NCBI RefSeq assembly: GCF_000233955.1
Contig: NZ_JH376597.1
Coordinates: forward strand, 62,001 to 126,000
Length of the DNA stretch: 64,000 nt
Direction: 5' to 3'
Source: Paraprevotella clara YIT 11840
GTDB lineage: Bacteria; Bacteroidota; Bacteroidia; Bacteroidales; Bacteroidaceae
The stretch's first letter is position 1. Each line of letters starts with the position of its first letter. A program made the position numbers and the translations under genes. Positions 1-64,000 of this stretch are shown piece by piece. Under the pieces are notes generated by a model. That model was not told where the DNA came from. It saw only the letters and a program-made list of their open reading frames with translations, and made no database searches.

Positions 1-369
1 CGTCAATTCGAAACAAACGGCATTCCCCTCCACCCTGCACGGTATGTCGTAAGAAAGCGGACGGACACGAGCCGTGTTCACCTTACCTTTATTATATACG
101 GCTTTCACGTCAACCTTTCCGGAAAAGTCGAAAATGGCCATCGAAGCGTCCTCCACGCAGTGTTTGGTATCCCTCACCTCATCCACCTTCACCAAGTAGG
201 ACGGCAAGGTTTTCCATTCTCCCCCGTCTTGACGTACCTGTACCGTAAAATCATCATTCAAATCCACACCCTCAGGAGCCGGATAAGTCACCAAAGAAGA
301 CGAGGCCATACAAACCGCGTGTCCCGTCCCAACCAATAGCATAAGCAAAAGCCAGTGTTTTATTTTCAT
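1..369 (-). CDS. secreted pectin-lyase-fold type protein, N-terminal part only
   Basis: The first 123 codons of a gene that runs off the left edge. It starts MKIKHWLLLMLLVG, a clear signal peptide ending near A18-V-C-M-A. After it comes a beta-rich stretch (APEGVDLNDDFTVQVR, then SMAIFDFSGKVDVKAVYNKG and ARVRPLSYDI). This pattern is the N-terminal beta-sandwich that precedes the right-handed beta-helix in Bacteroidales clan GH-N (GH28/GH49-like) secreted proteins, and the gene at 15242 opens similarly. The catalytic region is outside the window, so activity cannot be assigned. The ATG at 367-369 lies 28 bp past a TATTTTTG -7 element that belongs to the shared direct-repeat regulon of this block. 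Confidence 0.7.
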   Translation of the reverse strand, partial: MKIKHWLLLMLLVGTGHAVCMASSSLVTYPAPEGVDLNDDFTVQVRQDGGEWKTLPSYLVKVDEVRDTKHCVEDASMAIFDFSGKVDVKAVYNKGKVNTARVRPLSYDIPCRVEGNAVCFELT

Positions 370-396
370 CTTGATTTCATTATTGAATTCCGAATG

Positions 397-452
397 CAAA
401 AATAATGCAACCGAAAAGAATAGAATGGGACAAATTGAAACAAAAATAGGGC
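397..452 (-). promoter_or_regulatory. regulon promoter 1: imperfect direct repeat plus -7 element
   Basis: Read on the minus strand: distal half-site GCCCTAT (446-452), proximal half-site GTCCCAT (425-431), a 20-bp spacer, then the -7 element TATTTTTG (397-404). The half-sites are 21 bp apart, against 22 bp at the four other members, and the distal copy has one mismatch because it overlaps the preceding terminator. It is therefore the weakest of the five sites. Confidence 0.6.
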
Positions 453-481
453 TTAAAATCCCCAAATGGAGATTTAAGCCC
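441..481 (-). terminator. rho-independent terminator of the GH127-GH97-GH97 operon
   Basis: On the minus strand the arms GGGCTTAAATC (471-481) and GATTTTAAGCCC (449-460) form a stem with a 10-nt loop, followed directly by TATTTTTGTTT. It lies about 40 bp after the stop of the last operon gene. The T-rich tail overlaps the distal half-site of the next gene's promoter. Confidence 0.8.
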
Positions 482-518
482 TTAGATTGTCATAAAAAAC
501 GTCCCTTACGACATTTTA

Positions 519-2411
519 TCAATGAAACCATCCCACGAAACCTCCCCCGGCACGCAAGTGGACTTTCAATGTTTCTTTTTTAGACACTTTCCTATCTTCA
601 CGCGCAACGGAAGCCAAAATCTTATCATCATCATGCAGTAAGACTGCATCCATACTCTTTTTCAAGAAATCCAAAGGTATCTCAATTTCCCGTTCCTTAT
701 CTCCATTCATCACTCCTACCCACCAATCATTCCCTTTACGGCGGGCATAAGCCACGACTTCGCCCATCTCTGTACAGGATAACACTCGGGTCTCGTCCCA
801 AACCGTCGGCACTGCTTTAAGCAAATCCAAGAAAGGACTTTCCAAATAATAAGAATAATGATCGGAAAAATGAGTAATGGGCGAAAGAAAAACAATAGAC
901 TGGGCAAACTCATGTGTCCAAGTATAACCTCCAGTCTCTATTTCACGCGGGTTCAACGTCACGGGAGTCACATCCGCAGCTCCGGCCATCAAACGTGTGA
1001 ACGGCAAAGCCACATAGTGAGATTGAGGCAATACACGCCCGTATCGTAAAATATGCCACTCGTTTCCTCGAACGGCTTCCCGCGTAACATCGTTCGGATA
1101 AGTACGGGAAAGCCCTGTAGGTTTTACGCTTCCATGAAAATTCAACAACAGTCCCAATTCCGCACAATCCTGCATGGCTCCCATATACCATTGCATGATT
1201 TCTGCCGTGGCCGCCGGAATGAAGTCAATTTTAATGCCTGAAGCTCCCACTGCTTTTATTTTCTCCAAATAAGCCCTGCGCGGACCCGCCGTACGCATTT
1301 CATTAGAGTTGACCCAAACAATGGATTTTACTCCCACACTACGCCCGTATGCTATGACTTCCTCCAACAGTTCCCATTGGTCTTTCCCGTCTTTACGCCA
1401 ATTTCGCCAACCGTCATCTATCAGATAATATTCCCATGTAAGTTTGGCGGCGGCATCGAACCATTCCTTTTGTTCCTCATATCTCGGTGCTCCCACACTC
1501 CACCATTGCCACAGACATCTTCCGGGTTGCACCCATGAGAAATCACGCCCTTCTTCCGGAGAAGGGCACAAGTTCGTCAACATATCCGAGTTGACCAAAG
1601 CTGTCAAATCCCCGGCTATTATCACACACCTCCAAGGAGAAACATCCTTTCCCTTATACCTTCCGGCCAGAATCTTTTCCGACTCATCGGGCAAGCGCCG
1701 GATATCCCATCCTTTTTCCGAAGCGGGGAAACCAGCCTGAAACGTATTCCCCGAACGGGTAAAGGCCATGTCTGGAAAAGATTCGCAATCAGCCTCGGTA
1801 AGTGTCACGTAACAGTTGCCCAGATCGACTGTAAGCGGACCTCCCACATATCCTTTATCCGGCATGGCCTCCAACGCCGTGACATGCACATATCCTTCAT
1901 AACCTGGCTCATATTCAGCCCACGCCACCTTCTTTACCCTCTGTGGCAGGGCCCAAGCTGTCCTTTCATTTCCTATATGTTTCGCGCCTTCTGGCAAAAT
2001 GTAACGTATGGCAACTCCGTCATTATACACTCGCACCACCAAGCCGAAACGCACCCCGGAAGCCTGCATCGGCAATACCGCCTCTACCCCTCTCCCCGAT
2101 GCTTCGGCATGATTCCCGAATATAGGATATTTTTCTTGTATTTTTTCTATTTCCGGCTCAGCCACCAACGACGCACCTTTTCCCAAGTCATTCCCGTCTA
2201 CAGTTATTCCCAACGGAGATTTCTGCAAAACATCCACCTTCCCCCGCTTGACGGAATAAAGGAGCCAGCCTCCGTCCTCTTCCACACAAACTTCTATGTT
2301 TTTATCGGGACTGCCCAACCGTAACAAGTCCCCACGGCTTCCGGCCGCATGCACCGACATCGAAAACAACGACCACAGAAGCCCGGCACTTATAAACAAG
2401 TGATTTTTCAT
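519..2411 (-). CDS. glycoside hydrolase family 97, retaining type
   Basis: A 630-residue secreted enzyme with an N-terminal signal peptide (cleavage near VHA-AGS, residue 23). GH97 contains an N-terminal beta-sandwich, a TIM barrel and a small C-terminal beta domain, and the length fits. GH97 splits into inverting alpha-glucosidases (SusB type) and retaining alpha-galactosidases. Here the barrel carries GIKIDF with D396 at the position of the retaining nucleophile, which SusB-type enzymes lack, and REAVRGNEW (E445 or E451) at the acid/base region. I therefore infer a retaining alpha-galactosidase-type activity; the sugar is not proven. It is the last gene of a three-gene operon, 40 bp after a second GH97 paralogue. 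Confidence 0.9.
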   Translation of the reverse strand: MKNHLFISAGLLWSLFSMSVHAAGSRGDLLRLGSPDKNIEVCVEEDGGWLLYSVKRGKVDVLQKSPLGITVDGNDLGKGASLVAEPEIEKIQEKYPIFGNHAEASGRGVEAVLPMQASGVRFGLVVRVYNDGVAIRYILPEGAKHIGNERTAWALPQRVKKVAWAEYEPGYEGYVHVTALEAMPDKGYVGGPLTVDLGNCYVTLTEADCESFPDMAFTRSGNTFQAGFPASEKGWDIRRLPDESEKILAGRYKGKDVSPWRCVIIAGDLTALVNSDMLTNLCPSPEEGRDFSWVQPGRCLWQWWSVGAPRYEEQKEWFDAAAKLTWEYYLIDDGWRNWRKDGKDQWELLEEVIAYGRSVGVKSIVWVNSNEMRTAGPRRAYLEKIKAVGASGIKIDFIPAATAEIMQWYMGAMQDCAELGLLLNFHGSVKPTGLSRTYPNDVTREAVRGNEWHILRYGRVLPQSHYVALPFTRLMAGAADVTPVTLNPREIETGGYTWTHEFAQSIVFLSPITHFSDHYSYYLESPFLDLLKAVPTVWDETRVLSCTEMGEVVAYARRKGNDWWVGVMNGDKEREIEIPLDFLKKSMDAVLLHDDDKILASVAREDRKVSKKETLKVHLRAGGGFVGWFH

Positions 2412-2451
2412 ATCTGTCTTCTCTTAAAACAAAAACACAAGTCCACACCTA

Positions 2452-4356
2452 TTACTTCACTACAGCTACAAATCCGCCCCGCGGCAGACATGTTACTTGC
2501 ACAACTTTTCCGTTCTCCGGCAAAGACACACTCTCTTCCGTCACGAAACTCTTGCCGTCGCTCCCGTCTTTGAACCATGTCACCTTACAGCTTTTCTCCA
2601 AGCCCAAGTTTTCCAACGGCACGCCAATCACACGGGGTTCATCCGTTCCGTTAATCCCCGCTATGTACCATACATCCCCCTTACGGCGTGCCATGACGAC
2701 TTCCGTCCCGGGATAACCGGCCAAAAGCTTCGTATCATCCCACGCCGTAGGCAACACCGACAAGAATTGTTTTACCTGCTCCGGCAAACCGTAATATACC
2801 GACGGCCTGTCGGGCATGTGCTGCAAAGCCGATTCAAAAATCACAGGCAATGCCAACTCATGGGCATACGTTGTGATATGCGGATGCTGGGAATCGGAGA
2901 AAGTTCCGGGAGTATAATCCATCGGCCCCACTACATTCCTCGTAAAAGGCAAGGTTGCATTATGTGCCGCAGCCTGATTGGTCAGCACGCCGTTATTGTT
3001 ATACCACTCTGCCCCGTAAACGGCTTCCACTGACATCAAATTAGGATAAGTCCGCTGCCATCCCCTCGGAATAGTCGCACCATGGAAATTCACCATCAAA
3101 TTATACTTAGCCGCATCCTCCAACAAGTCGATGTAATAATCCATAGAAGAAATGCTGTCTCCTAAAAAGAAGTCCACTTTTATACCGAAAACGCCTAACT
3201 TGTTCAACCATTCGAATTCTTTCGCACGGTCTTCCGGCTTATTCAGACGATACAAAGGAGTTGGGCCTAACCAGTTTGTGCTTGAGTTGTACCACAACAA
3301 AGGTTTCACGCCACGCTCGTGTGCATACTTCACGGCATCTTCCAAGTTTCCGCCGTTGCCCATCTGATCCCATTCCCAATCTATCAGACTGTAAGGCCAC
3401 TTCATTTCGGCCGCCAAATCAAAATATTCTTTCAGAAGCTGATAATCTCTCGTTCCGTGATTGTACGCCCAATATATCCACGAAGCCGAACCGGATTTGA
3501 TCCACGATGTATCTTCCACCGTTGAAGGGTCGGAGACATCGGTCACCAACGTAGATTCCACGACGTCCGACAACGTCCCTATGATAAGCACCCTCCAAGG
3601 CGACTCCCAAGTCTCTCCCATGGGCTGCTGCTTGTCGAACAGACGCACACGGTAAAGGTCGGCACTGTCGGCATTACACAAGAAAGAGCCTCCATGTCCC
3701 CGCCGGATATTCGCCTCCGTCATCAACATAAATACGGAATCCCGTAATTCCACAAGTCCGGGATAGCCCCAAAGATTCGCATCCGGCTGCCCTTCCAACC
3801 TGCCATTAGTGGACAAAGGATAAAAACCTTCATATCCCAACGTATACTGCTGCATCCAACGTTTCACCCCCTGGGGAACATCGTATGCCGTATGTTCATC
3901 CACGACAAACTCTTCCGGCGCAACAGACTTCACCCCGTATTTAAAGGCCACGCCGTCATCATACGCCCTGATGGTCACGTCCAATATGTTGCCGTCCTCA
4001 TTCTCAAAAGAATAAACCCTTTCAGTACCGTGGTTCACGCAATGACTGCGTTTTCCGGTAAGCATCCGGTAATCATCCGTTATCGGTTTAGCCTCCGACA
4101 CGCTTTTAAATTTCAAGTTGCCGGCATATTTCTGCCGGTTCGTTTCCATTCCCAGACGGACCAATGGCAACGCACGCTCCCCGTTATAATACACCGCGAA
4201 AGACACATCGCCATACTCACCCTTGTCAAGTTCTGTCATGCCCACAACCAAGTGCCTGTCCGGAGAAACCACTTCCTGTTCTTCTACTCCACTACAGGAA
4301 GGAAGCCCCACGGCCAGTCCTAAGCACCACACCCATTTCAAAACTCCTGTCTTCAT
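2452..4356 (-). CDS. glycoside hydrolase family 97 lipoprotein, retaining type
   Basis: A 634-residue paralogue of the next GH97 but with a lipoprotein signal: AVGLPSCSG places the lipid-modified cysteine at C21, so it is probably anchored to the outer membrane while its partner is soluble. The barrel shows GIKVDFF (D395, retaining nucleophile position) and SVEAVYGAEWY (E444/E450, acid/base region). The two share the NFHG and RTYPN blocks but differ greatly elsewhere, so this is not a recent duplication. Middle gene of the operon, 67 bp after the GH127 gene; no internal promoter is evident. Likely an alpha-galactosidase-type enzyme; an alpha-glucosidase is less likely because the retaining Asp is present. 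Confidence 0.9.
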   Translation of the reverse strand: MKTGVLKWVWCLGLAVGLPSCSGVEEQEVVSPDRHLVVGMTELDKGEYGDVSFAVYYNGERALPLVRLGMETNRQKYAGNLKFKSVSEAKPITDDYRMLTGKRSHCVNHGTERVYSFENEDGNILDVTIRAYDDGVAFKYGVKSVAPEEFVVDEHTAYDVPQGVKRWMQQYTLGYEGFYPLSTNGRLEGQPDANLWGYPGLVELRDSVFMLMTEANIRRGHGGSFLCNADSADLYRVRLFDKQQPMGETWESPWRVLIIGTLSDVVESTLVTDVSDPSTVEDTSWIKSGSASWIYWAYNHGTRDYQLLKEYFDLAAEMKWPYSLIDWEWDQMGNGGNLEDAVKYAHERGVKPLLWYNSSTNWLGPTPLYRLNKPEDRAKEFEWLNKLGVFGIKVDFFLGDSISSMDYYIDLLEDAAKYNLMVNFHGATIPRGWQRTYPNLMSVEAVYGAEWYNNNGVLTNQAAAHNATLPFTRNVVGPMDYTPGTFSDSQHPHITTYAHELALPVIFESALQHMPDRPSVYYGLPEQVKQFLSVLPTAWDDTKLLAGYPGTEVVMARRKGDVWYIAGINGTDEPRVIGVPLENLGLEKSCKVTWFKDGSDGKSFVTEESVSLPENGKVVQVTCLPRGGFVAVVK

Positions 4357-4423
4357 TCTTTTTCTTTTTTAATTATTTCACATTAAAATACATACTATAT
4401 TCAGATCACAGTCGCGCAGCCCC

Positions 4424-6280
4424 TCAATAATTCCGTATCGTAGCATATACCCCATAGGATTCCTTGTCCACATCAAACAAGGGGCGAAGCCGAAACTCGC
4501 GTTCTCCGTTCTTCAGGACAAAACGTCCGGACTCACTATCCGCAAACGACAATCCTGCAAGTATCTCATCTTTGTTGCCTTTCAATATCACCTCGTCACG
4601 GGTCTCGAAAGCCAACAGCATCGGGCCATAAAACACAGCCAACATATTTTCCTTATCCGGCATGGACTGCAAACGGAATGCGTAACGAAACTCTATCCGT
4701 ACCCTGTCACCATCTGCCCAACGCCTTGAAAGCTTCAGGAAGGAAGACGGACGTACCGGCATTTCCTGCTTCTCGCCGTTCACATATACCACTGCACCAT
4801 CCGTCCAGGCGGGTATGAACAAATTCAACACGAAATCCACCGGACGGCGCACCGACACGGTGAAATCCACTATCGGTTCCACCGGAAATCCCCCGGCTTG
4901 TTCCAAACCGACCTTTTTATCAGCCCAATGCACTTTGGAAGGCACGTATAAATTCACATACACGGCCGAGTCGTCATGATAATAAATGCCGTTGTTCAAT
5001 TTGGCAAACGCTTCGGCACAAGACCCGCTGCAACACTTGAAGTCGTTGTCCGCCATGTACGCCTTATGACGAGGTGACCCCAACGGCAAATGGTAAACAT
5101 AAGCTCCCGTGGAACGGCTCTGCACGGGAAGCACCGCATTATAGAACATGTTCATGTAAACATCCGCATAACATGGATTACCCGTCCACGAAAAAAGACT
5201 GGCATTCAACCGCTGCGTGTTATGGGTCACGCAACTCTCCGCAATGCCTTTGGTCAAAGTATTGCACAGATGGCAAGGTTCGCCCCAATGCTCTGCCGTC
5301 AACGAAGTCTCGGTCGTGACGTTCGGGCGCGGACCGCTGCTTGTGCCGTTGACATACGCATGGAAATGCATGAGCATATTCCAAAAGTTCGCAACGGACT
5401 TCCCGTAACATTCCTCCCCCGTGGACTCATACCGCCGGGCAAAACCGTTCACCAAAGCAATGTGCGTATTGGCATGCAATCCGGAAAGAATGTCCTCGTT
5501 CCGCACCAAGGGTTCCAAAAACCATGAGGGGTCAAATAAGGAAGCCAGTTCCAAATACCGGGGTTTTCCGGATACACAGTAAAGTTGGTACAACACTTCG
5601 TTCATGCCCCCCATCTCATTCTGGGGATTGGCATCTGCCGTGTACATCATGCGTGCGACAGTCGCCGGATCCAGTTTCGACATGCGCCTGTCCACATAAC
5701 CGGCCAAGCCCTCCACCATGGCGTATGCCTTTTCATTGCCGGTGCGGAGATACACGTCCAACAGTCCCTGCATGATTTTGTGAAGCGTATAATACGGTGC
5801 CCACACACCTGTAAAACGCGTCTCCAACACCTCTATGTCCGTTTCGGGAAAAGCGCTTAAATAACCGTTTCCGTGTGCTTGCTGGCAGGCATACATGCCC
5901 TCGACGACCTTCTCCAAGTTCCGTGCCAACCCGGCGTCTTCATATCTCTCCACCAAGGCTGATACAGCCGAAAGATAATGTCCCACGAAATGTCCCCGCA
6001 AGCCTACGCCGGGCGACTCCCAGCCTTCCAAGGGCTTTGCCACGGAAGGCAAGCCTGCGTTCACCCTGAAATTATGCAATAACCTGTCCGGTTCCAACGA
6101 CCTAAGGAAAGCGGTATTCAGGTCTTCCCGCTGCTTAACCCACGAAGAAGCCAATTCCACGTCATGGCTTGGAAACGGCAACAACATCTCCGTCGCAGAA
6201 GGGCTGACGGCCATCTTGCCGCCTGCTTCCATCCGAACGGCTACCCAAAGGAAAAGTATAAACCAATAATGTGCCTTCAT
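4424..6280 (-). CDS. GH127-type (DUF1680) beta-L-arabinofuranosidase
   Basis: A 618-residue secreted protein (signal peptide ends near MEAGG). GH127 enzymes remove beta-L-arabinofuranose using a zinc-bound cysteine nucleophile; in HypBA1 the metal ligands are Glu-x-Cys plus a Cys-Cys pair about 77 residues later. The same set is here: GEPCH (E334, C336) and FKCCSG (C416, C417), at almost identical spacing. The barrel start GVGLRGHFVGHYLSA is also typical. The substrate could differ within GH127/GH146, for example arabinan, extensin arabinosides or RG-II sugars. First gene of the operon with two GH97 enzymes, transcribed from regulon promoter 2. Confidence 0.85.
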   Translation of the reverse strand: MKAHYWFILFLWVAVRMEAGGKMAVSPSATEMLLPFPSHDVELASSWVKQREDLNTAFLRSLEPDRLLHNFRVNAGLPSVAKPLEGWESPGVGLRGHFVGHYLSAVSALVERYEDAGLARNLEKVVEGMYACQQAHGNGYLSAFPETDIEVLETRFTGVWAPYYTLHKIMQGLLDVYLRTGNEKAYAMVEGLAGYVDRRMSKLDPATVARMMYTADANPQNEMGGMNEVLYQLYCVSGKPRYLELASLFDPSWFLEPLVRNEDILSGLHANTHIALVNGFARRYESTGEECYGKSVANFWNMLMHFHAYVNGTSSGPRPNVTTETSLTAEHWGEPCHLCNTLTKGIAESCVTHNTQRLNASLFSWTGNPCYADVYMNMFYNAVLPVQSRSTGAYVYHLPLGSPRHKAYMADNDFKCCSGSCAEAFAKLNNGIYYHDDSAVYVNLYVPSKVHWADKKVGLEQAGGFPVEPIVDFTVSVRRPVDFVLNLFIPAWTDGAVVYVNGEKQEMPVRPSSFLKLSRRWADGDRVRIEFRYAFRLQSMPDKENMLAVFYGPMLLAFETRDEVILKGNKDEILAGLSFADSESGRFVLKNGEREFRLRPLFDVDKESYGVYATIRNY

Positions 6281-6305
6281 ACACCCGTATCATTTATTCC
6301 TACCG

Positions 6306-6362
6306 CAAAGATACGCCCTTTCCACCCATCATAATAGGACAAAACCACCAAAAAGATAGGAT
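6306..6362 (-). promoter_or_regulatory. regulon promoter 2, GH127-GH97-GH97 operon
   Basis: Minus strand: half-sites ATCCTAT (6356-6362) and GTCCTAT (6334-6340) start 22 bp apart, then exactly 20 bp, then the -7 element TATCTTTG (6306-6313). The proximal half-site occupies the place of a -33 box. The 15 bp between half-sites, CTTTTTGGTGGTTTT, are nearly identical to those at the GH31 promoter. Confidence 0.75.
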
Positions 6363-6476
6363 AAAAAACTTTTTTATCACGATTCTCTTTCCATGCCATG
6401 CAAAAACAACTTGGCGTGACATTTCCATCCCTCCGTACGCATTGGCTTTCGCAAAGGCGAGAGAGCCCCCGGAAAA

Positions 6477-7493
6477 CTACCTTTCACCCAACACGAACAA
6501 ACGAATATAGACATTCTTTTTGAACAGCAGCACCAAACGGTAACAAACCACCAGTTCGACCAAGGCCAGACATGGCGGCAGGACAAACGTCCAAATCATG
6601 GGTACATAAAATCCCAGACTGTTGAACAGGTATTCCAACAAAAAAGTCTGCAACCAATAAATGCCCAAAGTAGACCGTCCTATGCCATTCAATGCCGTTG
6701 CGATTCCTTTACCCTCAATAAGGCGATAAACGTAGGGAGACAACAGGAAAAACGACATGCTACCTGCAATGCCTATCGCCAGACGATAGAGCACCACAGA
6801 AAGGTTCTGCACGTCCCACGTGAACGTCCCCCAGTCCAACACTTGAGTGGGAACCATATACACCGTAAGCCTCCCGGACCAAAATGGCAGCATAACACCA
6901 AAAGCCACAAGGGAAATCCCTAAAAACCATTTGCGGTGGCGGTCCAAAAGGGATTGGTTCAGCTTACAAGCATATCCCACCCAAAACATGGGAAGCATAA
7001 AGTTGAAGTTCGCCACACCGCCATAGGGCAAAATGCCGGACAACACGACAGTCACGAGGGCTGCCAGCCAAACATTCCGGAACAAGCGGATGGACAAGAA
7101 TCCCACCAAATAACACAAAAACACACATTTCAAGAACCACACCGTGTTCATAAACCCCATCCAATCGGGAGTGAACAGGGCTGGCCACGGGTTATGCCCC
7201 ATGACGGACACCGCCGTCCACACTATGACAAAAGCCGTCACCGAGGGCAAGAGCAACTGCACGAACTTCTTTTTCAACAGTCCCCCGAAGGTGAGCTTCA
7301 GCGAAGAGCCGAAGAAATAACCGCACAGCAACATGAAGAGCGGCATGTGGTAAGTATAAATAAAACTCCAAATAGGGTTGTCCCAATAGTCGTTCCCCGT
7401 GAGCTGTTCCACAGAATGCCCCAGCAAGACGCTGCCAATGGCAAAAAACTTCAAGAAATCAAGATAGGGGATACGTGCTTTTGATTTTTCCAT
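6477..7493 (-). CDS. acyltransferase family 3 membrane protein
   Basis: 338 residues with about ten hydrophobic segments. The start motif RIPYLDFLKFFAIGSVLLGHS and TYHMPLFMLLCGYFF are the hallmark N-terminus of the acyltransferase-3 (OafA/NodX/WecH) family, which transfers acetyl or other acyl groups to sugars across the inner membrane; the GHS histidine is the usual essential residue. I chose the ATG at 7493 (MEKSKARIPYLD) because the motif begins directly after it and an earlier ATG at 7559 would overlap the GH31 stop. It follows GH31 by 53 bp and is probably co-transcribed. The acceptor is unknown. Confidence 0.85.
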   Translation of the reverse strand: MEKSKARIPYLDFLKFFAIGSVLLGHSVEQLTGNDYWDNPIWSFIYTYHMPLFMLLCGYFFGSSLKLTFGGLLKKKFVQLLLPSVTAFVIVWTAVSVMGHNPWPALFTPDWMGFMNTVWFLKCVFLCYLVGFLSIRLFRNVWLAALVTVVLSGILPYGGVANFNFMLPMFWVGYACKLNQSLLDRHRKWFLGISLVAFGVMLPFWSGRLTVYMVPTQVLDWGTFTWDVQNLSVVLYRLAIGIAGSMSFFLLSPYVYRLIEGKGIATALNGIGRSTLGIYWLQTFLLEYLFNSLGFYVPMIWTFVLPPCLALVELVVCYRLVLLFKKNVYIRLFVLGER

Positions 7494-7546
7494 CAGAATG
7501 ATATGATTAATGTGTTGGATAATCGCTTTCCGCCATTCCACCAGCC

Positions 7547-10093
7547 TCACAAGCGGCATTCCGTGGCTGTTCCGTCGTAACGGACTTCCACGCCCGCCCC
7601 TTCACGGAACACCTCGTCCGCGCTGCCGCCCAAGACCACGCGGAACTTTCGGGACTCCTCCATGCCGGGGAACGAGCCTTCGCGCCGGGCGATAGACAGC
7701 ACGCCCCGGCTATCGTCCCATTCCATCCGGATGGTCGAGAAACGCCCCTGTTCGTAACCGTAATTGTCGCCTTCGTCCTCATACAGGGTGAAAATGGCAT
7801 CCCGTCCGGGATAGACCACGATGGTAAGTTCTTTTCCCGACAACTCTCCCGTATGCTGCACAACCGGCCCCATCGGAACGATGGAACCCTGGCGCACGAA
7901 CAAGGGAATCTTGTCGATTGGCGCATCCGCCTTGACATCCCGGCCGCCCCGGTACTTTTTCCCACTCCAGAAATCCACCCAGTCCGTACCTTCCGGCAAA
8001 TATACGGTCCGTGTCTTTTCCACACCCTGCAAAGCCACGGAACCTTTATCATAGTACATCGGACGGGTCACGGGACACACCAGAAAAGCCGGACCAAACA
8101 TGAATTCGTCCTTGATGTCGTGCACACGGGCGTCGTCCGCAAAATCGAAAGCCAACAACCGGCTCATGGTATAGCTTTCTTGCGTGACCTTCCCGGCCAA
8201 AGAATATATATAAGGTATCAGGCGGTAACGTAAACGAATCATGCGCAGGATACTGTCATAAAAAGGCTCGCCCGGCCGGCCGAACCGCCAAATCTCACGC
8301 GGAGTGTCCGTGCCATGGCTGCGGAACAGAGGCAAAAATGCCCCGTATTGCAGCATCCGCACGTAATATTCCCGGTAACCCATATCGTCCACGCCGGCAT
8401 CGAAATCTCCCGCACGAAACCATTCGCGCCCTTTCCGCGTGAAAAACGAACCGATATCCACCGTCCAATAAGGGCAGCCCGTAGCCATGAAATTCAACCC
8501 CTGCGGAATCTGCTGGGCGAACGACTTCCACGAAGCATGCGTATCACCGTTCCACGTGATGGTAGAATAACGCTGTTGTCCCGCATAACTGGAACGCGTC
8601 AGGTTCACCACTCGCTTGCGGTCGGTCGTGGCACGCTGGTTCTCATACAGCCCCTTGGAATGATACAACGAGAAAAGGCTGCTCCGCTCAGCCCCCAACA
8701 CACCGTCCAGCAAAGCCAGATTCCCTTTCCACCGTTCTTCATGGCTGTCCCAACCGTATCCTTCGGGCATCGGTCTCCAATCCGCATCCAACGGTTCCGT
8801 GCAGTCGCACCACCAAGCATCGAAACCGTTGCCGAAGAATTCCCCGTCGGCATATTCCCAATAGCGCGCCCGGGCCAGGGGATTGAAAACGTCATACACA
8901 GAACGGGGCAACATAAAGCCACGCCTCTCAAAGTCTTTCGTCTGGGGGCAGTTCGTCGGGTTGGGCCAAATGGACACCATCAGCTTGGCATCCCACGCAT
9001 GTATGGAATCTGCCAACGCACGCGGGTCGGGATAGTTTTCACGGTTCATCTTCATGTACCCCCACTGTCCGCCAGGCCAATAGTTCCAATCCTGCACGAT
9101 GACATCCAAAGGCACCTGCCGCCGACGGTATTCCTGCACGACGTCCACAAGCTCCTTCGAATGGGTATAGCGTTCCTTAGACTGAATGTAACCGAAAATA
9201 TACCGGGGCATCATCGGAGATTGTCCCGTCAACTTGCGGTACTGGGCCACGACGCGATCCATCGTAGATCCTTTCATGAAATAATAATCCACCTCCTTGG
9301 CGGCTTCCAATTCCATGAAACCGCCTTCCGCCCCGTCTTGGAACTTCATCCCGCAACCCGCATCGAACAACAGGCCGTAACCGGCCGTGGAGTTCAACAC
9401 CGGTACCATCTCTTTCAGGTTATGCTGGCACAGGTACATCGTCTTGCCCCGCAAGTCGAGGAAATCTTCCATGTGGCATCCCAAACCATAAAGCGCCTCG
9501 CCTTCCGACCAGCGGAAATGATTCCTGAACGTCCAAGTCCACCCCACCGTGTCGCGGCGAAGCACGTCCATCACTTCCTTCTCTCCGTCGGCCGTTTTCT
9601 CGATTCGCCTGCTATCCGGGTCGTAAACGACGTTTTCCATATACGTCTTCTCCGCCTCGCGCGGCATGTCCTGACGCTCGGAAAGCAAAACCTTTCCCGT
9701 GCGGGCATCCTTATAAGTAAGGGCACAAGTGTTCAAATCCACCCGCACTTCCAGGCTGTCCGACTGCAAAGAAAGCCCCCCTGACACCGAAGCTACCTGA
9801 AAAGGAACCTTGTTTTCCGTCCGCTCCACGCATACTATAGTACCGTTCCCCAAAAAATCGGCTTCACGCGTATAACGTACCCTCACGATGTCCGGACTCA
9901 CGAACTCCACACGCATTCGCCCGTCCGCCGTACGGCAATACACTCCGTTCTCCAACATGACATACCCGTCGTCCGCCGCCGCGACCATAGCCACAGAGCC
10001 GACAGAAATAAAAAAACACAATGCTGCACTAAACTTGGAAAAGCCCGACTTCCAAAAACTCGGCCTCGGGTTTGCAGATACCTCTATATCCAT
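7547..10093 (-). CDS. glycoside hydrolase family 31 (alpha-xylosidase/alpha-glucosidase type)
   Basis: 848 residues from the chosen start. GH31 enzymes are retaining alpha-glycosidases; the nucleophile motif WWCDCTEP gives D430, and WNGDTHASW gives the acid/base D517. A signal-like segment (AALCFFISVGSVAMVAAA) lies at residues 23-40. An ATG 21 bp further upstream (10114) falls on the expected transcription start, so MDIEVSANPRP at 10093 is preferred. Glucosidase, xylosidase and sulfoquinovosidase members cannot be told apart here. It is transcribed from regulon promoter 3 together with the acyltransferase. Confidence 0.9.
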   Translation of the reverse strand: MDIEVSANPRPSFWKSGFSKFSAALCFFISVGSVAMVAAADDGYVMLENGVYCRTADGRMRVEFVSPDIVRVRYTREADFLGNGTIVCVERTENKVPFQVASVSGGLSLQSDSLEVRVDLNTCALTYKDARTGKVLLSERQDMPREAEKTYMENVVYDPDSRRIEKTADGEKEVMDVLRRDTVGWTWTFRNHFRWSEGEALYGLGCHMEDFLDLRGKTMYLCQHNLKEMVPVLNSTAGYGLLFDAGCGMKFQDGAEGGFMELEAAKEVDYYFMKGSTMDRVVAQYRKLTGQSPMMPRYIFGYIQSKERYTHSKELVDVVQEYRRRQVPLDVIVQDWNYWPGGQWGYMKMNRENYPDPRALADSIHAWDAKLMVSIWPNPTNCPQTKDFERRGFMLPRSVYDVFNPLARARYWEYADGEFFGNGFDAWWCDCTEPLDADWRPMPEGYGWDSHEERWKGNLALLDGVLGAERSSLFSLYHSKGLYENQRATTDRKRVVNLTRSSYAGQQRYSTITWNGDTHASWKSFAQQIPQGLNFMATGCPYWTVDIGSFFTRKGREWFRAGDFDAGVDDMGYREYYVRMLQYGAFLPLFRSHGTDTPREIWRFGRPGEPFYDSILRMIRLRYRLIPYIYSLAGKVTQESYTMSRLLAFDFADDARVHDIKDEFMFGPAFLVCPVTRPMYYDKGSVALQGVEKTRTVYLPEGTDWVDFWSGKKYRGGRDVKADAPIDKIPLFVRQGSIVPMGPVVQHTGELSGKELTIVVYPGRDAIFTLYEDEGDNYGYEQGRFSTIRMEWDDSRGVLSIARREGSFPGMEESRKFRVVLGGSADEVFREGAGVEVRYDGTATECRL

Positions 10094-10118
10094 ATATCTT
10101 TCGCTTGTTGTCATGCGG

Positions 10119-10175
10119 CAAAGATACGGTTTTCCATTTTTCCTTTATAGGACAAAACCACACAAAAGATAGGAC
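10119..10175 (-). promoter_or_regulatory. regulon promoter 3, GH31 unit
   Basis: Minus strand: perfect GTCCTAT half-sites at 10169-10175 and 10147-10153, 22 bp start to start; 20 bp to the -7 element TATCTTTG (10119-10126). This is the cleanest copy of the element and serves as the reference for the other four. Confidence 0.8.
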
Positions 10176-10205
10176 TATATGTACAAGACTTCCGTCGACA
10201 ATGAT

Positions 10206-11561
10206 TCACCTTGCCATTTTACGTAGGATTTTCGGGAACTGCCAAACAAAAATCAAGGTGCAACAAACGGCTGCGGCGGCATCGGAAACACCCTCGGCGG
10301 CGTACACGCCCATAACCCCCATCCAGCGCGGCAACAGTAGAGCCAACGGCACCAACAATATCACCTTACGCAACAAGGCGATGAAAACGGACACCTTGGC
10401 CTGGCCAAGCGCGACAAACATGTTCTGGCAAGCCCGTTGCAGGCCGAAAATCGTCATACCGGCCAGGAACACGGGTAAGGTATACTCCACGGTGGCTATC
10501 AGCCGTTCGTCGGACGTAAAAGCCGAAGCGACCAATCCGGGAAACAGAATCATGAAAAGGACAAGCAGCAGGTTGAAAGAAAACATCACCCGGACCACGA
10601 TTTTAAAGCAGTCCTTCACCCGCTCACGGTTCCCGTGGCCGTAGTTGTAACTCACGATAGGAATAAAACCTTGTGCGAACCCTGTCAACGGTACACTGAC
10701 GGCCAACATCGCACTTTGCATGATGGCCAATGCGCTGATATAGATGTCGCCATACACTTTCAAGCCGCTGTTCAGCACAAAACCCACCAGACTTTCCGTA
10801 CTGGCCATGATGAACGGGGACACGCCCAAGGCCAACGTGGCACCAATGATTCTCCTGTCGGGACGCATATACCTCCGCTCGATTCTCAACGTGGCCTTGC
10901 GCGAGGTCAGGAAATGCAACACCCACCAGGCACTGCAAGCCTGCGAGAGGATGGTGGCCAAAGCCGCCCCTTTCACCCCCATGCCGAACACAAAAATGAA
11001 CAGCGGATCGAGACCGATGTTCAGCAGCGCACCGATGACGACCGAGCACATGGCTATGCCCGGCCTTCCCTGCGTATTGATGAAAGTGTTCAGCCCCACC
11101 GAGACCTCCACGAACAACGTCCCCAACAAATACACCGACAAATAATCCATCGCATAGCCTATCGTATGTTCCGATGCCCCGATAGCCATCAGCAGGGGAC
11201 GCATGGACAGGTAAGCCATGGCCGATGTAAGGACGGTGAAAAGCAGGAGCAATACCAGTCCGTTCCCCAATATCTTGCCGGCCCGCTCCCGGTCGCCCTG
11301 CCCCAACGCGATGGCAGCCAAAGGTGCACCTCCCGCCCCCACGATAGAGGAGAAAGCGGAAATCAGGATGATGACCGAACTGGTCACTCCGATACCGGCC
11401 AACGCGTCGGTACCGATACCGGGAATATGGCCGATGTAAATACGGTCCACGATGTTATAAAGCAAGTTGACGATTTGTGCGGCCACAGCCGGAAGGGCCA
11501 TCCGGAACACCAACGGCAGCATGCGGTCCGTACCCAACCGCTCTTCGTATAGATTATTCAT
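10206..11561 (-). CDS. MATE family multidrug/solute exporter
   Basis: A 451-residue inner-membrane protein with about twelve hydrophobic helices and the MATE pattern: LPLVFRMALPAVAAQIVNLLYNIVDRIYIGH at the start and the second-half repeat (GFVLNSGLKVYG...ALAIMQSAMLAVSVPLTGFAQGFIPIVSYNYG). MATE transporters export cationic compounds by Na+ or H+ antiport. The GFAQGxxPIVSYNYGxxxxxRV block is typical of the Bacteroidetes/Firmicutes subgroup. It has its own TAACTTTG promoter and no regulon repeat, so it is probably unrelated to the carbohydrate regulon despite sitting inside it. Substrate unknown. Confidence 0.9.
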   Translation of the reverse strand: MNNLYEERLGTDRMLPLVFRMALPAVAAQIVNLLYNIVDRIYIGHIPGIGTDALAGIGVTSSVIILISAFSSIVGAGGAPLAAIALGQGDRERAGKILGNGLVLLLLFTVLTSAMAYLSMRPLLMAIGASEHTIGYAMDYLSVYLLGTLFVEVSVGLNTFINTQGRPGIAMCSVVIGALLNIGLDPLFIFVFGMGVKGAALATILSQACSAWWVLHFLTSRKATLRIERRYMRPDRRIIGATLALGVSPFIMASTESLVGFVLNSGLKVYGDIYISALAIMQSAMLAVSVPLTGFAQGFIPIVSYNYGHGNRERVKDCFKIVVRVMFSFNLLLVLFMILFPGLVASAFTSDERLIATVEYTLPVFLAGMTIFGLQRACQNMFVALGQAKVSVFIALLRKVILLVPLALLLPRWMGVMGVYAAEGVSDAAAAVCCTLIFVWQFPKILRKMAR

Positions 11562-11588
11562 GTGTCTGCTCTCTCATATAACTTCGTG

Positions 11589-11596
11589 CAAAGTTA
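11589..11596 (-). promoter_or_regulatory. promoter -7 element for the MATE gene
   Basis: TAACTTTG on the minus strand, 28 bp before the ATG at 11561. It matches the Bacteroidetes primary sigma factor element TAnnTTTG. Confidence 0.6.
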
Positions 11597-12295
11597 CGAA
11601 TTTTAAATGGAAGACAGGAGCAATGACAAAATGTTCCTTCTGACTTTTTGTATTCCGTAATGCCCCGAGAATCGGATATTCCGTCCCGAATCCGGTCGGG
11701 ACGGAAAATATCGCAGCCATGCCGGTTCCCGTAAAATCAAAAAGTCGGTCCGGTGCGCTCATTCCCGTCATTTTGCCACCGTCCGCCTCATTTGCTCCGC
11801 ACGGTTCGCCGTCCGTGTTTCTTAAAAGCCCGTTTCTGCTTGCGCTTTGCACGATTCTTCATGTCATCGGAAAATCTCCAAATAAATCCGCGAACGCCCC
11901 TTTCTGCACATTCCACTCCCGTTGAAGGCCGATTTTCCACACGGAAAAAAGGAACCGCCGCCACGACATGCGGACAATATGCCAATGACATGCTCGTATA
12001 AAAATCCCGTTCTCATGAGATTGATTTTCTATTCGGCTGTGAACGGTACGCCGATATGCAGCGTTTATGCAAAAAAAACACTTGATATACGTATATTTAT
12101 GCAAACCATCCTCACAGATTCGGGCTGAAGCTTCAACCCGGATGTCAGCCCGAAAGCTTATCCGGCTACTTTTTAACAGCAAAAGAAGTGATTATCCCTA
12201 TTTTTGTTACTCACCACATCCTATACATCTATGTAAGAGCGTAAAGGGAAGTAAAGAAGGAAATCAAGCCCCAAAACAAAAGACTGCTTGAAAAT
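11597..12295. other. 700-bp intergenic region, no convincing gene
   Basis: Short open frames exist here on both strands but none has a good start, a recognisable product or a plausible promoter. The one structured item I see is the hairpin at 12119-12154. The region separates the minus-strand MATE gene from the plus-strand MG2 gene. Confidence 0.5.
12119..12154. repeat. perfect 10-bp inverted repeat in the intergenic region
   Basis: Arms TTCGGGCTGA (12119-12128) and TCAGCCCGAA (12145-12154) are exact reverse complements around a 16-nt loop. The loop overlaps a second palindrome, TGAAGCTTCA (12125-12134), so two alternative folds compete. No T-run follows, so it is not an obvious terminator. 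It could be an operator or part of an untranslated RNA. Confidence 0.5.
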
Positions 12296-12352
12296 GTCCC
12301 ATGATTTGTTACGAAACGTCCCATACTGTTCTTCAAATCTTTTATTACTTTG
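12296..12352 (+). promoter_or_regulatory. regulon promoter 4, MG2-type gene
   Basis: GTCCCAT half-sites at 12296-12302 and 12318-12324 (22 bp start to start), then 20 bp, then TTACTTTG (12345-12352), a -7 element with one mismatch. The -7 element contains a TTG that would otherwise be read as an upstream start, which supports the ATG at 12371. Confidence 0.7.
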
Positions 12353-12370
12353 CTTAAACATACTAAGAAC

Positions 12371-15136
12371 ATGAAAAGAATTACCTTATTTTATGCACTT
12401 GTTTGCACCGTATGGAACATCTCAGCGCAAAGCCATAAAGATATTGCATCCGTGGATTCCCTCGCCGCCCGCGTGGAACGTTTCGGCACCGGCCTACCGC
12501 AAGAGAAAGTGTACCTCCATATTGATAACACCTGCTACTTCGTGGGCGATACGATATGGTACAAAGCATACGTCACACGGAGTGACAAGGGATGGCTCAC
12601 CGACCTGAGCAAAATCATGTACGTGGAACTTCTCACGCCGGACGGCTATCTCGTGGAACGGCAGCAACTGAAGATGGAGGACGGAACGGCACACGGGGCG
12701 TTCACCCTGACCGACTCGCTCTATGCCGGATACTACGAACTGCGGGCATACACCCGGTGGATGCTCAACTTCGGACGACACGAGCATCCGCATTCAAAAT
12801 ATACGGAGGATATGTTCTACAACAAACAGATGGCCAAAGATTTCTTCCGGGATTATGACAAGTTGTATTCGCGCGTATTCCCCGTATTCGACCATCCCAA
12901 GGAAGCCGGGCGTTATGCCAAAGACATGACACTACGCCCCATGCGAAGGTACTACAAGGCGCGGAAAGGGAAGCCCGAAATAGACCTGCGTTTCTATCCC
13001 GAGGGAGGGCATCTGATTGAAGGTACAGACGGACATGTGGCATTCGAAATCAACGATGAGGAAGGAAAACATTTAGATGCAGAATTTTCCATCATCGATA
13101 GCGATGGAAAGGAAGTAGCCCAGACACGGACATTGAACCGGGGAAGAGGCGTGTTCACCCTAACAGACATGAAACCGGACGATAAATACAAAGCCAGACT
13201 GCATTACCAAGACTACGACTATGAAGTGAAGTTACCGGAAGTGGAAAAGGAAGGATATGCCCTGCATGTGGAGAGGAAAGACAGCGTACTGAGGATGATT
13301 ATACAAGGTACTACCGAAAGCAAGGAGGAATTAGGGATACAGATACAGTGCAATGGCGTAAGCAAGGCCGTCAGAAAACTCTCGACCAACGCCACGGGAA
13401 AGGACACCGTAGACATATATTGGGCTTCGCTCCCCACGGGCGTGAACCAAATCACAGTCTTCAATGGCGAAGGACGGATTTATGCCGACCGCCTCTTTTT
13501 CGTCAACCACCACGATTATAACCAACCGCTCATCACCGTAGAAGGCATAAAACAGGAATATGCCCCGTTCGAGCCTATCGAACTGCGGATGAAACTGCTT
13601 CGGCATCATGATGCGGACGTATCCCTCGCCATACGCGACCATGCCACGGACGAAACGACTTACGACAACGGTACGATGCTCACTGAAATGCTGTTGGCTA
13701 GCGAGATTAAAGGTTTCGTGGAAAACCCCGGATGGTATTTCGAGACGGACGACAGCCTGCACAGGAAAGCCCTCGACCTGCTCATGATGGTACAGGGATG
13801 GAGAAGGCATGACTGGAAAATGATGGCCGGACAGGAGCACACACAGTTTGAGTTCCTGCCGGAAAAGATTCAGACACTCAGCGGAAGTGTGCACCAGACT
13901 TATCCGCTCTTGGAGGAAACAAACTACGGTGAGTCCGTGTACATACCCCTCATAGCTGACACTGCACCTATTTATACCACGGCACCCGACTACCATAAAA
14001 AGGGAATAAAACCACCCCTCGCCAAAGTCCTGACCCTGCAAGACCTCTATGGCCCGCTCATTAAAAAGATGAAAAAGGAAGCGAACGTGTCCGCCTCGTT
14101 CATACAAGACCGAGACATCGTAGATGTTTCACAAACCACACAAAACGGAAAGTTCTACATGCCTTCGGCTGTCGTCAACGACAACTACGTCTTATTCCTA
14201 AGCGCTTCGGACAGTACAAAAAGTGAGAAATATAAAAGAAGAAGAAAAAGGAAAGGATTCATGGACGAACAAGCCTACCCGGAGTTCTACGTCAAACTCG
14301 ACCCGTTCTTCCCGGTATTTCCCAAACCATACAGTTACTATCAGGATGCTGCTTTCGAGGAAAAATTTGCCTTGCAGGATTCCGCAAGCTGGGAAAGCTT
14401 CACCGAACGGAAACTGAATACTGTCACAGTAAGGAGCAAACGGGGAGGATTGAGAAGATTAGACCACAGCAAGCCGGCCTTGGTCGTGGATGCTTACGAA
14501 GCCTTCAACCTTGCCGCCGACTATGGGTTGAACTGCGGCATGCACGACTGGAGGGCATTCTCGAGGCAAGTGGCCACGGCGTTTTTCGGAGACATGGGTA
14601 TGGACAGGCATTTCTATCTGCAAGAACAATACGATGGAAAGATATTAGATTTTATGCCTGAGCAAAAGAGGGAGTCCGAAGCGGGCATGTCCATGTCCAA
14701 CGCACAAATGGAAAAGTACCGTCGCCTCCGCCATCTGGACAAACTATACATCTATACCGATTACGTCCCACGGGAACAAGGAAGTTGGAAATACAGCCAG
14801 ACCAACCAACCGGAGGTGGTCATAGACTACCGGCTTCTGCCCAACGACGGAGTACGACCCACCTACCGGGACAGACGGTATGCTGCAACAGGATACTCCG
14901 TTTGTACGGAATTCTACTGTCCCGATTACAGCAAGAAGCCGATGCCCGATGTCAAAGACTACCGACGCACGCTTTACTGGACACCCAAAGTGAAATTCAA
15001 CGACAAGGGAGAAGCCGTCATCCAACTATATAATAATAGTAAAAAGACGGTGATAACCGTGGAGGCCGAAGGCATTACAACCGACGGGAAACCCGTTGTG
15101 TGGAAATCGGAAACAGATAAAACATACTCACGTTGA
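12371..15136 (+). CDS. large secreted MG2-domain protein of unknown function
   Basis: 921 residues beginning MKRITLFYALVCTVWNISAQS, a type I signal peptide. The block PQEKVYLHIDNTCYFVGDTIWYKAYV and the following GAFTLTDSLYAGYYELRAYTRWMLN are the macroglobulin-like MG2 pattern of a Bacteroidetes family of exported proteins, some of which are labelled TonB-plug-containing. A middle segment (LNTVTVRSKRGGLRRLDHSKPALVVDAYEA) resembles the start of a plug-like domain, but no TonB-receptor barrel follows. It ends in a beta-sandwich (IQLYNNSKKTVITVEAEGITTDGKPV). It is probably surface or periplasmic. Its promoter shares the regulon repeat with the GH genes, linking it to carbohydrate use. Function unassigned. 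Confidence 0.75.
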   Translation: MKRITLFYALVCTVWNISAQSHKDIASVDSLAARVERFGTGLPQEKVYLHIDNTCYFVGDTIWYKAYVTRSDKGWLTDLSKIMYVELLTPDGYLVERQQLKMEDGTAHGAFTLTDSLYAGYYELRAYTRWMLNFGRHEHPHSKYTEDMFYNKQMAKDFFRDYDKLYSRVFPVFDHPKEAGRYAKDMTLRPMRRYYKARKGKPEIDLRFYPEGGHLIEGTDGHVAFEINDEEGKHLDAEFSIIDSDGKEVAQTRTLNRGRGVFTLTDMKPDDKYKARLHYQDYDYEVKLPEVEKEGYALHVERKDSVLRMIIQGTTESKEELGIQIQCNGVSKAVRKLSTNATGKDTVDIYWASLPTGVNQITVFNGEGRIYADRLFFVNHHDYNQPLITVEGIKQEYAPFEPIELRMKLLRHHDADVSLAIRDHATDETTYDNGTMLTEMLLASEIKGFVENPGWYFETDDSLHRKALDLLMMVQGWRRHDWKMMAGQEHTQFEFLPEKIQTLSGSVHQTYPLLEETNYGESVYIPLIADTAPIYTTAPDYHKKGIKPPLAKVLTLQDLYGPLIKKMKKEANVSASFIQDRDIVDVSQTTQNGKFYMPSAVVNDNYVLFLSASDSTKSEKYKRRRKRKGFMDEQAYPEFYVKLDPFFPVFPKPYSYYQDAAFEEKFALQDSASWESFTERKLNTVTVRSKRGGLRRLDHSKPALVVDAYEAFNLAADYGLNCGMHDWRAFSRQVATAFFGDMGMDRHFYLQEQYDGKILDFMPEQKRESEAGMSMSNAQMEKYRRLRHLDKLYIYTDYVPREQGSWKYSQTNQPEVVIDYRLLPNDGVRPTYRDRRYAATGYSVCTEFYCPDYSKKPMPDVKDYRRTLYWTPKVKFNDKGEAVIQLYNNSKKTVITVEAEGITTDGKPVVWKSETDKTYSR

Positions 15137-15139
15137 TTT

Positions 15140-15196
15140 GTCCCATCATTTGGAAAAAAATGTCCTATACACTTCCAAAATAAGTCCATACCTTTG
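15140..15196 (+). promoter_or_regulatory. regulon promoter 5, clan GH-N-like gene
   Basis: GTCCCAT (15140-15146) and GTCCTAT (15162-15168) start 22 bp apart; 20 bp later is the -7 element TACCTTTG (15189-15196). The element begins only 3 bp after the stop of the preceding gene, so this gene is not merely read through from promoter 4. Confidence 0.75.
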
Positions 15197-15241
15197 CAGC
15201 GGAAACATGAAAGAGTCAGTGAATAACAGATATTTAAAAAT

Positions 15242-17257
15242 ATGAAGAAAGTCATGATTAGAAAGAAAACGGTAAACATCATGTGGATGATATTTCTGCT
15301 TATACTCACAGGTCAAACCATCAGTGCAAAACCCAAAAGTATAAAGGTTCATCCATACGTACCCTTTACCATCCCTGAAACAGGACCTGGAGGAGAAGCA
15401 TATCCTTCGCATGTAAGAAACGATGTAGCCTCTGCACGCTTTAATGTAAAAGTGGCAGATATCAGAGTTGCTGCAATCCGCTATGACAATACAGGTTTTG
15501 GCAACCAAGGGCACAACATGGATGTCGCTCGCTTCGCCTCAAACAGCCGGTCCCCCGAAATTGAAATCAATGTGACGGGAGATGACGAAATCAACAGTGT
15601 AACCATTCATCCTGTACGTTTCTATCCACAAGAAAAACTGAAAATCAGTCCCGACAAAAAGACTGTCATATTCGAAATGGCCGAAGAACTACCCTACGCC
15701 ATTGTCATCATCAACGGAGACGACCCACAGGATGCCTCTACCTCCAACCCACAGCTTACACTGATAAACGATCCCTTGGAAGACTTGGCGGAACGTCCTT
15801 CATTGGAAAGTCCTAATGTTCTTAATTTTAAAGCATTTGCAGAAAATTACTTAAAGAACAATCCAATCACAGACATTGCCGGACAAGCATGCCGTCCTGC
15901 GGGAAGTATCGCAGATGCCAGCCTGAACGACGAGAAAACGTTCACGTGGAATTACGAAAAGGGAGTATTCGTCCCCTACACCAACCGAATTGTAGCATTC
16001 CCGGACATGAGGGCAAGAAACCGAAATGACGTCTCTGATGCCCTGCAAGCCGCATTGGAGGCAATCAGGAACACACCGGAACTCAATACACTCTACATAC
16101 CGGCCGGAACTTATATATGGTCGGGACTTCGTATCGTCAACTGGAACGGAGACCATAAAAAGGGAGGAAAGCCCCTTTTCGTTTACACTGATGAAAATGC
16201 GCTCATGATTAACCGTTTGAAAGAATGCCGGGAAGCCAACGAACCTGCCATATACATTGCGAACTCTTGTTTTGTGACCATTTCCGGACGCGGCATGCAT
16301 GACGGACAAGGTTGCTTTACTTTCGCAATGGACAGGAAGGACGCACGAAACACTCCACACCAGGGAGGAGCCGTAATAAAGAAATCAAGCCATATCACAT
16401 TCAACGACACATATATACGTGACAGCCAGCAATGGAATTGGGAAACACATGATGCCACCGACATAAAACTAAACAACATTAAGGGGTTGTCGCCCTATAA
16501 CCATGGATGGATAGACGGCCTCAACCTATCAAGCGGAAAAGACATCACTGTTAATGGTGCCATTACGTTGGGCAATGATGATACTTTCGCAACCGGCCAC
16601 TATAACCCTTCGAACGAATTCCCAATACGTACTTATAGGGAGAATCCATCCATCAACCTCACAAACACAGACGACAATCCGGCAGAAATACGTAATACGT
16701 TTGCAGCAGCAGGTGTTTACAACAAAGACCGGATGGAATGGAGCCGCGACGGAGCTTCGGAGAATATCCGCGTCAACAATGCCATCGGATGGACACGTAC
16801 GGCACATTGCATACGCATCGGAGGAAACGTCTTGGTCGGCAAACCTCAGGGCGGTTCCAACAGCAGGACTATAAAAGGGTATTACTTTGATAATTTTCAT
16901 TCCATAACAGGAAGAAAAGCGGGCGGAGACATCAGGGTCCAATTCTATGAGAACTCCGATTTGCCGGCAAACGGGGAGCTTGTCGTCAAGAACAGTTCCT
17001 TTTGGACTCCTGCAAAGAAATGGGCACTTATCCCTGCCACAAAAGACAATCGGCACACGATACGAAAAGTAATGTTACAGAATCTTTATTTCGTAAAACC
17101 CACAACAAAGCCTTCAGCCGTCTTCTCCGACATCGAAGAATTGACCATAAAGCAACTGCATATCGGAGGACGAACGATTGAAAAATACAGCTCTTCGGGT
17201 ATTCCGGAGAAATTGGAAAATGTCACTCACTTCAAAAGCGATTTCAAAGATAAATAA
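15242..17257 (+). CDS. secreted pectin-lyase-fold putative glycoside hydrolase (clan GH-N-like)
   Basis: 671 residues with a signal peptide (IMWMIFLLILTGQTISA). The C-terminal two thirds look like a right-handed beta-helix: a TLYIPAGTYIWSGL entry strand, FVTISGRGMHDGQG, then HGWIDGLNLSS (D425), GNDDTFATGH (D446, D447, H453) and CIRIGGN. These sit where GH28 enzymes have their NTD, DD, GHG and RIK motifs, but none is canonical, so the family may be GH49-like or unclassified. Residues 30-200 form an N-terminal beta domain like that of the protein at the left edge. Likely acts on a plant or microbial polysaccharide; substrate not determinable. Confidence 0.7.
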   Translation: MKKVMIRKKTVNIMWMIFLLILTGQTISAKPKSIKVHPYVPFTIPETGPGGEAYPSHVRNDVASARFNVKVADIRVAAIRYDNTGFGNQGHNMDVARFASNSRSPEIEINVTGDDEINSVTIHPVRFYPQEKLKISPDKKTVIFEMAEELPYAIVIINGDDPQDASTSNPQLTLINDPLEDLAERPSLESPNVLNFKAFAENYLKNNPITDIAGQACRPAGSIADASLNDEKTFTWNYEKGVFVPYTNRIVAFPDMRARNRNDVSDALQAALEAIRNTPELNTLYIPAGTYIWSGLRIVNWNGDHKKGGKPLFVYTDENALMINRLKECREANEPAIYIANSCFVTISGRGMHDGQGCFTFAMDRKDARNTPHQGGAVIKKSSHITFNDTYIRDSQQWNWETHDATDIKLNNIKGLSPYNHGWIDGLNLSSGKDITVNGAITLGNDDTFATGHYNPSNEFPIRTYRENPSINLTNTDDNPAEIRNTFAAAGVYNKDRMEWSRDGASENIRVNNAIGWTRTAHCIRIGGNVLVGKPQGGSNSRTIKGYYFDNFHSITGRKAGGDIRVQFYENSDLPANGELVVKNSSFWTPAKKWALIPATKDNRHTIRKVMLQNLYFVKPTTKPSAVFSDIEELTIKQLHIGGRTIEKYSSSGIPEKLENVTHFKSDFKDK

Positions 17258-17324
17258 TAGAAGAAACCATGTCTGAAAAAGAACCGATAAGGCTTCGAAA
17301 AAATGAAAGATGATTTAAAAGACT

Positions 17325-17354
17325 ATCAGAGAAGGTTGGTAAACCTCCTCTGAT
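17325..17354. terminator. bidirectional hairpin terminator
   Basis: ATCAGAG-A-AGGTT, loop GGTA, AACCT-C-CTCTGAT: a 12-bp stem with one mismatch between two convergent genes. On the minus strand it is followed by AGTCTTTT. Confidence 0.65.
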
Positions 17355-17355
17355 T

Positions 17356-17739
17356 TCACACGGTAATCTCTATTTGATTGTGTTCGGAATCCAGAACACA
17401 ACTTTCATAGAACCCATCGCCGGTAAGACGTGGTCCACTGATAACCTCGTACCCGGCTGATTGTAATTTAGCAGTCAGACTATTCACCTGTTCCTCACTC
17501 CCCACGCTGAACGACAAATGAATATATCCCGTACAATAAATATCTTTTCCTAGGTCCGACAAATCCGGACGTGTCATGATTTCCAACTTGGCTCCATTGC
17601 CGAAACTTAAAAAATAGGACTTCAAGCCTGTCCGGGGATTATGATACATTTCATTAGAAACGGCATCGAAAAAACGCACAAAGAAATCCTTTACCGCCTC
17701 CAAATCCCTCACATACATAGCCACATGATCGATCTTCAT
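17356..17739 (-). CDS. VOC-fold (glyoxalase/bleomycin-resistance type) protein
   Basis: 127 residues forming two VOC half-repeats. MKIDHVAMYVRDLEAVKDFFVRFF gives the first metal-ligand position (H5), GAKLEIM the second (E53), GYIHLSFSVGSEEQV the third (H74), and NQIEITV the last (E125). That full metal set suggests an active lyase, isomerase or dioxygenase-type VOC enzyme, but the substrate is unknown. Its ATG overlaps the stop of the upstream HpaII-like gene by 4 bp (ATGA), so the two are translationally coupled. Confidence 0.8.
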   Translation of the reverse strand: MKIDHVAMYVRDLEAVKDFFVRFFDAVSNEMYHNPRTGLKSYFLSFGNGAKLEIMTRPDLSDLGKDIYCTGYIHLSFSVGSEEQVNSLTAKLQSAGYEVISGPRLTGDGFYESCVLDSEHNQIEITV

Positions 17740-18830
17740 CTTTTCACAAAACCTATCTTTAAGTTCAACTTCAAATAGTAAGCACGGTTTTCACGCTCCA
17801 GATAACCATACTTGTCTTTTTCCGGATGTCCTTTCTCCAAACGGGTATGCTTGAACAGAAAATCGGCAAAGACCTGACGCTCCGTCTTACGATAGGCCAC
17901 CATACGTCCCTCCGTATCCACCATTACGAAACCAGCCACGGCCGAATCAGTCCCGTCGTACTGCTTGGCCGGACGCATGCCTAAGGCCAAAGCCAACAGG
18001 AACTCTTTCATCTTGTAACGGTAATACCCGTGTTTGCGAATCAGTTCTTCCTTTATTTTCAACGGGTTCCGCTCTTCTATGAGCGCCGTCAGTTCGTCCA
18101 CCCGGCTCACGTTGTCCAAATGCATCAAACGCACCATCTCGGCCAACACGCGGGGGAAGTTGAGGTCTATCATGCAAAGGTTACTGCGGAACACTTTGTC
18201 GGCCACGTCATTGTATTTCAACACGCCGCCCATGCTCTCGATGTAAAGCATGCGGCGCGCCACCTCGTTCGGATTGTCCGGGTCGTCCGTATAATTGATT
18301 TTGTTGACCGCCGGTTGGGAGAAACGGATACCTCCCTGCTCGAATTTCAGATTGGCCGTCCGTCCGCCATCCAACAAGGGCATCATGGCGCAAAGACGGG
18401 AATAGATGCGGAATCCCACGGGTGGGAAACTGCTGTCATGAAAAGTAATGTAGAAATCGGTACGGTCATCCGTCCGGGCTTCCATGTCATAAATCTTCAG
18501 TGCATCGAGAAAGCCCTCCACCCCTTCGGGTGCCTCCACCTCTTCGTTCCGTTCCCGTTTCAGCGTATCAAGAATCATAGCCGCCACTGTGCCGAAGTCT
18601 TCACGCGGAAAACGTTCGTCCATCTGTTCCCCTTCGACATGGATGTCGGCCTCTTCTACCGTGTAACGACGCTCTCCGTCATGCTCCTGCCGCGTCACCT
18701 GAAAAATAGGCAACACACGACCGGAAGGTAGCCCCTCTTCGTTGCCCAAGACTATCCTTCCTTGAGCCAAGAGGTTGAAAAACACATATAATTCGTTCCA
18801 TTCCCTACGTGTAGCTGTCAACATATCCAT
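17736..18830 (-). CDS. HpaII-family restriction-endonuclease-like protein, solitary
   Basis: 364 residues, close to HpaII (about 358). The N-terminus REWNELYVFFNLLAQGRIVLG, the central GFRIYSRLCAMMPLLDGGRTANLKFE and the end FLFKHTRLE...YYLKLNLKIGF match the order of conserved blocks in the HpaII endonuclease family (cut site CCGG). In family members I remember, the central block reads GFSIKS; here it is GFRIYS, so the lysine expected of the PD-(D/E)xK-type core appears replaced by tyrosine. No DNA methyltransferase is nearby. It may be inactive as a nuclease or repurposed. Transcribed with the VOC gene from a TACTTTTG promoter. Assignment is from remembered motifs. Confidence 0.65.
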   Translation of the reverse strand: MDMLTATRREWNELYVFFNLLAQGRIVLGNEEGLPSGRVLPIFQVTRQEHDGERRYTVEEADIHVEGEQMDERFPREDFGTVAAMILDTLKRERNEEVEAPEGVEGFLDALKIYDMEARTDDRTDFYITFHDSSFPPVGFRIYSRLCAMMPLLDGGRTANLKFEQGGIRFSQPAVNKINYTDDPDNPNEVARRMLYIESMGGVLKYNDVADKVFRSNLCMIDLNFPRVLAEMVRLMHLDNVSRVDELTALIEERNPLKIKEELIRKHGYYRYKMKEFLLALALGMRPAKQYDGTDSAVAGFVMVDTEGRMVAYRKTERQVFADFLFKHTRLEKGHPEKDKYGYLERENRAYYLKLNLKIGFVKR

Positions 18831-18848
18831 TCCATTTTAAAATACAGG

Positions 18849-18886
18849 CAAAAGTAATAAATAATATGGGATTTTCCCTACCTTTG
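18849..18886. promoter_or_regulatory. divergent promoters: HpaII-like/VOC operon and serine dehydratase
   Basis: Minus-strand -7 element TACTTTTG at 18849-18856 serves the HpaII-like gene; plus-strand TACCTTTG at 18879-18886 serves sdaA. The -7 elements are 22 bp apart, so their -33 regions overlap and the two promoters probably compete. Confidence 0.65.
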
Positions 18887-18907
18887 CAGACAAAAACAAC
18901 GCTTACA

Positions 18908-20131
18908 ATGATAACTCTGAAAGAACTATACCGTATCGGCTACGGCCCGTCGAGCAGTCATACCATGGCTCCGCGCAAAGCTGCCACCCTCTTTTTGGAA
19001 CGCAATCCGAAGGCCGTACGTTTTGAAGTAACCCTTTACGGCAGTCTGGCCGCTACAGGAAAAGGACACATGACAGACAAAGCGATTCTCGACGTATTGG
19101 ACGAACCACGTACCACAATCATTTGGAAACCTAAGACTTTCCTTCCCTACCATCCGAACGGCATGAAGTTTCAAGGATTCGACGCAGAAAGACACATCAC
19201 AGAGAATTGGACTGTGTTCAGTATCGGCGGAGGAGCACTGGGTGAAGAGGGAAAACAGAACCTGACGTTTGAAGAAATATACCCTATGAACTCTGCCACA
19301 GAAATCCTGGCTTGGTGCATGCATACCGGAAAGAGTTATTGGGAATACGTAGAAGAATGCGAAGGAAAAGACACCTGGGACTATCTGGAAGAAGTGTGGA
19401 ACACCATGCAACAGGCCGTACGGAACGGACTGGAACATGAAGGCGTGTTACCCGGCCCATTGGGATTGAGAAGGAAGGCCACGTCTTATTACGTCCGTGC
19501 CGACGGCTACCAACATTCCATGCGTACGCGCGGATTGCTTTTCGCATACGCCCTTGCCGTCAGCGAAGAGAATGCCGGAGGCGGAAAAATCGTCACGGCC
19601 CCCACTTGCGGCTCCTGCGGCGTACTGCCGTCTGTGTTATACCATCTCTCCGTATCGCGGCATATCAGCGACCAACGTATCCTCAGAGCTTTGGCCACAG
19701 CCGGCCTTTTCGGAAACATCGTGAAGAAAAACGCATCCATATCCGGTGCTGAAGTAGGATGCCAAGGAGAAGTGGGTGTAGCTTGTGCCATGGCGGCCGC
19801 TGCCGCAGCCCAGTTGTTCGGAGGCACACCGGCACAAATCGAATATGCAGCCGAAATGGGATTGGAACACCATTTGGGACTGACTTGCGACCCTGTTTGC
19901 GGTTTGGTGCAAATCCCCTGCATCGAGCGCAATGCCTATGCTGCCGCCCGTGCCATGGATGCCAATTCGTATGCCATGCTGACTGACGGAGCACACCAAG
20001 TATCGTTCGACAAAGTGGTGGAGGTAATGAAAAAGACTGGCCACGACCTACCGTCCCTATATAAAGAAACGGGAGAAGGAGGACTGGCCGAAGATTACAA
20101 ACGGATGTGGGACACGTTGCATACCCGTTAA
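18908..20131 (+). CDS. sdaA: L-serine ammonia-lyase, iron-sulfur-dependent, single chain
   Basis: 407 residues fusing the beta and alpha parts of L-serine dehydratase, which converts L-serine to pyruvate and ammonia. The start MITLKELYRIGYGPSSSHTMAP is the conserved N-terminal block. The cluster and active-site cysteines are visible in TCGSCGVLPS, GCQGEVGVACAMAAAA and CDPVCGLVQIPCIERN. I chose the ATG at 18908 because the -7 element at 18879-18886 lies downstream of an earlier in-frame ATG (18866). The gene ends in a 4-bp convergent overlap with the LMW phosphatase gene. Confidence 0.95.
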   Translation: MITLKELYRIGYGPSSSHTMAPRKAATLFLERNPKAVRFEVTLYGSLAATGKGHMTDKAILDVLDEPRTTIIWKPKTFLPYHPNGMKFQGFDAERHITENWTVFSIGGGALGEEGKQNLTFEEIYPMNSATEILAWCMHTGKSYWEYVEECEGKDTWDYLEEVWNTMQQAVRNGLEHEGVLPGPLGLRRKATSYYVRADGYQHSMRTRGLLFAYALAVSEENAGGGKIVTAPTCGSCGVLPSVLYHLSVSRHISDQRILRALATAGLFGNIVKKNASISGAEVGCQGEVGVACAMAAAAAAQLFGGTPAQIEYAAEMGLEHHLGLTCDPVCGLVQIPCIERNAYAAARAMDANSYAMLTDGAHQVSFDKVVEVMKKTGHDLPSLYKETGEGGLAEDYKRMWDTLHTR

Positions 20132-20598
20132 CGGACACCACGCAACGTATCCAACAAACCGGCACAAGCATCTTCCAGTATGTCGAGAACATTCTCGAAT
20201 CCGCTGTCGCCTCCATAGTAAGGGTCGGGCACATGGTCTACTACCTTCAGCCGACAATAGTCCGTCATGCGTACGACTTTCTGTTCTTCCTCCAATCCGG
20301 GCGCCAAAGACTTCAACTTACTGATGTTACGGTCGTCCATTCCTACAATCCAATCGAAATCAAAGAAATCATCATACCGCACCGGACGTGAAATGTGAGT
20401 AATGTGGTACCCTCGGCGTGCCGCATGTGCCCGCATACGGGCATCGGCGGGTTCTCCTTCATGATAGTCTATCAAACCGGCGGAATCCAAGAAGAACTCA
20501 TGCTCCAAACCGGCATCATTCACCAACCTCCGCATGACTTCTTCGGCAGCCGGAGACCGGCAAATATTTCCGAGGCAAACAAATAAAATCCTTTCCAT
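20128..20598 (-). CDS. low-molecular-weight protein-tyrosine phosphatase
   Basis: 156 residues with the family P-loop CLGNICRS (nucleophile C8, R14) immediately after the first strand and the general-acid motif DPYYGG (D125). Such enzymes dephosphorylate protein tyrosines, often counteracting BY-kinases in capsule export, though general roles are also known. It is the last gene of the minus-strand housekeeping operon, about 30 bp after the lipoprotein gene, and shares 4 bp with the stop of sdaA. Confidence 0.95.
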   Translation of the reverse strand: MERILFVCLGNICRSPAAEEVMRRLVNDAGLEHEFFLDSAGLIDYHEGEPADARMRAHAARRGYHITHISRPVRYDDFFDFDWIVGMDDRNISKLKSLAPGLEEEQKVVRMTDYCRLKVVDHVPDPYYGGDSGFENVLDILEDACAGLLDTLRGVR

Positions 20599-20631
20599 CG
20601 CTATCTAAAATCAAATCCTCTCCACAGACTG

Positions 20632-21120
20632 TTACCAAGAAAGAGTATATGAACCACGCCCCGTCCCATAAAGCTGGCTGGCTGCCGTAGTCGTAATACT
20701 ACCGTAAATACCCGATTGTCCGCTATTGGAGCCACTCGGTGCCGATTGCGGAGCCGTAGCCGAATAACTATACTGAACGCTGAAGTTTATTTTGGCCATT
20801 CTACCGCGAAAATCGTCCGGAAGCCGGATACCGATGTATGGATTGGATTTATCCGCATCATACACCACATTATAATCTTTAGTGAAAGTCGTATCCGTAC
20901 ATTCCACACTCCAATGGTATTCAGCCTTATACAATAAATCCCCCAGACTTTGCTGTACTGCCGTAATCGTAACCGAATCTCCCGCATTCCATACCGTAGG
21001 TTCAATACGGAAACCGGCAAACGACGGTAAAGTACAAATATGCTTGTCTTCTTCGCAAGCTACAAAGGCCATAGCCACCGCACCCAAACATGCCAGACGC
21101 ATCAAAGATTTCATTTCCAT
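20632..21120 (-). CDS. hypothetical lipoprotein
   Basis: 162 residues; MAFVACEED gives a lipobox with C22 as the acylated residue. The mature part is beta-rich (SVTITAVQQSLGDLLYKAEYHW, KINFSVQYSYSATA) and ends in a Ser/Thr/Gly-rich tail that finishes YTLSW. I do not recognise a family. An alternative start at M3 (21114) gives a better signal peptide. It lies inside the Maf-KdsC operon, 18 bp after maf, so a cell-envelope housekeeping role is possible, but nothing in the sequence shows it. Confidence 0.75.
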   Translation of the reverse strand: MEMKSLMRLACLGAVAMAFVACEEDKHICTLPSFAGFRIEPTVWNAGDSVTITAVQQSLGDLLYKAEYHWSVECTDTTFTKDYNVVYDADKSNPYIGIRLPDDFRGRMAKINFSVQYSYSATAPQSAPSGSNSGQSGIYGSITTTAASQLYGTGRGSYTLSW

Positions 21121-21137
21121 TCGTCTCTTTATCTTTT

Positions 21138-21719
21138 TTATAATGTTTTTAATTCCTTATATAAACGTTGCACCGGCAATCCCATGACATTGAAATAAGA
21201 ACCGCTGAGGGAAGATACTCCCACATAGCCTATCCACTCCTGAATGCCGTATGCCCCGGCTTTATCCAACGGACGGTAGTGCGCCACATAATACGCTATC
21301 TCTTCATCCGACAACTCGTCGAAAGTCACTTCACTGACCGTCGCAAAAGTCTTTTTCTTTCCGGCTGTTACCAGTGTCACTCCGGTTATCACCTGATGCG
21401 TACGTCCGGACAGGCGGCGCAACATATCCTTGGCTTCGGCCTCGTCTTTCGGCTTGCCCAGAACCTTCCCATCCGTCCAGACTATCGTGTCAGCCGTGAT
21501 AATCAACTCGTCCGGCTGCATAATGGCTTCATACGCTTCCGCTTTCTTGCGGGAAATGTACTTCGGAATTTCTTCCCCTGACAACCCGTCCGGATAAGAC
21601 TCGTCGATGCCCGGCAACACTCTCACTTCATAATCCACATCCAACCCCGCCAAAAGTTCTTTCCGACGCGGGGAATTGCTGGCCAAGACCAGACGGAATT
21701 TCTTCAAGTTCTCCAACAT
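21138..21719 (-). CDS. maf: Maf/Ham1-fold nucleotide pyrophosphatase
   Basis: 193 residues. Maf proteins hydrolyse dTTP, UTP or modified nucleotides to monophosphates, a house-cleaning role. The signature LASNSPRRKELL begins at residue 11 and the second block IITADTIVWTDGKVLGKPKD carries the catalytic Asp. The end GSYFNVMGLPVQRLY is also canonical. I prefer the ATG at 21719 (MLENLKKF), as in Bacteroides homologues I remember; ATGs at 21728 and 21758 are in frame, the latter overlapping the upstream gene. Confidence 0.93.
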   Translation of the reverse strand: MLENLKKFRLVLASNSPRRKELLAGLDVDYEVRVLPGIDESYPDGLSGEEIPKYISRKKAEAYEAIMQPDELIITADTIVWTDGKVLGKPKDEAEAKDMLRRLSGRTHQVITGVTLVTAGKKKTFATVSEVTFDELSDEEIAYYVAHYRPLDKAGAYGIQEWIGYVGVSSLSGSYFNVMGLPVQRLYKELKTL

Positions 21720-21735
21720 ATTTTCCATTGTTTTA

Positions 21736-22254
21736 CTACCAACCAAAAGCCTTTTCATCCTTCAACCACAAGCCTTGCGCCTTCAACACCTGTTCTATCA
21801 CGTCGCGCCCGCATCCATATCCCCCTTTCAAATGGGAAATATAAACCGCCAAAGCCTTGATTTCCGGAGCCGCGTCGGCCGGTGCACAAGGACAGCCGCA
21901 ACGCTGCATGACCTCATAATCAGGTATGTCGTCGCCCATGTAAAGCACTTCCTCGTCCCGCAATCCATAACGTTCCAAAAAGGCTTCGTATGTCTTTATC
22001 TTCACAGCACATCCCAAATGCACGTCCGGAATGCCCAATCCCTCATACCGTTTACGTACCGATTCGGTACGTCCCCCGGTAATAATGGCCACATGCAAGC
22101 CCGACTTGACAGCCAGTTGCAAGGCATATCCATCTTTGATATTAACTGAACGCATCGGTTCCCCTCCGGGATGCAACGTAATGGTCTCGGCACTCAGCAC
22201 ACCGTCCACGTCGAAAGCCAACGCCTTTATCTTCCTTAAATCGTAATTAATCAT
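21736..22254 (-). CDS. kdsC: 3-deoxy-D-manno-octulosonate-8-phosphate phosphatase-like HAD protein
   Basis: 172 residues from [11 protein letters not shown]. The capless HAD phosphatase pattern is complete: [11 protein letters not shown] (nucleophile Asp and DxD), IITGGR, and [12 protein letters not shown] for Mg2+. This matches KdsC, which makes KDO for lipid A-core; some YrbI-type homologues act on other keto-deoxy sugars. The preferred start overlaps the upstream stop by 8 bp; an earlier in-frame ATG is at 22278. Part of the nitroreductase-DUF2520-KdsC-Maf operon. Confidence 0.88.
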
Positions 22255-23050
22255 TTGTTTCTTTCCTTTCCGCTTCATTCCTCAAAGCCAAAGCATGGAT
22301 GCTCCGGCTCATCATTTCATAGAGTGCTTTCCGCTCCGGTTCGCCGTCCAGCATGGCGCACTGGCGAACCATCACATTCCGATCGTAACGCACAGCCGGT
22401 CCCGTCTGTGCCTCCACGGGCGGAAGGCGATGGACCTTCCGTGCCGTCTCGTCTATCAAAGGCCACATCACATCGAACGGTATGCCGTCCCTGCCCAATA
22501 CATCCGCAGCCAAAGCATAACAATGGTTCACAAAATTGCAAGCAAATACCGCTGCCAGATGGAGACGGCGGCGTCTCTCCGTACTCATCTCCTTCACCCT
22601 GTCCGAGACAGAACGTGCCAACTGCTCCGTCTGTGCGAACACATCAGGGGCAGACGCTTCCACAAAGACCGGAATCTCCTTGAAATCCACCGGACAATCT
22701 TTAGAGAACGTCTGCATAGGATACAACACACCATAACGCCGGGCGTGACCACGGAAAACATCCATCGGAATGCTCCCTGCCGTATGCAGGCACAAGGCAT
22801 CTCCTGTCCGGGGAGCGATACGGGACACCAAGCCCTCTAACACTCCATCTTTCACGGAGAAGATATACACATCCGCACCCGATACCACGGCATCAAGGTC
22901 ATCCGTTGCCGGACATCCCAAACGTCCGGCCAAAGCTTCGGCGGAAGCCATCGTACGGCTGAACACCTGCAACGTTTCATGGCCTGCACGGTGCAGAGCC
23001 TCTCCCAACTGCGTGGCCAAATTACCGGCACCGATCCAGACAATTTTCAT
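22247..23050 (-). CDS. Rossmann-fold DUF2520 protein
   Basis: 267 residues. The N-terminus [25 protein letters not shown] is a GxGxxA/G dinucleotide-binding Rossmann fold as in F420-dependent NADP reductases; the rest ([30 protein letters not shown] and [38 protein letters not shown]) is the DUF2520 pattern. The biochemical role of DUF2520 is not established. Its start overlaps the nitroreductase stop by 4 bp and its end overlaps kdsC, showing tight coupling in the operon. Confidence 0.88.
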
Positions 23051-23589
23051 TCTTCCGGTGCGTCAAAGGTATTGATATGCACTTTCTCCCACTGCAACCG
23101 GTCTTCATTGAACGGCTTGCGTTCCATTCCCTTATGGCCCACAGCCACGATGGAAAGCACCCTTAGATGCGCCGGAATATGCAGAATGGCCCGCACCATC
23201 TCCTCCGCAGGTTTTCCATCCGCCATTGTACGGTTCCGGATTTGTACCCAACAAGCACCCAGACCCAAATCCTCAGCCTGCAACAGCATCATGGTCGTAG
23301 CCACCGAAGCGTCTTCCACCCACACGTCGCTCTGCGTCGGGTCGGCCAAGACGACTACCGCCAAGGGAGCACCTTCCACCAGTTCGGCTCCGTGCTCCTT
23401 GCAATGCGCCAGTTGTTGCAACAATTCCTTATTGTCCACGACCACGAACTCCCAAGGACGCACTCCCTTGGAAGAAGGGGATATCAGCGCCGCACGCAAC
23501 AAAGCCACCACTTCGTCTTGGTTCAACTCTTCTTCCGTAAACTTCCGCATGCTACGACGGATGCGAATCAGCTCGCTAAACTTTTCCAT
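23047..23589 (-). CDS. nitroreductase family protein
   Basis: 180 residues. MEKFSELIRIRRSMRKFTEEELNQDEVVALLRAALISPSS is the FMN-binding nitroreductase N-terminus; GLGACWVQIRNR supplies the second flavin-contact block. These NAD(P)H:FMN enzymes reduce nitro or quinone compounds; the natural substrate is unknown. The ATG at 23589 is supported by a TATCTTTG -7 element at 23622-23629, which excludes the in-frame ATG at 23709. First gene of a six-gene minus-strand operon ending with the LMW phosphatase. Confidence 0.92.
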   Translation of the reverse strand: MEKFSELIRIRRSMRKFTEEELNQDEVVALLRAALISPSSKGVRPWEFVVVDNKELLQQLAHCKEHGAELVEGAPLAVVVLADPTQSDVWVEDASVATTMMLLQAEDLGLGACWVQIRNRTMADGKPAEEMVRAILHIPAHLRVLSIVAVGHKGMERKPFNEDRLQWEKVHINTFDAPEE

Positions 23590-23621
23590 TTCCTTATCCT
23601 TATATTTATTGTCACATTGCG

Positions 23622-23724
23622 CAAAGATACATGATTTCCCTATTACGGAGAAAAGAAATCCGGACGGAATCGACAGTTTCACCAAATAAATCGACGGTTC
23701 TTTATACAAAAAAGCGTATTTTTG
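23622..23724. promoter_or_regulatory. divergent promoters for the nitroreductase operon and the TonB receptor
   Basis: Minus-strand TATCTTTG at 23622-23629 lies 33 bp before the nitroreductase ATG. Plus-strand TATTTTTG at 23717-23724 lies 36 bp before the receptor start. No operator-like repeat is evident between them. Confidence 0.6.
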
Positions 23725-23759
23725 CGTTATTTAAAAAGCGTAAGTAGACAAACAACGAA

Positions 23760-26156
23760 GTGAAGACAAGACTTTTCAAATCCATATTCTGCCTTTTCCT
23801 GCTGACCCTTATGGCCTTGCACGTCGCCGCCCAAGACAAAGTAAAACTGTCGGGAAGGGTCATCGACGATGAACAAAACCCGGTACTTTTTGCTGTAGTA
23901 AAAGTCGATGGCCAGGCCGCAGGTACTACCACAGACCTGCAAGGGCGTTACCAACTGGAATTCTCCACTGCCGATACCGTGACCGTGTCGTTCAGCATGA
24001 TAGGTTACGTAACCAAGAAAAAAACACTGGTCCGTCCCAAAGGCAGCTTGCGGCTCAACATCACCCTGCAAACCCAAAGCATCGACATGGGTGAAGTAAC
24101 GGTAAAGGAAGTACGGCGGCAAATGAATTCCACGCAACATCTGAATGCCGAAAACCTGAAACGGCTGCCCTCCACTACCGGAAATGCCGTAGAGGAACTG
24201 GTGGCCACACAAGCGGGAGTCAGCACACACAATGAGTTGAGTTCGCAATATAACGTAAGGGGCGGAAGCTTCGATGAAAACAGTGTGTATATCAACGGAG
24301 TGGAAGTTTACCGCCCCATGCTTATCAGTTCCGGACAACAGGAAGGGCTGAGCGTCATCAACAGCGACATGGTGGAAAGCATCAACTTCTCGGCCGGAGG
24401 TTTCGACGCCAAATACGGGGACAAAATGTCGTCCGTATTGGACATTACTTACAAGAAGCCCAAGAAATTCGAGGCTTCGGTTTCGGCCAGCCTTCTGGGA
24501 GCCGGCCTCTATGTAGGTTATGCCAAAAAGAACTTCAGCATGACCCACGGTGTACGTTACAAGACCAACCAGTATATGTTGGGGTCGTTAGAAACCAAAG
24601 GAGAATACAGCCCACGTTTCCTCGACTACCAGACTTATATCAGTTGGTCGCCCAACAAACGTTGGAGCCTGGATTTCATCGGGAACATCTCCCAGAACCA
24701 ATATGACTTCCTGCCGACGAACCGGCAAACCAATTTCGGCACGATGCAGGATGTCAAGTCGTTCCGTGTATATTTCGACGGAAAGGAAGAGGACCTCTTC
24801 CGTACGCTGTTCGGCACATTGAGCCTGTCGCACAGCTTCACCGACCGCACGAAGCTTTCCCTTTTGGCTTCGGCATTCGCCACCAAGGAACGGGAAACAT
24901 ACGACATCCAAGGACAATATTGGCTCGACGAGACCAACACGACCGAACAATTAGGCGTAGGCACCTACATGGAGCATGCCCGCAACTATTTGGATGCCAA
25001 CATGAAGAGCCTGAAGGTCTTGTTCTCCCACAAACCGAAGGGGCACGACATACAGACCGGACTCACGTGGAAACACGAAATCATCGACGAGAACTCACGC
25101 GAATGGGAAATGCGCGACTCTGCCGGATATTCCATTCCCCACACGGGCAACCGTCTGGACCTGATTTATAACCTGAAGTCTTCCAACCGCATCAGCAGCG
25201 ACCGCCTCGAACTTTTCGGACAGGACACTTGGCGGTTTACCAACAGCCACGGTATCTTTTCCCTGAATTACGGGGCACGGTTGAGCTATTGGAGCTGGAA
25301 CAAGGAATGGCTGTTCAGTCCGCGTGTTTCGCTCGGCATCATCCCTTCTTTCAACGAAGATTTCACATTCCGCATTGCCACGGGACTGTATTACCAGGCT
25401 CCTTTCTACAAGGAGTTACGAGACACCGTGACAACCGGAGTCTCCACCAAAGTACACCTGAACCGGAACATCAGGTCACAGCGTTCGTTCCAAGTCGTAT
25501 TGGGTGGCGACTACAAATTCAAGCTCATGAACCGTCCGTTCAAATTCACCACGGAAATCTATTACAAAGCCTTGAGCAACCTGATTCCCTACAATGTGGA
25601 CAACGTGAAAATCGTATACTACGGAGGTAACATCGCCTCGGGATACACCACAGGCATCGACTTCAAAATCTTCGGGGAGTTTGTAGAGGGTACGGACTCC
25701 TGGATCAGCTTCAGCCTGATGAAAGCCCAGCAGAAAGTAGACGGTAAGAGTTTCCCGCAAGCCACCGACCAACGCTACAACCTGAACTTCTTCTTCAGCG
25801 ACTTCTTCCCCGGTACGACGCGGTGGAAGATGACACTGAAAGCCAGCATTGCCGACGGACTTCCCTTCGGTCCGCCCCATACGGGATTGGAACGCATGGT
25901 ATTCCGCGCCCCGGCCTACAAACGCGTGGACATCGGCATGAGCTACCGGCTGTTGGACAACGAGGACGGACGCAACCAAAAGAAGTTCATCCGCCACCTG
26001 CGTAACGTATGGCTGGGTGTGGACTGCTTCAACCTGTTCGACATCAGCAACGTAAGCTCATACTATTGGGTAACGGACGTGACCAACCAACAATACGCCG
26101 TACCCAATTACCTGACCGGACGGCAAATCAACGCACGTATCCTGATTGAATTGTAA
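23760..26156 (+). CDS. TonB-dependent outer-membrane receptor with CarboxypepD-like N-domain
   Basis: 798 residues with a signal peptide (FCLFLLTLMALHVAAQ). Residues 27-115 form the carboxypeptidase-regulatory-like domain (SGRVIDDEQNPVLFAVVKVDG, TTTDLQGRYQL). A plug follows: VATQAGVSTHNELSSQYNVRGG, then VYINGVEVYRP and VESINFSAGGFDAKYGDKMSSVLDI. The rest is barrel strands to the C-terminal ARILIEL. It imports an unknown ligand using TonB energy. There is no SusD partner, so it is not a classical SusC. The start is GTG at 23760; no ATG gives the signal peptide, and the -7 element at 23717 fits this start. Confidence 0.9.
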   Translation: MKTRLFKSIFCLFLLTLMALHVAAQDKVKLSGRVIDDEQNPVLFAVVKVDGQAAGTTTDLQGRYQLEFSTADTVTVSFSMIGYVTKKKTLVRPKGSLRLNITLQTQSIDMGEVTVKEVRRQMNSTQHLNAENLKRLPSTTGNAVEELVATQAGVSTHNELSSQYNVRGGSFDENSVYINGVEVYRPMLISSGQQEGLSVINSDMVESINFSAGGFDAKYGDKMSSVLDITYKKPKKFEASVSASLLGAGLYVGYAKKNFSMTHGVRYKTNQYMLGSLETKGEYSPRFLDYQTYISWSPNKRWSLDFIGNISQNQYDFLPTNRQTNFGTMQDVKSFRVYFDGKEEDLFRTLFGTLSLSHSFTDRTKLSLLASAFATKERETYDIQGQYWLDETNTTEQLGVGTYMEHARNYLDANMKSLKVLFSHKPKGHDIQTGLTWKHEIIDENSREWEMRDSAGYSIPHTGNRLDLIYNLKSSNRISSDRLELFGQDTWRFTNSHGIFSLNYGARLSYWSWNKEWLFSPRVSLGIIPSFNEDFTFRIATGLYYQAPFYKELRDTVTTGVSTKVHLNRNIRSQRSFQVVLGGDYKFKLMNRPFKFTTEIYYKALSNLIPYNVDNVKIVYYGGNIASGYTTGIDFKIFGEFVEGTDSWISFSLMKAQQKVDGKSFPQATDQRYNLNFFFSDFFPGTTRWKMTLKASIADGLPFGPPHTGLERMVFRAPAYKRVDIGMSYRLLDNEDGRNQKKFIRHLRNVWLGVDCFNLFDISNVSSYYWVTDVTNQQYAVPNYLTGRQINARILIEL

Positions 26157-26217
26157 CCACGGGAACGGCTACTGCCAAAAAAACATGAATTTATTTCCTG
26201 TTTCACCGCAAAATGCG

Positions 26218-26225
26218 TACTTTTG
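26218..26225 (+). promoter_or_regulatory. promoter -7 element for the methylmalonyl-CoA module
   Basis: TACTTTTG, 49 bp before the epimerase ATG, matches TAnnTTTG. It is the only clear promoter I see ahead of the epimerase-decarboxylase-carrier genes. Confidence 0.55.
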
Positions 26226-26274
26226 CATCATGATAAAAGCACGCCTGCGTGCAAACAACTAAAATTTATATGTC

Positions 26275-26679
26275 ATGAAGATATCACATATCGAACATTT
26301 GGGTATCGCAGTGGAAAGCATCGAAGCCGCACTGCCTTATTATGAAAACGTATTGGGTCTGAAGTGCTACAACATCGAGGAGGTGGCCGACCAAAAGGTG
26401 AAGACCGCTTTCTTGAAAGTAGGCGAAGTGAAAATCGAACTCTTGGAGCCGACAAGCCCGGACAGTCCCATCGCCAAATTCCTCGAAAAAGGAGGCCGTG
26501 GCGTACATCATGTGGCATTCTGCATCGAAGACGGTGTGGCCAATGCTTTGGCTGAATGTGAAGAAAAAGGCATCCGCCTGATAGACAAGGCTCCGCGTCT
26601 CGGAGCAGAGAAGTTGCAAATCGCATTCCTGCATCCCAAATCGACTTGCGGCGTACTGACCGAACTTTGTGAACATTAA
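26275..26679 (+). CDS. mce: methylmalonyl-CoA epimerase
   Basis: 134 residues, two VOC half-modules. It interconverts (R)- and (S)-methylmalonyl-CoA in the succinate-to-propionate route. The start MKISHIEHLGIAVESIEAALPYYENVLGLK is characteristic; metal ligands fit H8, Q40 (ADQKV), H78 or H79 (GVHHVAF) and E130 (LTELCEH). The position directly upstream of the decarboxylase alpha gene supports the assignment over other VOC enzymes. Confidence 0.95.
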   Translation: MKISHIEHLGIAVESIEAALPYYENVLGLKCYNIEEVADQKVKTAFLKVGEVKIELLEPTSPDSPIAKFLEKGGRGVHHVAFCIEDGVANALAECEEKGIRLIDKAPRLGAEKLQIAFLHPKSTCGVLTELCEH

Positions 26680-26850
26680 CACAACTCCAAGTGAATTTCA
26701 ATCCAATCTTTGAACTTCATATAAAGGCTCGTCCTTGAACCTGATACCACCGGCGGAACCGCTTTCCACGAAAGCCTTCCGCTGGTGGCTTGTTTTTTAG
26801 GGGATAGGAAAATCAAAGCCTTCTTTTTGAAACAGAAAATAAAACAGATT

Positions 26851-28404
26851 ATGAGTGTCCAAACAGAAAAAATCAAGGAATTAGTAGAACTGCGCGCCAA
26901 AGCCCGTATGGGAGGCGGCGAAAAAGCCATTGAGAAACAGCATGCCAAAGGCAAGTACACGGCCCGCGAACGTATCGACATGCTGCTCGACCCGGGCAGC
27001 TTCGAGGAAATGGATATGTTCAAACTGCACCGTTGCACGAACTTCGGCATGGAGAAGAAACAGTACTTGGGCGACGGCGTGGTAACCGGCAGCGGCACGA
27101 TAGACGGCCGTCTGGTTTATGTCTTCGCACAAGACTTCACCGTGAACGGCGGTTCGCTGTCGGAAACGATGGCTGAAAAAATCTGCAAGGTCATGGACCA
27201 GGCCATGAAAATGGGCGCACCCTGCATCGGCCTGAACGACTCCGGCGGCGCACGTATCCAGGAAGGCATCAATGCTTTGGGCGGATTCGCCGAGATATTC
27301 CAACGTAACATCATGGCCTCCGGCGTAGTGCCCCAAATTTCGGGCATCTTCGGCCCGTGCGCCGGCGGTGCGGTCTATTCTCCCGCCCTGACGGACTTCA
27401 CGTTGATGATGGAGGGCACTTCTTATATGTTCCTCACCGGTCCGAAAGTGGTGAAGACGGTGACGGGCGAAGACGTGTCGCAAGAAGACTTGGGCGGTGC
27501 AAGCGTACATTCCACCAAGTCCGGCGTGACGCATTTCACGGCCCAGACGGAAGAAGAGGGCTTGGCCACCATCCGCACGCTGTTGAGCTACATCCCGCAG
27601 AACAACATGGAAGAAGCTCCGCGCATGGAATGCACCGACCCCATCGACCGCATGGAAGACGCGTTGAACGAAATCATCCCGGACAATCCGAACAAGGCAT
27701 ACGACATGTATGAAGTCATCGGAGCCATCGTGGACAACGGCGAGTTCTTTGAAGTGCAAAAAGACTATGCCCGCAACATCATCGTAGGCTTTGCCCGTTT
27801 CAACGGCCAGAGCGTGGGCATCGTGGCCAACCAACCGAACTGCTATGCAGGCGTGCTCGACTGCAATGCCAGCCGCAAGGGCGCACGTTTCGTACGTTTC
27901 TGCGACGCGTTCAACATACCTTTGGTCACGTTGGTAGACGTGCCGGGCTTCTTGCCGGGTACAGGACAAGAGTACAACGCCGTCATCCTGCACGGTGCCA
28001 AGCTGCTGTATGCTTACGGCGAAGCCACCGTACCCAAAGTGACGGTAACCTTGCGCAAGAGCTACGGCGGTTCGCACATTGTCATGAGCTGCAAACAGTT
28101 GCGCGGCGACTTGAACTACGCTTGGCCGTCAGCCGAGATTGCCGTGATGGGAGCAGAAGGTGCCGTGGCCGTGCTTTATGCCAAAGGCGCGAAGGAAGCT
28201 GAAGACCCGAAAGCTTTCCTGGCCGAAAAAGAAGCCGAATACAACAAGCTCTTCACGAACCCGTACCAGGCTGCCAAATACGGCTATATCGACGACGTAA
28301 TCGAACCGCGCAACACGCGTTTCCGTGTCATCCGCGCCTTGGCCCAACTGAAGACCAAGAGTTTGACCAACCCGGCCAAAAAGCATGGTAATATTCCTTT
28401 GTAA
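26851..28404 (+). CDS. mmdA: methylmalonyl-CoA decarboxylase alpha / propionyl-CoA carboxylase beta-type carboxyltransferase
   Basis: 517 residues of the acyl-CoA carboxyltransferase family. It moves CO2 between methylmalonyl-CoA/propionyl-CoA and carrier-bound biotin. Visible blocks: [53 protein letters not shown]-like ([13 protein letters not shown]), [43 protein letters not shown]. The ATG at 26851 (MSVQTEK) is chosen because the conserved region starts right after it; an earlier ATG at 26785 adds an unrelated basic segment. In Bacteroidales this subunit works in a decarboxylating complex for propionate formation. It is followed by a small protein and the biotin carrier. Confidence 0.93.
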
Positions 28405-28424
28405 TCCCTGTCATCCGAAACATC

Positions 28425-28604
28425 ATGGAACAGAATCAGAATAAAAACAATGAAGTGTTGGCCGCCATCACGTTGGCTCTGCACGAATATCAGGGCTACA
28501 CGATGCATGTGTCGGAAAGCGGCGTCCTGACTTTGGGAAACGCGGATACGGAGTGGAACTCCAAGTTACGCACGCAACGCCAACAGCCTGAACATAAATT
28601 TTAA
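28425..28604 (+). CDS. small conserved-position protein between mmdA and the biotin carrier
   Basis: 59 residues, MEQNQNKNNEVLAAITLALH at the start and QQPEHKF at the end. It lies 20 bp after mmdA and 13 bp before the carrier gene, so it belongs to the operon. There is no transmembrane segment, so it is not a normal OadG-type gamma subunit, but the position is that of the small subunit in decarboxylase operons, and the segment LTLGNADTEWNSKLRTQR resembles the cytosolic tail of such subunits. Probably an assembly or tether subunit; that is inference from position. Confidence 0.75.
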   Translation: MEQNQNKNNEVLAAITLALHEYQGYTMHVSESGVLTLGNADTEWNSKLRTQRQQPEHKF

Positions 28605-28617
28605 AGCAAACAAGCAG

Positions 28618-29022
28618 ATGAAGACTTACAAATACAATATCAACGGCAACGATTATGAGGTGGCCGTGGAAGGGATAGAAAATTACGTGGCTACCGTGAC
28701 GGTAAACGGTGAGAGCTATACCGTGAAGATGCCCGAACCGGAAAAGCCGGCACATCATCCCGTAGTAGTAAAACCTGCCGGAGTGCCCGCCGTAATCGAC
28801 AAACCCAAGAAGTATGGAGTGAAAGCTCCGCTTCCGGGCGTGATCGTGGACGTGAAAGTGAAACCGGGCGACGAAATCAAGCGTGGCGATACGGTGGTCA
28901 TCTTGGATGCCATGAAGATGGAAAACAACATCACGTCCGACCGCGCCGGAAAGATTGCGGAAATCTGCGTCGTACCGGGCGAATCGGTCATGGAAGGCAA
29001 GGACTTGGTGATTCTGGAATAA
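28618..29022 (+). CDS. biotin carboxyl carrier subunit of the decarboxylase
   Basis: 134 residues. The C-terminal half is a biotinyl domain with the canonical VILDAMKMENNITS motif, K100 being the biotinylated lysine. The N-terminal 40 residues (MKTYKYNINGNDYEVAVEGIEN) are the usual start of decarboxylase gamma/carrier subunits, joined by a Pro/Val-rich linker. It shuttles CO2 from MmdA. The membrane beta subunit that normally receives it is not encoded downstream. Confidence 0.95.
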   Translation: MKTYKYNINGNDYEVAVEGIENYVATVTVNGESYTVKMPEPEKPAHHPVVVKPAGVPAVIDKPKKYGVKAPLPGVIVDVKVKPGDEIKRGDTVVILDAMKMENNITSDRAGKIAEICVVPGESVMEGKDLVILE

Positions 29023-29080
29023 TCCGAATACCAAGAAAGTGCTTCCATCCCATTAGCACTTAAACGAACATATAAGTAAT

Positions 29081-29157
29081 GAGCTCCGCAGCCCTTGTTC
29101 TTTATTCATTGAGTACGGTCAGCATTCGTACTTTGGGAACAAGTGGATGCGGAGCTC
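29081..29157. repeat. long imperfect hairpin after the biotin-carrier gene
   Basis: Three nested stems: GAGCTCCGCA (29081-29090) with TGCGGAGCTC (29148-29157), TTGTTC (29095-29100) with GAACAA (29137-29142), and AGTACG (29112-29117) with CGTACT (29127-29132), separated by unequal internal loops. No T-run follows on the plus strand, so it is not a simple terminator. It could be a decayed mobile-element end, a structured 3' UTR or a small RNA. Confidence 0.55.
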
Positions 29158-29260
29158 GTATTTATAGGGCATGGTGAAACTTTCGGGTCATATAGCTTTG
29201 CGTTTCAGGGAAATATTGTATATTTGCCATCAGAAATAAAAATGAAAGGAAGTACAATCT

Positions 29261-29455
29261 ATGAAAGTAGGAGACAAGGTATGGATATCTCCCGACTTGA
29301 CGTTACTCAAAAGATGGATATCAGGGACGGTCATTCAAGTAGAAAACAATCCGTTTGTAGGTACCGTCATATCTGCGGAAACTGAAGACCTCAACGTGTT
29401 TTTCGGGAGAGAGGAAATGTTCAAACTTACGAAGGAGGAGATATGTTTGCCATAA
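29261..29455 (+). CDS. small basic/beta-rich hypothetical protein
   Basis: 64 residues starting MKVGDKVWISPDLTLLKRWI. The pattern VGDKVWISP...GTVIQVENNPFVGTVISAE looks like a small SH3/KOW-type beta barrel, but I cannot name a family. A purine-rich stretch (AAAGGAAG) precedes the ATG and two -7-like elements are upstream: TAGCTTTG (29193-29200) and TATATTTG (29219-29226). It is convergent with the HxlR gene. Confidence 0.6.
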   Translation: MKVGDKVWISPDLTLLKRWISGTVIQVENNPFVGTVISAETEDLNVFFGREEMFKLTKEEICLP

Positions 29456-29475
29456 GTTTCGATATGACGGTTTCG

Positions 29476-29877
29476 TTATTCATATTGTATGATTGAAGTG
29501 GCGGATGCCTTTTGCCCGCTTCGCGCCCTGTCTTCCATAATGGCATCCATTTGTTCCTTGGCCCAATCAATCAGCGCGTTCAACCGGGGCAACAAAGACT
29601 GCCCACGCGATGTCAACGAATACTCCACCTTCGGAGGAATCTGGGCATAGACCCGGCGGTTTACAATACCATCTTGCTCCAACGTCCTCAAAGTCACCGT
29701 CAACATCTTTTGCGAAATATCGGGAATAGCCCTTTGGAGTTCGCCAAATCTCATGACCGCCGTCTGCTCCAACGTAAATATCACCAATATCGACCATTTG
29801 TCGCTAATACGGGACAGGATGTTCCTTATCGGGCAATCCCGGACAAAGATTTCATCTTTCTGCTTATCTGCTTCCAT
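29476..29877 (-). CDS. HxlR-family winged-helix transcriptional regulator
   Basis: 133 residues. The signature is complete: VRDCPIRNILSRISDKWSILVIFTL, RFGELQRAIPDISQKMLTVTLRTLEQDGIVNRRVY and KVEYSLTSRGQSLLPRL. HxlR/DUF24 proteins often sense electrophiles or redox state through the N-terminal cysteine, here C15. It is divergent from an NAD(P)-binding oxidoreductase, the usual arrangement for a regulator and its target. Direct repeats in the shared intergenic region are candidate binding sites. Confidence 0.93.
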   Translation of the reverse strand: MEADKQKDEIFVRDCPIRNILSRISDKWSILVIFTLEQTAVMRFGELQRAIPDISQKMLTVTLRTLEQDGIVNRRVYAQIPPKVEYSLTSRGQSLLPRLNALIDWAKEQMDAIMEDRARSGQKASATSIIQYE

Positions 29878-29934
29878 AACCCATTATGTTTGAATCACGC
29901 TACAAAAGTAACTAAAAACCCATAATGGTACAAA
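29878..29934 (-). promoter_or_regulatory. HxlR gene promoter with flanking direct repeats
   Basis: Minus strand: -33 box TTTG (29931-29934), 20-bp spacer, -7 element TACTTTTG (29903-29910), an excellent consensus. Direct repeats, plus-strand AACCCATTAT (29878-29887) and AACCCATAAT (29917-29926), lie on both sides of the -7 element. One abuts the start codon, which suggests autorepression. Confidence 0.6.
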
Positions 29935-30116
29935 CAGTCTTATTCTTCCGCGTTAAAACAAGTTAAACCACCCAAAGATAATCCCCTCATACACAACATT
30001 GGTTTCCGACCGGTAAGTATCTGAGAATTCGGTGCCTACTTGTATATACGGCTGTAAAGGACGAACTTTGCAGCATCAACCGAACAAACAGTATAAACCC
30101 TAAAAAAGAACAAGTC

Positions 30117-30776
30117 ATGAAACATGTAACATTGATTGGTGCAAGCGGATTTGTAGGAAGCGCCATTTTGGAAGAACTCTTGAATCGTGGGCATCATGTC
30201 ACGGCCATCGTACGTACACCCAACAAACTTACGCAGTCCCACACGAATCTGAAGGTTGAAGTCATGGACGTGGAAGACCGGAATGCCCTCGTCCAAGTAT
30301 GCCACGGACAGGATGCCGTGATAAGCGCGTATAATCCGGGATGGGGCAACCCGGAAATATACGAAGACACCTTACGCGTCTATCCCCTGATATTGGAAGC
30401 CGTGAAAGCCTCCGGCGTGAAACGCTTTCTGGTCGTGGGCGGCGCAGGTAGCTTGTTCGTCAAACCGGGGTTGCGTCTGGTGGATACCGGCACCCTGCCG
30501 GAAGCATGGCTCCCGGGCGTGAAATCCCTGTCCAAGTTCTTTTTGGAAACATTAACCGCAGAGCAAGAACTCGATTGGGTGTTCTTCTCCCCTGCCGCCA
30601 ACCTCGGCAATTTGCAGAAAGGCGTGCGCACGGGCAAGTTCCGCCTCGGGAAGGACGACCTGATTGTGGACGAGAAGGGGGACAGTTTCATCTCCGTAGA
30701 AGACTATGCCATGGCCATGGTGGATGAATTGGAACAGGAAAACCACCATCGGGAACGCTTCACGATAGGATATTGA
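30117..30776 (+). CDS. NAD(P)-binding atypical SDR (NmrA-like) oxidoreductase
   Basis: 219 residues. MKHVTLIGASGFVGSAILEELLNRGHHVTAIVRTP has the atypical-SDR GxxGxxG motif (G8, G11, G14). RFLVVGGAGSLFV and WVFFSPAANL follow the family pattern, and there is no classical YxxxK. Members reduce quinones or bind NADPH as sensors. Divergent from the HxlR gene, so probably induced by the same stress; substrate unknown. Confidence 0.88.
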   Translation: MKHVTLIGASGFVGSAILEELLNRGHHVTAIVRTPNKLTQSHTNLKVEVMDVEDRNALVQVCHGQDAVISAYNPGWGNPEIYEDTLRVYPLILEAVKASGVKRFLVVGGAGSLFVKPGLRLVDTGTLPEAWLPGVKSLSKFFLETLTAEQELDWVFFSPAANLGNLQKGVRTGKFRLGKDDLIVDEKGDSFISVEDYAMAMVDELEQENHHRERFTIGY

Positions 30777-30871
30777 AAAGCTATGTCCGAAATCATCCGG
30801 AGGGCATAAAACGTAAAATATCCGGAACAGCTATTCAAATTCTATAAACTATTAAAATTCAAATACTTATC

Positions 30872-30970
30872 ATTTTAAAATCGTTCTGCGCCAAACGAAA
30901 AATCATTTGCCGCAGAACGATTTTCCGTTGTGCTGAGAACGATTTTCCAATCTCAGCACAACGATTTCAG
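30872..30970. repeat. 22-bp-period repeat array with two perfect inverted repeats
   Basis: The core AACGA followed by A/T-rich bases recurs exactly every 22 bp at 30894, 30916, 30938 and 30960. The units also form two hairpins: AAAATCGTTCTGCG (30877-30890) with its exact complement (30911-30924), and CGTTGTGCTGAGA (30926-30938) with its exact complement (30951-30963). It sits between convergent genes. A related two-unit copy is at 45386-45429. It resembles a REP-like dispersed element. Confidence 0.7.
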
Positions 30971-31016
30971 GCTTTCTGCCGTAAATAACATTTACCTACC
31001 GAAAGCCTCATCCCAC

Positions 31017-33029
31017 TCAGAAGAGCACCCATTTACAACGGTCTGAAAACTCCTGTCCGCCCCGCTGCCCGAAAGCCTCCACTTGGTTCTCCCCGTGCTT
31101 CAAACCTACCTTCCTCCAGATGCAAATGCTTCCGTTGCGCTCCGGACTGCCGCAATCTTTTCCGTTCACTTTCAGGCGGACGGTCTCGCAATTCGTATAT
31201 ACCTTGACATCCGTCAATGAATCCCGGCGGGCCACATCCCTCCGGCTGGCGATATGAACCACCGGCTCTTCCGACCATTCCGACTGATAAAAGTAGAAAG
31301 CATCCTTCCGTATCTTACGGTCGTAAGAGACCAACCCCTTGTCGTTCATCCCCGGCATATCCCCCTCGTTGCGCGACGCGCTGGCAAAATCGAACATGTT
31401 CCAGACGAAAGAGCCCCACGCGAAACCGCTGCGCTTGATGGCATCGTAAGTCTGTTCGTGCACCGTGGCCTGCCATTCTTCGGGATGGAACACCCCGTCG
31501 GCCTTCGGCGTCTTCTTTCCCGTCTGCCAATGGTGCCACACGTTTGCGCCGGCTCCATACTCGCTCACGGCGATACCCTTGTTTCCACACTGGCGGTTCC
31601 ACCGCTCCAAAGTGGATTTCATTTCCGAAGGCATCGCCCAATACCATCCGGGATAGGTGTTGAACGCCATGATGTCGGGCACGGCGTTTTCCGGACGTTT
31701 CTCCACATTTGCGGCCAACACCGTCAGCCGTCCCGGGTCTTCGCGGTGCGACACGTCATTGAGTTCCGAAATCAATTCTTTCACATCCCCTTTGGACAAC
31801 TCGTTGCACAGGCTCCAACAGAAAATGGAAGGGTGATTGAAATTCTGCCGGATGAGTTCCGTCAATTCCGTTTTCATGTTCTCCGTGAATTCCGGGGTAT
31901 CCAAGGCTTTGCCGACCAAAGGAATCTCGGCCCAGACCAACATGCCCTCGCGGTCGCACAAGGTGTAAAACTCGTCCGAATGCGGATAATGTGCCAACCG
32001 GATGCCGTTGGCACCGATTTCCTTGATGAGTGACATGTCCTCCCGGTGGTCGGCCGAAGAGATGGCCCACCCCTTGTCCGGACGATCCTGATGGCGGTTC
32101 ACTCCTTTTATCTTATAAGGCTTCCCGTTCAGGATGAAACCTTTTTCAGCGTCCACATGGAAAGATCTCAGGCCGACATACTGCGACAGGGTGTCCAACA
32201 CTTCCTTGCCCCGTTTCAGCTCCACGAAAACACGGTACAGGTAAGGCGATTTACGCCCGTCCCACAACATGGGGTTGTCCACCGTCAACCGGTTCGTAAA
32301 ATCGAGCCGTGCCTGTCCTTCTGTGGCTTGGGAGGTCGTGGCCGTCGCCACCAGTTTACCGGCGGCGTCGAACACGTCCGTCTTCACGGACAATTCTTTC
32401 ACCCGTTTCAGTCCGTTGTCCACTTTGGTGACTACCGACAAGTCCGCACGTCGCTCGCCGACCTGTTGGCTGACATATACCCCGGAAGAAGCATAATCCA
32501 AAGGCGTGATGCAAGCCTTGGGCAACAGCAGGAGCGAGACAGGCCGGTAGATGCCGCCAAAGACGGTGAAGTCCCCCTCCAACGGAGCGATGTTCAACTC
32601 CTTACGGTTGGACACGGCTACCTCCAACAGGTTCTCGCCGGAATGCACGTAGGGCGTGATTTCAAAACAAAAGGCATTGAAACCTCCCACATGTTCTCCT
32701 ACCTCCTGTCCGTTGAGTTTCACTTCCGCCTTTTGGCTCGCCGCCTCGAAACGCAAAAAGATACGTTTTTTCATCATCGCGGGCGAAACGGACAAGGTGT
32801 AACGGTACGTGCCGTCGCCCCTGTAATAATCGGGCGACGTACCATCTGTCGCATTCCACGTGTGAGGCACGTCCACTTGCTCCCATACGTCTTCCGCCTC
32901 ATCCCTATCCAGACGGAAATCCCATTTCTCACTCAAAAAACTTTGCTGTCTGAGCTGCCCGGCCACAGGAACGGACAGGCACGCGCAAAACATCGCCAAG
33001 GCCACGGGCCTTACTTTTAATACATTCAT
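31017..33029 (-). CDS. glycoside hydrolase family 2 (beta-galactosidase type)
   Basis: 670 residues with a signal peptide (LAMFCACLSVPVAG). Domains in order: jelly-roll sugar-binding (about 33-165), Ig-like (about 175-295), TIM barrel (about 296-590), short C-terminal part. Catalytic motifs: CWSLCNE (acid/base E410) and AVSEYGAG (nucleophile E490); GVNRHQD marks the barrel start. It lacks the long C-terminal domains of LacZ. Beta-galactosidase, beta-glucuronidase and beta-mannosidase are possible; the NRHQD block favours galactosidase. It stands alone, without a SusCD pair. Confidence 0.9.
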   Translation of the reverse strand: MNVLKVRPVALAMFCACLSVPVAGQLRQQSFLSEKWDFRLDRDEAEDVWEQVDVPHTWNATDGTSPDYYRGDGTYRYTLSVSPAMMKKRIFLRFEAASQKAEVKLNGQEVGEHVGGFNAFCFEITPYVHSGENLLEVAVSNRKELNIAPLEGDFTVFGGIYRPVSLLLLPKACITPLDYASSGVYVSQQVGERRADLSVVTKVDNGLKRVKELSVKTDVFDAAGKLVATATTSQATEGQARLDFTNRLTVDNPMLWDGRKSPYLYRVFVELKRGKEVLDTLSQYVGLRSFHVDAEKGFILNGKPYKIKGVNRHQDRPDKGWAISSADHREDMSLIKEIGANGIRLAHYPHSDEFYTLCDREGMLVWAEIPLVGKALDTPEFTENMKTELTELIRQNFNHPSIFCWSLCNELSKGDVKELISELNDVSHREDPGRLTVLAANVEKRPENAVPDIMAFNTYPGWYWAMPSEMKSTLERWNRQCGNKGIAVSEYGAGANVWHHWQTGKKTPKADGVFHPEEWQATVHEQTYDAIKRSGFAWGSFVWNMFDFASASRNEGDMPGMNDKGLVSYDRKIRKDAFYFYQSEWSEEPVVHIASRRDVARRDSLTDVKVYTNCETVRLKVNGKDCGSPERNGSICIWRKVGLKHGENQVEAFGQRGGQEFSDRCKWVLF

Positions 33030-33060
33030 CGGTTCTAAAAGGTTAAGTTGTATCTACAAA

Positions 33061-33086
33061 ATGATGCCAAAGATAAGAGGCATCAT
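33061..33086 (-). promoter_or_regulatory. GH2 promoter with an inverted repeat around the -7 element
   Basis: The -7 element TATCTTTG (33068-33075, minus strand) sits between the arms ATGATGCC (33061-33068) and GGCATCAT (33079-33086), which are perfect complements. A repressor bound there would occlude the promoter. No matching regulator gene is nearby. Confidence 0.55.
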
Positions 33087-33221
33087 CCTACCAGACATCA
33101 CACATTCCCACAATAAAATACGATTTTTGCGGCAAAAGGACTTTTGAAGCCGTCTTCTTCCCTCTTTTCGGAAGTTTTTCTTAGTTTTGCAAAAGGAATG
33201 AACGGCCATAGCCTTACTTTT

Positions 33222-35747
33222 ATGAAACAAAATACATCCTTCAAAATCGCCTGCGGATACTTTTTATTAATCTGTCTCCTGTTAGGTTCCATCTACTATA
33301 TTTACCACCAGACCACTTCACTGACCCGGATGTCCGGCAATGAACAAACGCTGGCCGAACGCCGGAAAGTGACTCATCAGCTTGTCAGTCGGCTCTTTGA
33401 AACGGAAAATATCGGGCAAGCCATCCATTTCGGCCGATGGGAGGCCTACCGCAAATACGTGCAATCCATGTCCGACGTACAACAGACCATATCCGCGTTG
33501 GACACTTTATTCACCGATTCTTTGCAAAAAGCCCGGCTCGACACACTGTCTTCCTTACTGGCCGACAAACAGGAAAACATGAAACGATTGGTATTGGCTT
33601 TGGAGCACAACTCCGCCCCGCAAATTTACCAGCACCAAATCAGCCTGCTTGTCAAAAGCCAAGACACCGTCATCCAAAAGCCGCATATCACCCGGCAAAT
33701 CATACAAAAAGACAAATCCTACACGGTGAAAGAACCGAAAAAGAATTTCTTCCAACGACTGGCTTCCGCTTTCCATAAACCGGAAGCAGACACCACTTCT
33801 GTGAAACAAACCGTGCAAATCTTAGAAACGGACACGATTCATCAGGAGTTCAACGCAAGAGACACCCTTGCACACATCCTGGACAGCATAGAAAGCAGCA
33901 TGAAACTGTATAACAGCCGACGGCAACAACGCATCAACGCGCAAGCGGAACGGCTTTGGTACACGAGCCTCGAACTCAACAACCGCGTCACGCAACTCCT
34001 GGAAAGCATCGAGAAGGAAGAACAGCAACGATTGGAAGAAGAAAGCCGGAAAGCCTATCTGGTACGGAAACAGGCAGCCCTCACGACCGGCCTCATTGCT
34101 ACGGCTGCCATCCTTTTGGCCATTGTCTTCTTCGTCATCGTATGGCGCGACATCACTAAAAGCAATCATTACCGCCGCGAGTTGGAGAAAGCCAAGAAAA
34201 GAGCCGAAGACCTCTTGGTTTCGCGTGAGAAATTGATGTTGACCGTGACCCACGACATCAAGGCACCGGTAGGTTCCATCATGGGATACACGGAACTCCT
34301 GGCCCCCCACGTCTGGGAAAACCGTCCCAAAAACTACTTGGACAACATCCGCAGCTCATCCGAACATCTGCTCAGCCTCGTCGGTTCACTGTTGGATTAC
34401 CATAAGTTGGAAGCCCATAAAATGGATTTGCATCCGGTCAGCTTCAATCCGGACGAACTGCTTCATACCATTGCCCAAAGCTTCTTACCTATAGCGGAAA
34501 AGAAGGGATTGGAGCTGCAATGTGAGACCTCTCCCGAAACCCGACGGACCTATACCGGCGATGCCTTCCGCATTCGGCAGATTGTGGACAACCTGTTAAG
34601 CAATGCCCTGAAATTCACACAGCAGGGCCATATCCTCCTTCGCGCCAAAATGCACGGCCGCCTGCTTTGCATCACCGTGCGCGATACGGGATGCGGAATG
34701 ACTGCGGAAGAACAGCAAATGATTTTCAAGGAATTTACCCGCCTGAGCAGCGCGCAAGGAGAAGAAGGAGTCGGTTTAGGATTATCCATCACGCTGAAAC
34801 TGGTACAGCTCCTTCAAGGAGAAATCCATTTGGAAAGTACTCCCGGAAAAGGCAGTTCTTTCCTTATCACGCTTCCCTTACAACCTACACAGAATAGTCA
34901 GGCTCCTGCGGAGGACTTTCCTGTGCCCCTTGAATCTCCGGAGCGTCCTCTCCATATATTGCTGATTGACGACGACCGTATCCAAATGCAACTGACTCAA
35001 GCGATGTTACAACAAATCCAACCGGAAAAAACAGCTTGGGAGATTGTTTCCTGCCGTACGCCGGAAGAAGTATTCCGCCGGATAGAACAACACCGTTTCG
35101 ATTTGTTGTTCACAGACATACAAATGCCGTCCATGAACGGTTTCGACGTATTGAAAAACATACGGAGCCTGAATCCTCACGCCCATGCACAACTCCCAGT
35201 GGTGGCCATCACGGCACGCTACGACATGCAGGAAGCGTTTTTCAGGAAACATGGCTTCGCCACCTGCCTTTACAAGCCGTTCAACCAAAAAGATCTAGCT
35301 CAAGCCATCCGGAAAGCACTCGGAGACGTCCGGCCGGAAGTAAAAGAAGAACCCGGGAAAGCTGAAGCTGAGCCATCCTCGGCATCTCCCGTCATCGACC
35401 TTGCCCCATTGACCGAATTCGCAGGAGACGACCGGAACGCCGCACGGGAAATCCTGAATACCTTCCTGCAAGAAACCCTCCTGCATGCCGAAGCGTTCAA
35501 AAAGGCTTACGAACAAAAGGAAAAGGTCGAAATATGCAGGATTGCCCATAAATTGCTTCCCACCTTCACCCTTGTGGGCGCTCCCTGCATCAAAGCATTG
35601 CAGACTTTGGAACAACGACGGGATGAACAGGAATGGAACGACGCGGACAACGTCCCGGCACAAGAAGTCATCGAGTCTTTCCACCTCGTCGTCCGTGCCC
35701 TGAAAGAAAAGAATGGCAGTGAACCGACACGTAAGCGTGAATATTAA
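33222..35747 (+). CDS. hybrid sensor histidine kinase (HK-REC-Hpt)
   Basis: 841 residues from MKQNTSFKI. Two transmembrane helices (about 8-30 and 290-315) bracket a periplasmic sensor of about 260 residues, alpha-helical with many Q/E/R and no recognised domain. Then come HisKA (VTHDIKAPVG, H344), HATPase (IVDNLLSNALKF, DTGCGM, GVGLGLSI), a receiver domain (FTDIQMP, phospho-acceptor D632) and a C-terminal Hpt domain (RIAHKLLP, H776). This is a full phosphorelay needing a separate receiver, which the next gene supplies. A TAGTTTTG -7 element at 33182-33189 excludes the in-frame ATG at 33144. Confidence 0.93.
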   Translation: MKQNTSFKIACGYFLLICLLLGSIYYIYHQTTSLTRMSGNEQTLAERRKVTHQLVSRLFETENIGQAIHFGRWEAYRKYVQSMSDVQQTISALDTLFTDSLQKARLDTLSSLLADKQENMKRLVLALEHNSAPQIYQHQISLLVKSQDTVIQKPHITRQIIQKDKSYTVKEPKKNFFQRLASAFHKPEADTTSVKQTVQILETDTIHQEFNARDTLAHILDSIESSMKLYNSRRQQRINAQAERLWYTSLELNNRVTQLLESIEKEEQQRLEEESRKAYLVRKQAALTTGLIATAAILLAIVFFVIVWRDITKSNHYRRELEKAKKRAEDLLVSREKLMLTVTHDIKAPVGSIMGYTELLAPHVWENRPKNYLDNIRSSSEHLLSLVGSLLDYHKLEAHKMDLHPVSFNPDELLHTIAQSFLPIAEKKGLELQCETSPETRRTYTGDAFRIRQIVDNLLSNALKFTQQGHILLRAKMHGRLLCITVRDTGCGMTAEEQQMIFKEFTRLSSAQGEEGVGLGLSITLKLVQLLQGEIHLESTPGKGSSFLITLPLQPTQNSQAPAEDFPVPLESPERPLHILLIDDDRIQMQLTQAMLQQIQPEKTAWEIVSCRTPEEVFRRIEQHRFDLLFTDIQMPSMNGFDVLKNIRSLNPHAHAQLPVVAITARYDMQEAFFRKHGFATCLYKPFNQKDLAQAIRKALGDVRPEVKEEPGKAEAEPSSASPVIDLAPLTEFAGDDRNAAREILNTFLQETLLHAEAFKKAYEQKEKVEICRIAHKLLPTFTLVGAPCIKALQTLEQRRDEQEWNDADNVPAQEVIESFHLVVRALKEKNGSEPTRKREY

Positions 35748-35795
35748 AACATTTAAAAAGCCGCTCCGCATATACTTTCGTACTGCAAAAGGCAT

Positions 35796-35803
35796 TATCT
35801 TTG
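35796..35803 (+). promoter_or_regulatory. promoter -7 element for the sigma-54 response regulator
   Basis: TATCTTTG, 26 bp before the ATG at 35830, in the 82-bp gap after the kinase gene. The regulator can thus be made independently of the kinase. Confidence 0.55.
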
Positions 35804-35829
35804 TGTCAACTTAATCCGATAAAGACCAC

Positions 35830-37191
35830 ATGGCAGCCATTCTCATAGTAGAAGACGACTTGACGTTTGCCACCATGCTTAAAACGTGGTTGGGCAAACA
35901 AGGATTCCAAATCAGTACGGCCGGAGACTTATCCAAAGCACACAAGTTATTGGAACATCAGTCGTATGACCTCATCCTGTCGGACCTTAGGTTACCGGAA
36001 GGCGACGGCCTGTCTCTGCTTGACTGGATGCAAAAACACGGCCTCGTTGTTCCTTTAATCGTCATGACCAGTTATGCCGACGTCCAAAATGCCGTAAACG
36101 CCATGAAACAAGGGGCATGCGACTACATTGCCAAACCGGTGCAACCGGCTATGCTTCTGGAAAAGATAGAAGATGCCTTGTCCGCTTCTTCTCCGCCCCT
36201 CTCCAAAAGGAATACGGATTCCGAAGAGACTCAAACAAGTACCGAAACCCACCCGACATTTCTGGAGGGAAAGAGCGAGGCGGCACGCCAACTTTACAAT
36301 TACGTGGCTTTGGTGGCCCCGACACCGCTTTCGGTACTCATCAACGGTGCCAGCGGAACCGGAAAAGAATATGTGGCCCACCGCATACACCAATTAAGCA
36401 AGAGGGCTGACAAACCCTTTGTAGCCATCGACTGCGGAGCCATGCTCAAAGAACTGGCGGCTTCTGAATTCTTCGGCCACGTGAAAGGTTCGTTTACAGG
36501 CGCCGTGGCCGACAAAACGGGAGCTTTCGTAGAAGCCAACGGCGGCACGCTGTTTCTCGACGAAGTGGGAAACCTGAGTTATGACGTGCAAGTACAACTC
36601 TTACGGGCCATCCAAGAACGGAAAATACGTCCGGTGGGTTCCAACCAGGAAATAGAAGTGGATGTCCGGCTCGTCTGTGCCACCAACGAGAACCTGCAAC
36701 AGGCCATCGCCCGTGGAGAATTCCGCGAAGACCTCTACCACCGCCTGAATGAATTCACCCTGCACATGCCTTCTCTGAAAGACCGTGGCGAGGACATCCT
36801 TCTATTTGCCAACTTCTTTCTGGACCAAGCCAACAAGGAACTGGAAAGGCATATCGTAGGTTTCGACGCCCCGGCTTCGGAAGCGTTGCTCAATTACGCA
36901 TGGCCCGGTAATTTGCGCGAATTGAAAAACCGGGTGAAACGCGCTACTTTACTGGCACAAGACCGCCTGATCCATAAGACCGATTTGGGAGAGTTCAATA
37001 TCATAAACCGTGGCGAAGAAGAACTCCCTGCAGCAACTCCTTTCGCCTTACACGATAAAAATACCGAGAAAGAACGTATCCTGCAGGCCCTGCAAACGGC
37101 ACACCACAATAAAGCGCGTGCCGCACGTCTTTTAGGCATAGACCGCAAAACCCTCTACAACAAAATCAAGCTCTACGATATTCCACAATAA
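35830..37191 (+). CDS. sigma-54-dependent response regulator (NtrC family)
   Basis: 453 residues: receiver (LILSDLRLPEGDG, D52), AAA+ ATPase (Walker A NGASGTGKEY, sigma-54-contact loop GSFTGA, Walker B GGTLFLDEVGN), and a Fis-type helix-turn-helix at the end (NKARAARLLGIDRKTLYNKI). Such proteins remodel RNA polymerase-sigma-54 at -24/-12 promoters. It lies 82 bp after the hybrid kinase, its evident phosphodonor through the Hpt domain. A -24/-12 promoter occurs 120 bp after its stop, in front of the repeat protein. The loop has S in place of the usual A of GAFTGA, a tolerated variant. Confidence 0.95.
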   Translation: MAAILIVEDDLTFATMLKTWLGKQGFQISTAGDLSKAHKLLEHQSYDLILSDLRLPEGDGLSLLDWMQKHGLVVPLIVMTSYADVQNAVNAMKQGACDYIAKPVQPAMLLEKIEDALSASSPPLSKRNTDSEETQTSTETHPTFLEGKSEAARQLYNYVALVAPTPLSVLINGASGTGKEYVAHRIHQLSKRADKPFVAIDCGAMLKELAASEFFGHVKGSFTGAVADKTGAFVEANGGTLFLDEVGNLSYDVQVQLLRAIQERKIRPVGSNQEIEVDVRLVCATNENLQQAIARGEFREDLYHRLNEFTLHMPSLKDRGEDILLFANFFLDQANKELERHIVGFDAPASEALLNYAWPGNLRELKNRVKRATLLAQDRLIHKTDLGEFNIINRGEEELPAATPFALHDKNTEKERILQALQTAHHNKARAARLLGIDRKTLYNKIKLYDIPQ

Positions 37192-37310
37192 AAGTGTGGA
37201 ATTCTTCCCCACTCATCCCCACATTCCACACGTTCGTTTTTTAGCCTCATGCAATCTTAAATGCAAAGAATCCACTTATAATCAACACCTTACAACCTTC
37301 TTTCTTTTTC

Positions 37311-37326
37311 TGGCACACCTCTTGTC
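37311..37326 (+). promoter_or_regulatory. sigma-54 (-24/-12) promoter for the repeat protein
   Basis: TGGCAC-N5-TTGT against the consensus TGGCAC-N5-TTGC: the full -24 element, exact 10-bp GG-to-GY spacing, one mismatch (C to T) at -12. The start codon is 60 bp downstream. No TAnnTTTG element competes in the gap. Confidence 0.75.
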
Positions 37327-37386
37327 CATTAGTTTGGCAGATGACAAGATAAAACAGTCAAACAATTAAATAAAACAGAAAGCATT

Positions 37387-37905
37387 ATGAAAAAGTTATT
37401 TGCAACAGCCTTAATGGCTATGAGTATGGGAAGCGCTTTTGCACAGGGTAACATCGTCGCAAACGATACTGTAAAAACGGATACTACAAAGAACTGTCCT
37501 GCACAAGGTTGCCAGAAATCATTGGCTGCCCTCATTTCTAACGATACTGTAACCACAGACAGCACCAAAGCTAAATTAACCGCCATGTTGGCGTGCGTAG
37601 CTATGAATGATACGGTAACCACAGACTCCACAAAATCCGCTCCGGCTGCATTAGTGGCGCTGAACGACACAGTTACGACAGACAGTGCAAAAGCACAACC
37701 GGCAGCCTTGGTTGCAGCCAACGATACGGTCGTAACCGACAGCACGAAAGCTCAACCGGCCAAACCGACAGCTTTAGTAGCCATGATTGAGGAAAAGGAT
37801 ACGACTCAAACCAAAGATGCAAAAACGACTCCTTCTACTTGCGACAAAAAAGCAGGAGAGAAAGCGATCCAAGCATTAAACGCCATGAGAAAAATCACCG
37901 CCTAA
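37387..37905 (+). CDS. small secreted repeat protein, predicted target of the sigma-54 system and of O-glycosylation
   Basis: 172 residues with a signal peptide (MKKLFATALMAMSMGSAFAQ). The mature protein is built from five copies of NDTV-x-TD[S/T][T/A]K starting at residues 26, 52, 74, 93 and 112, joined by A/P/L/V-rich linkers (PAALVA), then a Lys/Thr-rich tail. Each copy holds two D-[S/T]-[V/T/A] triplets, the sequon of the general O-glycosylation system known in Bacteroides; I count eleven in all. Cysteines C37, C42, C70 and C152 could form disulfides. I know no family for it. Placement after the kinase-regulator pair and its -24/-12 promoter make it the likely output of that system. Confidence 0.8.
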   Translation: MKKLFATALMAMSMGSAFAQGNIVANDTVKTDTTKNCPAQGCQKSLAALISNDTVTTDSTKAKLTAMLACVAMNDTVTTDSTKSAPAALVALNDTVTTDSAKAQPAALVAANDTVVTDSTKAQPAKPTALVAMIEEKDTTQTKDAKTTPSTCDKKAGEKAIQALNAMRKITA

Positions 37906-37929
37906 CCACACTGATTTTTCTCATTTTAA

Positions 37930-37965
37930 AAGAGGAGAACGTGCCCGCGTTCTCCTCTTATTTTT
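37930..37965. terminator. bidirectional terminator
   Basis: AAGAGGAGAACG (37930-37941) pairs perfectly with CGTTCTCCTCTT (37948-37959), followed by ATTTTT on the plus strand and preceded by AAAATG on the other side. It ends the repeat-protein transcript and overlaps the stop of the convergent gene. Confidence 0.85.
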
Positions 37966-38761
37966 CTTGTTCCCCAATTTGCTTTTCGGTCAGATACTTC
38001 CAGTAACGTACCGGCATGTCTTTCCGGTGTTTACGGGGATTCAAGCGTTCCTTGATACAAATGGCTTTAAAATACGTCCGCCACATCTCCTGATACCACA
38101 TTTCATCCTCGTCCCGCATCGCTTCGCTCAAACGTCCGTCCGGCAGTCGGAAAACCTCTGCTCCATCTTCAAAAGTAACACGTACGGACTTATGCCCAGC
38201 ATAATAGTAGCCATACCGGCGACGCCGGTCGTAAATCAGCCAACATTCTTCCGAAAAACGGTCGCTAAAATGCGGAACGATTAAAGGCAACACGTCATAG
38301 TCCGGCTCTATCATGGCAAAATAAGTTCCGTCGGCAGTTTTCTGGAAGCGCACGAATTGCATCATGCGAAGACGTTCATAACGCACCTTACGATAGGTAT
38401 TCGTCACAAAAAGCACATCCGGGTCGGCAAAATTCGTTTCAATGCTCTGCCCGGCCTTCACGGCTTTGCATACATACCGGAACAAAGGCAAGTCCAAATC
38501 CGGCAGTTCGGAGAAAAGACTGGTCGTCAGACAAGCCAGTGCCGACGTCGAGAGTTTCCTTTGCAATGCCCGAAACACTCTTCCGGCTTTTTCTTCATCC
38601 GTTGTCACCCGATGTACGACTGCAAAAAGAGGAGGCGTGTCCTTTTCTCCGATAATCGCCACAGGAAACTGGTGACGATAGAATGCATCGAACACCGCTG
38701 TCAGCAAACCATCCCATGTACGGTCGTACACGAAAACACTATCCTCTGTCATACTCCTCAT
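37958..38761 (-). CDS. TIGR03915-type probable DNA metabolism protein
   Basis: 267 residues. The DUF4130-type region (LLTAVFDAFYRHQFPVAI near the start, LPLIVPHFSDRFSEECWLIYDRRRRYGYYY later) and the fixed pairing with the radical-SAM gene upstream mark this as the TIGR03915 partner protein, a uracil-DNA-glycosylase-like family of unknown exact function. Its ATG overlaps the upstream stop by 4 bp, so the two are co-translated. The role is thought to be DNA repair or modification, by association. Confidence 0.85.
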   Translation of the reverse strand: MRSMTEDSVFVYDRTWDGLLTAVFDAFYRHQFPVAIIGEKDTPPLFAVVHRVTTDEEKAGRVFRALQRKLSTSALACLTTSLFSELPDLDLPLFRYVCKAVKAGQSIETNFADPDVLFVTNTYRKVRYERLRMMQFVRFQKTADGTYFAMIEPDYDVLPLIVPHFSDRFSEECWLIYDRRRRYGYYYAGHKSVRVTFEDGAEVFRLPDGRLSEAMRDEDEMWYQEMWRTYFKAICIKERLNPRKHRKDMPVRYWKYLTEKQIGEQEK

Positions 38762-40032
38762 GCAGGCTCCTCCTTAAACAGCAACGTCAACTGCCCGTCA
38801 TTCTGCTTCTTCCGGCTTTTCGACTGCACCAATAAAGAACGGACACGTTCGGGATAAAGCTCATTCACTCCCTTGGCTTCCAACTCCCCACAGGTTATGA
38901 AATATTGGGCACGCTTCATCACACATCCCATTTTCTTCAAATCAAAACTCGTCAAACGGCCGAAACGGCGCGAACAAACAATCAGACGGGCCGACTTTAC
39001 CCCAATACCGGGCACCCGTAAAATCCGTTCATACTCCGCACGGTTCACATCCACGGGAAATTGTTCGGGATGCCGAAGAGCCCAGGCCAGCTTCGGATCC
39101 ACTTCCAAATCCAAATCAGGATGCGTTTCATCCACAATCTCTTCCACTTTGAACTGATAGAACCTCATCAACCAGTCTGCCTGATACAAACGGTTTTCCC
39201 TGACCAACGGCGGTTGTTTCAGAGACGGAAGTCGAGGGTCGTACGTATTCACGGCCACATAACCGGAATAATACACACGCCGCATGGTAGGCCGACCGTA
39301 CAATGCGGACGAGAGGTACAAAATATCCCGGTCGGACTCCCCGGTTGCTCCCACAATCATTTGCGTGCTCTGCCCTGCCGGAACGAAACGGGGAGCATGC
39401 CGGTGTTTTTTCCGTTCTTCCGCACTCTCCAGTACACCTTGCTGTATATATCCCATAGGGCGGTAGACACTCTCATGATCTTTCTCCGGTGCCAACAACT
39501 TTAGCGAAGCCTCATTGGGAATCTCTATGTTCACACTCATACGGTCTGCATACAAACCCGCCTCGTCCACCAACTCACGACTGGCTCCCGGAATACTTTT
39601 CAAATGGATATACCCATTAAAACGGTGCACCGTACGCAGGTCTTTCACCACACGTACCAAACGTTCCATCGTATAATCGGGGTTCCTCACCACACCGGAA
39701 CTCAGGAACAATCCTTCGATATAATTCCTTTTGTAGAACTCCATCGTCAGGTCTACCAATTCCGATACGGAGAGTGTGGCACGGGGAATATCATTCGTGC
39801 GACGGTTGATACAATAAGCACAATCGTAAATACAATAGTTCGTCAGCATGACTTTCAGCAAGGAGATGCAACGTCCGTCCTCAGCAAAACTATGGCAAAT
39901 ACCGATGCCTCCCACGGTATTCCCCACTCCGCCTTTCACGTTACGCCTCACCGTACCGCTCGAAGAGCAGGACACATCATATTTGGCCGACTCTGCCAAT
40001 ATCTTCAACTTCCTGAGCGTATCGTCTTTCAT
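38758..40032 (-). CDS. putative DNA modification/repair radical SAM protein (TIGR03916 type)
   Basis: 424 residues. The radical-SAM cluster motif CIYDCAYC gives CxxxCxxC; the N-terminus LKILAESAKYDVSCSSSG is the family start. Near the C-terminus LRVPGIGVKSARLIVCSRR is a helix-hairpin-helix DNA-binding motif, consistent with a DNA substrate. The ATG at 40032 is chosen because the family starts there and the -7 element TATCTTTG lies at 40056-40063; an earlier in-frame ATG at 40074 lies upstream of it. Forms a two-gene operon with the TIGR03915 partner. Confidence 0.9.
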   Translation of the reverse strand: MKDDTLRKLKILAESAKYDVSCSSSGTVRRNVKGGVGNTVGGIGICHSFAEDGRCISLLKVMLTNYCIYDCAYCINRRTNDIPRATLSVSELVDLTMEFYKRNYIEGLFLSSGVVRNPDYTMERLVRVVKDLRTVHRFNGYIHLKSIPGASRELVDEAGLYADRMSVNIEIPNEASLKLLAPEKDHESVYRPMGYIQQGVLESAEERKKHRHAPRFVPAGQSTQMIVGATGESDRDILYLSSALYGRPTMRRVYYSGYVAVNTYDPRLPSLKQPPLVRENRLYQADWLMRFYQFKVEEIVDETHPDLDLEVDPKLAWALRHPEQFPVDVNRAEYERILRVPGIGVKSARLIVCSRRFGRLTSFDLKKMGCVMKRAQYFITCGELEAKGVNELYPERVRSLLVQSKSRKKQNDGQLTLLFKEEPA

Positions 40033-40085
40033 GCCGCAAACCACTTTTGTTTTTGCAAAGATAACCCTTTTCAACAGATTAGGAA

Positions 40086-40119
40086 AAAGCCGCTCCGGGT
40101 TTTCATCCGAAGCGGCTTT
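40086..40119 (-). terminator. rho-independent terminator
   Basis: On the minus strand AAAGCCGCT (40111-40119) pairs with AGCGGCTTT (40086-40094), followed by TTCC after a T-run. It closes the transcript of the Big2 surface protein and the small gene after it. Confidence 0.8.
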
Positions 40120-40150
40120 GCCGTATCACGTTCAAAAGTGTACCAAAGTA

Positions 40151-40324
40151 TTAATACTCGTTACCCCATATATCGGTAAAACCTTGATTCATATTGGTCC
40201 GACCTTCCATTCCATCCTGTGGCGTGTTATCGACTCCTATCATAGAACGACTTAACAGCAATGAATCTTGAATCTCAAATTCTGCCACTTCGCAAACCGG
40301 TTTTATATATATTTTCTTGTCCAT
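40151..40324 (-). CDS. small hypothetical protein downstream of the surface-protein gene
   Basis: 57 residues, MDKKIYIKPVCEVAEFEIQD at the start. The pattern of a short protein beginning K-x-Y-x-K-P with a central MIGVDNTPQDGMEG is common next to exported-protein genes in Bacteroidales, but its function is unknown. It lies 17 bp after the upstream gene and before the terminator, so it is co-transcribed. Confidence 0.65.
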   Translation of the reverse strand: MDKKIYIKPVCEVAEFEIQDSLLLSRSMIGVDNTPQDGMEGRTNMNQGFTDIWGNEY

Positions 40325-40341
40325 ATTTCAACTTGTTAATA

Positions 40342-43082
40342 CTATTTTACTACTACTTTTTTACCATTCACAATGTAAATGCCCTGCGGCAAGCCTTGAG
40401 TGGCCTCTGATTTGTCGACCTGATGGCGAACTTCCACACCGCTAAGTGTGTACACATCTGCCAAACCGCCCTCAACCATTGTTTCGGAGATACCGGTCGC
40501 ATCTTCAAATGAAATCAGGCGTTGGTTCACACCAACTTCTCCACTGTATTCCGGAACTTCATTCATATCGATATAGGCACGGTTTCCCGAAATCTTACAA
40601 CTCTTACCGCAAAGCTGCACTTTATTTTGAGCACTAATCAGGTACATGCCTTCAGCCACATCTTGCCCCTCAAAGGAACCGATCAAACCGTTTGCCTCTT
40701 CAGCCACAGCCACAGCCTTTCCACTGTATGCAGCTATAAGCTTGTCGGAAGTTGCACTGAATATATAAGGTACTCCAGCCTCAAGGGTAGTCACTTGATT
40801 CAAGACTATGGATTGCGGCTCTCCGTCCTTCATGATCTTTCCGGCAATGCTGAAGAACTCTGCACCAGCCATATCTTCTGCGGCCACCGCATAGGGAAGA
40901 CAGATAGTACCGTAATCGCCGGAAGTCACATTCCTATGGTACCCCTCGGTTATAGGCATTACGACAGGGGCAGGATATTTGGCAGCTATCTCATTCACCA
41001 AATATGTTCCAAAGAAATATTTGGTTACATCATCATTGGTTGAAGAATTCAATCCTATGGCTCTTTGTTTATTCTTTTCATCAACACACGTCCACATTTC
41101 ATCAGAATATTCCCATTTAAAACCATTGGATTGCAACACCAAATCCGTATTACCAGAACCGTGGGCTACAAACATATTATCATTGAAATCTTTAATATAT
41201 CCAGCACTTTGATCTACTACCCAACCACACAAATCCATTCTATCTGTAATAACTTTCCCATTAAGAATAGTAGCTTCACTCGCATTCAACTTATTTTTTG
41301 AGTTACCCGTGGTATTTAACATCGCATAATATATACCATCTTTTTCCGAAACCAAGGCTACAACATCAGGTACAATACCCGGATCTACCACTTTCACGGT
41401 ACAAGTTGCAGTTGCACCGGTATATTTATCATTTTCGGTTACAGTGGCCGTAATCGTTACCGTCCCGGCCTTGTTACCGGCTTGGACCTCTCCCGTATTC
41501 TCGTCCACCGTAGCTATCGTTTTATCCGAAGAAGAATAAACCACCGAAGCCGAAGAATTTGTAGTAGCCTTGACCGTTAAGGACTCGCCCACATTCACAG
41601 AATAAGCATCCGAATCAAAAGTCAACGTAGCCTGCGTCTTGCCTGCAGTCTTTACAGCAATATCCTCTTGCAAGATTACATTCAATTGCTTTGTGGAATT
41701 ATACAAACCGGGATACCCTGTTACATCAACCGTGGCCTGCACATCCGCCGTAATGCTTTCGTCAGCCGCCCTGAGTGCTATCTTTTCGCCGTTTTGCTCG
41801 ATTTCTCCATTCTTATCGTTAAAGCTTGATGTTACCGTCGCATCTACCACTTTTACACGCATGGATTCATACTGGGCAAAGTTTTGGTTCAATTCAGCCA
41901 CAGTCACCTCTTGTACCGGAATCTCAACGTCGTTAGTAACCGCAACATTGTCGAACTCCCCTCCGTCTACTTTCAATTCATACAGGCCAAAGTACAATGC
42001 CAATTGGGCAGCTACCACACCGTTCAACTTCGTTCCGGCCTTCAATTTATTTGAGCCAAAAACATACAACCCTGCTGTTTCATCTTGAATATAAGCCTTT
42101 CGGGAGTCGGCATACGTCACCACAGCATCTGTCAATTTCATTATACAAGGTACACCAGCAGCGGTTGCCCCACCTTTTTCTTTCAATTCAGCCAAAGAAG
42201 CAAAAGGTTCCACCTTAGTATAAGTAGCTGTTACCACACTACTGTTATCTAATCCCTCCTTTACAGCAATAGCCTTAACGGCAGTAGTTTCAGTAATGGT
42301 GATCCCCGCTTCCGTAAGAACATCAGAATCAACTGTCGGTTCATCACCGTTTGTCGTGTAATGGATGGATGCTCCCTCTGTTGCACAGGTCGCTTTTACA
42401 ATTAGGCTTTCATCAAATGTTGTTCCGTCTATTGGTTCGAACGTAGGAGTCGCAACCTTATTTGTAGCAACCGCCTTCGTTATTTCGTACGTAGACATTC
42501 GTATGGTTTTAGAATTAGAACTTGGCACAGCTACTAACACTATATCTTTTATACTCTGAGGTTGAGCAAATTCGTATGAAATACTTCCTGCAACAGTCGG
42601 ACCGCTACCTGAAGTTAATGTGTTTTTCAAAACTAATCCGTCTCCCTCATCCACAAGCAGATACATCCTCATTGCATCATTGCTACCAGCCCAATCAAAC
42701 TGAATGTGACCAACATCACTCAAAGAAGTTCCATTTAATTGTAAGCGCATAGCATAAGCATGGTCCGTGTTTTCCTTAAAAGAAGCATCTTGGTTCTTTA
42801 TTGCAGCAATAACATCAGCCCATTTATCACTTAAAAGCCCTTTTGCAGCGTTTTTACTATTACATCCCAAATAAAAAACACTCGCATTATATTGGGAAGT
42901 ACTAACCAACCAGGTATCATTACCTACAACAACTTCCTTATCCGCTGTATAAGAATACGCCGATAATTTTCTGAAATCACCGCTCTTTAAAACTTCTTGT
43001 CCCCAAACACTACCGGAGACCAACGCGAGAAGTAGTAATGTCAAAATTACCCCCCCGATTTAACATTTGTAAACCTTTTCAT
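40342..43082 (-). CDS. Big2/chitobiase-like-domain surface protein, frameshifted at a G7 tract
   Basis: The intact frame downstream of the tract codes for about 900 residues. The ATG at 43082 reads MKRFTNVKSGG and then hits TAA because the G run (43050-43056) has seven bases; one more G joins it to VILTLLLLALVSGSVWGQ, a perfect signal peptide. Domains: an N-terminal beta domain, a chitobiase-C-terminal-like repeat (ATPTFEPIDGTTF), an OB-like segment (SLAELKEKGGATAAG), a Big2 Ig-like domain (YSVNVGESLTVKATTNSSAS) and the tail QGIYIVNGKKVVVK typical of Bacteroidales exported proteins. An intact -7 element (TATATTTG, 43139-43146) precedes it. As read, the gene is OFF: phase-variable, freshly mutated or a read error. 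Confidence 0.7.
43050..43056 (-). repeat. homopolymer G7 tract inside the signal-peptide codons
   Basis: Seven consecutive G on the coding strand, codons 9-11 of the surface-protein gene. The number needed for the full frame is 8 (or 5). Single-base slippage here would switch the gene. Confidence 0.7.
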
Positions 43083-43424
43083 ACGCTTAAGTTTTATATG
43101 AATAATAAATTGAAAAGTTTTCTCATGTTATGACATGGCAAATATATACAAAAGAAATTAGGCTGCCATATAAAAAACGGATTATTATTCATATTTTCCA
43201 CATAAAAATTAAACTGTATTACAATAAAATGACACGACATCAAAAATAAGAAGTCTTTCAAACATTCATGGTCTGTTAGAATCAGATTGTTAAATTCAGC
43301 CTCCAGAAAGGAAAGAGTCCGGCAAAACTCCATTTCCCAACCCTTATCTCACTATTTCCCCATACTTTTTTGAAACTTTTCGCTCGCGTATCACAAAAAA
43401 GTTGTAACTTTGCCCACCGAACAA

Positions 43425-43514
43425 GGAAAGATGCCGGAGTGGTCGATCGGGCCGCACTCGAAATGCGGTGAACGGGCAACTGTTCCCAGGGTTCGAATCC
43501 CTGTCTTTCCGCCA
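43425..43514 (+). tRNA. tRNA-Ser (anticodon CGA)
   Basis: Acceptor stem GGAAAGA pairs with TCTTTCC; anticodon stem CCGCA/TGCGG with loop CTCGAAA gives anticodon CGA, reading UCG; the T-loop has GGTTCGAATCC. The long variable arm (about 18 nt) is the class II feature of tRNA-Ser. CCA is encoded (43512-43514). A TAACTTTG -7 element is at 43405-43412. Confidence 0.96.
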
Positions 43515-43737
43515 AAACAAAAAACTGCCGACCAAATTCCACCCATATAATTGGGGACTTTTAAAAGGTTTGTAAGGCTCACTAAACAAAACTCCCGACT
43601 TCACTATCTCCCCCAACGGAATGGTAAAGTCGGGAAATTCATTTTCCAAGTATCCGGAAGAACTGTATCTTCAGAAGAAAGCATTCACGTGCAGTCCTGA
43701 CGGCAAAAGACTAAAAGGGAACAAAAGAACACTAAAA

Positions 43738-44427
43738 ATGGGAAACGAATCATCTGAAAGAATTCAAACCTCCATTTTAAACAAGATGGAGAAGAAGTTG
43801 CTGATATGGCTGGCACAGAGACAACCGGCATGGATCACATCCGACTTCCTGACTTTCATTGGCGTGATAGGAGCCGTACTTTTCGCCATCGGAGGCATAT
43901 TGGCCCATATCGACACAAAATTCCTATGGTTGGCTTCATTGGGGTTAGTCATTAATTGGTACGGAGACAGTCTGGACGGTACATTGGCGCGCGTCCGCCA
44001 CACGCAAAGGCCCGTATACGGCTTTTTCATCGACCACACTTTAGACGCTTTGACCACATGTCTTATCTGTTTGGGACTGGGATTATCCCCCATGATGAGG
44101 ATGGACGTGGCATTTCTGATTTTGGCCGGATATTTGTGCTTGTCCATCTATACTTACGTCTGCACTATCATTATCAACGAATTCCGGCTGACATACGGCA
44201 AACTGGGGCCAACGGAGGTACGATTGCTGCTCATTGCTGTCAACACCTTATATATATACACTCCGTGGTCGGCCATACATTATAATATATATGGCAGGAA
44301 TTGGGGGCTGTTCGACATCATAGGATGCACTGTGGCCGCCATCCTTTTCATGCTCTACATCAGTCAATTCACAAAGGACAGGCGGGCTCTTGCCTTGAAA
44401 GACCCGGCCAAACCTTGGCATCCGTAA
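43738..44427 (+). CDS. CDP-alcohol phosphatidyltransferase family membrane protein
   Basis: 229 residues with about six transmembrane helices. The family motif is complete: DSLDGTLARVRHTQRPVYGFFIDHTLD, that is D-x2-D-G-x2-A-R-x(n)-G-x3-D-x3-D, which binds the CDP headgroup with metal. Members make phospholipids such as PS, PG, PI or cardiolipin; which one is unclear, and a phosphatidylserine- or ethanolamine-type enzyme is possible. I start at the ATG at 43738 (MGNESSERIQ) since the upstream in-frame segment from 43621 is not protein-like. It is followed by a strong terminator. Confidence 0.85.
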   Translation: MGNESSERIQTSILNKMEKKLLIWLAQRQPAWITSDFLTFIGVIGAVLFAIGGILAHIDTKFLWLASLGLVINWYGDSLDGTLARVRHTQRPVYGFFIDHTLDALTTCLICLGLGLSPMMRMDVAFLILAGYLCLSIYTYVCTIIINEFRLTYGKLGPTEVRLLLIAVNTLYIYTPWSAIHYNIYGRNWGLFDIIGCTVAAILFMLYISQFTKDRRALALKDPAKPWHP

Positions 44428-44440
44428 ATACACCTTACAA

Positions 44441-44488
44441 ACGTAATACCCTCGGAAGTTTCCGGTTGAACTTCCGAGGGTATTACGT
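44441..44488. terminator. very strong bidirectional terminator, 20-bp perfect stem
   Basis: Arms 44441-44460 and 44469-44488 (start ACGTAATACC, end GGTATTACGT) are perfect complements over 20 bp with an 8-nt loop. It lies between two convergent genes and is followed by TTTAAAA. Confidence 0.85.
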
Positions 44489-44512
44489 TTAAAACCACAA
44501 GAGCGTATAACG

Positions 44513-45082
44513 TTATTCTTTCAAAGTTATGCGGCATCCCTCCAAACTTTCGATTACCGCCAACGATTCCACATGAATGCCTTGTGCACGCAAATAATCA
44601 CCGCCATGCTGGAAGGCCTTCTCGATGAGGAAACCCATGCCGGCAAGTTCGGCTCCAGACTGACGCACCAAATCCATCACGCCCTTAGCCGCATTGCCAT
44701 TGGCCAGAAAATCATCTATGAAAAGCACCTTGTCGCCCGGCTGCAAATAATCCTTGCACACGCATACATCGTACGTATTGTTTTTAGTAAACGAAAAGAC
44801 TTTCGTCACCAGCATGTTTTCCATCGTGCTCGGTTTCTTCTTCTTGGCAAAGACCACCGGAAGTTCCAAGAGGTAGCCCACCATGATGGCCGGAGCTATG
44901 CCACTGGCTTCTATCGTCAGTATCTTGTTGATGTCGCGCGACGCGAAACGGCGCACGAACTCCACGGCCATGGACTTCATCAGTATGGGATCCATCTGAT
45001 GGTTGATGAAATTGTCCACTTTCAGTATTCCTCCCTCGAAACATTTTCCATCGCGCAAAATGCGCTCCTTGAGTTGTTGCAT
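44513..45082 (-). CDS. xpt: xanthine phosphoribosyltransferase
   Basis: 189 residues from [13 protein letters not shown]. It makes XMP from xanthine and PRPP. The PRPP-binding motif [14 protein letters not shown] and [31 protein letters not shown] are the Xpt signature. The ATG at 45082 is supported by a TATCTTTG -7 element at 45145-45152; an in-frame ATG at 45217 lies upstream of it. The 5' leader of about 55 nt has a small hairpin (CGGC-CAT-GCCG) but is too short for a purine riboswitch. Confidence 0.95.
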
Positions 45083-45385
45083 ATCTTTTTCCTCTTTATA
45101 TCCCGTCTGAGTGTTTTCCTTTCCGGCATGGCCGAAATGTGGGGCAAAGATAACACAAAAAAAGTAAACAACACGGCTTCTGCAACAGAAAATAAGAGGA
45201 CGAGCAACGTCCTGCATCGGAAAATAAGGTCATCCTACACGCCACATAGGGAAGGTTCCCGGAAACACTTCCCTTCATTCAGGCCGAAAACCACTGTTCT
45301 TTCCTAAAAGCATTCAACCAATTCAAAATCAATCCACTAAACCATCATCCCGGACCTTCAGGAAAGCCCCTAAAATTTGTGCGCC

Positions 45386-45429
45386 AAACGAAAAATCAAT
45401 CTCAGCCGAACGAAAAATCAATCTCAGGA
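45386..45429. repeat. two-unit 22-bp tandem repeat
   Basis: AACGAAAAATCAATCTCAG at 45387 and 45409 (22 bp apart). The left flank GCGCCA matches the left flank of the first unit of the array at 30872-30970, so both are copies of one dispersed repeat. It lies in the 400-bp gap between xpt and hydF, where I see no gene. Confidence 0.65.
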
Positions 45430-45491
45430 GATTGAAAACACTCTTTAAGCCGAGCAATCTGAAGACCTCCACGGACCGGTTTCCAATCCCC

Positions 45492-46691
45492 CTATTCCGG
45501 CACCGCCACCTTGTCCAAGATACCGGTCAAAGCCGCTATGGCTACTCCATAATTGGTCACAGGCACACCGCAGGCACGTGCCCGCCTCAAGCGGTTCAGC
45601 ACATGGCGGCGCGTAAACATGCACGCCCCACAATGGATGACCAAATCGTAAGCGGACAAGTCTTCGGGAAAGTCATTACCAGACACAATGTCGATGTGCA
45701 AAGCCTCGCCGAACTTACAGCGCAACAAACGAGGAAGCTTCACGCGTCCAATATCTTCATGTTGCGGCACGTGGGTACAAGCCTCCGCTATCAGCACGCG
45801 GGCATCGGGACGCAAAGCGCACAACGCCTCCGCCCCTTGCAGGAATTGCCGGATGTCCCCCTTCTGGCGGGCAAACAAAACGGAAAAAGAAGTCAGCCGC
45901 GTTTGCGGCGGGCAAAGGGCCTCCACCGTAGGAAATACTTGCGAGTCCGTGATAATCAGGGACGGGGGCGACGACAAGACGGACAACGTGGCCGACAAAC
46001 GGTCGGCCGTACAGCACAAAGCCGTACAACGTTTGTCCAACAAGTTGCGCAAGGTCTGCACCTGTGGCAGGATTAACCGTCCCTTGGGTGCCTGGATGTC
46101 TTGCGGCATGACCAACACTACGGTATCGCCCTCGCCCGCCAAGTTTCCCGTCAAATCCTCCACCTCATCCGTACGGCGATACACCTCGGCCATCGCAGAC
46201 AGCAAACGGTCACGGCCTTCGCCCGTACGCGCCGAAACCGATACCACCTCCGTCGCCCCCAACGTCATGCACCAAGCATCGGCATGGCTTCCGCCATCTT
46301 CGTCCACCTTATTATATATATACAGAACGGGAATGTCGTCCGCCCGGAAACGTTCCGCCCAAGCCTTTTCCTTCTCAGCCCCGTCCGGCAAACCCGACAC
46401 GATGATCAAAGCCAAATCCACCCTGCGGGCAGCATTGACGGTCTGCCTCACACGCAGTCCGCCCAATTCCCCTTCGTCGTCATAACCGGCCGTGTCGACC
46501 AAAACGGAAGCCCCGACACCCGGCAATTCAATGTTCTTCAATACCACATCCGTCGTCGTGCCCGGCACATCGGACACTACGGCAACCTGCTGCCCCGTCA
46601 GCATATTCACCAACGAAGACTTGCCGCTGTTGCGGCGACCGAACAATCCGATATGGAAACGGTTGGCGCGTGGAGTTTCTTCTTTCATCAT
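45492..46691 (-). CDS. hydF: [FeFe]-hydrogenase maturation GTPase HydF
   Basis: 399 residues. The N-terminal GTPase domain shows Walker A GRRNSGKSS, G3 DTAGYDDEGELG and G4 YNKVDE. The C-terminal part has the cluster-binding cysteines (IAEACTHVPQH, VIHCGACMFTRR). HydF is the scaffold on which the 2Fe subcluster is completed before transfer to apo-HydA. It is the last gene of a HydE-HydG-HydF operon, 19 bp after hydG. MMKEE could start at either Met. Confidence 0.95.
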   Translation of the reverse strand: MMKEETPRANRFHIGLFGRRNSGKSSLVNMLTGQQVAVVSDVPGTTTDVVLKNIELPGVGASVLVDTAGYDDEGELGGLRVRQTVNAARRVDLALIIVSGLPDGAEKEKAWAERFRADDIPVLYIYNKVDEDGGSHADAWCMTLGATEVVSVSARTGEGRDRLLSAMAEVYRRTDEVEDLTGNLAGEGDTVVLVMPQDIQAPKGRLILPQVQTLRNLLDKRCTALCCTADRLSATLSVLSSPPSLIITDSQVFPTVEALCPPQTRLTSFSVLFARQKGDIRQFLQGAEALCALRPDARVLIAEACTHVPQHEDIGRVKLPRLLRCKFGEALHIDIVSGNDFPEDLSAYDLVIHCGACMFTRRHVLNRLRRARACGVPVTNYGVAIAALTGILDKVAVPE

Positions 46692-46710
46692 AACGTATCT
46701 TACCTACACT

Positions 46711-48135
46711 TTAAAAACGGAAATCACGTCCGCCATCCTCTATGGCTTTCAAATAGCAGCGAGCGTTCTCCCGAACCCGTCCGCCGGGCACGGTTTCCAA
46801 CAAACGGGCAATCATGGCCTCTCCTTTCGCACGGGTGGCAGGCGACGCATAATCATTCAAATACTCTTTCAGGGTCAGCAAGGCATTGGGCAGGCAACAG
46901 TTGGCAATCTGTCCCTTCTTCACCAACGACATGAAACGGTCGCCCGTACGCCCCTCACGGTAGCAGGCCGTGCAAAAACTGGGCAGGTAGCCCAAATCGA
47001 GCAGCCATCCCACCACCTCGTCCAACGAACGGCGGTCGGACACGTCGAACTGGGCGGAGTTCTCCTCCGTCTCTTCTTGCACATATCCTCCCACGCTGGT
47101 ACGGGAACCGCCGCTCAACTGCGACACGCCCAATTCCAATACCTTCTCCCGACTGGCAGGCGTCTCTCGCGTGGACACGATCATTCCCGTATAAGGCACG
47201 GCAATACGGAGCACCGCCACAATCTTATGGAAAATCTCGTCCGGCACACAGTTCTTGAAATCCGCCGTGTCTATGTCGTCGGCCGGACACAGGCGTGGCA
47301 CGCTGATGGTGTGCGGCCCGACCCCGAAACGGGCCTCCAGATGCTCGGCATGCATCAGCAAACCGATGAAGTCGTAACGATAAGTCTCCAACCCGAACAA
47401 CACGCCGATACCCACATCGTCGATACCGCCCGTCATGGCACGGTCCATGGCCTCGGTGTGGTAGGCATAGTCGCTCTTCGGTCCCGTAGGATGAAGTAAC
47501 TCATAATTCGTCCGGTTATACGTCTCCTGAAAAAGAATATACGTACCGATGCCCGCGTCTTTCAAGCGGCGGTAGTTCTCCACCGTCGTGGCGGCAATGT
47601 TCACATTCACGCGCCGGATGGCCCCGTTCTTATGCTTGATGCCGTAAATCGTACGGATGCTCTCCAACACATATTCGATAGGGTTGTTACGCGGGTCCTC
47701 GCCGGTCTCCAAAGCCAACCGCTTGTGTCCCATGTCCTGCAAGGCGATGACTTCCCTGCGGATTTCTTCCTGCGTCAGCTTACGGCGGCGTATCGTCTTG
47801 TTCTTGGCATGGTACGGGCAATACACACAACCGTTCACACAATAATTGGAAAGGTACAACGGGGCGAACATCACGATGCGGTTGCCATAAAAACGCTGCT
47901 TGATGTCGCGTGCCAAGGCAAACATCTCTTCCGTCAGGTCCTGCTGCCCGGAAGCCAACAGCACGGCCGCCTCGCGATGGGTAAGCCCTTTGCAAAGGCG
48001 TGCTTTCTCCAATATGGACACGATGAGCGGACGGTCGTCCTTATGCGCCTCGGCGTATGCCATTGTCTCACGTATCTCCGCGTCGGAGATAAACTCTTCG
48101 GCGCGTTCCGATTTCACATCATACATTATCTTCAT
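46711..48135 (-). CDS. hydG: [FeFe]-hydrogenase maturase HydG (tyrosine lyase)
   Basis: 474 residues. The radical-SAM motif CVNGCVYC sits in FAPLYLSNYCVNGCVYCPYH; the second cluster is supplied by the C-terminal FCTACYREGRTGDRF. HydG cleaves tyrosine to supply the CO and CN- ligands of the H-cluster. It resembles ThiH but the C-terminal CTACY motif is HydG-specific. Middle of the maturation operon. Confidence 0.96.
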   Translation of the reverse strand: MKIMYDVKSERAEEFISDAEIRETMAYAEAHKDDRPLIVSILEKARLCKGLTHREAAVLLASGQQDLTEEMFALARDIKQRFYGNRIVMFAPLYLSNYCVNGCVYCPYHAKNKTIRRRKLTQEEIRREVIALQDMGHKRLALETGEDPRNNPIEYVLESIRTIYGIKHKNGAIRRVNVNIAATTVENYRRLKDAGIGTYILFQETYNRTNYELLHPTGPKSDYAYHTEAMDRAMTGGIDDVGIGVLFGLETYRYDFIGLLMHAEHLEARFGVGPHTISVPRLCPADDIDTADFKNCVPDEIFHKIVAVLRIAVPYTGMIVSTRETPASREKVLELGVSQLSGGSRTSVGGYVQEETEENSAQFDVSDRRSLDEVVGWLLDLGYLPSFCTACYREGRTGDRFMSLVKKGQIANCCLPNALLTLKEYLNDYASPATRAKGEAMIARLLETVPGGRVRENARCYLKAIEDGGRDFRF

Positions 48136-48152
48136 ATCTAATCGTTCTACAG

Positions 48153-49241
48153 CTACTTTCCTCCCCCATGTCCCAGACTGTCTCCGCGACCGTATGAGAT
48201 GTGGTAGCCTATTTTTTTCAAATCCTGCTCCAGACGGTGCAACCCTTCGGCTGCCTCGCTCCCTCCGGACGCTTTATGGTCGTAAATACTGTATTGCCCC
48301 CTCACGGTCAAAGGGGATAAGTTAGGCATCACCACGTTTGCCCCCGCCAAGATACCGGCCTCACGCCCGTGTGCGTCTAACGTAGCCAAAGCCGTGGTGG
48401 CCGGAATCAATGCCTCCGGAAAACGCAGCCTCATCAATGCAATCAAGCGGAGCGTCAAAGACACCGACCCGGCCGGATGACGGGCAAAAGGCGTATGGGC
48501 AGCCGGAACGAAAGGACCCATGCCTATCATTTCCGGTTCCAATTCTTCCAAAAAAGCAATGTCGTCCAACAAGCAATCCCATGTCTGACCGGGCGACCCC
48601 ACCATCATGCCGGCTCCAGTCTGATACCCCAAAGCTTTCAGCGTCCGCAAGCATTCCCGACGCCGTGCACCGTCCATCTCACGTGGATGCAAAAGGGCAT
48701 AATGCGCCTCATTCCGTGTTTCGTGGCGAAGCAGGTAACGATCCGCCCCTGCATCACGCCACCGGCGGTACACCTCCCCGTCTCGTTCCCCCACAGACAG
48801 CGTGATGGCATGTCCGGGGAACTCCGCGCGGAGCTTGCCCACCAATTCTTCAATCCAATCCTCATCTTGTTCCCCGTCTTCTCCGCCCTGCAAGACAAAA
48901 GTCCCGAAGCCGAGCCGTGCCCCCTCCCGGCAACAATCGAGTATTTGCTCCTGAGACAAACGGTAGCGCGAGGCGAAACGGTTGGAACGGCGAAGCCCGC
49001 AATAATAACAGTTGTTGCGACACCACGAAGAGATTTCAACGAGTCCGCGAATGAATATCCCGTTCCCGAAACGCTTCCGGGCAGCCTCTGCCGCAAGGGC
49101 ACGAAGAGACTCATCCTGCCCGTCGTCCAAACCGGCAAGTAACAATCTCCAACCTTCCCTACCGGGACTTTTTCCAGCCAAAAGTACATCCAACAGGGTA
49201 GAAAAACCGCTTTCTGAAATATTATTGAAACATTCTGTCAT
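48153..49241 (-). CDS. hydE: [FeFe]-hydrogenase maturase HydE
   Basis: 362 residues from MTECFNNISES. The radical-SAM motif is SWCRNNCYYCGLRRSN (CxxxCxxC), followed by EQILDCCREGARLGFGTFVLQGGED and VMPNLSPLTVRGQYSIYDHK, all HydE/biotin-synthase-like. HydE helps build the azadithiolate bridge of the H-cluster. The start at 49241 is supported by a TATCTTTG -7 element at 49252-49259; an ATG at 49301 is upstream of it. First gene of the maturation operon. Confidence 0.95.
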   Translation of the reverse strand: MTECFNNISESGFSTLLDVLLAGKSPGREGWRLLLAGLDDGQDESLRALAAEAARKRFGNGIFIRGLVEISSWCRNNCYYCGLRRSNRFASRYRLSQEQILDCCREGARLGFGTFVLQGGEDGEQDEDWIEELVGKLRAEFPGHAITLSVGERDGEVYRRWRDAGADRYLLRHETRNEAHYALLHPREMDGARRRECLRTLKALGYQTGAGMMVGSPGQTWDCLLDDIAFLEELEPEMIGMGPFVPAAHTPFARHPAGSVSLTLRLIALMRLRFPEALIPATTALATLDAHGREAGILAGANVVMPNLSPLTVRGQYSIYDHKASGGSEAAEGLHRLEQDLKKIGYHISYGRGDSLGHGGGK

Positions 49242-49251
49242 AAAATTAACA

Positions 49252-49290
49252 CAAAGATACAAAAGATTGCCTTTTTTTTCGTAGATTTGT
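49252..49290. promoter_or_regulatory. divergent promoters of the hydrogenase maturation and catalytic genes
   Basis: Minus-strand TATCTTTG (49252-49259) for hydE and plus-strand TAGATTTG (49283-49290) for hydA. They are close enough for one regulator to control both. Confidence 0.6.
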
Positions 49291-49320
49291 CCAATAATCA
49301 AAACTAAATAATCCTAAACG

Positions 49321-50763
49321 ATGGCATATAACAACAACATCATGTTCATCCGCTACCAATTATTGGCGCGTTTGGTGAAAATGTGGAAAGAAAACGAGTT
49401 ATTAGAAAAAGTAGACCGGCTGCCTGTGGAACTGCATCCACGCAAGCAAAAACCGTTGGGACGCTGCTGCGTGTATAAAGAACGTGCAGTGACAAAATAC
49501 AAGACCATGGCCATGATGGGCTTCGACATGACGGATGAAACCGACGAAACCGAACGTCTGTCTACCTACGCCGCCCGCATGATGGAACGAAAAGAAATCG
49601 ATTCGGAGAAAAGTATCCTCAGCGTAATGGACGAAGCGTGCTCTTCGTGCGTGAAAATCAACTACGAGGTGACGAACCTGTGCCGTGGCTGTGCCGCGCG
49701 GCCTTGCTACAACAACTGTCCGAAAGATGCCATTCACTACGACAGCGAAGGAAAAGCCTACATCGACCACGAAAAATGTATCAGTTGCGGCCGGTGCCAT
49801 CAGGTATGCCCTTACCACGCTATCGTGTACATTCCTGTGCCGTGCGAAGAGGCTTGTCCCGTGAAAGCCATTTCCAAAGACGAATACGGCGTAGAGCATA
49901 TCGACCCGGAAAAATGTATCTATTGCGGCAAATGCCTGAACGCTTGTCCGTTCGGTGCCATATTCGACCAATGTGCCGTATTCGATGTGCTGAACCGCAT
50001 CAAGGAAGGACGACAAGTAGTGGCTATGGTGGCCCCCTCCGTGTTGGCCCAATTCAAACAGCCTGTAGAGAAAGTATTCGGTGCATTGAAAGCCATCGGT
50101 TTCAGCGACGTACTCGAAGTGGCATACGGCGCCGAAGAAACCATACGGCGGGAAGCGGAAGAATTCAAAGAGAAATTGGAAAGCGGAGCTGCGTTCATGA
50201 CCACCAGTTGCTGCTCGGCTTACGTACAGTTGGCGCGGAAGCACATCCCCGAAATCATGCCTTACGTGTCTTCTACGGGTTCTCCCATGTACTACGTAGC
50301 GGAATATGCCCGCAAAAAACATCCGGAAGCCCTGACGGTGTTCATCGCCCCCTGCGCCTCCAAAAAGGCGGAAGGACGCGAGAATCCCAACGTAGACTTC
50401 GTATGGACGTTCCGTGAACTGGATGCCGTCATTGAAGGTATGGAAATAGACATGGCGGCATGTGAGGACTTTACGCCCGAAGAACATGCCGGACATGACG
50501 CACACGGCTTTGCCAAGACCGGCGGTGTATTCACGGCCGTAAAAAACATGGTAGGCGACCCGGAACTGCAAGGTACACTGATAGCTGACCTGAACAAGAA
50601 AAACATTGCCGCGCTGAAAGCGTACGCCAAAACGGGCAAATGCCCCACGCGCATGATTGAGGTGATGGCTTGCCCGGGCGGTTGCATCAGCGGTCCGTGC
50701 GCCTGCAACGAGGGTATGGCCGCCATCCGGCAGTTTGACGCGGAACTGAAGAAAAAGGAATAG
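49321..50763 (+). CDS. hydA: [FeFe]-hydrogenase, ferredoxin-linked catalytic subunit
   Basis: 480 residues. It has two 4Fe-4S ferredoxin motifs (CISCGRCHQVCP, CIYCGKCLNACP) plus an additional cysteine-rich N-terminal region (CSSCVK...CRGCAARPCYNNCP). The H-cluster motifs are TTSCCSAY (about 292), APCASKKAE (about 342) and EVMACPGGCISG (about 448). They depart from the group A form (TSCCPxW, MPCxxK), with S for P, Y for W and A for M, so this resembles a group B-like enzyme. It probably disposes of reducing power as H2 during fermentation. Complete with the maturases HydE, HydF and HydG next door. Confidence 0.94.
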   Translation: MAYNNNIMFIRYQLLARLVKMWKENELLEKVDRLPVELHPRKQKPLGRCCVYKERAVTKYKTMAMMGFDMTDETDETERLSTYAARMMERKEIDSEKSILSVMDEACSSCVKINYEVTNLCRGCAARPCYNNCPKDAIHYDSEGKAYIDHEKCISCGRCHQVCPYHAIVYIPVPCEEACPVKAISKDEYGVEHIDPEKCIYCGKCLNACPFGAIFDQCAVFDVLNRIKEGRQVVAMVAPSVLAQFKQPVEKVFGALKAIGFSDVLEVAYGAEETIRREAEEFKEKLESGAAFMTTSCCSAYVQLARKHIPEIMPYVSSTGSPMYYVAEYARKKHPEALTVFIAPCASKKAEGRENPNVDFVWTFRELDAVIEGMEIDMAACEDFTPEEHAGHDAHGFAKTGGVFTAVKNMVGDPELQGTLIADLNKKNIAALKAYAKTGKCPTRMIEVMACPGGCISGPCACNEGMAAIRQFDAELKKKE

Positions 50764-50786
50764 TATTTACTTCAAAAATAAAAACC

Positions 50787-53700
50787 ATGAAAAAATTATG
50801 GACGCTGTGTACCTGCTGTTTGTCTGTCGGCATGATGTGGGCACAAACCGGAAACTGGACGGACGAAGGCAATTACGACACATCATGGTGGGACGGTAAC
50901 AATAGCCAGGAATACCACATTTCCACAGTGCAACAGTTGGCAGGGTTGGCCTATTTGTCCCAACAAGGCACCACGTTCCTGCAAAGCAGAATCGTGTTGG
51001 ACAACGATTTGGACATGGGGGCGCATTATTGGACACCCGTCAAAAAATTCGGTGGATTTTTCGATGGTAACGGGCATACCTTATCCGGAGTACAGGTACA
51101 AGCCGGTGTGGGGAATTCCGGATTTATCGCCACTTTACAAGGCTATTATGGCAATCCCGAATATGGAGTGGTGTATGACCTGATTTTGGACGAGACATGT
51201 AAAATCACTTCCTCTAACCAACTTCCAGATGCCACAGTGGGCGGCATCGTAGGCGAAGCCATGGCGTACACGACTATAGCCGCCTGCCGTTTCGCCGGGA
51301 GCATCACCTTTGAAAAATACCGTGGCGAACTCACCGTGGGGGGCATTGCAGGCAGCACCGACGGCACCGTGAACGGTTGCCTGAACGAAGGAGGAATCAC
51401 AGTGGAAGTCACCGAAAGCGGCAGCGTGTCTGGCGGAGGCATCACGGGCGACTGCAACGGAAAGAACATACGCATCACCGGATGCGTAAACCGGGGCAAA
51501 CTGTCGGGCAACAGCTCGTCTTACAAGACGGAAGGCATCAGTCTGGCGGGCATTGTGGGTACGAACTTTTCCGGTTCCACCATCAACAACTGCCTGAACG
51601 AAGGAGAGATAAACATACGGTTCAGTTCGTCACAAACGGTATACAGCCCGTTCTCGGCTGCCGGCATTACCACCAGTAATTACGGCCTCGTCATCAACAG
51701 CGGCAATACAGGACGCATTGCCGTACAAAGCGACATGAAAGCCACCGTAGGCGGCATCAGTTCTCACAATTCAGGAAGTATTGTAAACAGCTACAACATC
51801 GGTGCCATCGCATGCAACGGCCGGAAAGGACAAACGTTCTACAATAACGGAGGCGGTATCACCGGCGTATTCCAATACAGTACAATAGGTATCACGCCCT
51901 TGATTTACGGATGTTACAATTCGGGGACGGTAAGTTCCACCGGATCGGAAGAACAGATAGGTAGCATCGCAGGGGATGCCAGTTACCTGATAGACAAATA
52001 CAACGTACCGACCCGCATTCGGAATACTTATTACAGCACGGAAACGGGAAAGTCCATCGGCAATGACTATTACCAACAGTCACAGTACATCTTAGGCGTA
52101 TTCGACATGAAAGGCAAGGATTTCCGGCAGGACTTAAACGAGGCTGCCCAAGCCTATAACGACACGGCCACTGCGGACAAAGGCCACGCCTGGACGGGGG
52201 ACAACTACACCCTTCCACATTTCCGCACGGCGGATGTCTTTTCTACCGGAACGAACTATTACACCGCGCATCTGGAGCGAATCACCCCGAATCCGGACAA
52301 CGTTCCAAGCAACATGGTATTGAAATACAAGAAAACCACAGAAACGGACTACACGGAAATTCCATGGAGCGGCACGGAAACAGACATTGAAGTATCTCCT
52401 GACACGGAATACGAATACTTGTTGGCATGGGAAGAAAACGGTATGGAAAACCTCATGCCGTCCAAAAAGTTCAAGACCGGTAACTTATTCGAGGAACTGA
52501 GCGCACAACCCACACGTACTACAGCCGACCTGCTTGCCCTCATCAAGGGTGAACCGGCAAAAGTAAAGAAAGTGAGCTTCGAGGTGGGCATCGGCCATCC
52601 GCTGGAAGAAGGATACAAGATTATAGCTGTTGTGGACGGCAGCCCCATGGACGAAACAGGATTCGTACGCGCTACCGTAACGGGACTGCAAGGCAACACG
52701 TCCTATTGCATGCGAGCTATCGTGAAAACCGAACACGAGACCATTTACAGCAGCACACGGTTCTTCACCACTAAAAACACGGGAGTACTCTGCCATACCA
52801 TAGAACTTAACGCCACGCAAACCCGCATAACCGCCTTGCATACATTGGACACGGACAAAATAGAAGGTACGCTAAAGGAAAGCGGCTGCTACTACGTGCC
52901 TCTCGACACATTAGAGAAACACAACTGGGCATGGAACGACATGACTCTATGGACGAAAGTGAAAGGAGATCCTTCTACCCATGGAATTGACAAAAATGTA
53001 TTCAAGACTACCATCTCCGGACTGATAGAGGGCACGAAATACTCCATCAGGCATTACGCCATCGTAAACATCCCAAATGAAGGCGACATTGAGGAAACGT
53101 TCTACAACAACCTCGGGGATTATTATCCTACCCTTCCCGTCGCGGTTTCCTGGGCTTTGAAAGAAGCCACACAGACTACGGCGACCCTCGTTTGCCGTTT
53201 CGACACGGGAGATGCCACTGTGATAGAAAAAGGATTGGATTTGAACGGGGAGCACTATGTGCTCAACGGGAAAGACTCTCTCGTAACACTGACGGGACTA
53301 TATCCCGGCGGATACTATTCCCCGACAGCTTACGTGAAAACTCCGCACGGGACTTATACCAGTGGATGGAACTCGTTCTCCACCCTTCAGGTCACCGTCG
53401 GCGGCAATGTCGTGGAAGCCTTGCAAACCTCTGCACTGGTCACGGTGTCGTCCGACTTGGCCGAACCCTCCGCCATTACCGCTTCGGGCGTAGAATGGAA
53501 AGTGGGAAACGAAACGTTCCGGAAAGAAGGTACCTCCTGCCGGTTGACAGACCTGCCGACTCACGCCACTGTATCTTACCGTACCTTTATCCAAATCGGT
53601 ACGAACAGTACTTATTCCGAATGGAACACGTTTACGACACAACCTATCAGCGCCACCATAGAAGCTGCCGATGCATGCTCACACACTTCGGCCACATTAC

Positions 53701-54521
53701 ATGCCCTCACGGCGTGTGACACTTACAGCGACGCACAATTCGGTTTCGAGTGGCGGAAATATGACGCACCGGATTTGGTTCCGTCGAACACCGTGCTCGC
53801 ACAACCTCCCGTAGACGGCAAACTGGCTTTCAGCCTGCGCAGCCTAACGCCAAGTACTTACTATAAATACCGCGCTTTTGTGAAATACCAAGAAAAAGAG
53901 TATTTCAGCGAATGGATAGGATTCGGGACAGCCGATGCTTTCGTACTCTTCCCGCCCACCGTGCAAACCATCACCATCACATCGCCGGACGGTACGTCCG
54001 TCACATTGATGGGCTACATCATCAGCGGTTCGGAAGAAATCCTGCAAAAGGGATTTGAATACTGGACAGAGGATATTGCCAGAAGCTACGCCGACAAGCA
54101 AACGGTTATCGTGGACGGCGAGAAAATGAAAGCAGAGCTGCATGACTTGAAACCTTACACCACATATAAATACAGGAGTTTCGCTAAAACCGCGTCCGGA
54201 ACGACCTACGGAGAAGAACAAACGTTCACTACTGGTGGGGCAAGCAGCATCGCCGCAAGTGAAGCCGGAAAATTCTCCGTGCACCTGACACCCAACCCTG
54301 TCAGGGAGAGTGCCACATTGGTCGTCGACCACACGCAAGACGGAACTGTGGTTTACCGGATTTATTCTTTAAGAGGCAACCTCATAAAGCATGAAGAAAT
54401 CGCAGCCCAAAACGGGAAAACCGAAATTCCGGTTTACGCACACGACTATCCCCCTGGTACTTACTTGATACAAGTAATCTACAAGGATTATAAGGAAACC
54501 ATAAAAATGCTCGTAAAATAA
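50787..54521 (+). CDS. large T9SS-sorted FN3/GLUG-type surface protein
   Basis: 1244 residues with a signal peptide (MKKLWTLCTCCLSVGMMWA). The first 450 residues are GLUG-like repeats (GGIVGEAM, GGIAGSTDGTVNGCLNEGG, AGIVGTNFSGSTINNCLNEG). The remainder is a series of beta-sandwich modules, each with a Y-x-Y-[R/L]-A-x-V motif (TTYKYRSFAKTASGTTYGEEQTFTT), FN3-like. The end NPVRESATLVVD...GTYLIQVIYKDYKETIKMLVK is a type A C-terminal sorting domain for type IX secretion. It is only 24 bp after hydA, an odd neighbour for a hydrogenase. Likely an adhesin. Confidence 0.85.
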   Translation: MKKLWTLCTCCLSVGMMWAQTGNWTDEGNYDTSWWDGNNSQEYHISTVQQLAGLAYLSQQGTTFLQSRIVLDNDLDMGAHYWTPVKKFGGFFDGNGHTLSGVQVQAGVGNSGFIATLQGYYGNPEYGVVYDLILDETCKITSSNQLPDATVGGIVGEAMAYTTIAACRFAGSITFEKYRGELTVGGIAGSTDGTVNGCLNEGGITVEVTESGSVSGGGITGDCNGKNIRITGCVNRGKLSGNSSSYKTEGISLAGIVGTNFSGSTINNCLNEGEINIRFSSSQTVYSPFSAAGITTSNYGLVINSGNTGRIAVQSDMKATVGGISSHNSGSIVNSYNIGAIACNGRKGQTFYNNGGGITGVFQYSTIGITPLIYGCYNSGTVSSTGSEEQIGSIAGDASYLIDKYNVPTRIRNTYYSTETGKSIGNDYYQQSQYILGVFDMKGKDFRQDLNEAAQAYNDTATADKGHAWTGDNYTLPHFRTADVFSTGTNYYTAHLERITPNPDNVPSNMVLKYKKTTETDYTEIPWSGTETDIEVSPDTEYEYLLAWEENGMENLMPSKKFKTGNLFEELSAQPTRTTADLLALIKGEPAKVKKVSFEVGIGHPLEEGYKIIAVVDGSPMDETGFVRATVTGLQGNTSYCMRAIVKTEHETIYSSTRFFTTKNTGVLCHTIELNATQTRITALHTLDTDKIEGTLKESGCYYVPLDTLEKHNWAWNDMTLWTKVKGDPSTHGIDKNVFKTTISGLIEGTKYSIRHYAIVNIPNEGDIEETFYNNLGDYYPTLPVAVSWALKEATQTTATLVCRFDTGDATVIEKGLDLNGEHYVLNGKDSLVTLTGLYPGGYYSPTAYVKTPHGTYTSGWNSFSTLQVTVGGNVVEALQTSALVTVSSDLAEPSAITASGVEWKVGNETFRKEGTSCRLTDLPTHATVSYRTFIQIGTNSTYSEWNTFTTQPISATIEAADACSHTSATLHALTACDTYSDAQFGFEWRKYDAPDLVPSNTVLAQPPVDGKLAFSLRSLTPSTYYKYRAFVKYQEKEYFSEWIGFGTADAFVLFPPTVQTITITSPDGTSVTLMGYIISGSEEILQKGFEYWTEDIARSYADKQTVIVDGEKMKAELHDLKPYTTYKYRSFAKTASGTTYGEEQTFTTGGASSIAASEAGKFSVHLTPNPVRESATLVVDHTQDGTVVYRIYSLRGNLIKHEEIAAQNGKTEIPVYAHDYPPGTYLIQVIYKDYKETIKMLVK

Positions 54522-54541
54522 AAGACATTCGCAACAATAAG

Positions 54542-54575
54542 AAAGGGAACGACCAAAATGCTGTCGTTCCCTCTT
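54542..54575. terminator. bidirectional terminator
   Basis: GGGAACGAC (54545-54553) pairs with GTCGTTCCC (54563-54571), flanked by AAA upstream and TCTTT downstream, between convergent genes. Confidence 0.8.
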
Positions 54576-54594
54576 TATTGTTGTGAAATTACCC

Positions 54595-55173
54595 TCAAAT
54601 TTCTTCATCTTCTCTTTCAATCAATACTTGTTCCTTTTGCTGTTGCATCCGGCTATATTTACGCCAACGCACGCCGTTAATCAATTCCGACACACCATAA
54701 AGCATGAAACTCACTCCCAATAGAATGAACGGGACGGAAGCGGATTCCAACGGATTGAAAAGCACAAATACGCCTAAAGCCGTAATCAATAATGTGAAAA
54801 ACAGAACATACCAACGGAAAGGTATCAAACGACGCAAGCGAAACATATTCCACAACTGATTGATGCCGGCCACCACCATCAGAAAACCGAAAATATACAT
54901 CAGATAAGTAATGAACAGCCCCGGGAAAAAACCAAGAAATACTCCAAACAGCAAACTGCCCAACCCCACCATAGGAAATACGGGCTTGACCGGTACTTTA
55001 TCCGAATAACTGATAATGAAATAATTAATGAGCGAGACTAATCCGGAAATCAGAAACAATCCACCGATTACCTGCACCAACAATCCGGTCATCCTCTCTG
55101 GATTGGATACTAACAAAAGGCCGATAAGCAAAGCGCATACGGCACGAAAAATATAACTGTTCACTATCTTCAT
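54595..55173 (-). CDS. DUF308/HdeD-family membrane protein
   Basis: 192 residues with six hydrophobic segments. ALLIGLLLVSNPERMTGLLVQVIGGLFLISGLVSL and VLFNPLESASVPFILLGVSFMLYGVSELING are two copies of the DUF308 repeat. HdeD is linked to acid resistance in enterics; here the role is unknown. The C-terminal tail (QQQKEQVLIEREDEEI) is charged and cytosolic. It stands alone, with a terminator behind it. Confidence 0.88.
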   Translation of the reverse strand: MKIVNSYIFRAVCALLIGLLLVSNPERMTGLLVQVIGGLFLISGLVSLINYFIISYSDKVPVKPVFPMVGLGSLLFGVFLGFFPGLFITYLMYIFGFLMVVAGINQLWNMFRLRRLIPFRWYVLFFTLLITALGVFVLFNPLESASVPFILLGVSFMLYGVSELINGVRWRKYSRMQQQKEQVLIEREDEEI

Positions 55174-55321
55174 AAGTGTAAATGTTTAATGTTTATACAC
55201 AGCTAAGGTACGATATTATCATTGAAAAAACGAAAGAAACCCTGAAAAATCGGCAAAAAAGCCGATTAAACGGATTTATTTTACTTACTTTACCTCTTAT
55301 TACACGACAATCTTATCTTTT

Positions 55322-55879
55322 ATGACAGAACTTTATCTGGTGAGACACGGACAAACGGAAGAAAATGCAGCCCACATCCTGCAAGGACACATGCCGGGAC
55401 ATTTGTCGCGCGAAGGAATCGCACAAGCACAAGCCCTACGGGATGAATTGAAAAATATCCGTTTCGATGCTTTATTGTGCAGCGACTTGAAACGCTGTAT
55501 GGACACCGCTATGATACTGAATGAACCGCACGGCCTGCCTCTTGAATCCACACCTCTCCTTCGCGAACGGGATTGGGGGCCGTTTACGGGTATGGATATC
55601 CTGAAGGCACGTACAAAGATAGACCACCGGGCCGAACCCGTAGAATCTATGTTTCGCCGGGCGGAAACATTCCTGCTCGATACAGTGTCCCGTTACAAAG
55701 ATAAACGTGTATTAGCAGTAAGTCACGGACTTTTCTGTCGTGTCATCCAAGCAGCCTGTTCGGGTAAGACCATTCGCGACATTCCACGTATGGACAATGC
55801 GGAGGTGCGCCGCCTCATCCTCACACCGCCGTTCTCCTTCTCCTGCCAGCGAGAAGAAACCGGTGCCACGGCCAACTAA
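55322..55879 (+). CDS. histidine phosphatase (phosphoglycerate mutase-like) family
   Basis: 185 residues. The catalytic LVRHGQTEEN (RHG: H9) is at the start, followed by LCSDLKRCMDTA (second Arg), RERDWGPFTG (the acid) and VSHGLFCRVI (second His). Members include alpha-ribazole phosphatase, PGM and general phosphatases; the closest reading is a CobC/GpmB-like enzyme. Substrate not assignable. Confidence 0.9.
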   Translation: MTELYLVRHGQTEENAAHILQGHMPGHLSREGIAQAQALRDELKNIRFDALLCSDLKRCMDTAMILNEPHGLPLESTPLLRERDWGPFTGMDILKARTKIDHRAEPVESMFRRAETFLLDTVSRYKDKRVLAVSHGLFCRVIQAACSGKTIRDIPRMDNAEVRRLILTPPFSFSCQREETGATAN

Positions 55880-55883
55880 AGTT

Positions 55884-56486
55884 TTATTCGTCTACACTAG
55901 AAATAATTCGTGCCCAAAAGGGAATATCCGTTACGTACTTCTTAAAAAGCAGGCCATCTTTCATCCTATACAAAAGCCTTGCTTCTACCCCATCCATAGA
56001 ATTGTCATACACGTAAGTACGATCCACAAAAGAAGAAACTATACGACAATTAGAAATAGATTTCTGATATCGCGAAATAATCTTAGAGATAGGAACATCA
56101 TGCCCACCCTCCATAACTCTAGCTGCTATACGGGACGCATTTATCTTAGGCGAACTTGTAGAAATAAAAAAGACACGAACAAAAAAACCGGCATCTTTTG
56201 CCCGGCGAATAAAATCAACCTTATCAGGGGCAGACATCACAGTCTCAAAAATCATACTTTTGCGCTCTGCTAAAAGCCTTTCCCGTAAACGTGCAGCGTA
56301 TAACGCAGCTTTATAAACAGCATCCATGGAATTCCACCCACCGAATCGCTCTTCGGCTATATTGTCCGGGTTGATATAATAACTGTCTTCCATCCATTCA
56401 TGATGTAAGACCTTCGCGGTAATAGTTGTTTTACCGGAACCATTGGGTCCGGCTACAACAATCAATAGCGGTTTACGTTCTCCCAT
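55884..56486 (-). CDS. zeta-toxin-like P-loop kinase
   Basis: 200 residues from MGERKPLLIVVAGPNGSGKTTI. Walker A is G13-P-N-G-S-G-K-T20; IFETVMSAPDKVDFIRRAKDAGFFVRVFFIST matches the FExT-type block and the strand after it, and SRIAARVMEGGHDVP the lid arginines of zeta/UDP-GlcNAc kinase-like toxins. The family phosphorylates UDP-sugars or is a general small-molecule kinase. Its ATG lies inside the upstream small gene (14-bp overlap), as in toxin-antitoxin pairs. It could instead be a non-toxic ATPase. Confidence 0.75.
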   Translation of the reverse strand: MGERKPLLIVVAGPNGSGKTTITAKVLHHEWMEDSYYINPDNIAEERFGGWNSMDAVYKAALYAARLRERLLAERKSMIFETVMSAPDKVDFIRRAKDAGFFVRVFFISTSSPKINASRIAARVMEGGHDVPISKIISRYQKSISNCRIVSSFVDRTYVYDNSMDGVEARLLYRMKDGLLFKKYVTDIPFWARIISSVDE

Positions 56487-56670
56487 AACGAGTTTTATAT
56501 TCAGCCATATACTGACGCGCCATATTTTCCAACTCTGCTTCAAACTTAACATCAGCTTCCCGTGCCCGTTCTACAGCATCCGAACAGGCTTCTCGCATTA
56601 ACTGAGCAAGCTGGGCATCAGTCGGCTCTTTACCGCTAAAGAAGCTGTAATTCATATCCACCTTTTCCAT
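56473..56670 (-). CDS. putative antitoxin, small helical protein
   Basis: 65 residues, MEKVDMNYSFFSGKEPTDAQ at the start, then a predicted long amphipathic helix (LMREACSDAVERAREADVKFEAELENMARQY) rich in E/A/R. It precedes and overlaps the zeta-like gene by 14 bp, the order expected for an antitoxin. It does not resemble the epsilon antitoxin by eye. A TATATTTG -7 element is upstream. Confidence 0.65.
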   Translation of the reverse strand: MEKVDMNYSFFSGKEPTDAQLAQLMREACSDAVERAREADVKFEAELENMARQYMAEYKTRYGRT

Positions 56671-56711
56671 ACCGTCCTTCTTTTAAAACCACATCTATCA
56701 AACTTTACGGA

Positions 56712-56719
56712 CAAATATA
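56712..56719 (-). promoter_or_regulatory. promoter of the zeta-like toxin-antitoxin pair
   Basis: TATATTTG with a TTTTG -33 box 19 bp upstream on the minus strand; 41 bp before the antitoxin ATG. Confidence 0.65.
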
Positions 56720-56810
56720 GTTCATTTTACTCAAGCTACAAAACAAAATCTTTGTTTTTCAATGGCATAATACAAGGATGGAATGTCCTGTCGCCGTCGG
56801 ATGTCCGGAT

Positions 56811-59153
56811 TCAATTATGAATCCGAACTTTCTGAACGTACTCCCCGATTCGTACCACATAGATGCCGGACGGCAAACGGAACGTCTGTTCCCCTGCTTC
56901 GTAACGACCGGACAGTATCCGGCGGCCATCCCAAGCATAGACGGACAAGACAGACGGAACGGACAAAGACACCCACAAACATCCCTCCCTCGCGCCGATT
57001 TGGCAACCGGCCGGTTTGCTTGCAACTTCAAGCGCGTCGCCCTTTCTTGGCTTCAATATAGATACATCATCTACAAACGCCCCACAAGCTCCTTCCGTTT
57101 TGGCCAAGAATATGACTTGAAGGCGTTCCGTGCTCACGGGCAAATCCACTTCCTGTTTCGTCCACGTACCGGTTATTGCATCCAAAACCTGCAAAGGAAT
57201 CCATTCCTTCGAGGTTTCCTTTTTACAATACACTTCCAACGTAACCTGTCCTCCGCTTCGTGCCTTGTTCTGGTAAAAAAAACGCAATTTGGCATTACCG
57301 TCGGGATTGTCCGTCACGGGCGGTGACACCATCACACCTCCCAAACTTCCCAACATAAACCGCTGTACCAACCCCATATAATATGAGCCATCTGCCGCAT
57401 CGGTTATGTAGTCCCACGAAGCGATTTCCCCTATTCCTCCGGAACTGTCAGCCATCATACGTTCCCATTCCGTTGTATAGCCCCATTGGCTCGACACCAA
57501 CCATGATGAAGCGGAAGAGGGATTCTCAAAACTTTCGTTCCATTCCGTCTTCCATTCCGAAGACGAAACCGTACCATCCACCGTAAAACGGAAAGAAACC
57601 TGTCCGTCCGCAGTGCGGTTTATATCGGACAGTTCGAAGCCTACGTCACTCCCGTCCCATGCAAACGCCGCCGGAACGGTCTGCCCGCCGAACTCCGTTT
57701 TACCAGACGAACCGGGGAAAGGGCAACCTGCCGAATTAATCTCACCGTATGAATAAGAAGAAGATGAGGGAACGGACACAGACGAAGAAGCACACACCGG
57801 ATACATCATTTGCGGTGCCGAAGCGTTTATCGTATTGCCATACGCCCCTTCCTTAATCCGGGGATGCACGTGATACACCATCAGCCCTTCACCGGGCAAT
57901 ACCGTATCGAACCCGTCACGAACACGGCTCTCCAACAAATAAAAATCCCCCTCGGAACCTGTATCGACCCGGTACACGCCGTCTTTCTCCCAAATGGAAG
58001 GATGGAGCGAATAATCTCCTGTATGCGTTAACGTAGTCACACCCACCCAACCGAAATCATAGGCTTTCACGTAAGGGTTGAAATGTGCCGGGGTGATACC
58101 GTCGTTGTTCCAACTGCCTTGCGCCATGACATCCCATACGCCCGTGCCCTCGAAACTACCGCCCGTGGTATAATCGGTATCGTAATAGTCCATCGCTCCC
58201 AAAGCATGCCCCATTTCGTGGCAGCAAGGTCCGATACGTGATATACCTCCTCCACGGTTTCCCCGTAGCTCCGGCGTACAGGAATAACGGTCTATCTTCA
58301 TGCCTTGCATGGTGATTTCCGGGAACATGGCCTCATGCGACCAGATGGCGGAGGGAGAAGCCCCGGCTTCTTCACCATATCCGGCAAACACGATATGCAC
58401 GTTGTCCACATAACCGTCTCCGTCGGCATCATAATCCTGCAAGTCGATTTCCCGCACGGCATGTTCCATGGCTTCGAGAAACAAAACATACGGGTTCACA
58501 TCCGAACCGCCATAACCGTTCGAGCCATAATAAGCCATAGGATACACGGCCCTGTAAGGCCCTAATACGTCGCAATGAAACGAAAGCTGCCCGTAGGAAA
58601 CCTCTCGGAAGTAATCATAGACGCTTCCCTGAGCCCCATCCACGGCATAACCAGGCTCATTGAAAAGTGCATCGAAATCCGCCTCGGTCTTAGTGAAGCT
58701 TACATCGGCAAATGACATCAGGATTACTAAGGCACGATGTTCTCCAACGACTGCCGCATGCCTTCCTCGTTTTTCAACAGCCTTATTTCTGTACGATAGC
58801 CTCCTCTTTTGAGCTTCATCCACCATAGGACACAACCCTTTCGGCTGTTGCGCCAGAAAACGACGCAAACTTTCCGGGCGTTCGGCATCGGCACACAATT
58901 TATAACCAGAACGGACAGCATTCCCCATGCTGTCCGCCTTAGCAAAATACCATTCATTTCCCGAAGGTAGTAAGGTATAATTGTCTGTGGTCAAAGCCCA
59001 TTTGTTGTATTCGTCGCCTTTAAGACGAATTGACACTTCCGTACTGTCCCCAAACTTATAAAGGACTTTATGAGGATAGGCAGGAACTGAATACATCTTT
59101 ATAGAAAACAAAGAAAACACAGCTAACCAACATCCCCTTCTTCTCTTATTCAT
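56811..59153 (-). CDS. secreted M6-family metalloprotease, T9SS-type
   Basis: 780 residues with a signal peptide (WLAVFSLFSIKMYSVPAY). The zinc motif CCHEMGHALGAMDYYD gives HExxHxxGxxD (H312, E313, H316, D322), the immune-inhibitor-A/M6 pattern. Before it lie a propeptide-like segment and ALVILMSFADVSFT. After it come beta domains including MAM-like VKLRFFYQNK (AKLRFFYQNKARSGG), and the C-terminal tail LPSGIYVVRIGEYVQKVRIHN is a sorting-domain end. It probably degrades host or dietary protein on the surface. Co-transcribed with the lipoprotein gene just upstream (14-bp gap). Confidence 0.88.
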   Translation of the reverse strand: MNKRRRGCWLAVFSLFSIKMYSVPAYPHKVLYKFGDSTEVSIRLKGDEYNKWALTTDNYTLLPSGNEWYFAKADSMGNAVRSGYKLCADAERPESLRRFLAQQPKGLCPMVDEAQKRRLSYRNKAVEKRGRHAAVVGEHRALVILMSFADVSFTKTEADFDALFNEPGYAVDGAQGSVYDYFREVSYGQLSFHCDVLGPYRAVYPMAYYGSNGYGGSDVNPYVLFLEAMEHAVREIDLQDYDADGDGYVDNVHIVFAGYGEEAGASPSAIWSHEAMFPEITMQGMKIDRYSCTPELRGNRGGGISRIGPCCHEMGHALGAMDYYDTDYTTGGSFEGTGVWDVMAQGSWNNDGITPAHFNPYVKAYDFGWVGVTTLTHTGDYSLHPSIWEKDGVYRVDTGSEGDFYLLESRVRDGFDTVLPGEGLMVYHVHPRIKEGAYGNTINASAPQMMYPVCASSSVSVPSSSSYSYGEINSAGCPFPGSSGKTEFGGQTVPAAFAWDGSDVGFELSDINRTADGQVSFRFTVDGTVSSSEWKTEWNESFENPSSASSWLVSSQWGYTTEWERMMADSSGGIGEIASWDYITDAADGSYYMGLVQRFMLGSLGGVMVSPPVTDNPDGNAKLRFFYQNKARSGGQVTLEVYCKKETSKEWIPLQVLDAITGTWTKQEVDLPVSTERLQVIFLAKTEGACGAFVDDVSILKPRKGDALEVASKPAGCQIGAREGCLWVSLSVPSVLSVYAWDGRRILSGRYEAGEQTFRLPSGIYVVRIGEYVQKVRIHN

Positions 59154-59167
59154 TCTACAAATAAAAG

Positions 59168-59560
59168 CTACTTTTTATATAATATAGAGATTTCCTCTCC
59201 ATTTGAAGTATTAGTCAATACCATTTTAACGCCTTCACTAACAACGCCTTCAAGATTTGCCTTTCCCGTTTGTTGGGGTCTAAATACAATCAAAGTTCCA
59301 GAATATGTATAAGAATAAGGACTTGACGTATTGTCAACAATCGTACCTCCTGCATTTCTTTGTTCTACTTCATAATAAGCTTTTGTTTCATCCGCAAAGC
59401 GAATACGCGTTGTTATAGTACCAGACTCATAAATATCTTCATATTCCCAAACTGTTCCCGCATAGGGATGTCCTTCATCATCATCACTACAACTAGAAAA
59501 GGACAAAACCGATAATACGGCCACAAACATCCAACTCAAAAATTTTAAAGTCTTCTTCAT
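59168..59560 (-). CDS. small lipoprotein upstream of the M6 protease
   Basis: 130 residues; LSFSSCSDDDEG places the acylated cysteine at C24 and the acidic DDDE after it is the Bacteroidetes surface-export signal. The mature part is a small beta barrel (TVWEYEDIYESGTITTRIRFADETKAYYEVEQ), lipocalin-like by eye. Same transcript as the protease; its role may be inhibition or binding of the protease, by position only. Confidence 0.8.
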   Translation of the reverse strand: MKKTLKFLSWMFVAVLSVLSFSSCSDDDEGHPYAGTVWEYEDIYESGTITTRIRFADETKAYYEVEQRNAGGTIVDNTSSPYSYTYSGTLIVFRPQQTGKANLEGVVSEGVKMVLTNTSNGEEISILYKK

Positions 59561-59600
59561 AACATTTCTTTTTAATTATTAATATGAAATTAAACTGATG

Positions 59601-59686
59601 CAAAGTTAAGGAGGAAAATGCGTTAAGACATATAGAATTTGTAGACGTAACGGCTACAAACCGTAGACAAAACCGCTACGGTTTGT
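59601..59686 (-). promoter_or_regulatory. promoter of the lipoprotein-protease operon and an upstream inverted repeat
   Basis: Minus-strand -7 element TAACTTTG at 59601-59608. About 50 bp upstream is a perfect 11-bp inverted repeat, ACAAACCGTAG (59656-59666) and CTACGGTTTGT (59676-59686), overlapping the end of the HTH gene. A partial copy of the half-site (GTAGACGTAACGGCTAC) follows. It may be the operator of the adjacent HTH protein. Confidence 0.5.
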
Positions 59687-59894
59687 TATCGGAAACAAAG
59701 TCGTCGGTATAGTACTTAAAGAAATCATGGGACAAAACACAAGAAATACGATAGAGCAACAACGTGTCTATGCTCTCCTTACGAAATAGTTTGTACACAT
59801 TGGTACGGTCGCAATAGAGTTCCTTTGCGAACCATGACACGGAACGTCGCTGGCGGCGCAGTTCCTGTTCGATGAGCTGACCAATGTGTACCAT
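59676..59894 (-). CDS. small HTH (XRE-like) DNA-binding protein
   Basis: 72 residues from MVHIGQLIEQELRRQRRSVSWFAKELYCDRTNVYKLFRKESIDTLLLYRISCVLSHDFFKYYTDDF. It is a single helix-turn-helix resembling the N-terminal half of XRE/Cro regulators, with no second domain. The start ATG at 59894 is preferred over 59966, where the extra 24 residues look like translated leader. It has an unusually long, structured 5' leader with its own promoter (60165-60172). It may regulate itself or the lipoprotein-protease operon, whose upstream inverted repeat overlaps its stop. Confidence 0.75.
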   Translation of the reverse strand: MVHIGQLIEQELRRQRRSVSWFAKELYCDRTNVYKLFRKESIDTLLLYRISCVLSHDFFKYYTDDFVSDNKP

Positions 59895-60172
59895 AAAAAC
59901 AAAAGCGTAAACCATCCAGTGCTTATTGCCTGCCTGAGGTACCGCCAAGTAACCTGAAGATCGCATATAAGCACAGACGGTTCACGCCCGTTAGGACGCG
60001 AACCTCTCGTAGCTTATCCTCTGATCTTCAAATTTTGGCGGTTTTCAGACAGTGAGAATGTAAGCTAAAAGCTCGTTTTCTTAAAAGCTGAATGGAATCG
60101 CTATTCCACTATTTATATGTTTATCTTTATTGTCGTCTGACTACTTTTGTTCTTATAAAGCCCCCAAAGGTA
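59895..60172 (-). ncRNA. long structured leader of the HTH gene, possible cis-regulatory RNA
   Basis: A -33 TTTG / 20 bp / -7 TACCTTTG promoter (60165-60172) gives an expected start near 60158, so the HTH mRNA would carry about 260 untranslated nt. It contains a hairpin with tetraloop UAAC and an 11-bp stem (59979-60004) that is fully paired only on the minus strand because it uses two G-U pairs, plus a GGAAT/ATTCC hairpin near 60092-60105. The G-U pairs show that the RNA is read from the minus strand. It does not match a riboswitch family I know. Confidence 0.5.
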
Positions 60173-60228
60173 CGAAGATTCCGGCAAAAGTACAAACGGG
60201 TAAAAGAAACACGCCTTCAAGCATGTGT

Positions 60229-63200
60229 TCACACCGCCTGCAACTCCGAAATCTGCCGGAGTATCCCGACGGCATCTTTCACCGAACGCACTTCCTGAAT
60301 CACCATCGAACGGCGGCCGTTAGCCTCACGCAGGTTGCTGCGATGGGCATTCATGGCAGCGTATGCGATGCACTGCCCAAAAGCCTTGCTCTCGAAATAA
60401 GCACTCTTCTCGTTCTGCACGAAATAAAGCACCATGCGCCCGGCCTTGAGGAATATCTTTTCTGCACCGAGGCACTTGCCGAGACGACGGAGCGTCACTA
60501 CACGAATCAATTCCTCGCCCTCCTCCGGAATCTCTCCGAAACGGTCTTTCATGCGCAAACGGAATGCTTCCACGTCTTCGTCGCGCTCCAGACCGTCCAA
60601 TTCGCGGTAGAGGAGCATGCGCTCGCTGCTGCTGGGCACATAATCATCGGGAAAAGACATCTGCAAGTCGCTCTCCAACGCGCACTCGTCCACAAAGTTC
60701 TCACCGCCCAAGTCGTTCCCCTTCCTGATTTCCTCGGCATAGAGGTCGCCGAACTCATCGTTCTTCAGTTCCTTCACGGCCTCGGACAAGATTTTCTGAT
60801 AGGTCTCATATCCCAGGTCGGCGATGAAACCGCTCTGCTCGGCTCCCAACAGGTTACCCGCCCCACGGATATCCAAGTCCTGCATGGCGATGTGGATACC
60901 CGAACCGAGGTCGCTGAAATTCTCGATGGCCTGCAGGCGGCGGCGCGCTTCCGGTGTCAAGGCAGCCAAAGGAGGCGCCAAAAGATAACAGAAAGCTTTC
61001 TTGTTGCTGCGCCCTACGCGGCCTCGCATCTGATGCAAGTCGCTCAGACCAAAGTTCTGCGCCCCGTTGATGATAATCGTATTGGCATTGGGGATGTCTA
61101 TACCGCTCTCGATGATGGTGGTGGACACCAACACGTCGTAATCATAATGTACGAAACCGAAGATGATGTTCTCCAGTTCTTCCGGCGGCATCTGCCCGTG
61201 CCCCACGCAAACGCGGGCATCCGGCACATGCTTGTGCAACAGAGCCTCCAAATCGTAAAGACTGGAAATACGGTTGTTCACGATGAACACCTGCCCGTTG
61301 CGGCTCATCTCGAAGTTGACCGCCTCGGCTATCAGCTCCGCACTGAACGTATGCACCTCGGTCTGCACGGGATAACGGTTGGGCGGCGGGGTCTGTATGA
61401 CCGACAAATCGCGTGCCCCCATCAGGGAGAACTGCAACGTACGCGGAATCGGCGTGGCGGTAAGCGTCAGCGTGTCCACGTTGACCTTCATCTGCCGCAG
61501 CTTTTCTTTGGTAGCCACCCCGAACTTCTGCTCTTCGTCGATAATCAACAGGCCGAGGTCCTTAAACTTCACCGACTTGCCTATCAGTTTGTGCGTCCCC
61601 ACAATGATATTGATCTTCCCGTCGGCCAAATCCCTCAATATTTCTTTGGTCTTGGCTGCACTACGGGCACGGCTCAGGTAATCCACCCGAACGGGCATCC
61701 CTTTCAGACGCGACGAAAAAGTCTGGAAATGCTGATAGGCCAACACGGTGGTAGGCACCAACACCGCCACCTGCTTATTGTCCGCACAAGCCTTGAAGGC
61801 AGCGCGGATGGCCACCTCGGTCTTGCCGAATCCCACATCCCCACACACCAGACGGTCCATCGGACGGTCGCGCTCCATGTCGGCCTTTACGGCCTGCGTG
61901 GCCTTCAACTGGTCGGGCGTGTCCTCGTAGAGGAAGCTTGCCTCGAGCTCGTGCTGCATGAAACTGTCGGGACTGAAGGCGAAACCTTTCTCCTGACGGC
62001 GCAGGGAATACAACTTGATGAGGTCGCGTGCGATATCCTTGATTTTGGTCTTCGTCCGCTCTTTCAGGCGTTCCCATGCCCCCGTGCCCAACTTGTTCAA
62101 CCGGGGAGGCTCGCCCTCCTTGCCACGGTATTTGCTCACCTTGTGCAGGGAGTGAATGGAGACGAACACCACATCGTCGTTCTGGTAGATAATCTTGATG
62201 ACTTCCTGCATGGTGTCGCCATTGGGAATGCGCACCAAACCGCCAAACTTTCCGACCCCATGGTCTACGTGGACCACGTAATCGCCGATGTTGAACTCCT
62301 GAAGCTCTTTCAACGAAAGAGCCACTTTGCCGCTCCGCGCCTTGTCGCTGCGAAGGTTATATTTATGGAAACGGTCGAAAATCTGATGGTCGGTGAAAAA
62401 GCACGCCTTGAGGTCGTCGTCGGCAAACCCGGCATGCAAAGTACGGTTCACGGGAGTAAAACCGATACCCGAAGCCTGTTCCGTGAAAATGGAAGCCAAC
62501 CGGTCGGTCTGTTTGGCAGAATCGGCCAATATATATAAGGTGTATCCCTTTTCCAGATACTCATGGAAAGTACGGGTCACCAATTCAAAATTCTTATGGA
62601 ATATAGGTTGTGCCGTCAGGTGGAAACGCACGGTGGCCTGCGGTGTGGCGGACGGCTTGTTCCCCACCTCTACCCTGCGGAAATCGAGCATTCCCTTCAT
62701 CAAGGCCGACCCGTCGACAAGCATCAGGTCGGCACGAAGTTTCTCGTGCCGCTCCGCCTCTTCCATCTCCGTCCGGGCCTGCTCGTCCATCAGAGCCTGC
62801 GCCGAAAAGCCGTCGGCATATACCCGGTCGGCCACGTCGCGCAAGAAAAACAAATCCTTCATCACCAAGACGGTCTCCGGAGGCAGGAAGTCCGTGAACG
62901 GCACCTTTCCCTGCACGTAACCGGCCAGTTCGGGCACGATGACGATTTCTTCCTGTTTGTCGCGCGAGAGTTGTGTCTGCACCTCAAACGTACGGATGCT
63001 GTCCACTTCATCGCCGAAAAAGTCTACCCGGTAAGGCCATTCCGAGGAGAATGAAAAGACATCGAGAATACTGCCACGCACGGCAAACTGCCCCGGTTCG
63101 TAAACATAATCCACACGCCGGAAACCGAACGCACGCAAAGTCTCCTCCACGAACGTGATGTCCACCCGCTCGCCGGCATGCAGCCTCAGCGTCTGCTCAT

Positions 63201-63630
63201 CCAGTTTCTGCCGCGACACGACTTTTTCCATCACCGCCTCGGGATAAGTGACCACGAAAAGCGGACGATGCCCTGCCGACAAACGGCTGATAACCTCCGT
63301 GCGGAGTATCTCGTTGGCTGCGTCCCGCTGCCCGAACTTCACCGCCCGGCGGAACGAAGAAGGAAAATAGAACACTTCCTGCTCACCCAAAATCTGCGTC
63401 AGGTCGTGATAAAAATACCCGGCCTCTTCCGCATCATCCAGCACGAAAACATACGGACAAGCCATCACCTGCGGACAAGCTGCGGCCACACTGCTGAACA
63501 GCAAAGGAGCGGCCGACGCGCACAGTCCTTCCGCGAAAATCGTCCGCGCGGAACCGTCCTGCAAAGCCTTTGCCAAAGCCTTTACCGACTTATGCCCTGC
63601 ATAGAGGGCCTGTAAACCTTGTATCTCCAT
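60229..63630 (-). CDS. mfd: transcription-repair coupling factor
   Basis: 1133 residues, the usual Mfd length. It removes stalled RNA polymerase and recruits UvrA. Domains: UvrB-like N-terminal (about 1-330), RNA-polymerase-interacting CarD-like (GDYVVHVDHGVGKFGGLVRI, about 480), two translocase domains with Walker A GDVGFGKTEVA, DEEQKFG, and TRG motif QMRGRVGRSNKKAFCYLL, then the TRCF C-terminal domain. Monocistronic, divergent from the GT2 gene. Confidence 0.97.
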   Translation of the reverse strand: MEIQGLQALYAGHKSVKALAKALQDGSARTIFAEGLCASAAPLLFSSVAAACPQVMACPYVFVLDDAEEAGYFYHDLTQILGEQEVFYFPSSFRRAVKFGQRDAANEILRTEVISRLSAGHRPLFVVTYPEAVMEKVVSRQKLDEQTLRLHAGERVDITFVEETLRAFGFRRVDYVYEPGQFAVRGSILDVFSFSSEWPYRVDFFGDEVDSIRTFEVQTQLSRDKQEEIVIVPELAGYVQGKVPFTDFLPPETVLVMKDLFFLRDVADRVYADGFSAQALMDEQARTEMEEAERHEKLRADLMLVDGSALMKGMLDFRRVEVGNKPSATPQATVRFHLTAQPIFHKNFELVTRTFHEYLEKGYTLYILADSAKQTDRLASIFTEQASGIGFTPVNRTLHAGFADDDLKACFFTDHQIFDRFHKYNLRSDKARSGKVALSLKELQEFNIGDYVVHVDHGVGKFGGLVRIPNGDTMQEVIKIIYQNDDVVFVSIHSLHKVSKYRGKEGEPPRLNKLGTGAWERLKERTKTKIKDIARDLIKLYSLRRQEKGFAFSPDSFMQHELEASFLYEDTPDQLKATQAVKADMERDRPMDRLVCGDVGFGKTEVAIRAAFKACADNKQVAVLVPTTVLAYQHFQTFSSRLKGMPVRVDYLSRARSAAKTKEILRDLADGKINIIVGTHKLIGKSVKFKDLGLLIIDEEQKFGVATKEKLRQMKVNVDTLTLTATPIPRTLQFSLMGARDLSVIQTPPPNRYPVQTEVHTFSAELIAEAVNFEMSRNGQVFIVNNRISSLYDLEALLHKHVPDARVCVGHGQMPPEELENIIFGFVHYDYDVLVSTTIIESGIDIPNANTIIINGAQNFGLSDLHQMRGRVGRSNKKAFCYLLAPPLAALTPEARRRLQAIENFSDLGSGIHIAMQDLDIRGAGNLLGAEQSGFIADLGYETYQKILSEAVKELKNDEFGDLYAEEIRKGNDLGGENFVDECALESDLQMSFPDDYVPSSSERMLLYRELDGLERDEDVEAFRLRMKDRFGEIPEEGEELIRVVTLRRLGKCLGAEKIFLKAGRMVLYFVQNEKSAYFESKAFGQCIAYAAMNAHRSNLREANGRRSMVIQEVRSVKDAVGILRQISELQAV

Positions 63631-63707
63631 GATTCAATCCGGTGCAAAATTACAAAGAATCACTAAAAAAACACCTCCGCCGGAAGAAATATTTCCACTC
63701 TGTTACC

Positions 63708-63747
63708 TGTATTCGTGATTTATGTCTATATTTGTTTCACGAATACA
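63708..63747 (+). promoter_or_regulatory. promoter inside a 10-bp inverted repeat, upstream of the GT2 gene
   Basis: Arms TGTATTCGTG (63708-63717) and CACGAATACA (63738-63747) are perfect complements, 30 bp start to start (about three helical turns), flanking the -7 element TATATTTG (63727-63734). This is an operator-like arrangement. Confidence 0.6.
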
Positions 63748-63781
63748 AACGAAGTCATTCACTTTTAAAGCTGACAGAAAT

Positions 63782-64000
63782 ATGCGTTCAGACAGTGTAG
63801 TTATCATTCCTACGTACAACGAAAAGGAAAACATAGAAAACATCATCCGGGCCGTATTCGGACTGGAACAACCGTTCGACATGCTGATCATAGACGACGG
63901 CTCGCCCGACGGCACGGCGGCCATCGTGAAACGCCTCATGGCGGACGAGTTCAAAGACCGCCTGCATCTCATCGAACGTACGGGGAAATTAGGCCTCGGC
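63782..64000 (+). CDS. polyprenol-phosphate mannosyltransferase-type GT2, N-terminal part
   Basis: 73 codons, running off the right edge. MRSDSVVIIPTYNEKENIEN, IIDDGSPDGTAAIVKRLM and LHLIERTGKLGLG are the dolichol-phosphate mannose synthase (Dpm1) type GT-A motifs, with DDG binding the nucleotide-sugar metal. In Bacteroidales this enzyme makes the lipid-linked mannose donor used in general protein O-glycosylation, among other roles. Complete domain and membrane segments cannot be judged here. Confidence 0.9.
   Translation, partial: MRSDSVVIIPTYNEKENIENIIRAVFGLEQPFDMLIIDDGSPDGTAAIVKRLMADEFKDRLHLIERTGKLGLG

Follow-up and report, generated by a model that had tools for sequence, protein, structure and literature searches.

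Genes and repeats in the window

The window, meaning the whole stretch of DNA that was analysed, covers 64 kb (C21:62001-126000) of a 4.23-Mb genome of the genus Paraprevotella (G000). At its left edge the 5' part of a GH28 gene is found (1..369, minus strand; PF00295), which runs left to C21:60933 and encodes 480 amino acids. On the same strand lies a presumed operon of three genes, in which a GH127-family gene (4424..6280) comes first and is followed by two GH97 genes (second, 2452..4356; third, 519..2411). The next genes, also on the minus strand, are a GH31 gene (7547..10114) and an acyltransferase-3 gene (6477..7559) that overlaps its end. The plus strand carries an MG2 gene (12371..15136; 921 aa), whose match to PF01835 of 28.2 bits lies below the cut-off of 32.8, and a GH28-like gene (15242..17257; 671 aa) with weak pectin-lyase-fold/GH28 matches below curated cut-offs.

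An initial annotation of this DNA had described a direct repeat of GTCC[C/T]AT, followed by a TAnnTTTG box, at five promoters. The five sites were indeed found at the places and on the strands given there, and the wording of the motif needs amendment at two of them. Before the GH127 operon (6306..6362, minus strand) the site reads ATCCTAT-N15-GTCCTAT-N20-TATCTTTG, the first copy being ATCCTAT, and before the MG2 gene (12296..12352, plus strand) it reads GTCCCAT-N15-GTCCCAT-N20-TTACTTTG, where the -7 box is imperfect. The remaining sites are located before the GH31 gene (10119..10175, minus strand; GTCCTAT-N15-GTCCTAT-N20-TATCTTTG), before the GH28-like gene (15140..15196, plus strand; GTCCCAT-N15-GTCCTAT-N20-TACCTTTG) and before the left-edge GH28 gene. 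Both half-sites are exact at 22 bp in three of the five (GH31, MG2 and GH28-like), and in each of the five the second copy ends 20 bp before the -7 box, exactly as had been claimed.

The GH28 site (397..464, minus strand) consists of a TG, GCCCTAT, TTTTG-N9-GTCCCAT, 20 bp and TATTTTTG. Its first GTCC-like copy, GCCCTAT, lies at a spacing of 21 bp, which bears out its earlier description as a 21-bp variant, and its TTTG sub-box stands in the 22-bp register. Within this genome the 21-bp reading scores 26.2 versus 21.8 for the 22-bp reading on the matrix described below. At the orthologous promoters of four other genomes the best score is obtained at 22 bp, via the TTTG sub-box. Read in this way, the left-edge variant keeps the TTTG register.

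The left flank and the regulator encoded there

To the left of the window the same strand carries the rest of the GH28 gene, a gene for a 1025-aa PF05426 protein, a hybrid two-component system (HTCS) gene, a 955-aa gene and a 1225-aa gene. Beyond the latter, three fasciclin-domain proteins, two SusC-like/SusD pairs and an ECF sigma factor (C21:29309-29830) are encoded; the second SusC-like protein matches the Plug family only. From the 1225-aa gene through the second SusD gene all genes lie on the same strand with gaps of at most 92 bp and two overlaps, and therefore they likely form a single operon. An exact element, starting at C21:50297, precedes the 1225-aa gene, another one, from C21:53294, precedes the 955-aa PF05426 gene, and a weaker site (score 22.9) is found before the ECF sigma gene at C21:29915.

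The element at C21:50297 thus heads a gene run with two SusC-like/SusD pairs, and SusC and SusD belong to the putative targets. The initial annotation had spoken of a carbohydrate regulon without SusCD; this was an artefact of the window edge, since the pairs lie left of it, and judged by this site SusCD very probably belongs to the regulon.

The HTCS gene (C21:53505-57605, 1366 aa) is found 4.4-8.5 kb beyond the left edge of the window. The search for an adjacent hybrid two-component or AraC gene, which had been put forward as a check, led to an AraC-type HTCS within the same locus. In a single chain it shows Reg_prop, Y_Y_Y, HisKA, HATPase_c, Response_reg and HTH_18 domains above the Pfam cut-offs. 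The sensor resembles the solved structures 4a2l, which we take to be BT4663, and 3v9f, and the receiver-HTH part resembles 12aw. The closest named HTCS relative found is from Paraprevotella xylaniphila (88% identical), and genome G090 is listed in the genus of the window. Within the receiver a SHIP motif is present; according to the passages available from PMC11253607, an S/CHIP motif in the alpha3-beta4 loop of the receiver is typical of HTCSs.

A Pfam scan of 23 locus proteins revealed the HTCS and the ECF factor as the only regulators. The GH31 protein is nearest to alpha-xylosidases, and a PDB search with the 1225-aa, 955-aa, MG2 and GH28-like proteins gave no match at E 0.001. Taken as a set, the GH28, GH31, GH97, GH127 and PF05426 lyase-like proteins suggest a plant cell-wall heteroglycan containing uronate as the substrate.

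Rarity of the element

From six sites of this genome a fixed-geometry matrix was built. These training sites score 36.2-41.3, and the left-edge site reaches 21.8 in the 22-bp frame or 26.2 in the 21-bp frame. In the rest of the window nothing scores above 14.1, compared with 21.8-41.3 for the five sites, in agreement with the earlier statement that the motif occurs nowhere else in the window. Among 20 surrogate sequences of 64 kb each the maximum scores range from 9.1 to 18.3, and the exact repeat pair is absent from 100 shuffled windows.

A scan of the whole genome, which had likewise been proposed as a check, showed that exact GTCCYAT-N20-TAnnTTTG occurs six times, and all six matches fall within C21:50241-77196, a stretch of 27 kb on one contig, with four inside the window and two left of it. 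The same pattern read backward has no exact match in this genome. When up to one mismatch is allowed, 24 matches stand against eight for the backward control, so that a weaker match alone has little meaning. The repeat pair by itself is not enriched in the window (17 matches with up to three mismatches versus 12.4 expected), and genome-wide, with up to two mismatches, it is uninformative (63 versus 62 for the reversed pattern). The signal is carried by the exact or high-scoring sites together with the fixed distance, not by the repeat pair alone.

Geometry and half-site

The geometry was scanned across 289 kb of the locus and its surroundings, taken from five genomes of the genus. Between exact GTCCYAT and TAnnTTTG the distance is 20 bp in 18 of 25 pairs and 42 bp, due to the upstream copy, in the other seven; these 289 kb contain no pair with another distance up to 60 bp. 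Exact boxes of G072, on C1 and C6, lie off the locus and are not part of a site scoring at least 20; the C1 box is among the 18. Measured from an exact second copy, the first copy (with at most one mismatch) lies at 22 bp in ten cases, at 21 bp in two and at other spacings between 8 and 40 bp in four.

For the half-site, 26 sites from the five genomes were aligned, comprising the six training sites and others picked in the fixed frame for a score of at least 20. Spacing and scored columns were thereby selected for, and the columns further upstream are free of this selection. Within the latter, outside the matrix, 21 of the 26 sites (five of eight in this genome) have a TG 11 and 10 bp ahead of the first copy, whereas any other TG offset from -28 to -2 is seen in at most eight. 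A TG at this place, in unscored columns, is what a 22-bp repeat leads one to expect. Ahead of the second copy, 21 of the 26 sites have the full TTTG at the equivalent place, there in scored columns. The 20-bp half-site matches itself with a mean of 0.556 at a shift of 22, in comparison to 0.225-0.329 at the ten remaining shifts between 17 and 27. Since TG and TTTG occupy matching places, the half-site reads as TG-N9-GTCCYAT, and the alignment describes the element as this bipartite half-site occurring twice at 22 bp. Such a half-site would plausibly suit an AraC-type domain with its two helix-turn-helix motifs.

Downstream of the repeat, TAnnTTTG is exact in 24 of the 26 sites, which were in part chosen by this very box. 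It corresponds to the -7 consensus of the primary sigma factor, as given in the passages seen of PMC7366714. A TTTG in the -33 interval is absent from 25 of the 26 sites.

Does the element follow the regulator?

Loci for this comparison were 30 of the 36 HTCS matches listed from 151 genomes of the family, plus two Phocaeicola loci, and for each of them the HTCS gene with about 1.5 kb on each side was scored where the contig allowed. All 12 loci whose HTCS is at least 43% identical hold a site nearby (scores 17.3-40.4), whereas all 20 loci at 39% identity or less score at most 12.5; the loci include one with a training site (L080) and some pairs of orthologues, and the relation to identity ignores ancestry. 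The top score in a control pool of 193 kb is 17.2, which makes the two Phocaeicola loci (49%), with 17.3 each, weak cases. These two loci contain the same site with near-identical spacers and look like near copies. One 47% relative (L061) was left out of the comparison; here no site of at least 12 is present in the 5.1 kb upstream, and the contig ends inside the gene.

A variant site (AACCTAT, ATCCTAC) adjoins a 57% paralogue of the HTCS in the same genome, and a site also adjoins a 50% relative in G040. The exact pattern is present in 36 of the 151 genomes, at least four times in G000 (6), G072 (5), G090 (5), G121 (4) and G140 (4). The first four of these carry HTCSs at 67-100% identity; G140, which belongs to another genus, has four exact matches, and none of its proteins matched the HTCS at the threshold used in the 151-genome search. 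In G025, which has a 67% HTCS, the second copies are degenerate (GTCATAT, ATCTCAT) and the locus contains no exact match. As judged from these genomes, the element tracks the regulator.

The putative targets are conserved to different degrees. In all five genomes, the GH28 orthologues and the PF05426 955-aa gene are preceded by a site scoring at least 20. The same holds for the GH28-like gene in G000, G090 and G121, and for both GH31 and the 1225-aa gene in two genomes, G000 and G090. A 46% relative of the latter gene, on another contig of G121, has a site as well; the 1225-aa-like genes of G072 have no site of at least 20 directly ahead of them. For the ECF gene, a site is present in all three of the five genomes in which the gene was seen (G000, G090 and G072). 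The HTCS gene itself and the 1025-aa gene are preceded by a site in G121 only; G000 has none at either promoter. In G090, GH127 comes after GH31 and lacks a separate site, and an MG2 orthologue was not found in the DNA read from the relatives. The GH127 and MG2 sites are thus supported by the present genome only. A site like that of MG2 was seen in G090 before an ORF of 648 aa, which has no match in the locus.

A model for the control of the locus

Taken together, these observations make it very probable that the HTCS encoded in the same locus uses the element as its operator, binding there as a tandem dimer across the -33 region to activate transcription. A fragment of the glycan would be sensed in the periplasm by the propeller/Y_Y_Y sensor, upon which the fused kinase would phosphorylate the receiver domain of the same protein. 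Two AraC-type DNA-binding domains would then lie head to tail on TG-N9-GTCCYAT and TTTG-N9-GTCCYAT, the 22 bp corresponding to two helical turns. As the downstream half-site ends 20 bp before TAnnTTTG, the HTCS would occupy the place of the -33 box and, with one domain touching the polymerase, may activate primary-sigma promoters in the class II manner. The element itself was observed, as were its geometry, its restriction to a single locus in this genome, its conservation and the way in which it follows the regulator; that the HTCS would sense, phosphorylate, bind and activate is taken over from what the family is expected to do. The initial annotation had favoured an AraC-type activator, as in hybrid two-component systems, with a two-turn repeat replacing the -33 box, and both the presence of the HTCS in the locus and the way in which the element follows its relatives speak for this view.

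The proposed regulon would comprise the likely 1225-aa/SusCD operon, the PF05426 lyase-like gene, GH28, GH127-GH97-GH97, GH31 with the acyltransferase, the MG2 gene, the GH28-like gene and probably the ECF sigma gene. The latter, being conserved, is a lead as a target of the HTCS.

AraC-type proteins are in general able to bind direct repeats. A different AraC-family or one-component regulator, encoded elsewhere, could therefore bind the element with the HTCS as a mere bystander. This is unlikely, as the site follows the HTCS relatives, including the 57% paralogue with its variant site and the 50% relative in G040, and as the HTCS and the ECF factor are the only regulators among the 23 scanned locus proteins. 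The presence of the ECF gene (C21:29309-29830) in the locus, and of the element before this gene in three genomes, would also fit a promoter of an alternative sigma factor, with box and -7 together recognized by this or another ECF factor and the repeat as a by-product. Nevertheless, the downstream part is the TAnnTTTG of the primary sigma factor (24 of 26 sites, partly chosen by it), and neither a tandem copy at 22 bp nor the TG sub-box has an evident role in a sigma promoter, which leaves this reading with a very small probability.

By position alone, the element could be the operator of a repressor, which would sit over the -33 region and keep RNA polymerase away until the glycan arrives. 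Because 25 of 26 sites have no TTTG at -33, the promoters look weak by themselves, and the studied HTCSs, in the passages seen of PMC3404733 and PMC11253607, induce their own loci when active. Repression is accordingly hardly to be expected, and activation by the HTCS remains the preferred explanation.

Is the register general?

The register was also examined at other HTCS loci, using the 12-base windows just before TAnnTTTG and counting those with at least ten matches to the sequence one spacing upstream. In 30 other HTCS loci with 269 boxes, the spacings of 21 and 22 bp gave eight such cases, as many as the 16 other spacings (15-32) together. A second set of 26 loci with 149 boxes gave five at 21 and 22 bp and three at 18 others; the two sets overlap, as the two matches of L154 are the two of L142, one stretch on both strands. 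At these other loci, repeats spaced by 21-22 bp are commoner than those at other single spacings. Furthermore, in five loci with a CAACATTT-like core the downstream copy starts 36 bp before the -7 box at five promoters and 35 bp at one (determined by eye). For the C3 regulator and two relatives, TTTACCCC-like copies lie 22 bp apart and end 20-21 bp from the -7 box. These sets are small and were chosen after the fact, and a general register rule for HTCS promoters is put forward as a proposal.

In its widest form, HTCS-activated promoters of Bacteroidales would share one code, in which the downstream protomer lies about 40 to 21 bp before TAnnTTTG whatever the half-site, and in the present locus the HTCS would also drive the lone ECF gene, resulting in a two-step cascade. 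We hold this tentatively, at slightly less than an even chance. If true, regulator and targets could be paired from sequence alone. In the open-licence literature searched, no paper linking HTCSs to the -7 box or to the position of the site was found, and the passages seen of PMC7366714 make no such link.

As a possible exception to the pairing with the regulator, GTCCCATGATTTG-like boxes were considered that lie 20 bp before the -7 box in genera with no close HTCS. Four stretches were read, which do not contain the 22-bp repeat and in which some copies are partly palindromic; in all three stretches scanned of these four, a nearby gene matches a defence family. These boxes were taken for another thing.

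Relation to known systems and significance

In E. coli AraC, the araI1-I2 site consists of two direct half-sites about 21 bp apart, of which the downstream one lies at the edge of the -35 region, with class II activation. AraC is a one-component sensor of arabinose, whereas the regulator proposed here is an HTCS, and sequence and sigma factor differ as well.

Closer are the HTCS regulons of Bacteroides, for which published motifs are direct repeats averaging 21 bp before PUL genes (Ravcheev et al., 2013; PMC3878776, seen in part). As here, the repeat spans about two helical turns and an AraC-type HTCS lies in the locus; in contrast, the present half-site is TG-N9-GTCCYAT at 22 bp, in the genus Paraprevotella, at a fixed 20 bp from the -7 box. 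The passages available from that study are silent on how far the repeat lies from the -7 box, and its motifs may include the same half-site. For BT4663 and BT4124 of B. thetaiotaomicron, which share the S/CHIP receiver motif, promoter binding was tested by gel shift in the part seen of Gao et al., 2024 (PMC11253607), in contrast to the comparative evidence used here. SusR-like regulators of Bacteroides glycan loci also use direct repeats, spaced by 67 or 77 bp and bound by another DNA-binding domain (PMC3878776, same passages); with its spacing of 22 bp, the present case was not assigned to this type.

Thus, a new regulon is well supported, and its type of control is already known; the published HTCS motifs, in the passages seen of PMC3878776, share the repeat design. 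What is added, as far as the literature searched shows, is the half-site, the precise distance that separates it from the -7 box, and the ECF gene as a target. For the HTCS of this locus, a concrete candidate operator and a proposed regulon are now available, and the claim of a regulon free of SusCD has been corrected. The positional rule, a bipartite half-site ending 20 bp before the -7 box, could help to pair glycan loci with their regulators in gut Bacteroidales.

The lone ECF sigma gene and neighbouring genes

At the end of the locus, left of the window, lies a lone ECF sigma gene (C21:29309-29915 with its element, equal to L062:1309-1915), which is preceded by the GTCCYAT direct-repeat element, as are its counterparts in two further genomes (L150:7755 and L112:3422). 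Among its Pfam-scanned neighbours, no anti-sigma factor-like gene was found. SusC/SusD genes adjoin genes for three fasciclin-domain proteins (L062:6974-10644; L031:1669-4389). To the right of the locus, an HpaII-type restriction endonuclease gene is present (window 17736-18830), which in P. xylaniphila likewise adjoins the GH28-like gene, with 94% identity.

Regulator genes and variant elements

A paralogue (57%) of the hybrid two-component regulator (HTCS) of the locus is encoded at G000:C65:141012-145007 (stretches L118 and L119). A variant element (AACCTAT, ATCCTAC) was found at the start of its own gene, and an ECF-like gene has a weak variant in front (score 16.8). In the P. xylaniphila draft genome, two HTCS genes (L121:62-4163 and G090:C24:28099-32192) each read as a pair of open frames, which may reflect draft sequence error or decay. 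Elsewhere in P. clara, the genome pattern search revealed the same 35-base one-mismatch match, GTTCTATCC...TACTTTTG, at C10:44391 and C29:76902, and a third contig carries a similar match (C51:47586).

Single boxes in other genera

In other genera, one box with the sequence GTCCCATGATTTGAGAC, or one resembling it, precedes a -7 box (L195:7104, L195:16448, L196:9812, L197:10015 and L198:10665) at 20 bp, the same distance as for the element. A nearby gene matches AbiU, a type IIG restriction enzyme or a methylase in three of these four stretches, three being covered by the scan for such families. Perhaps the single box is a control site of defence islands.
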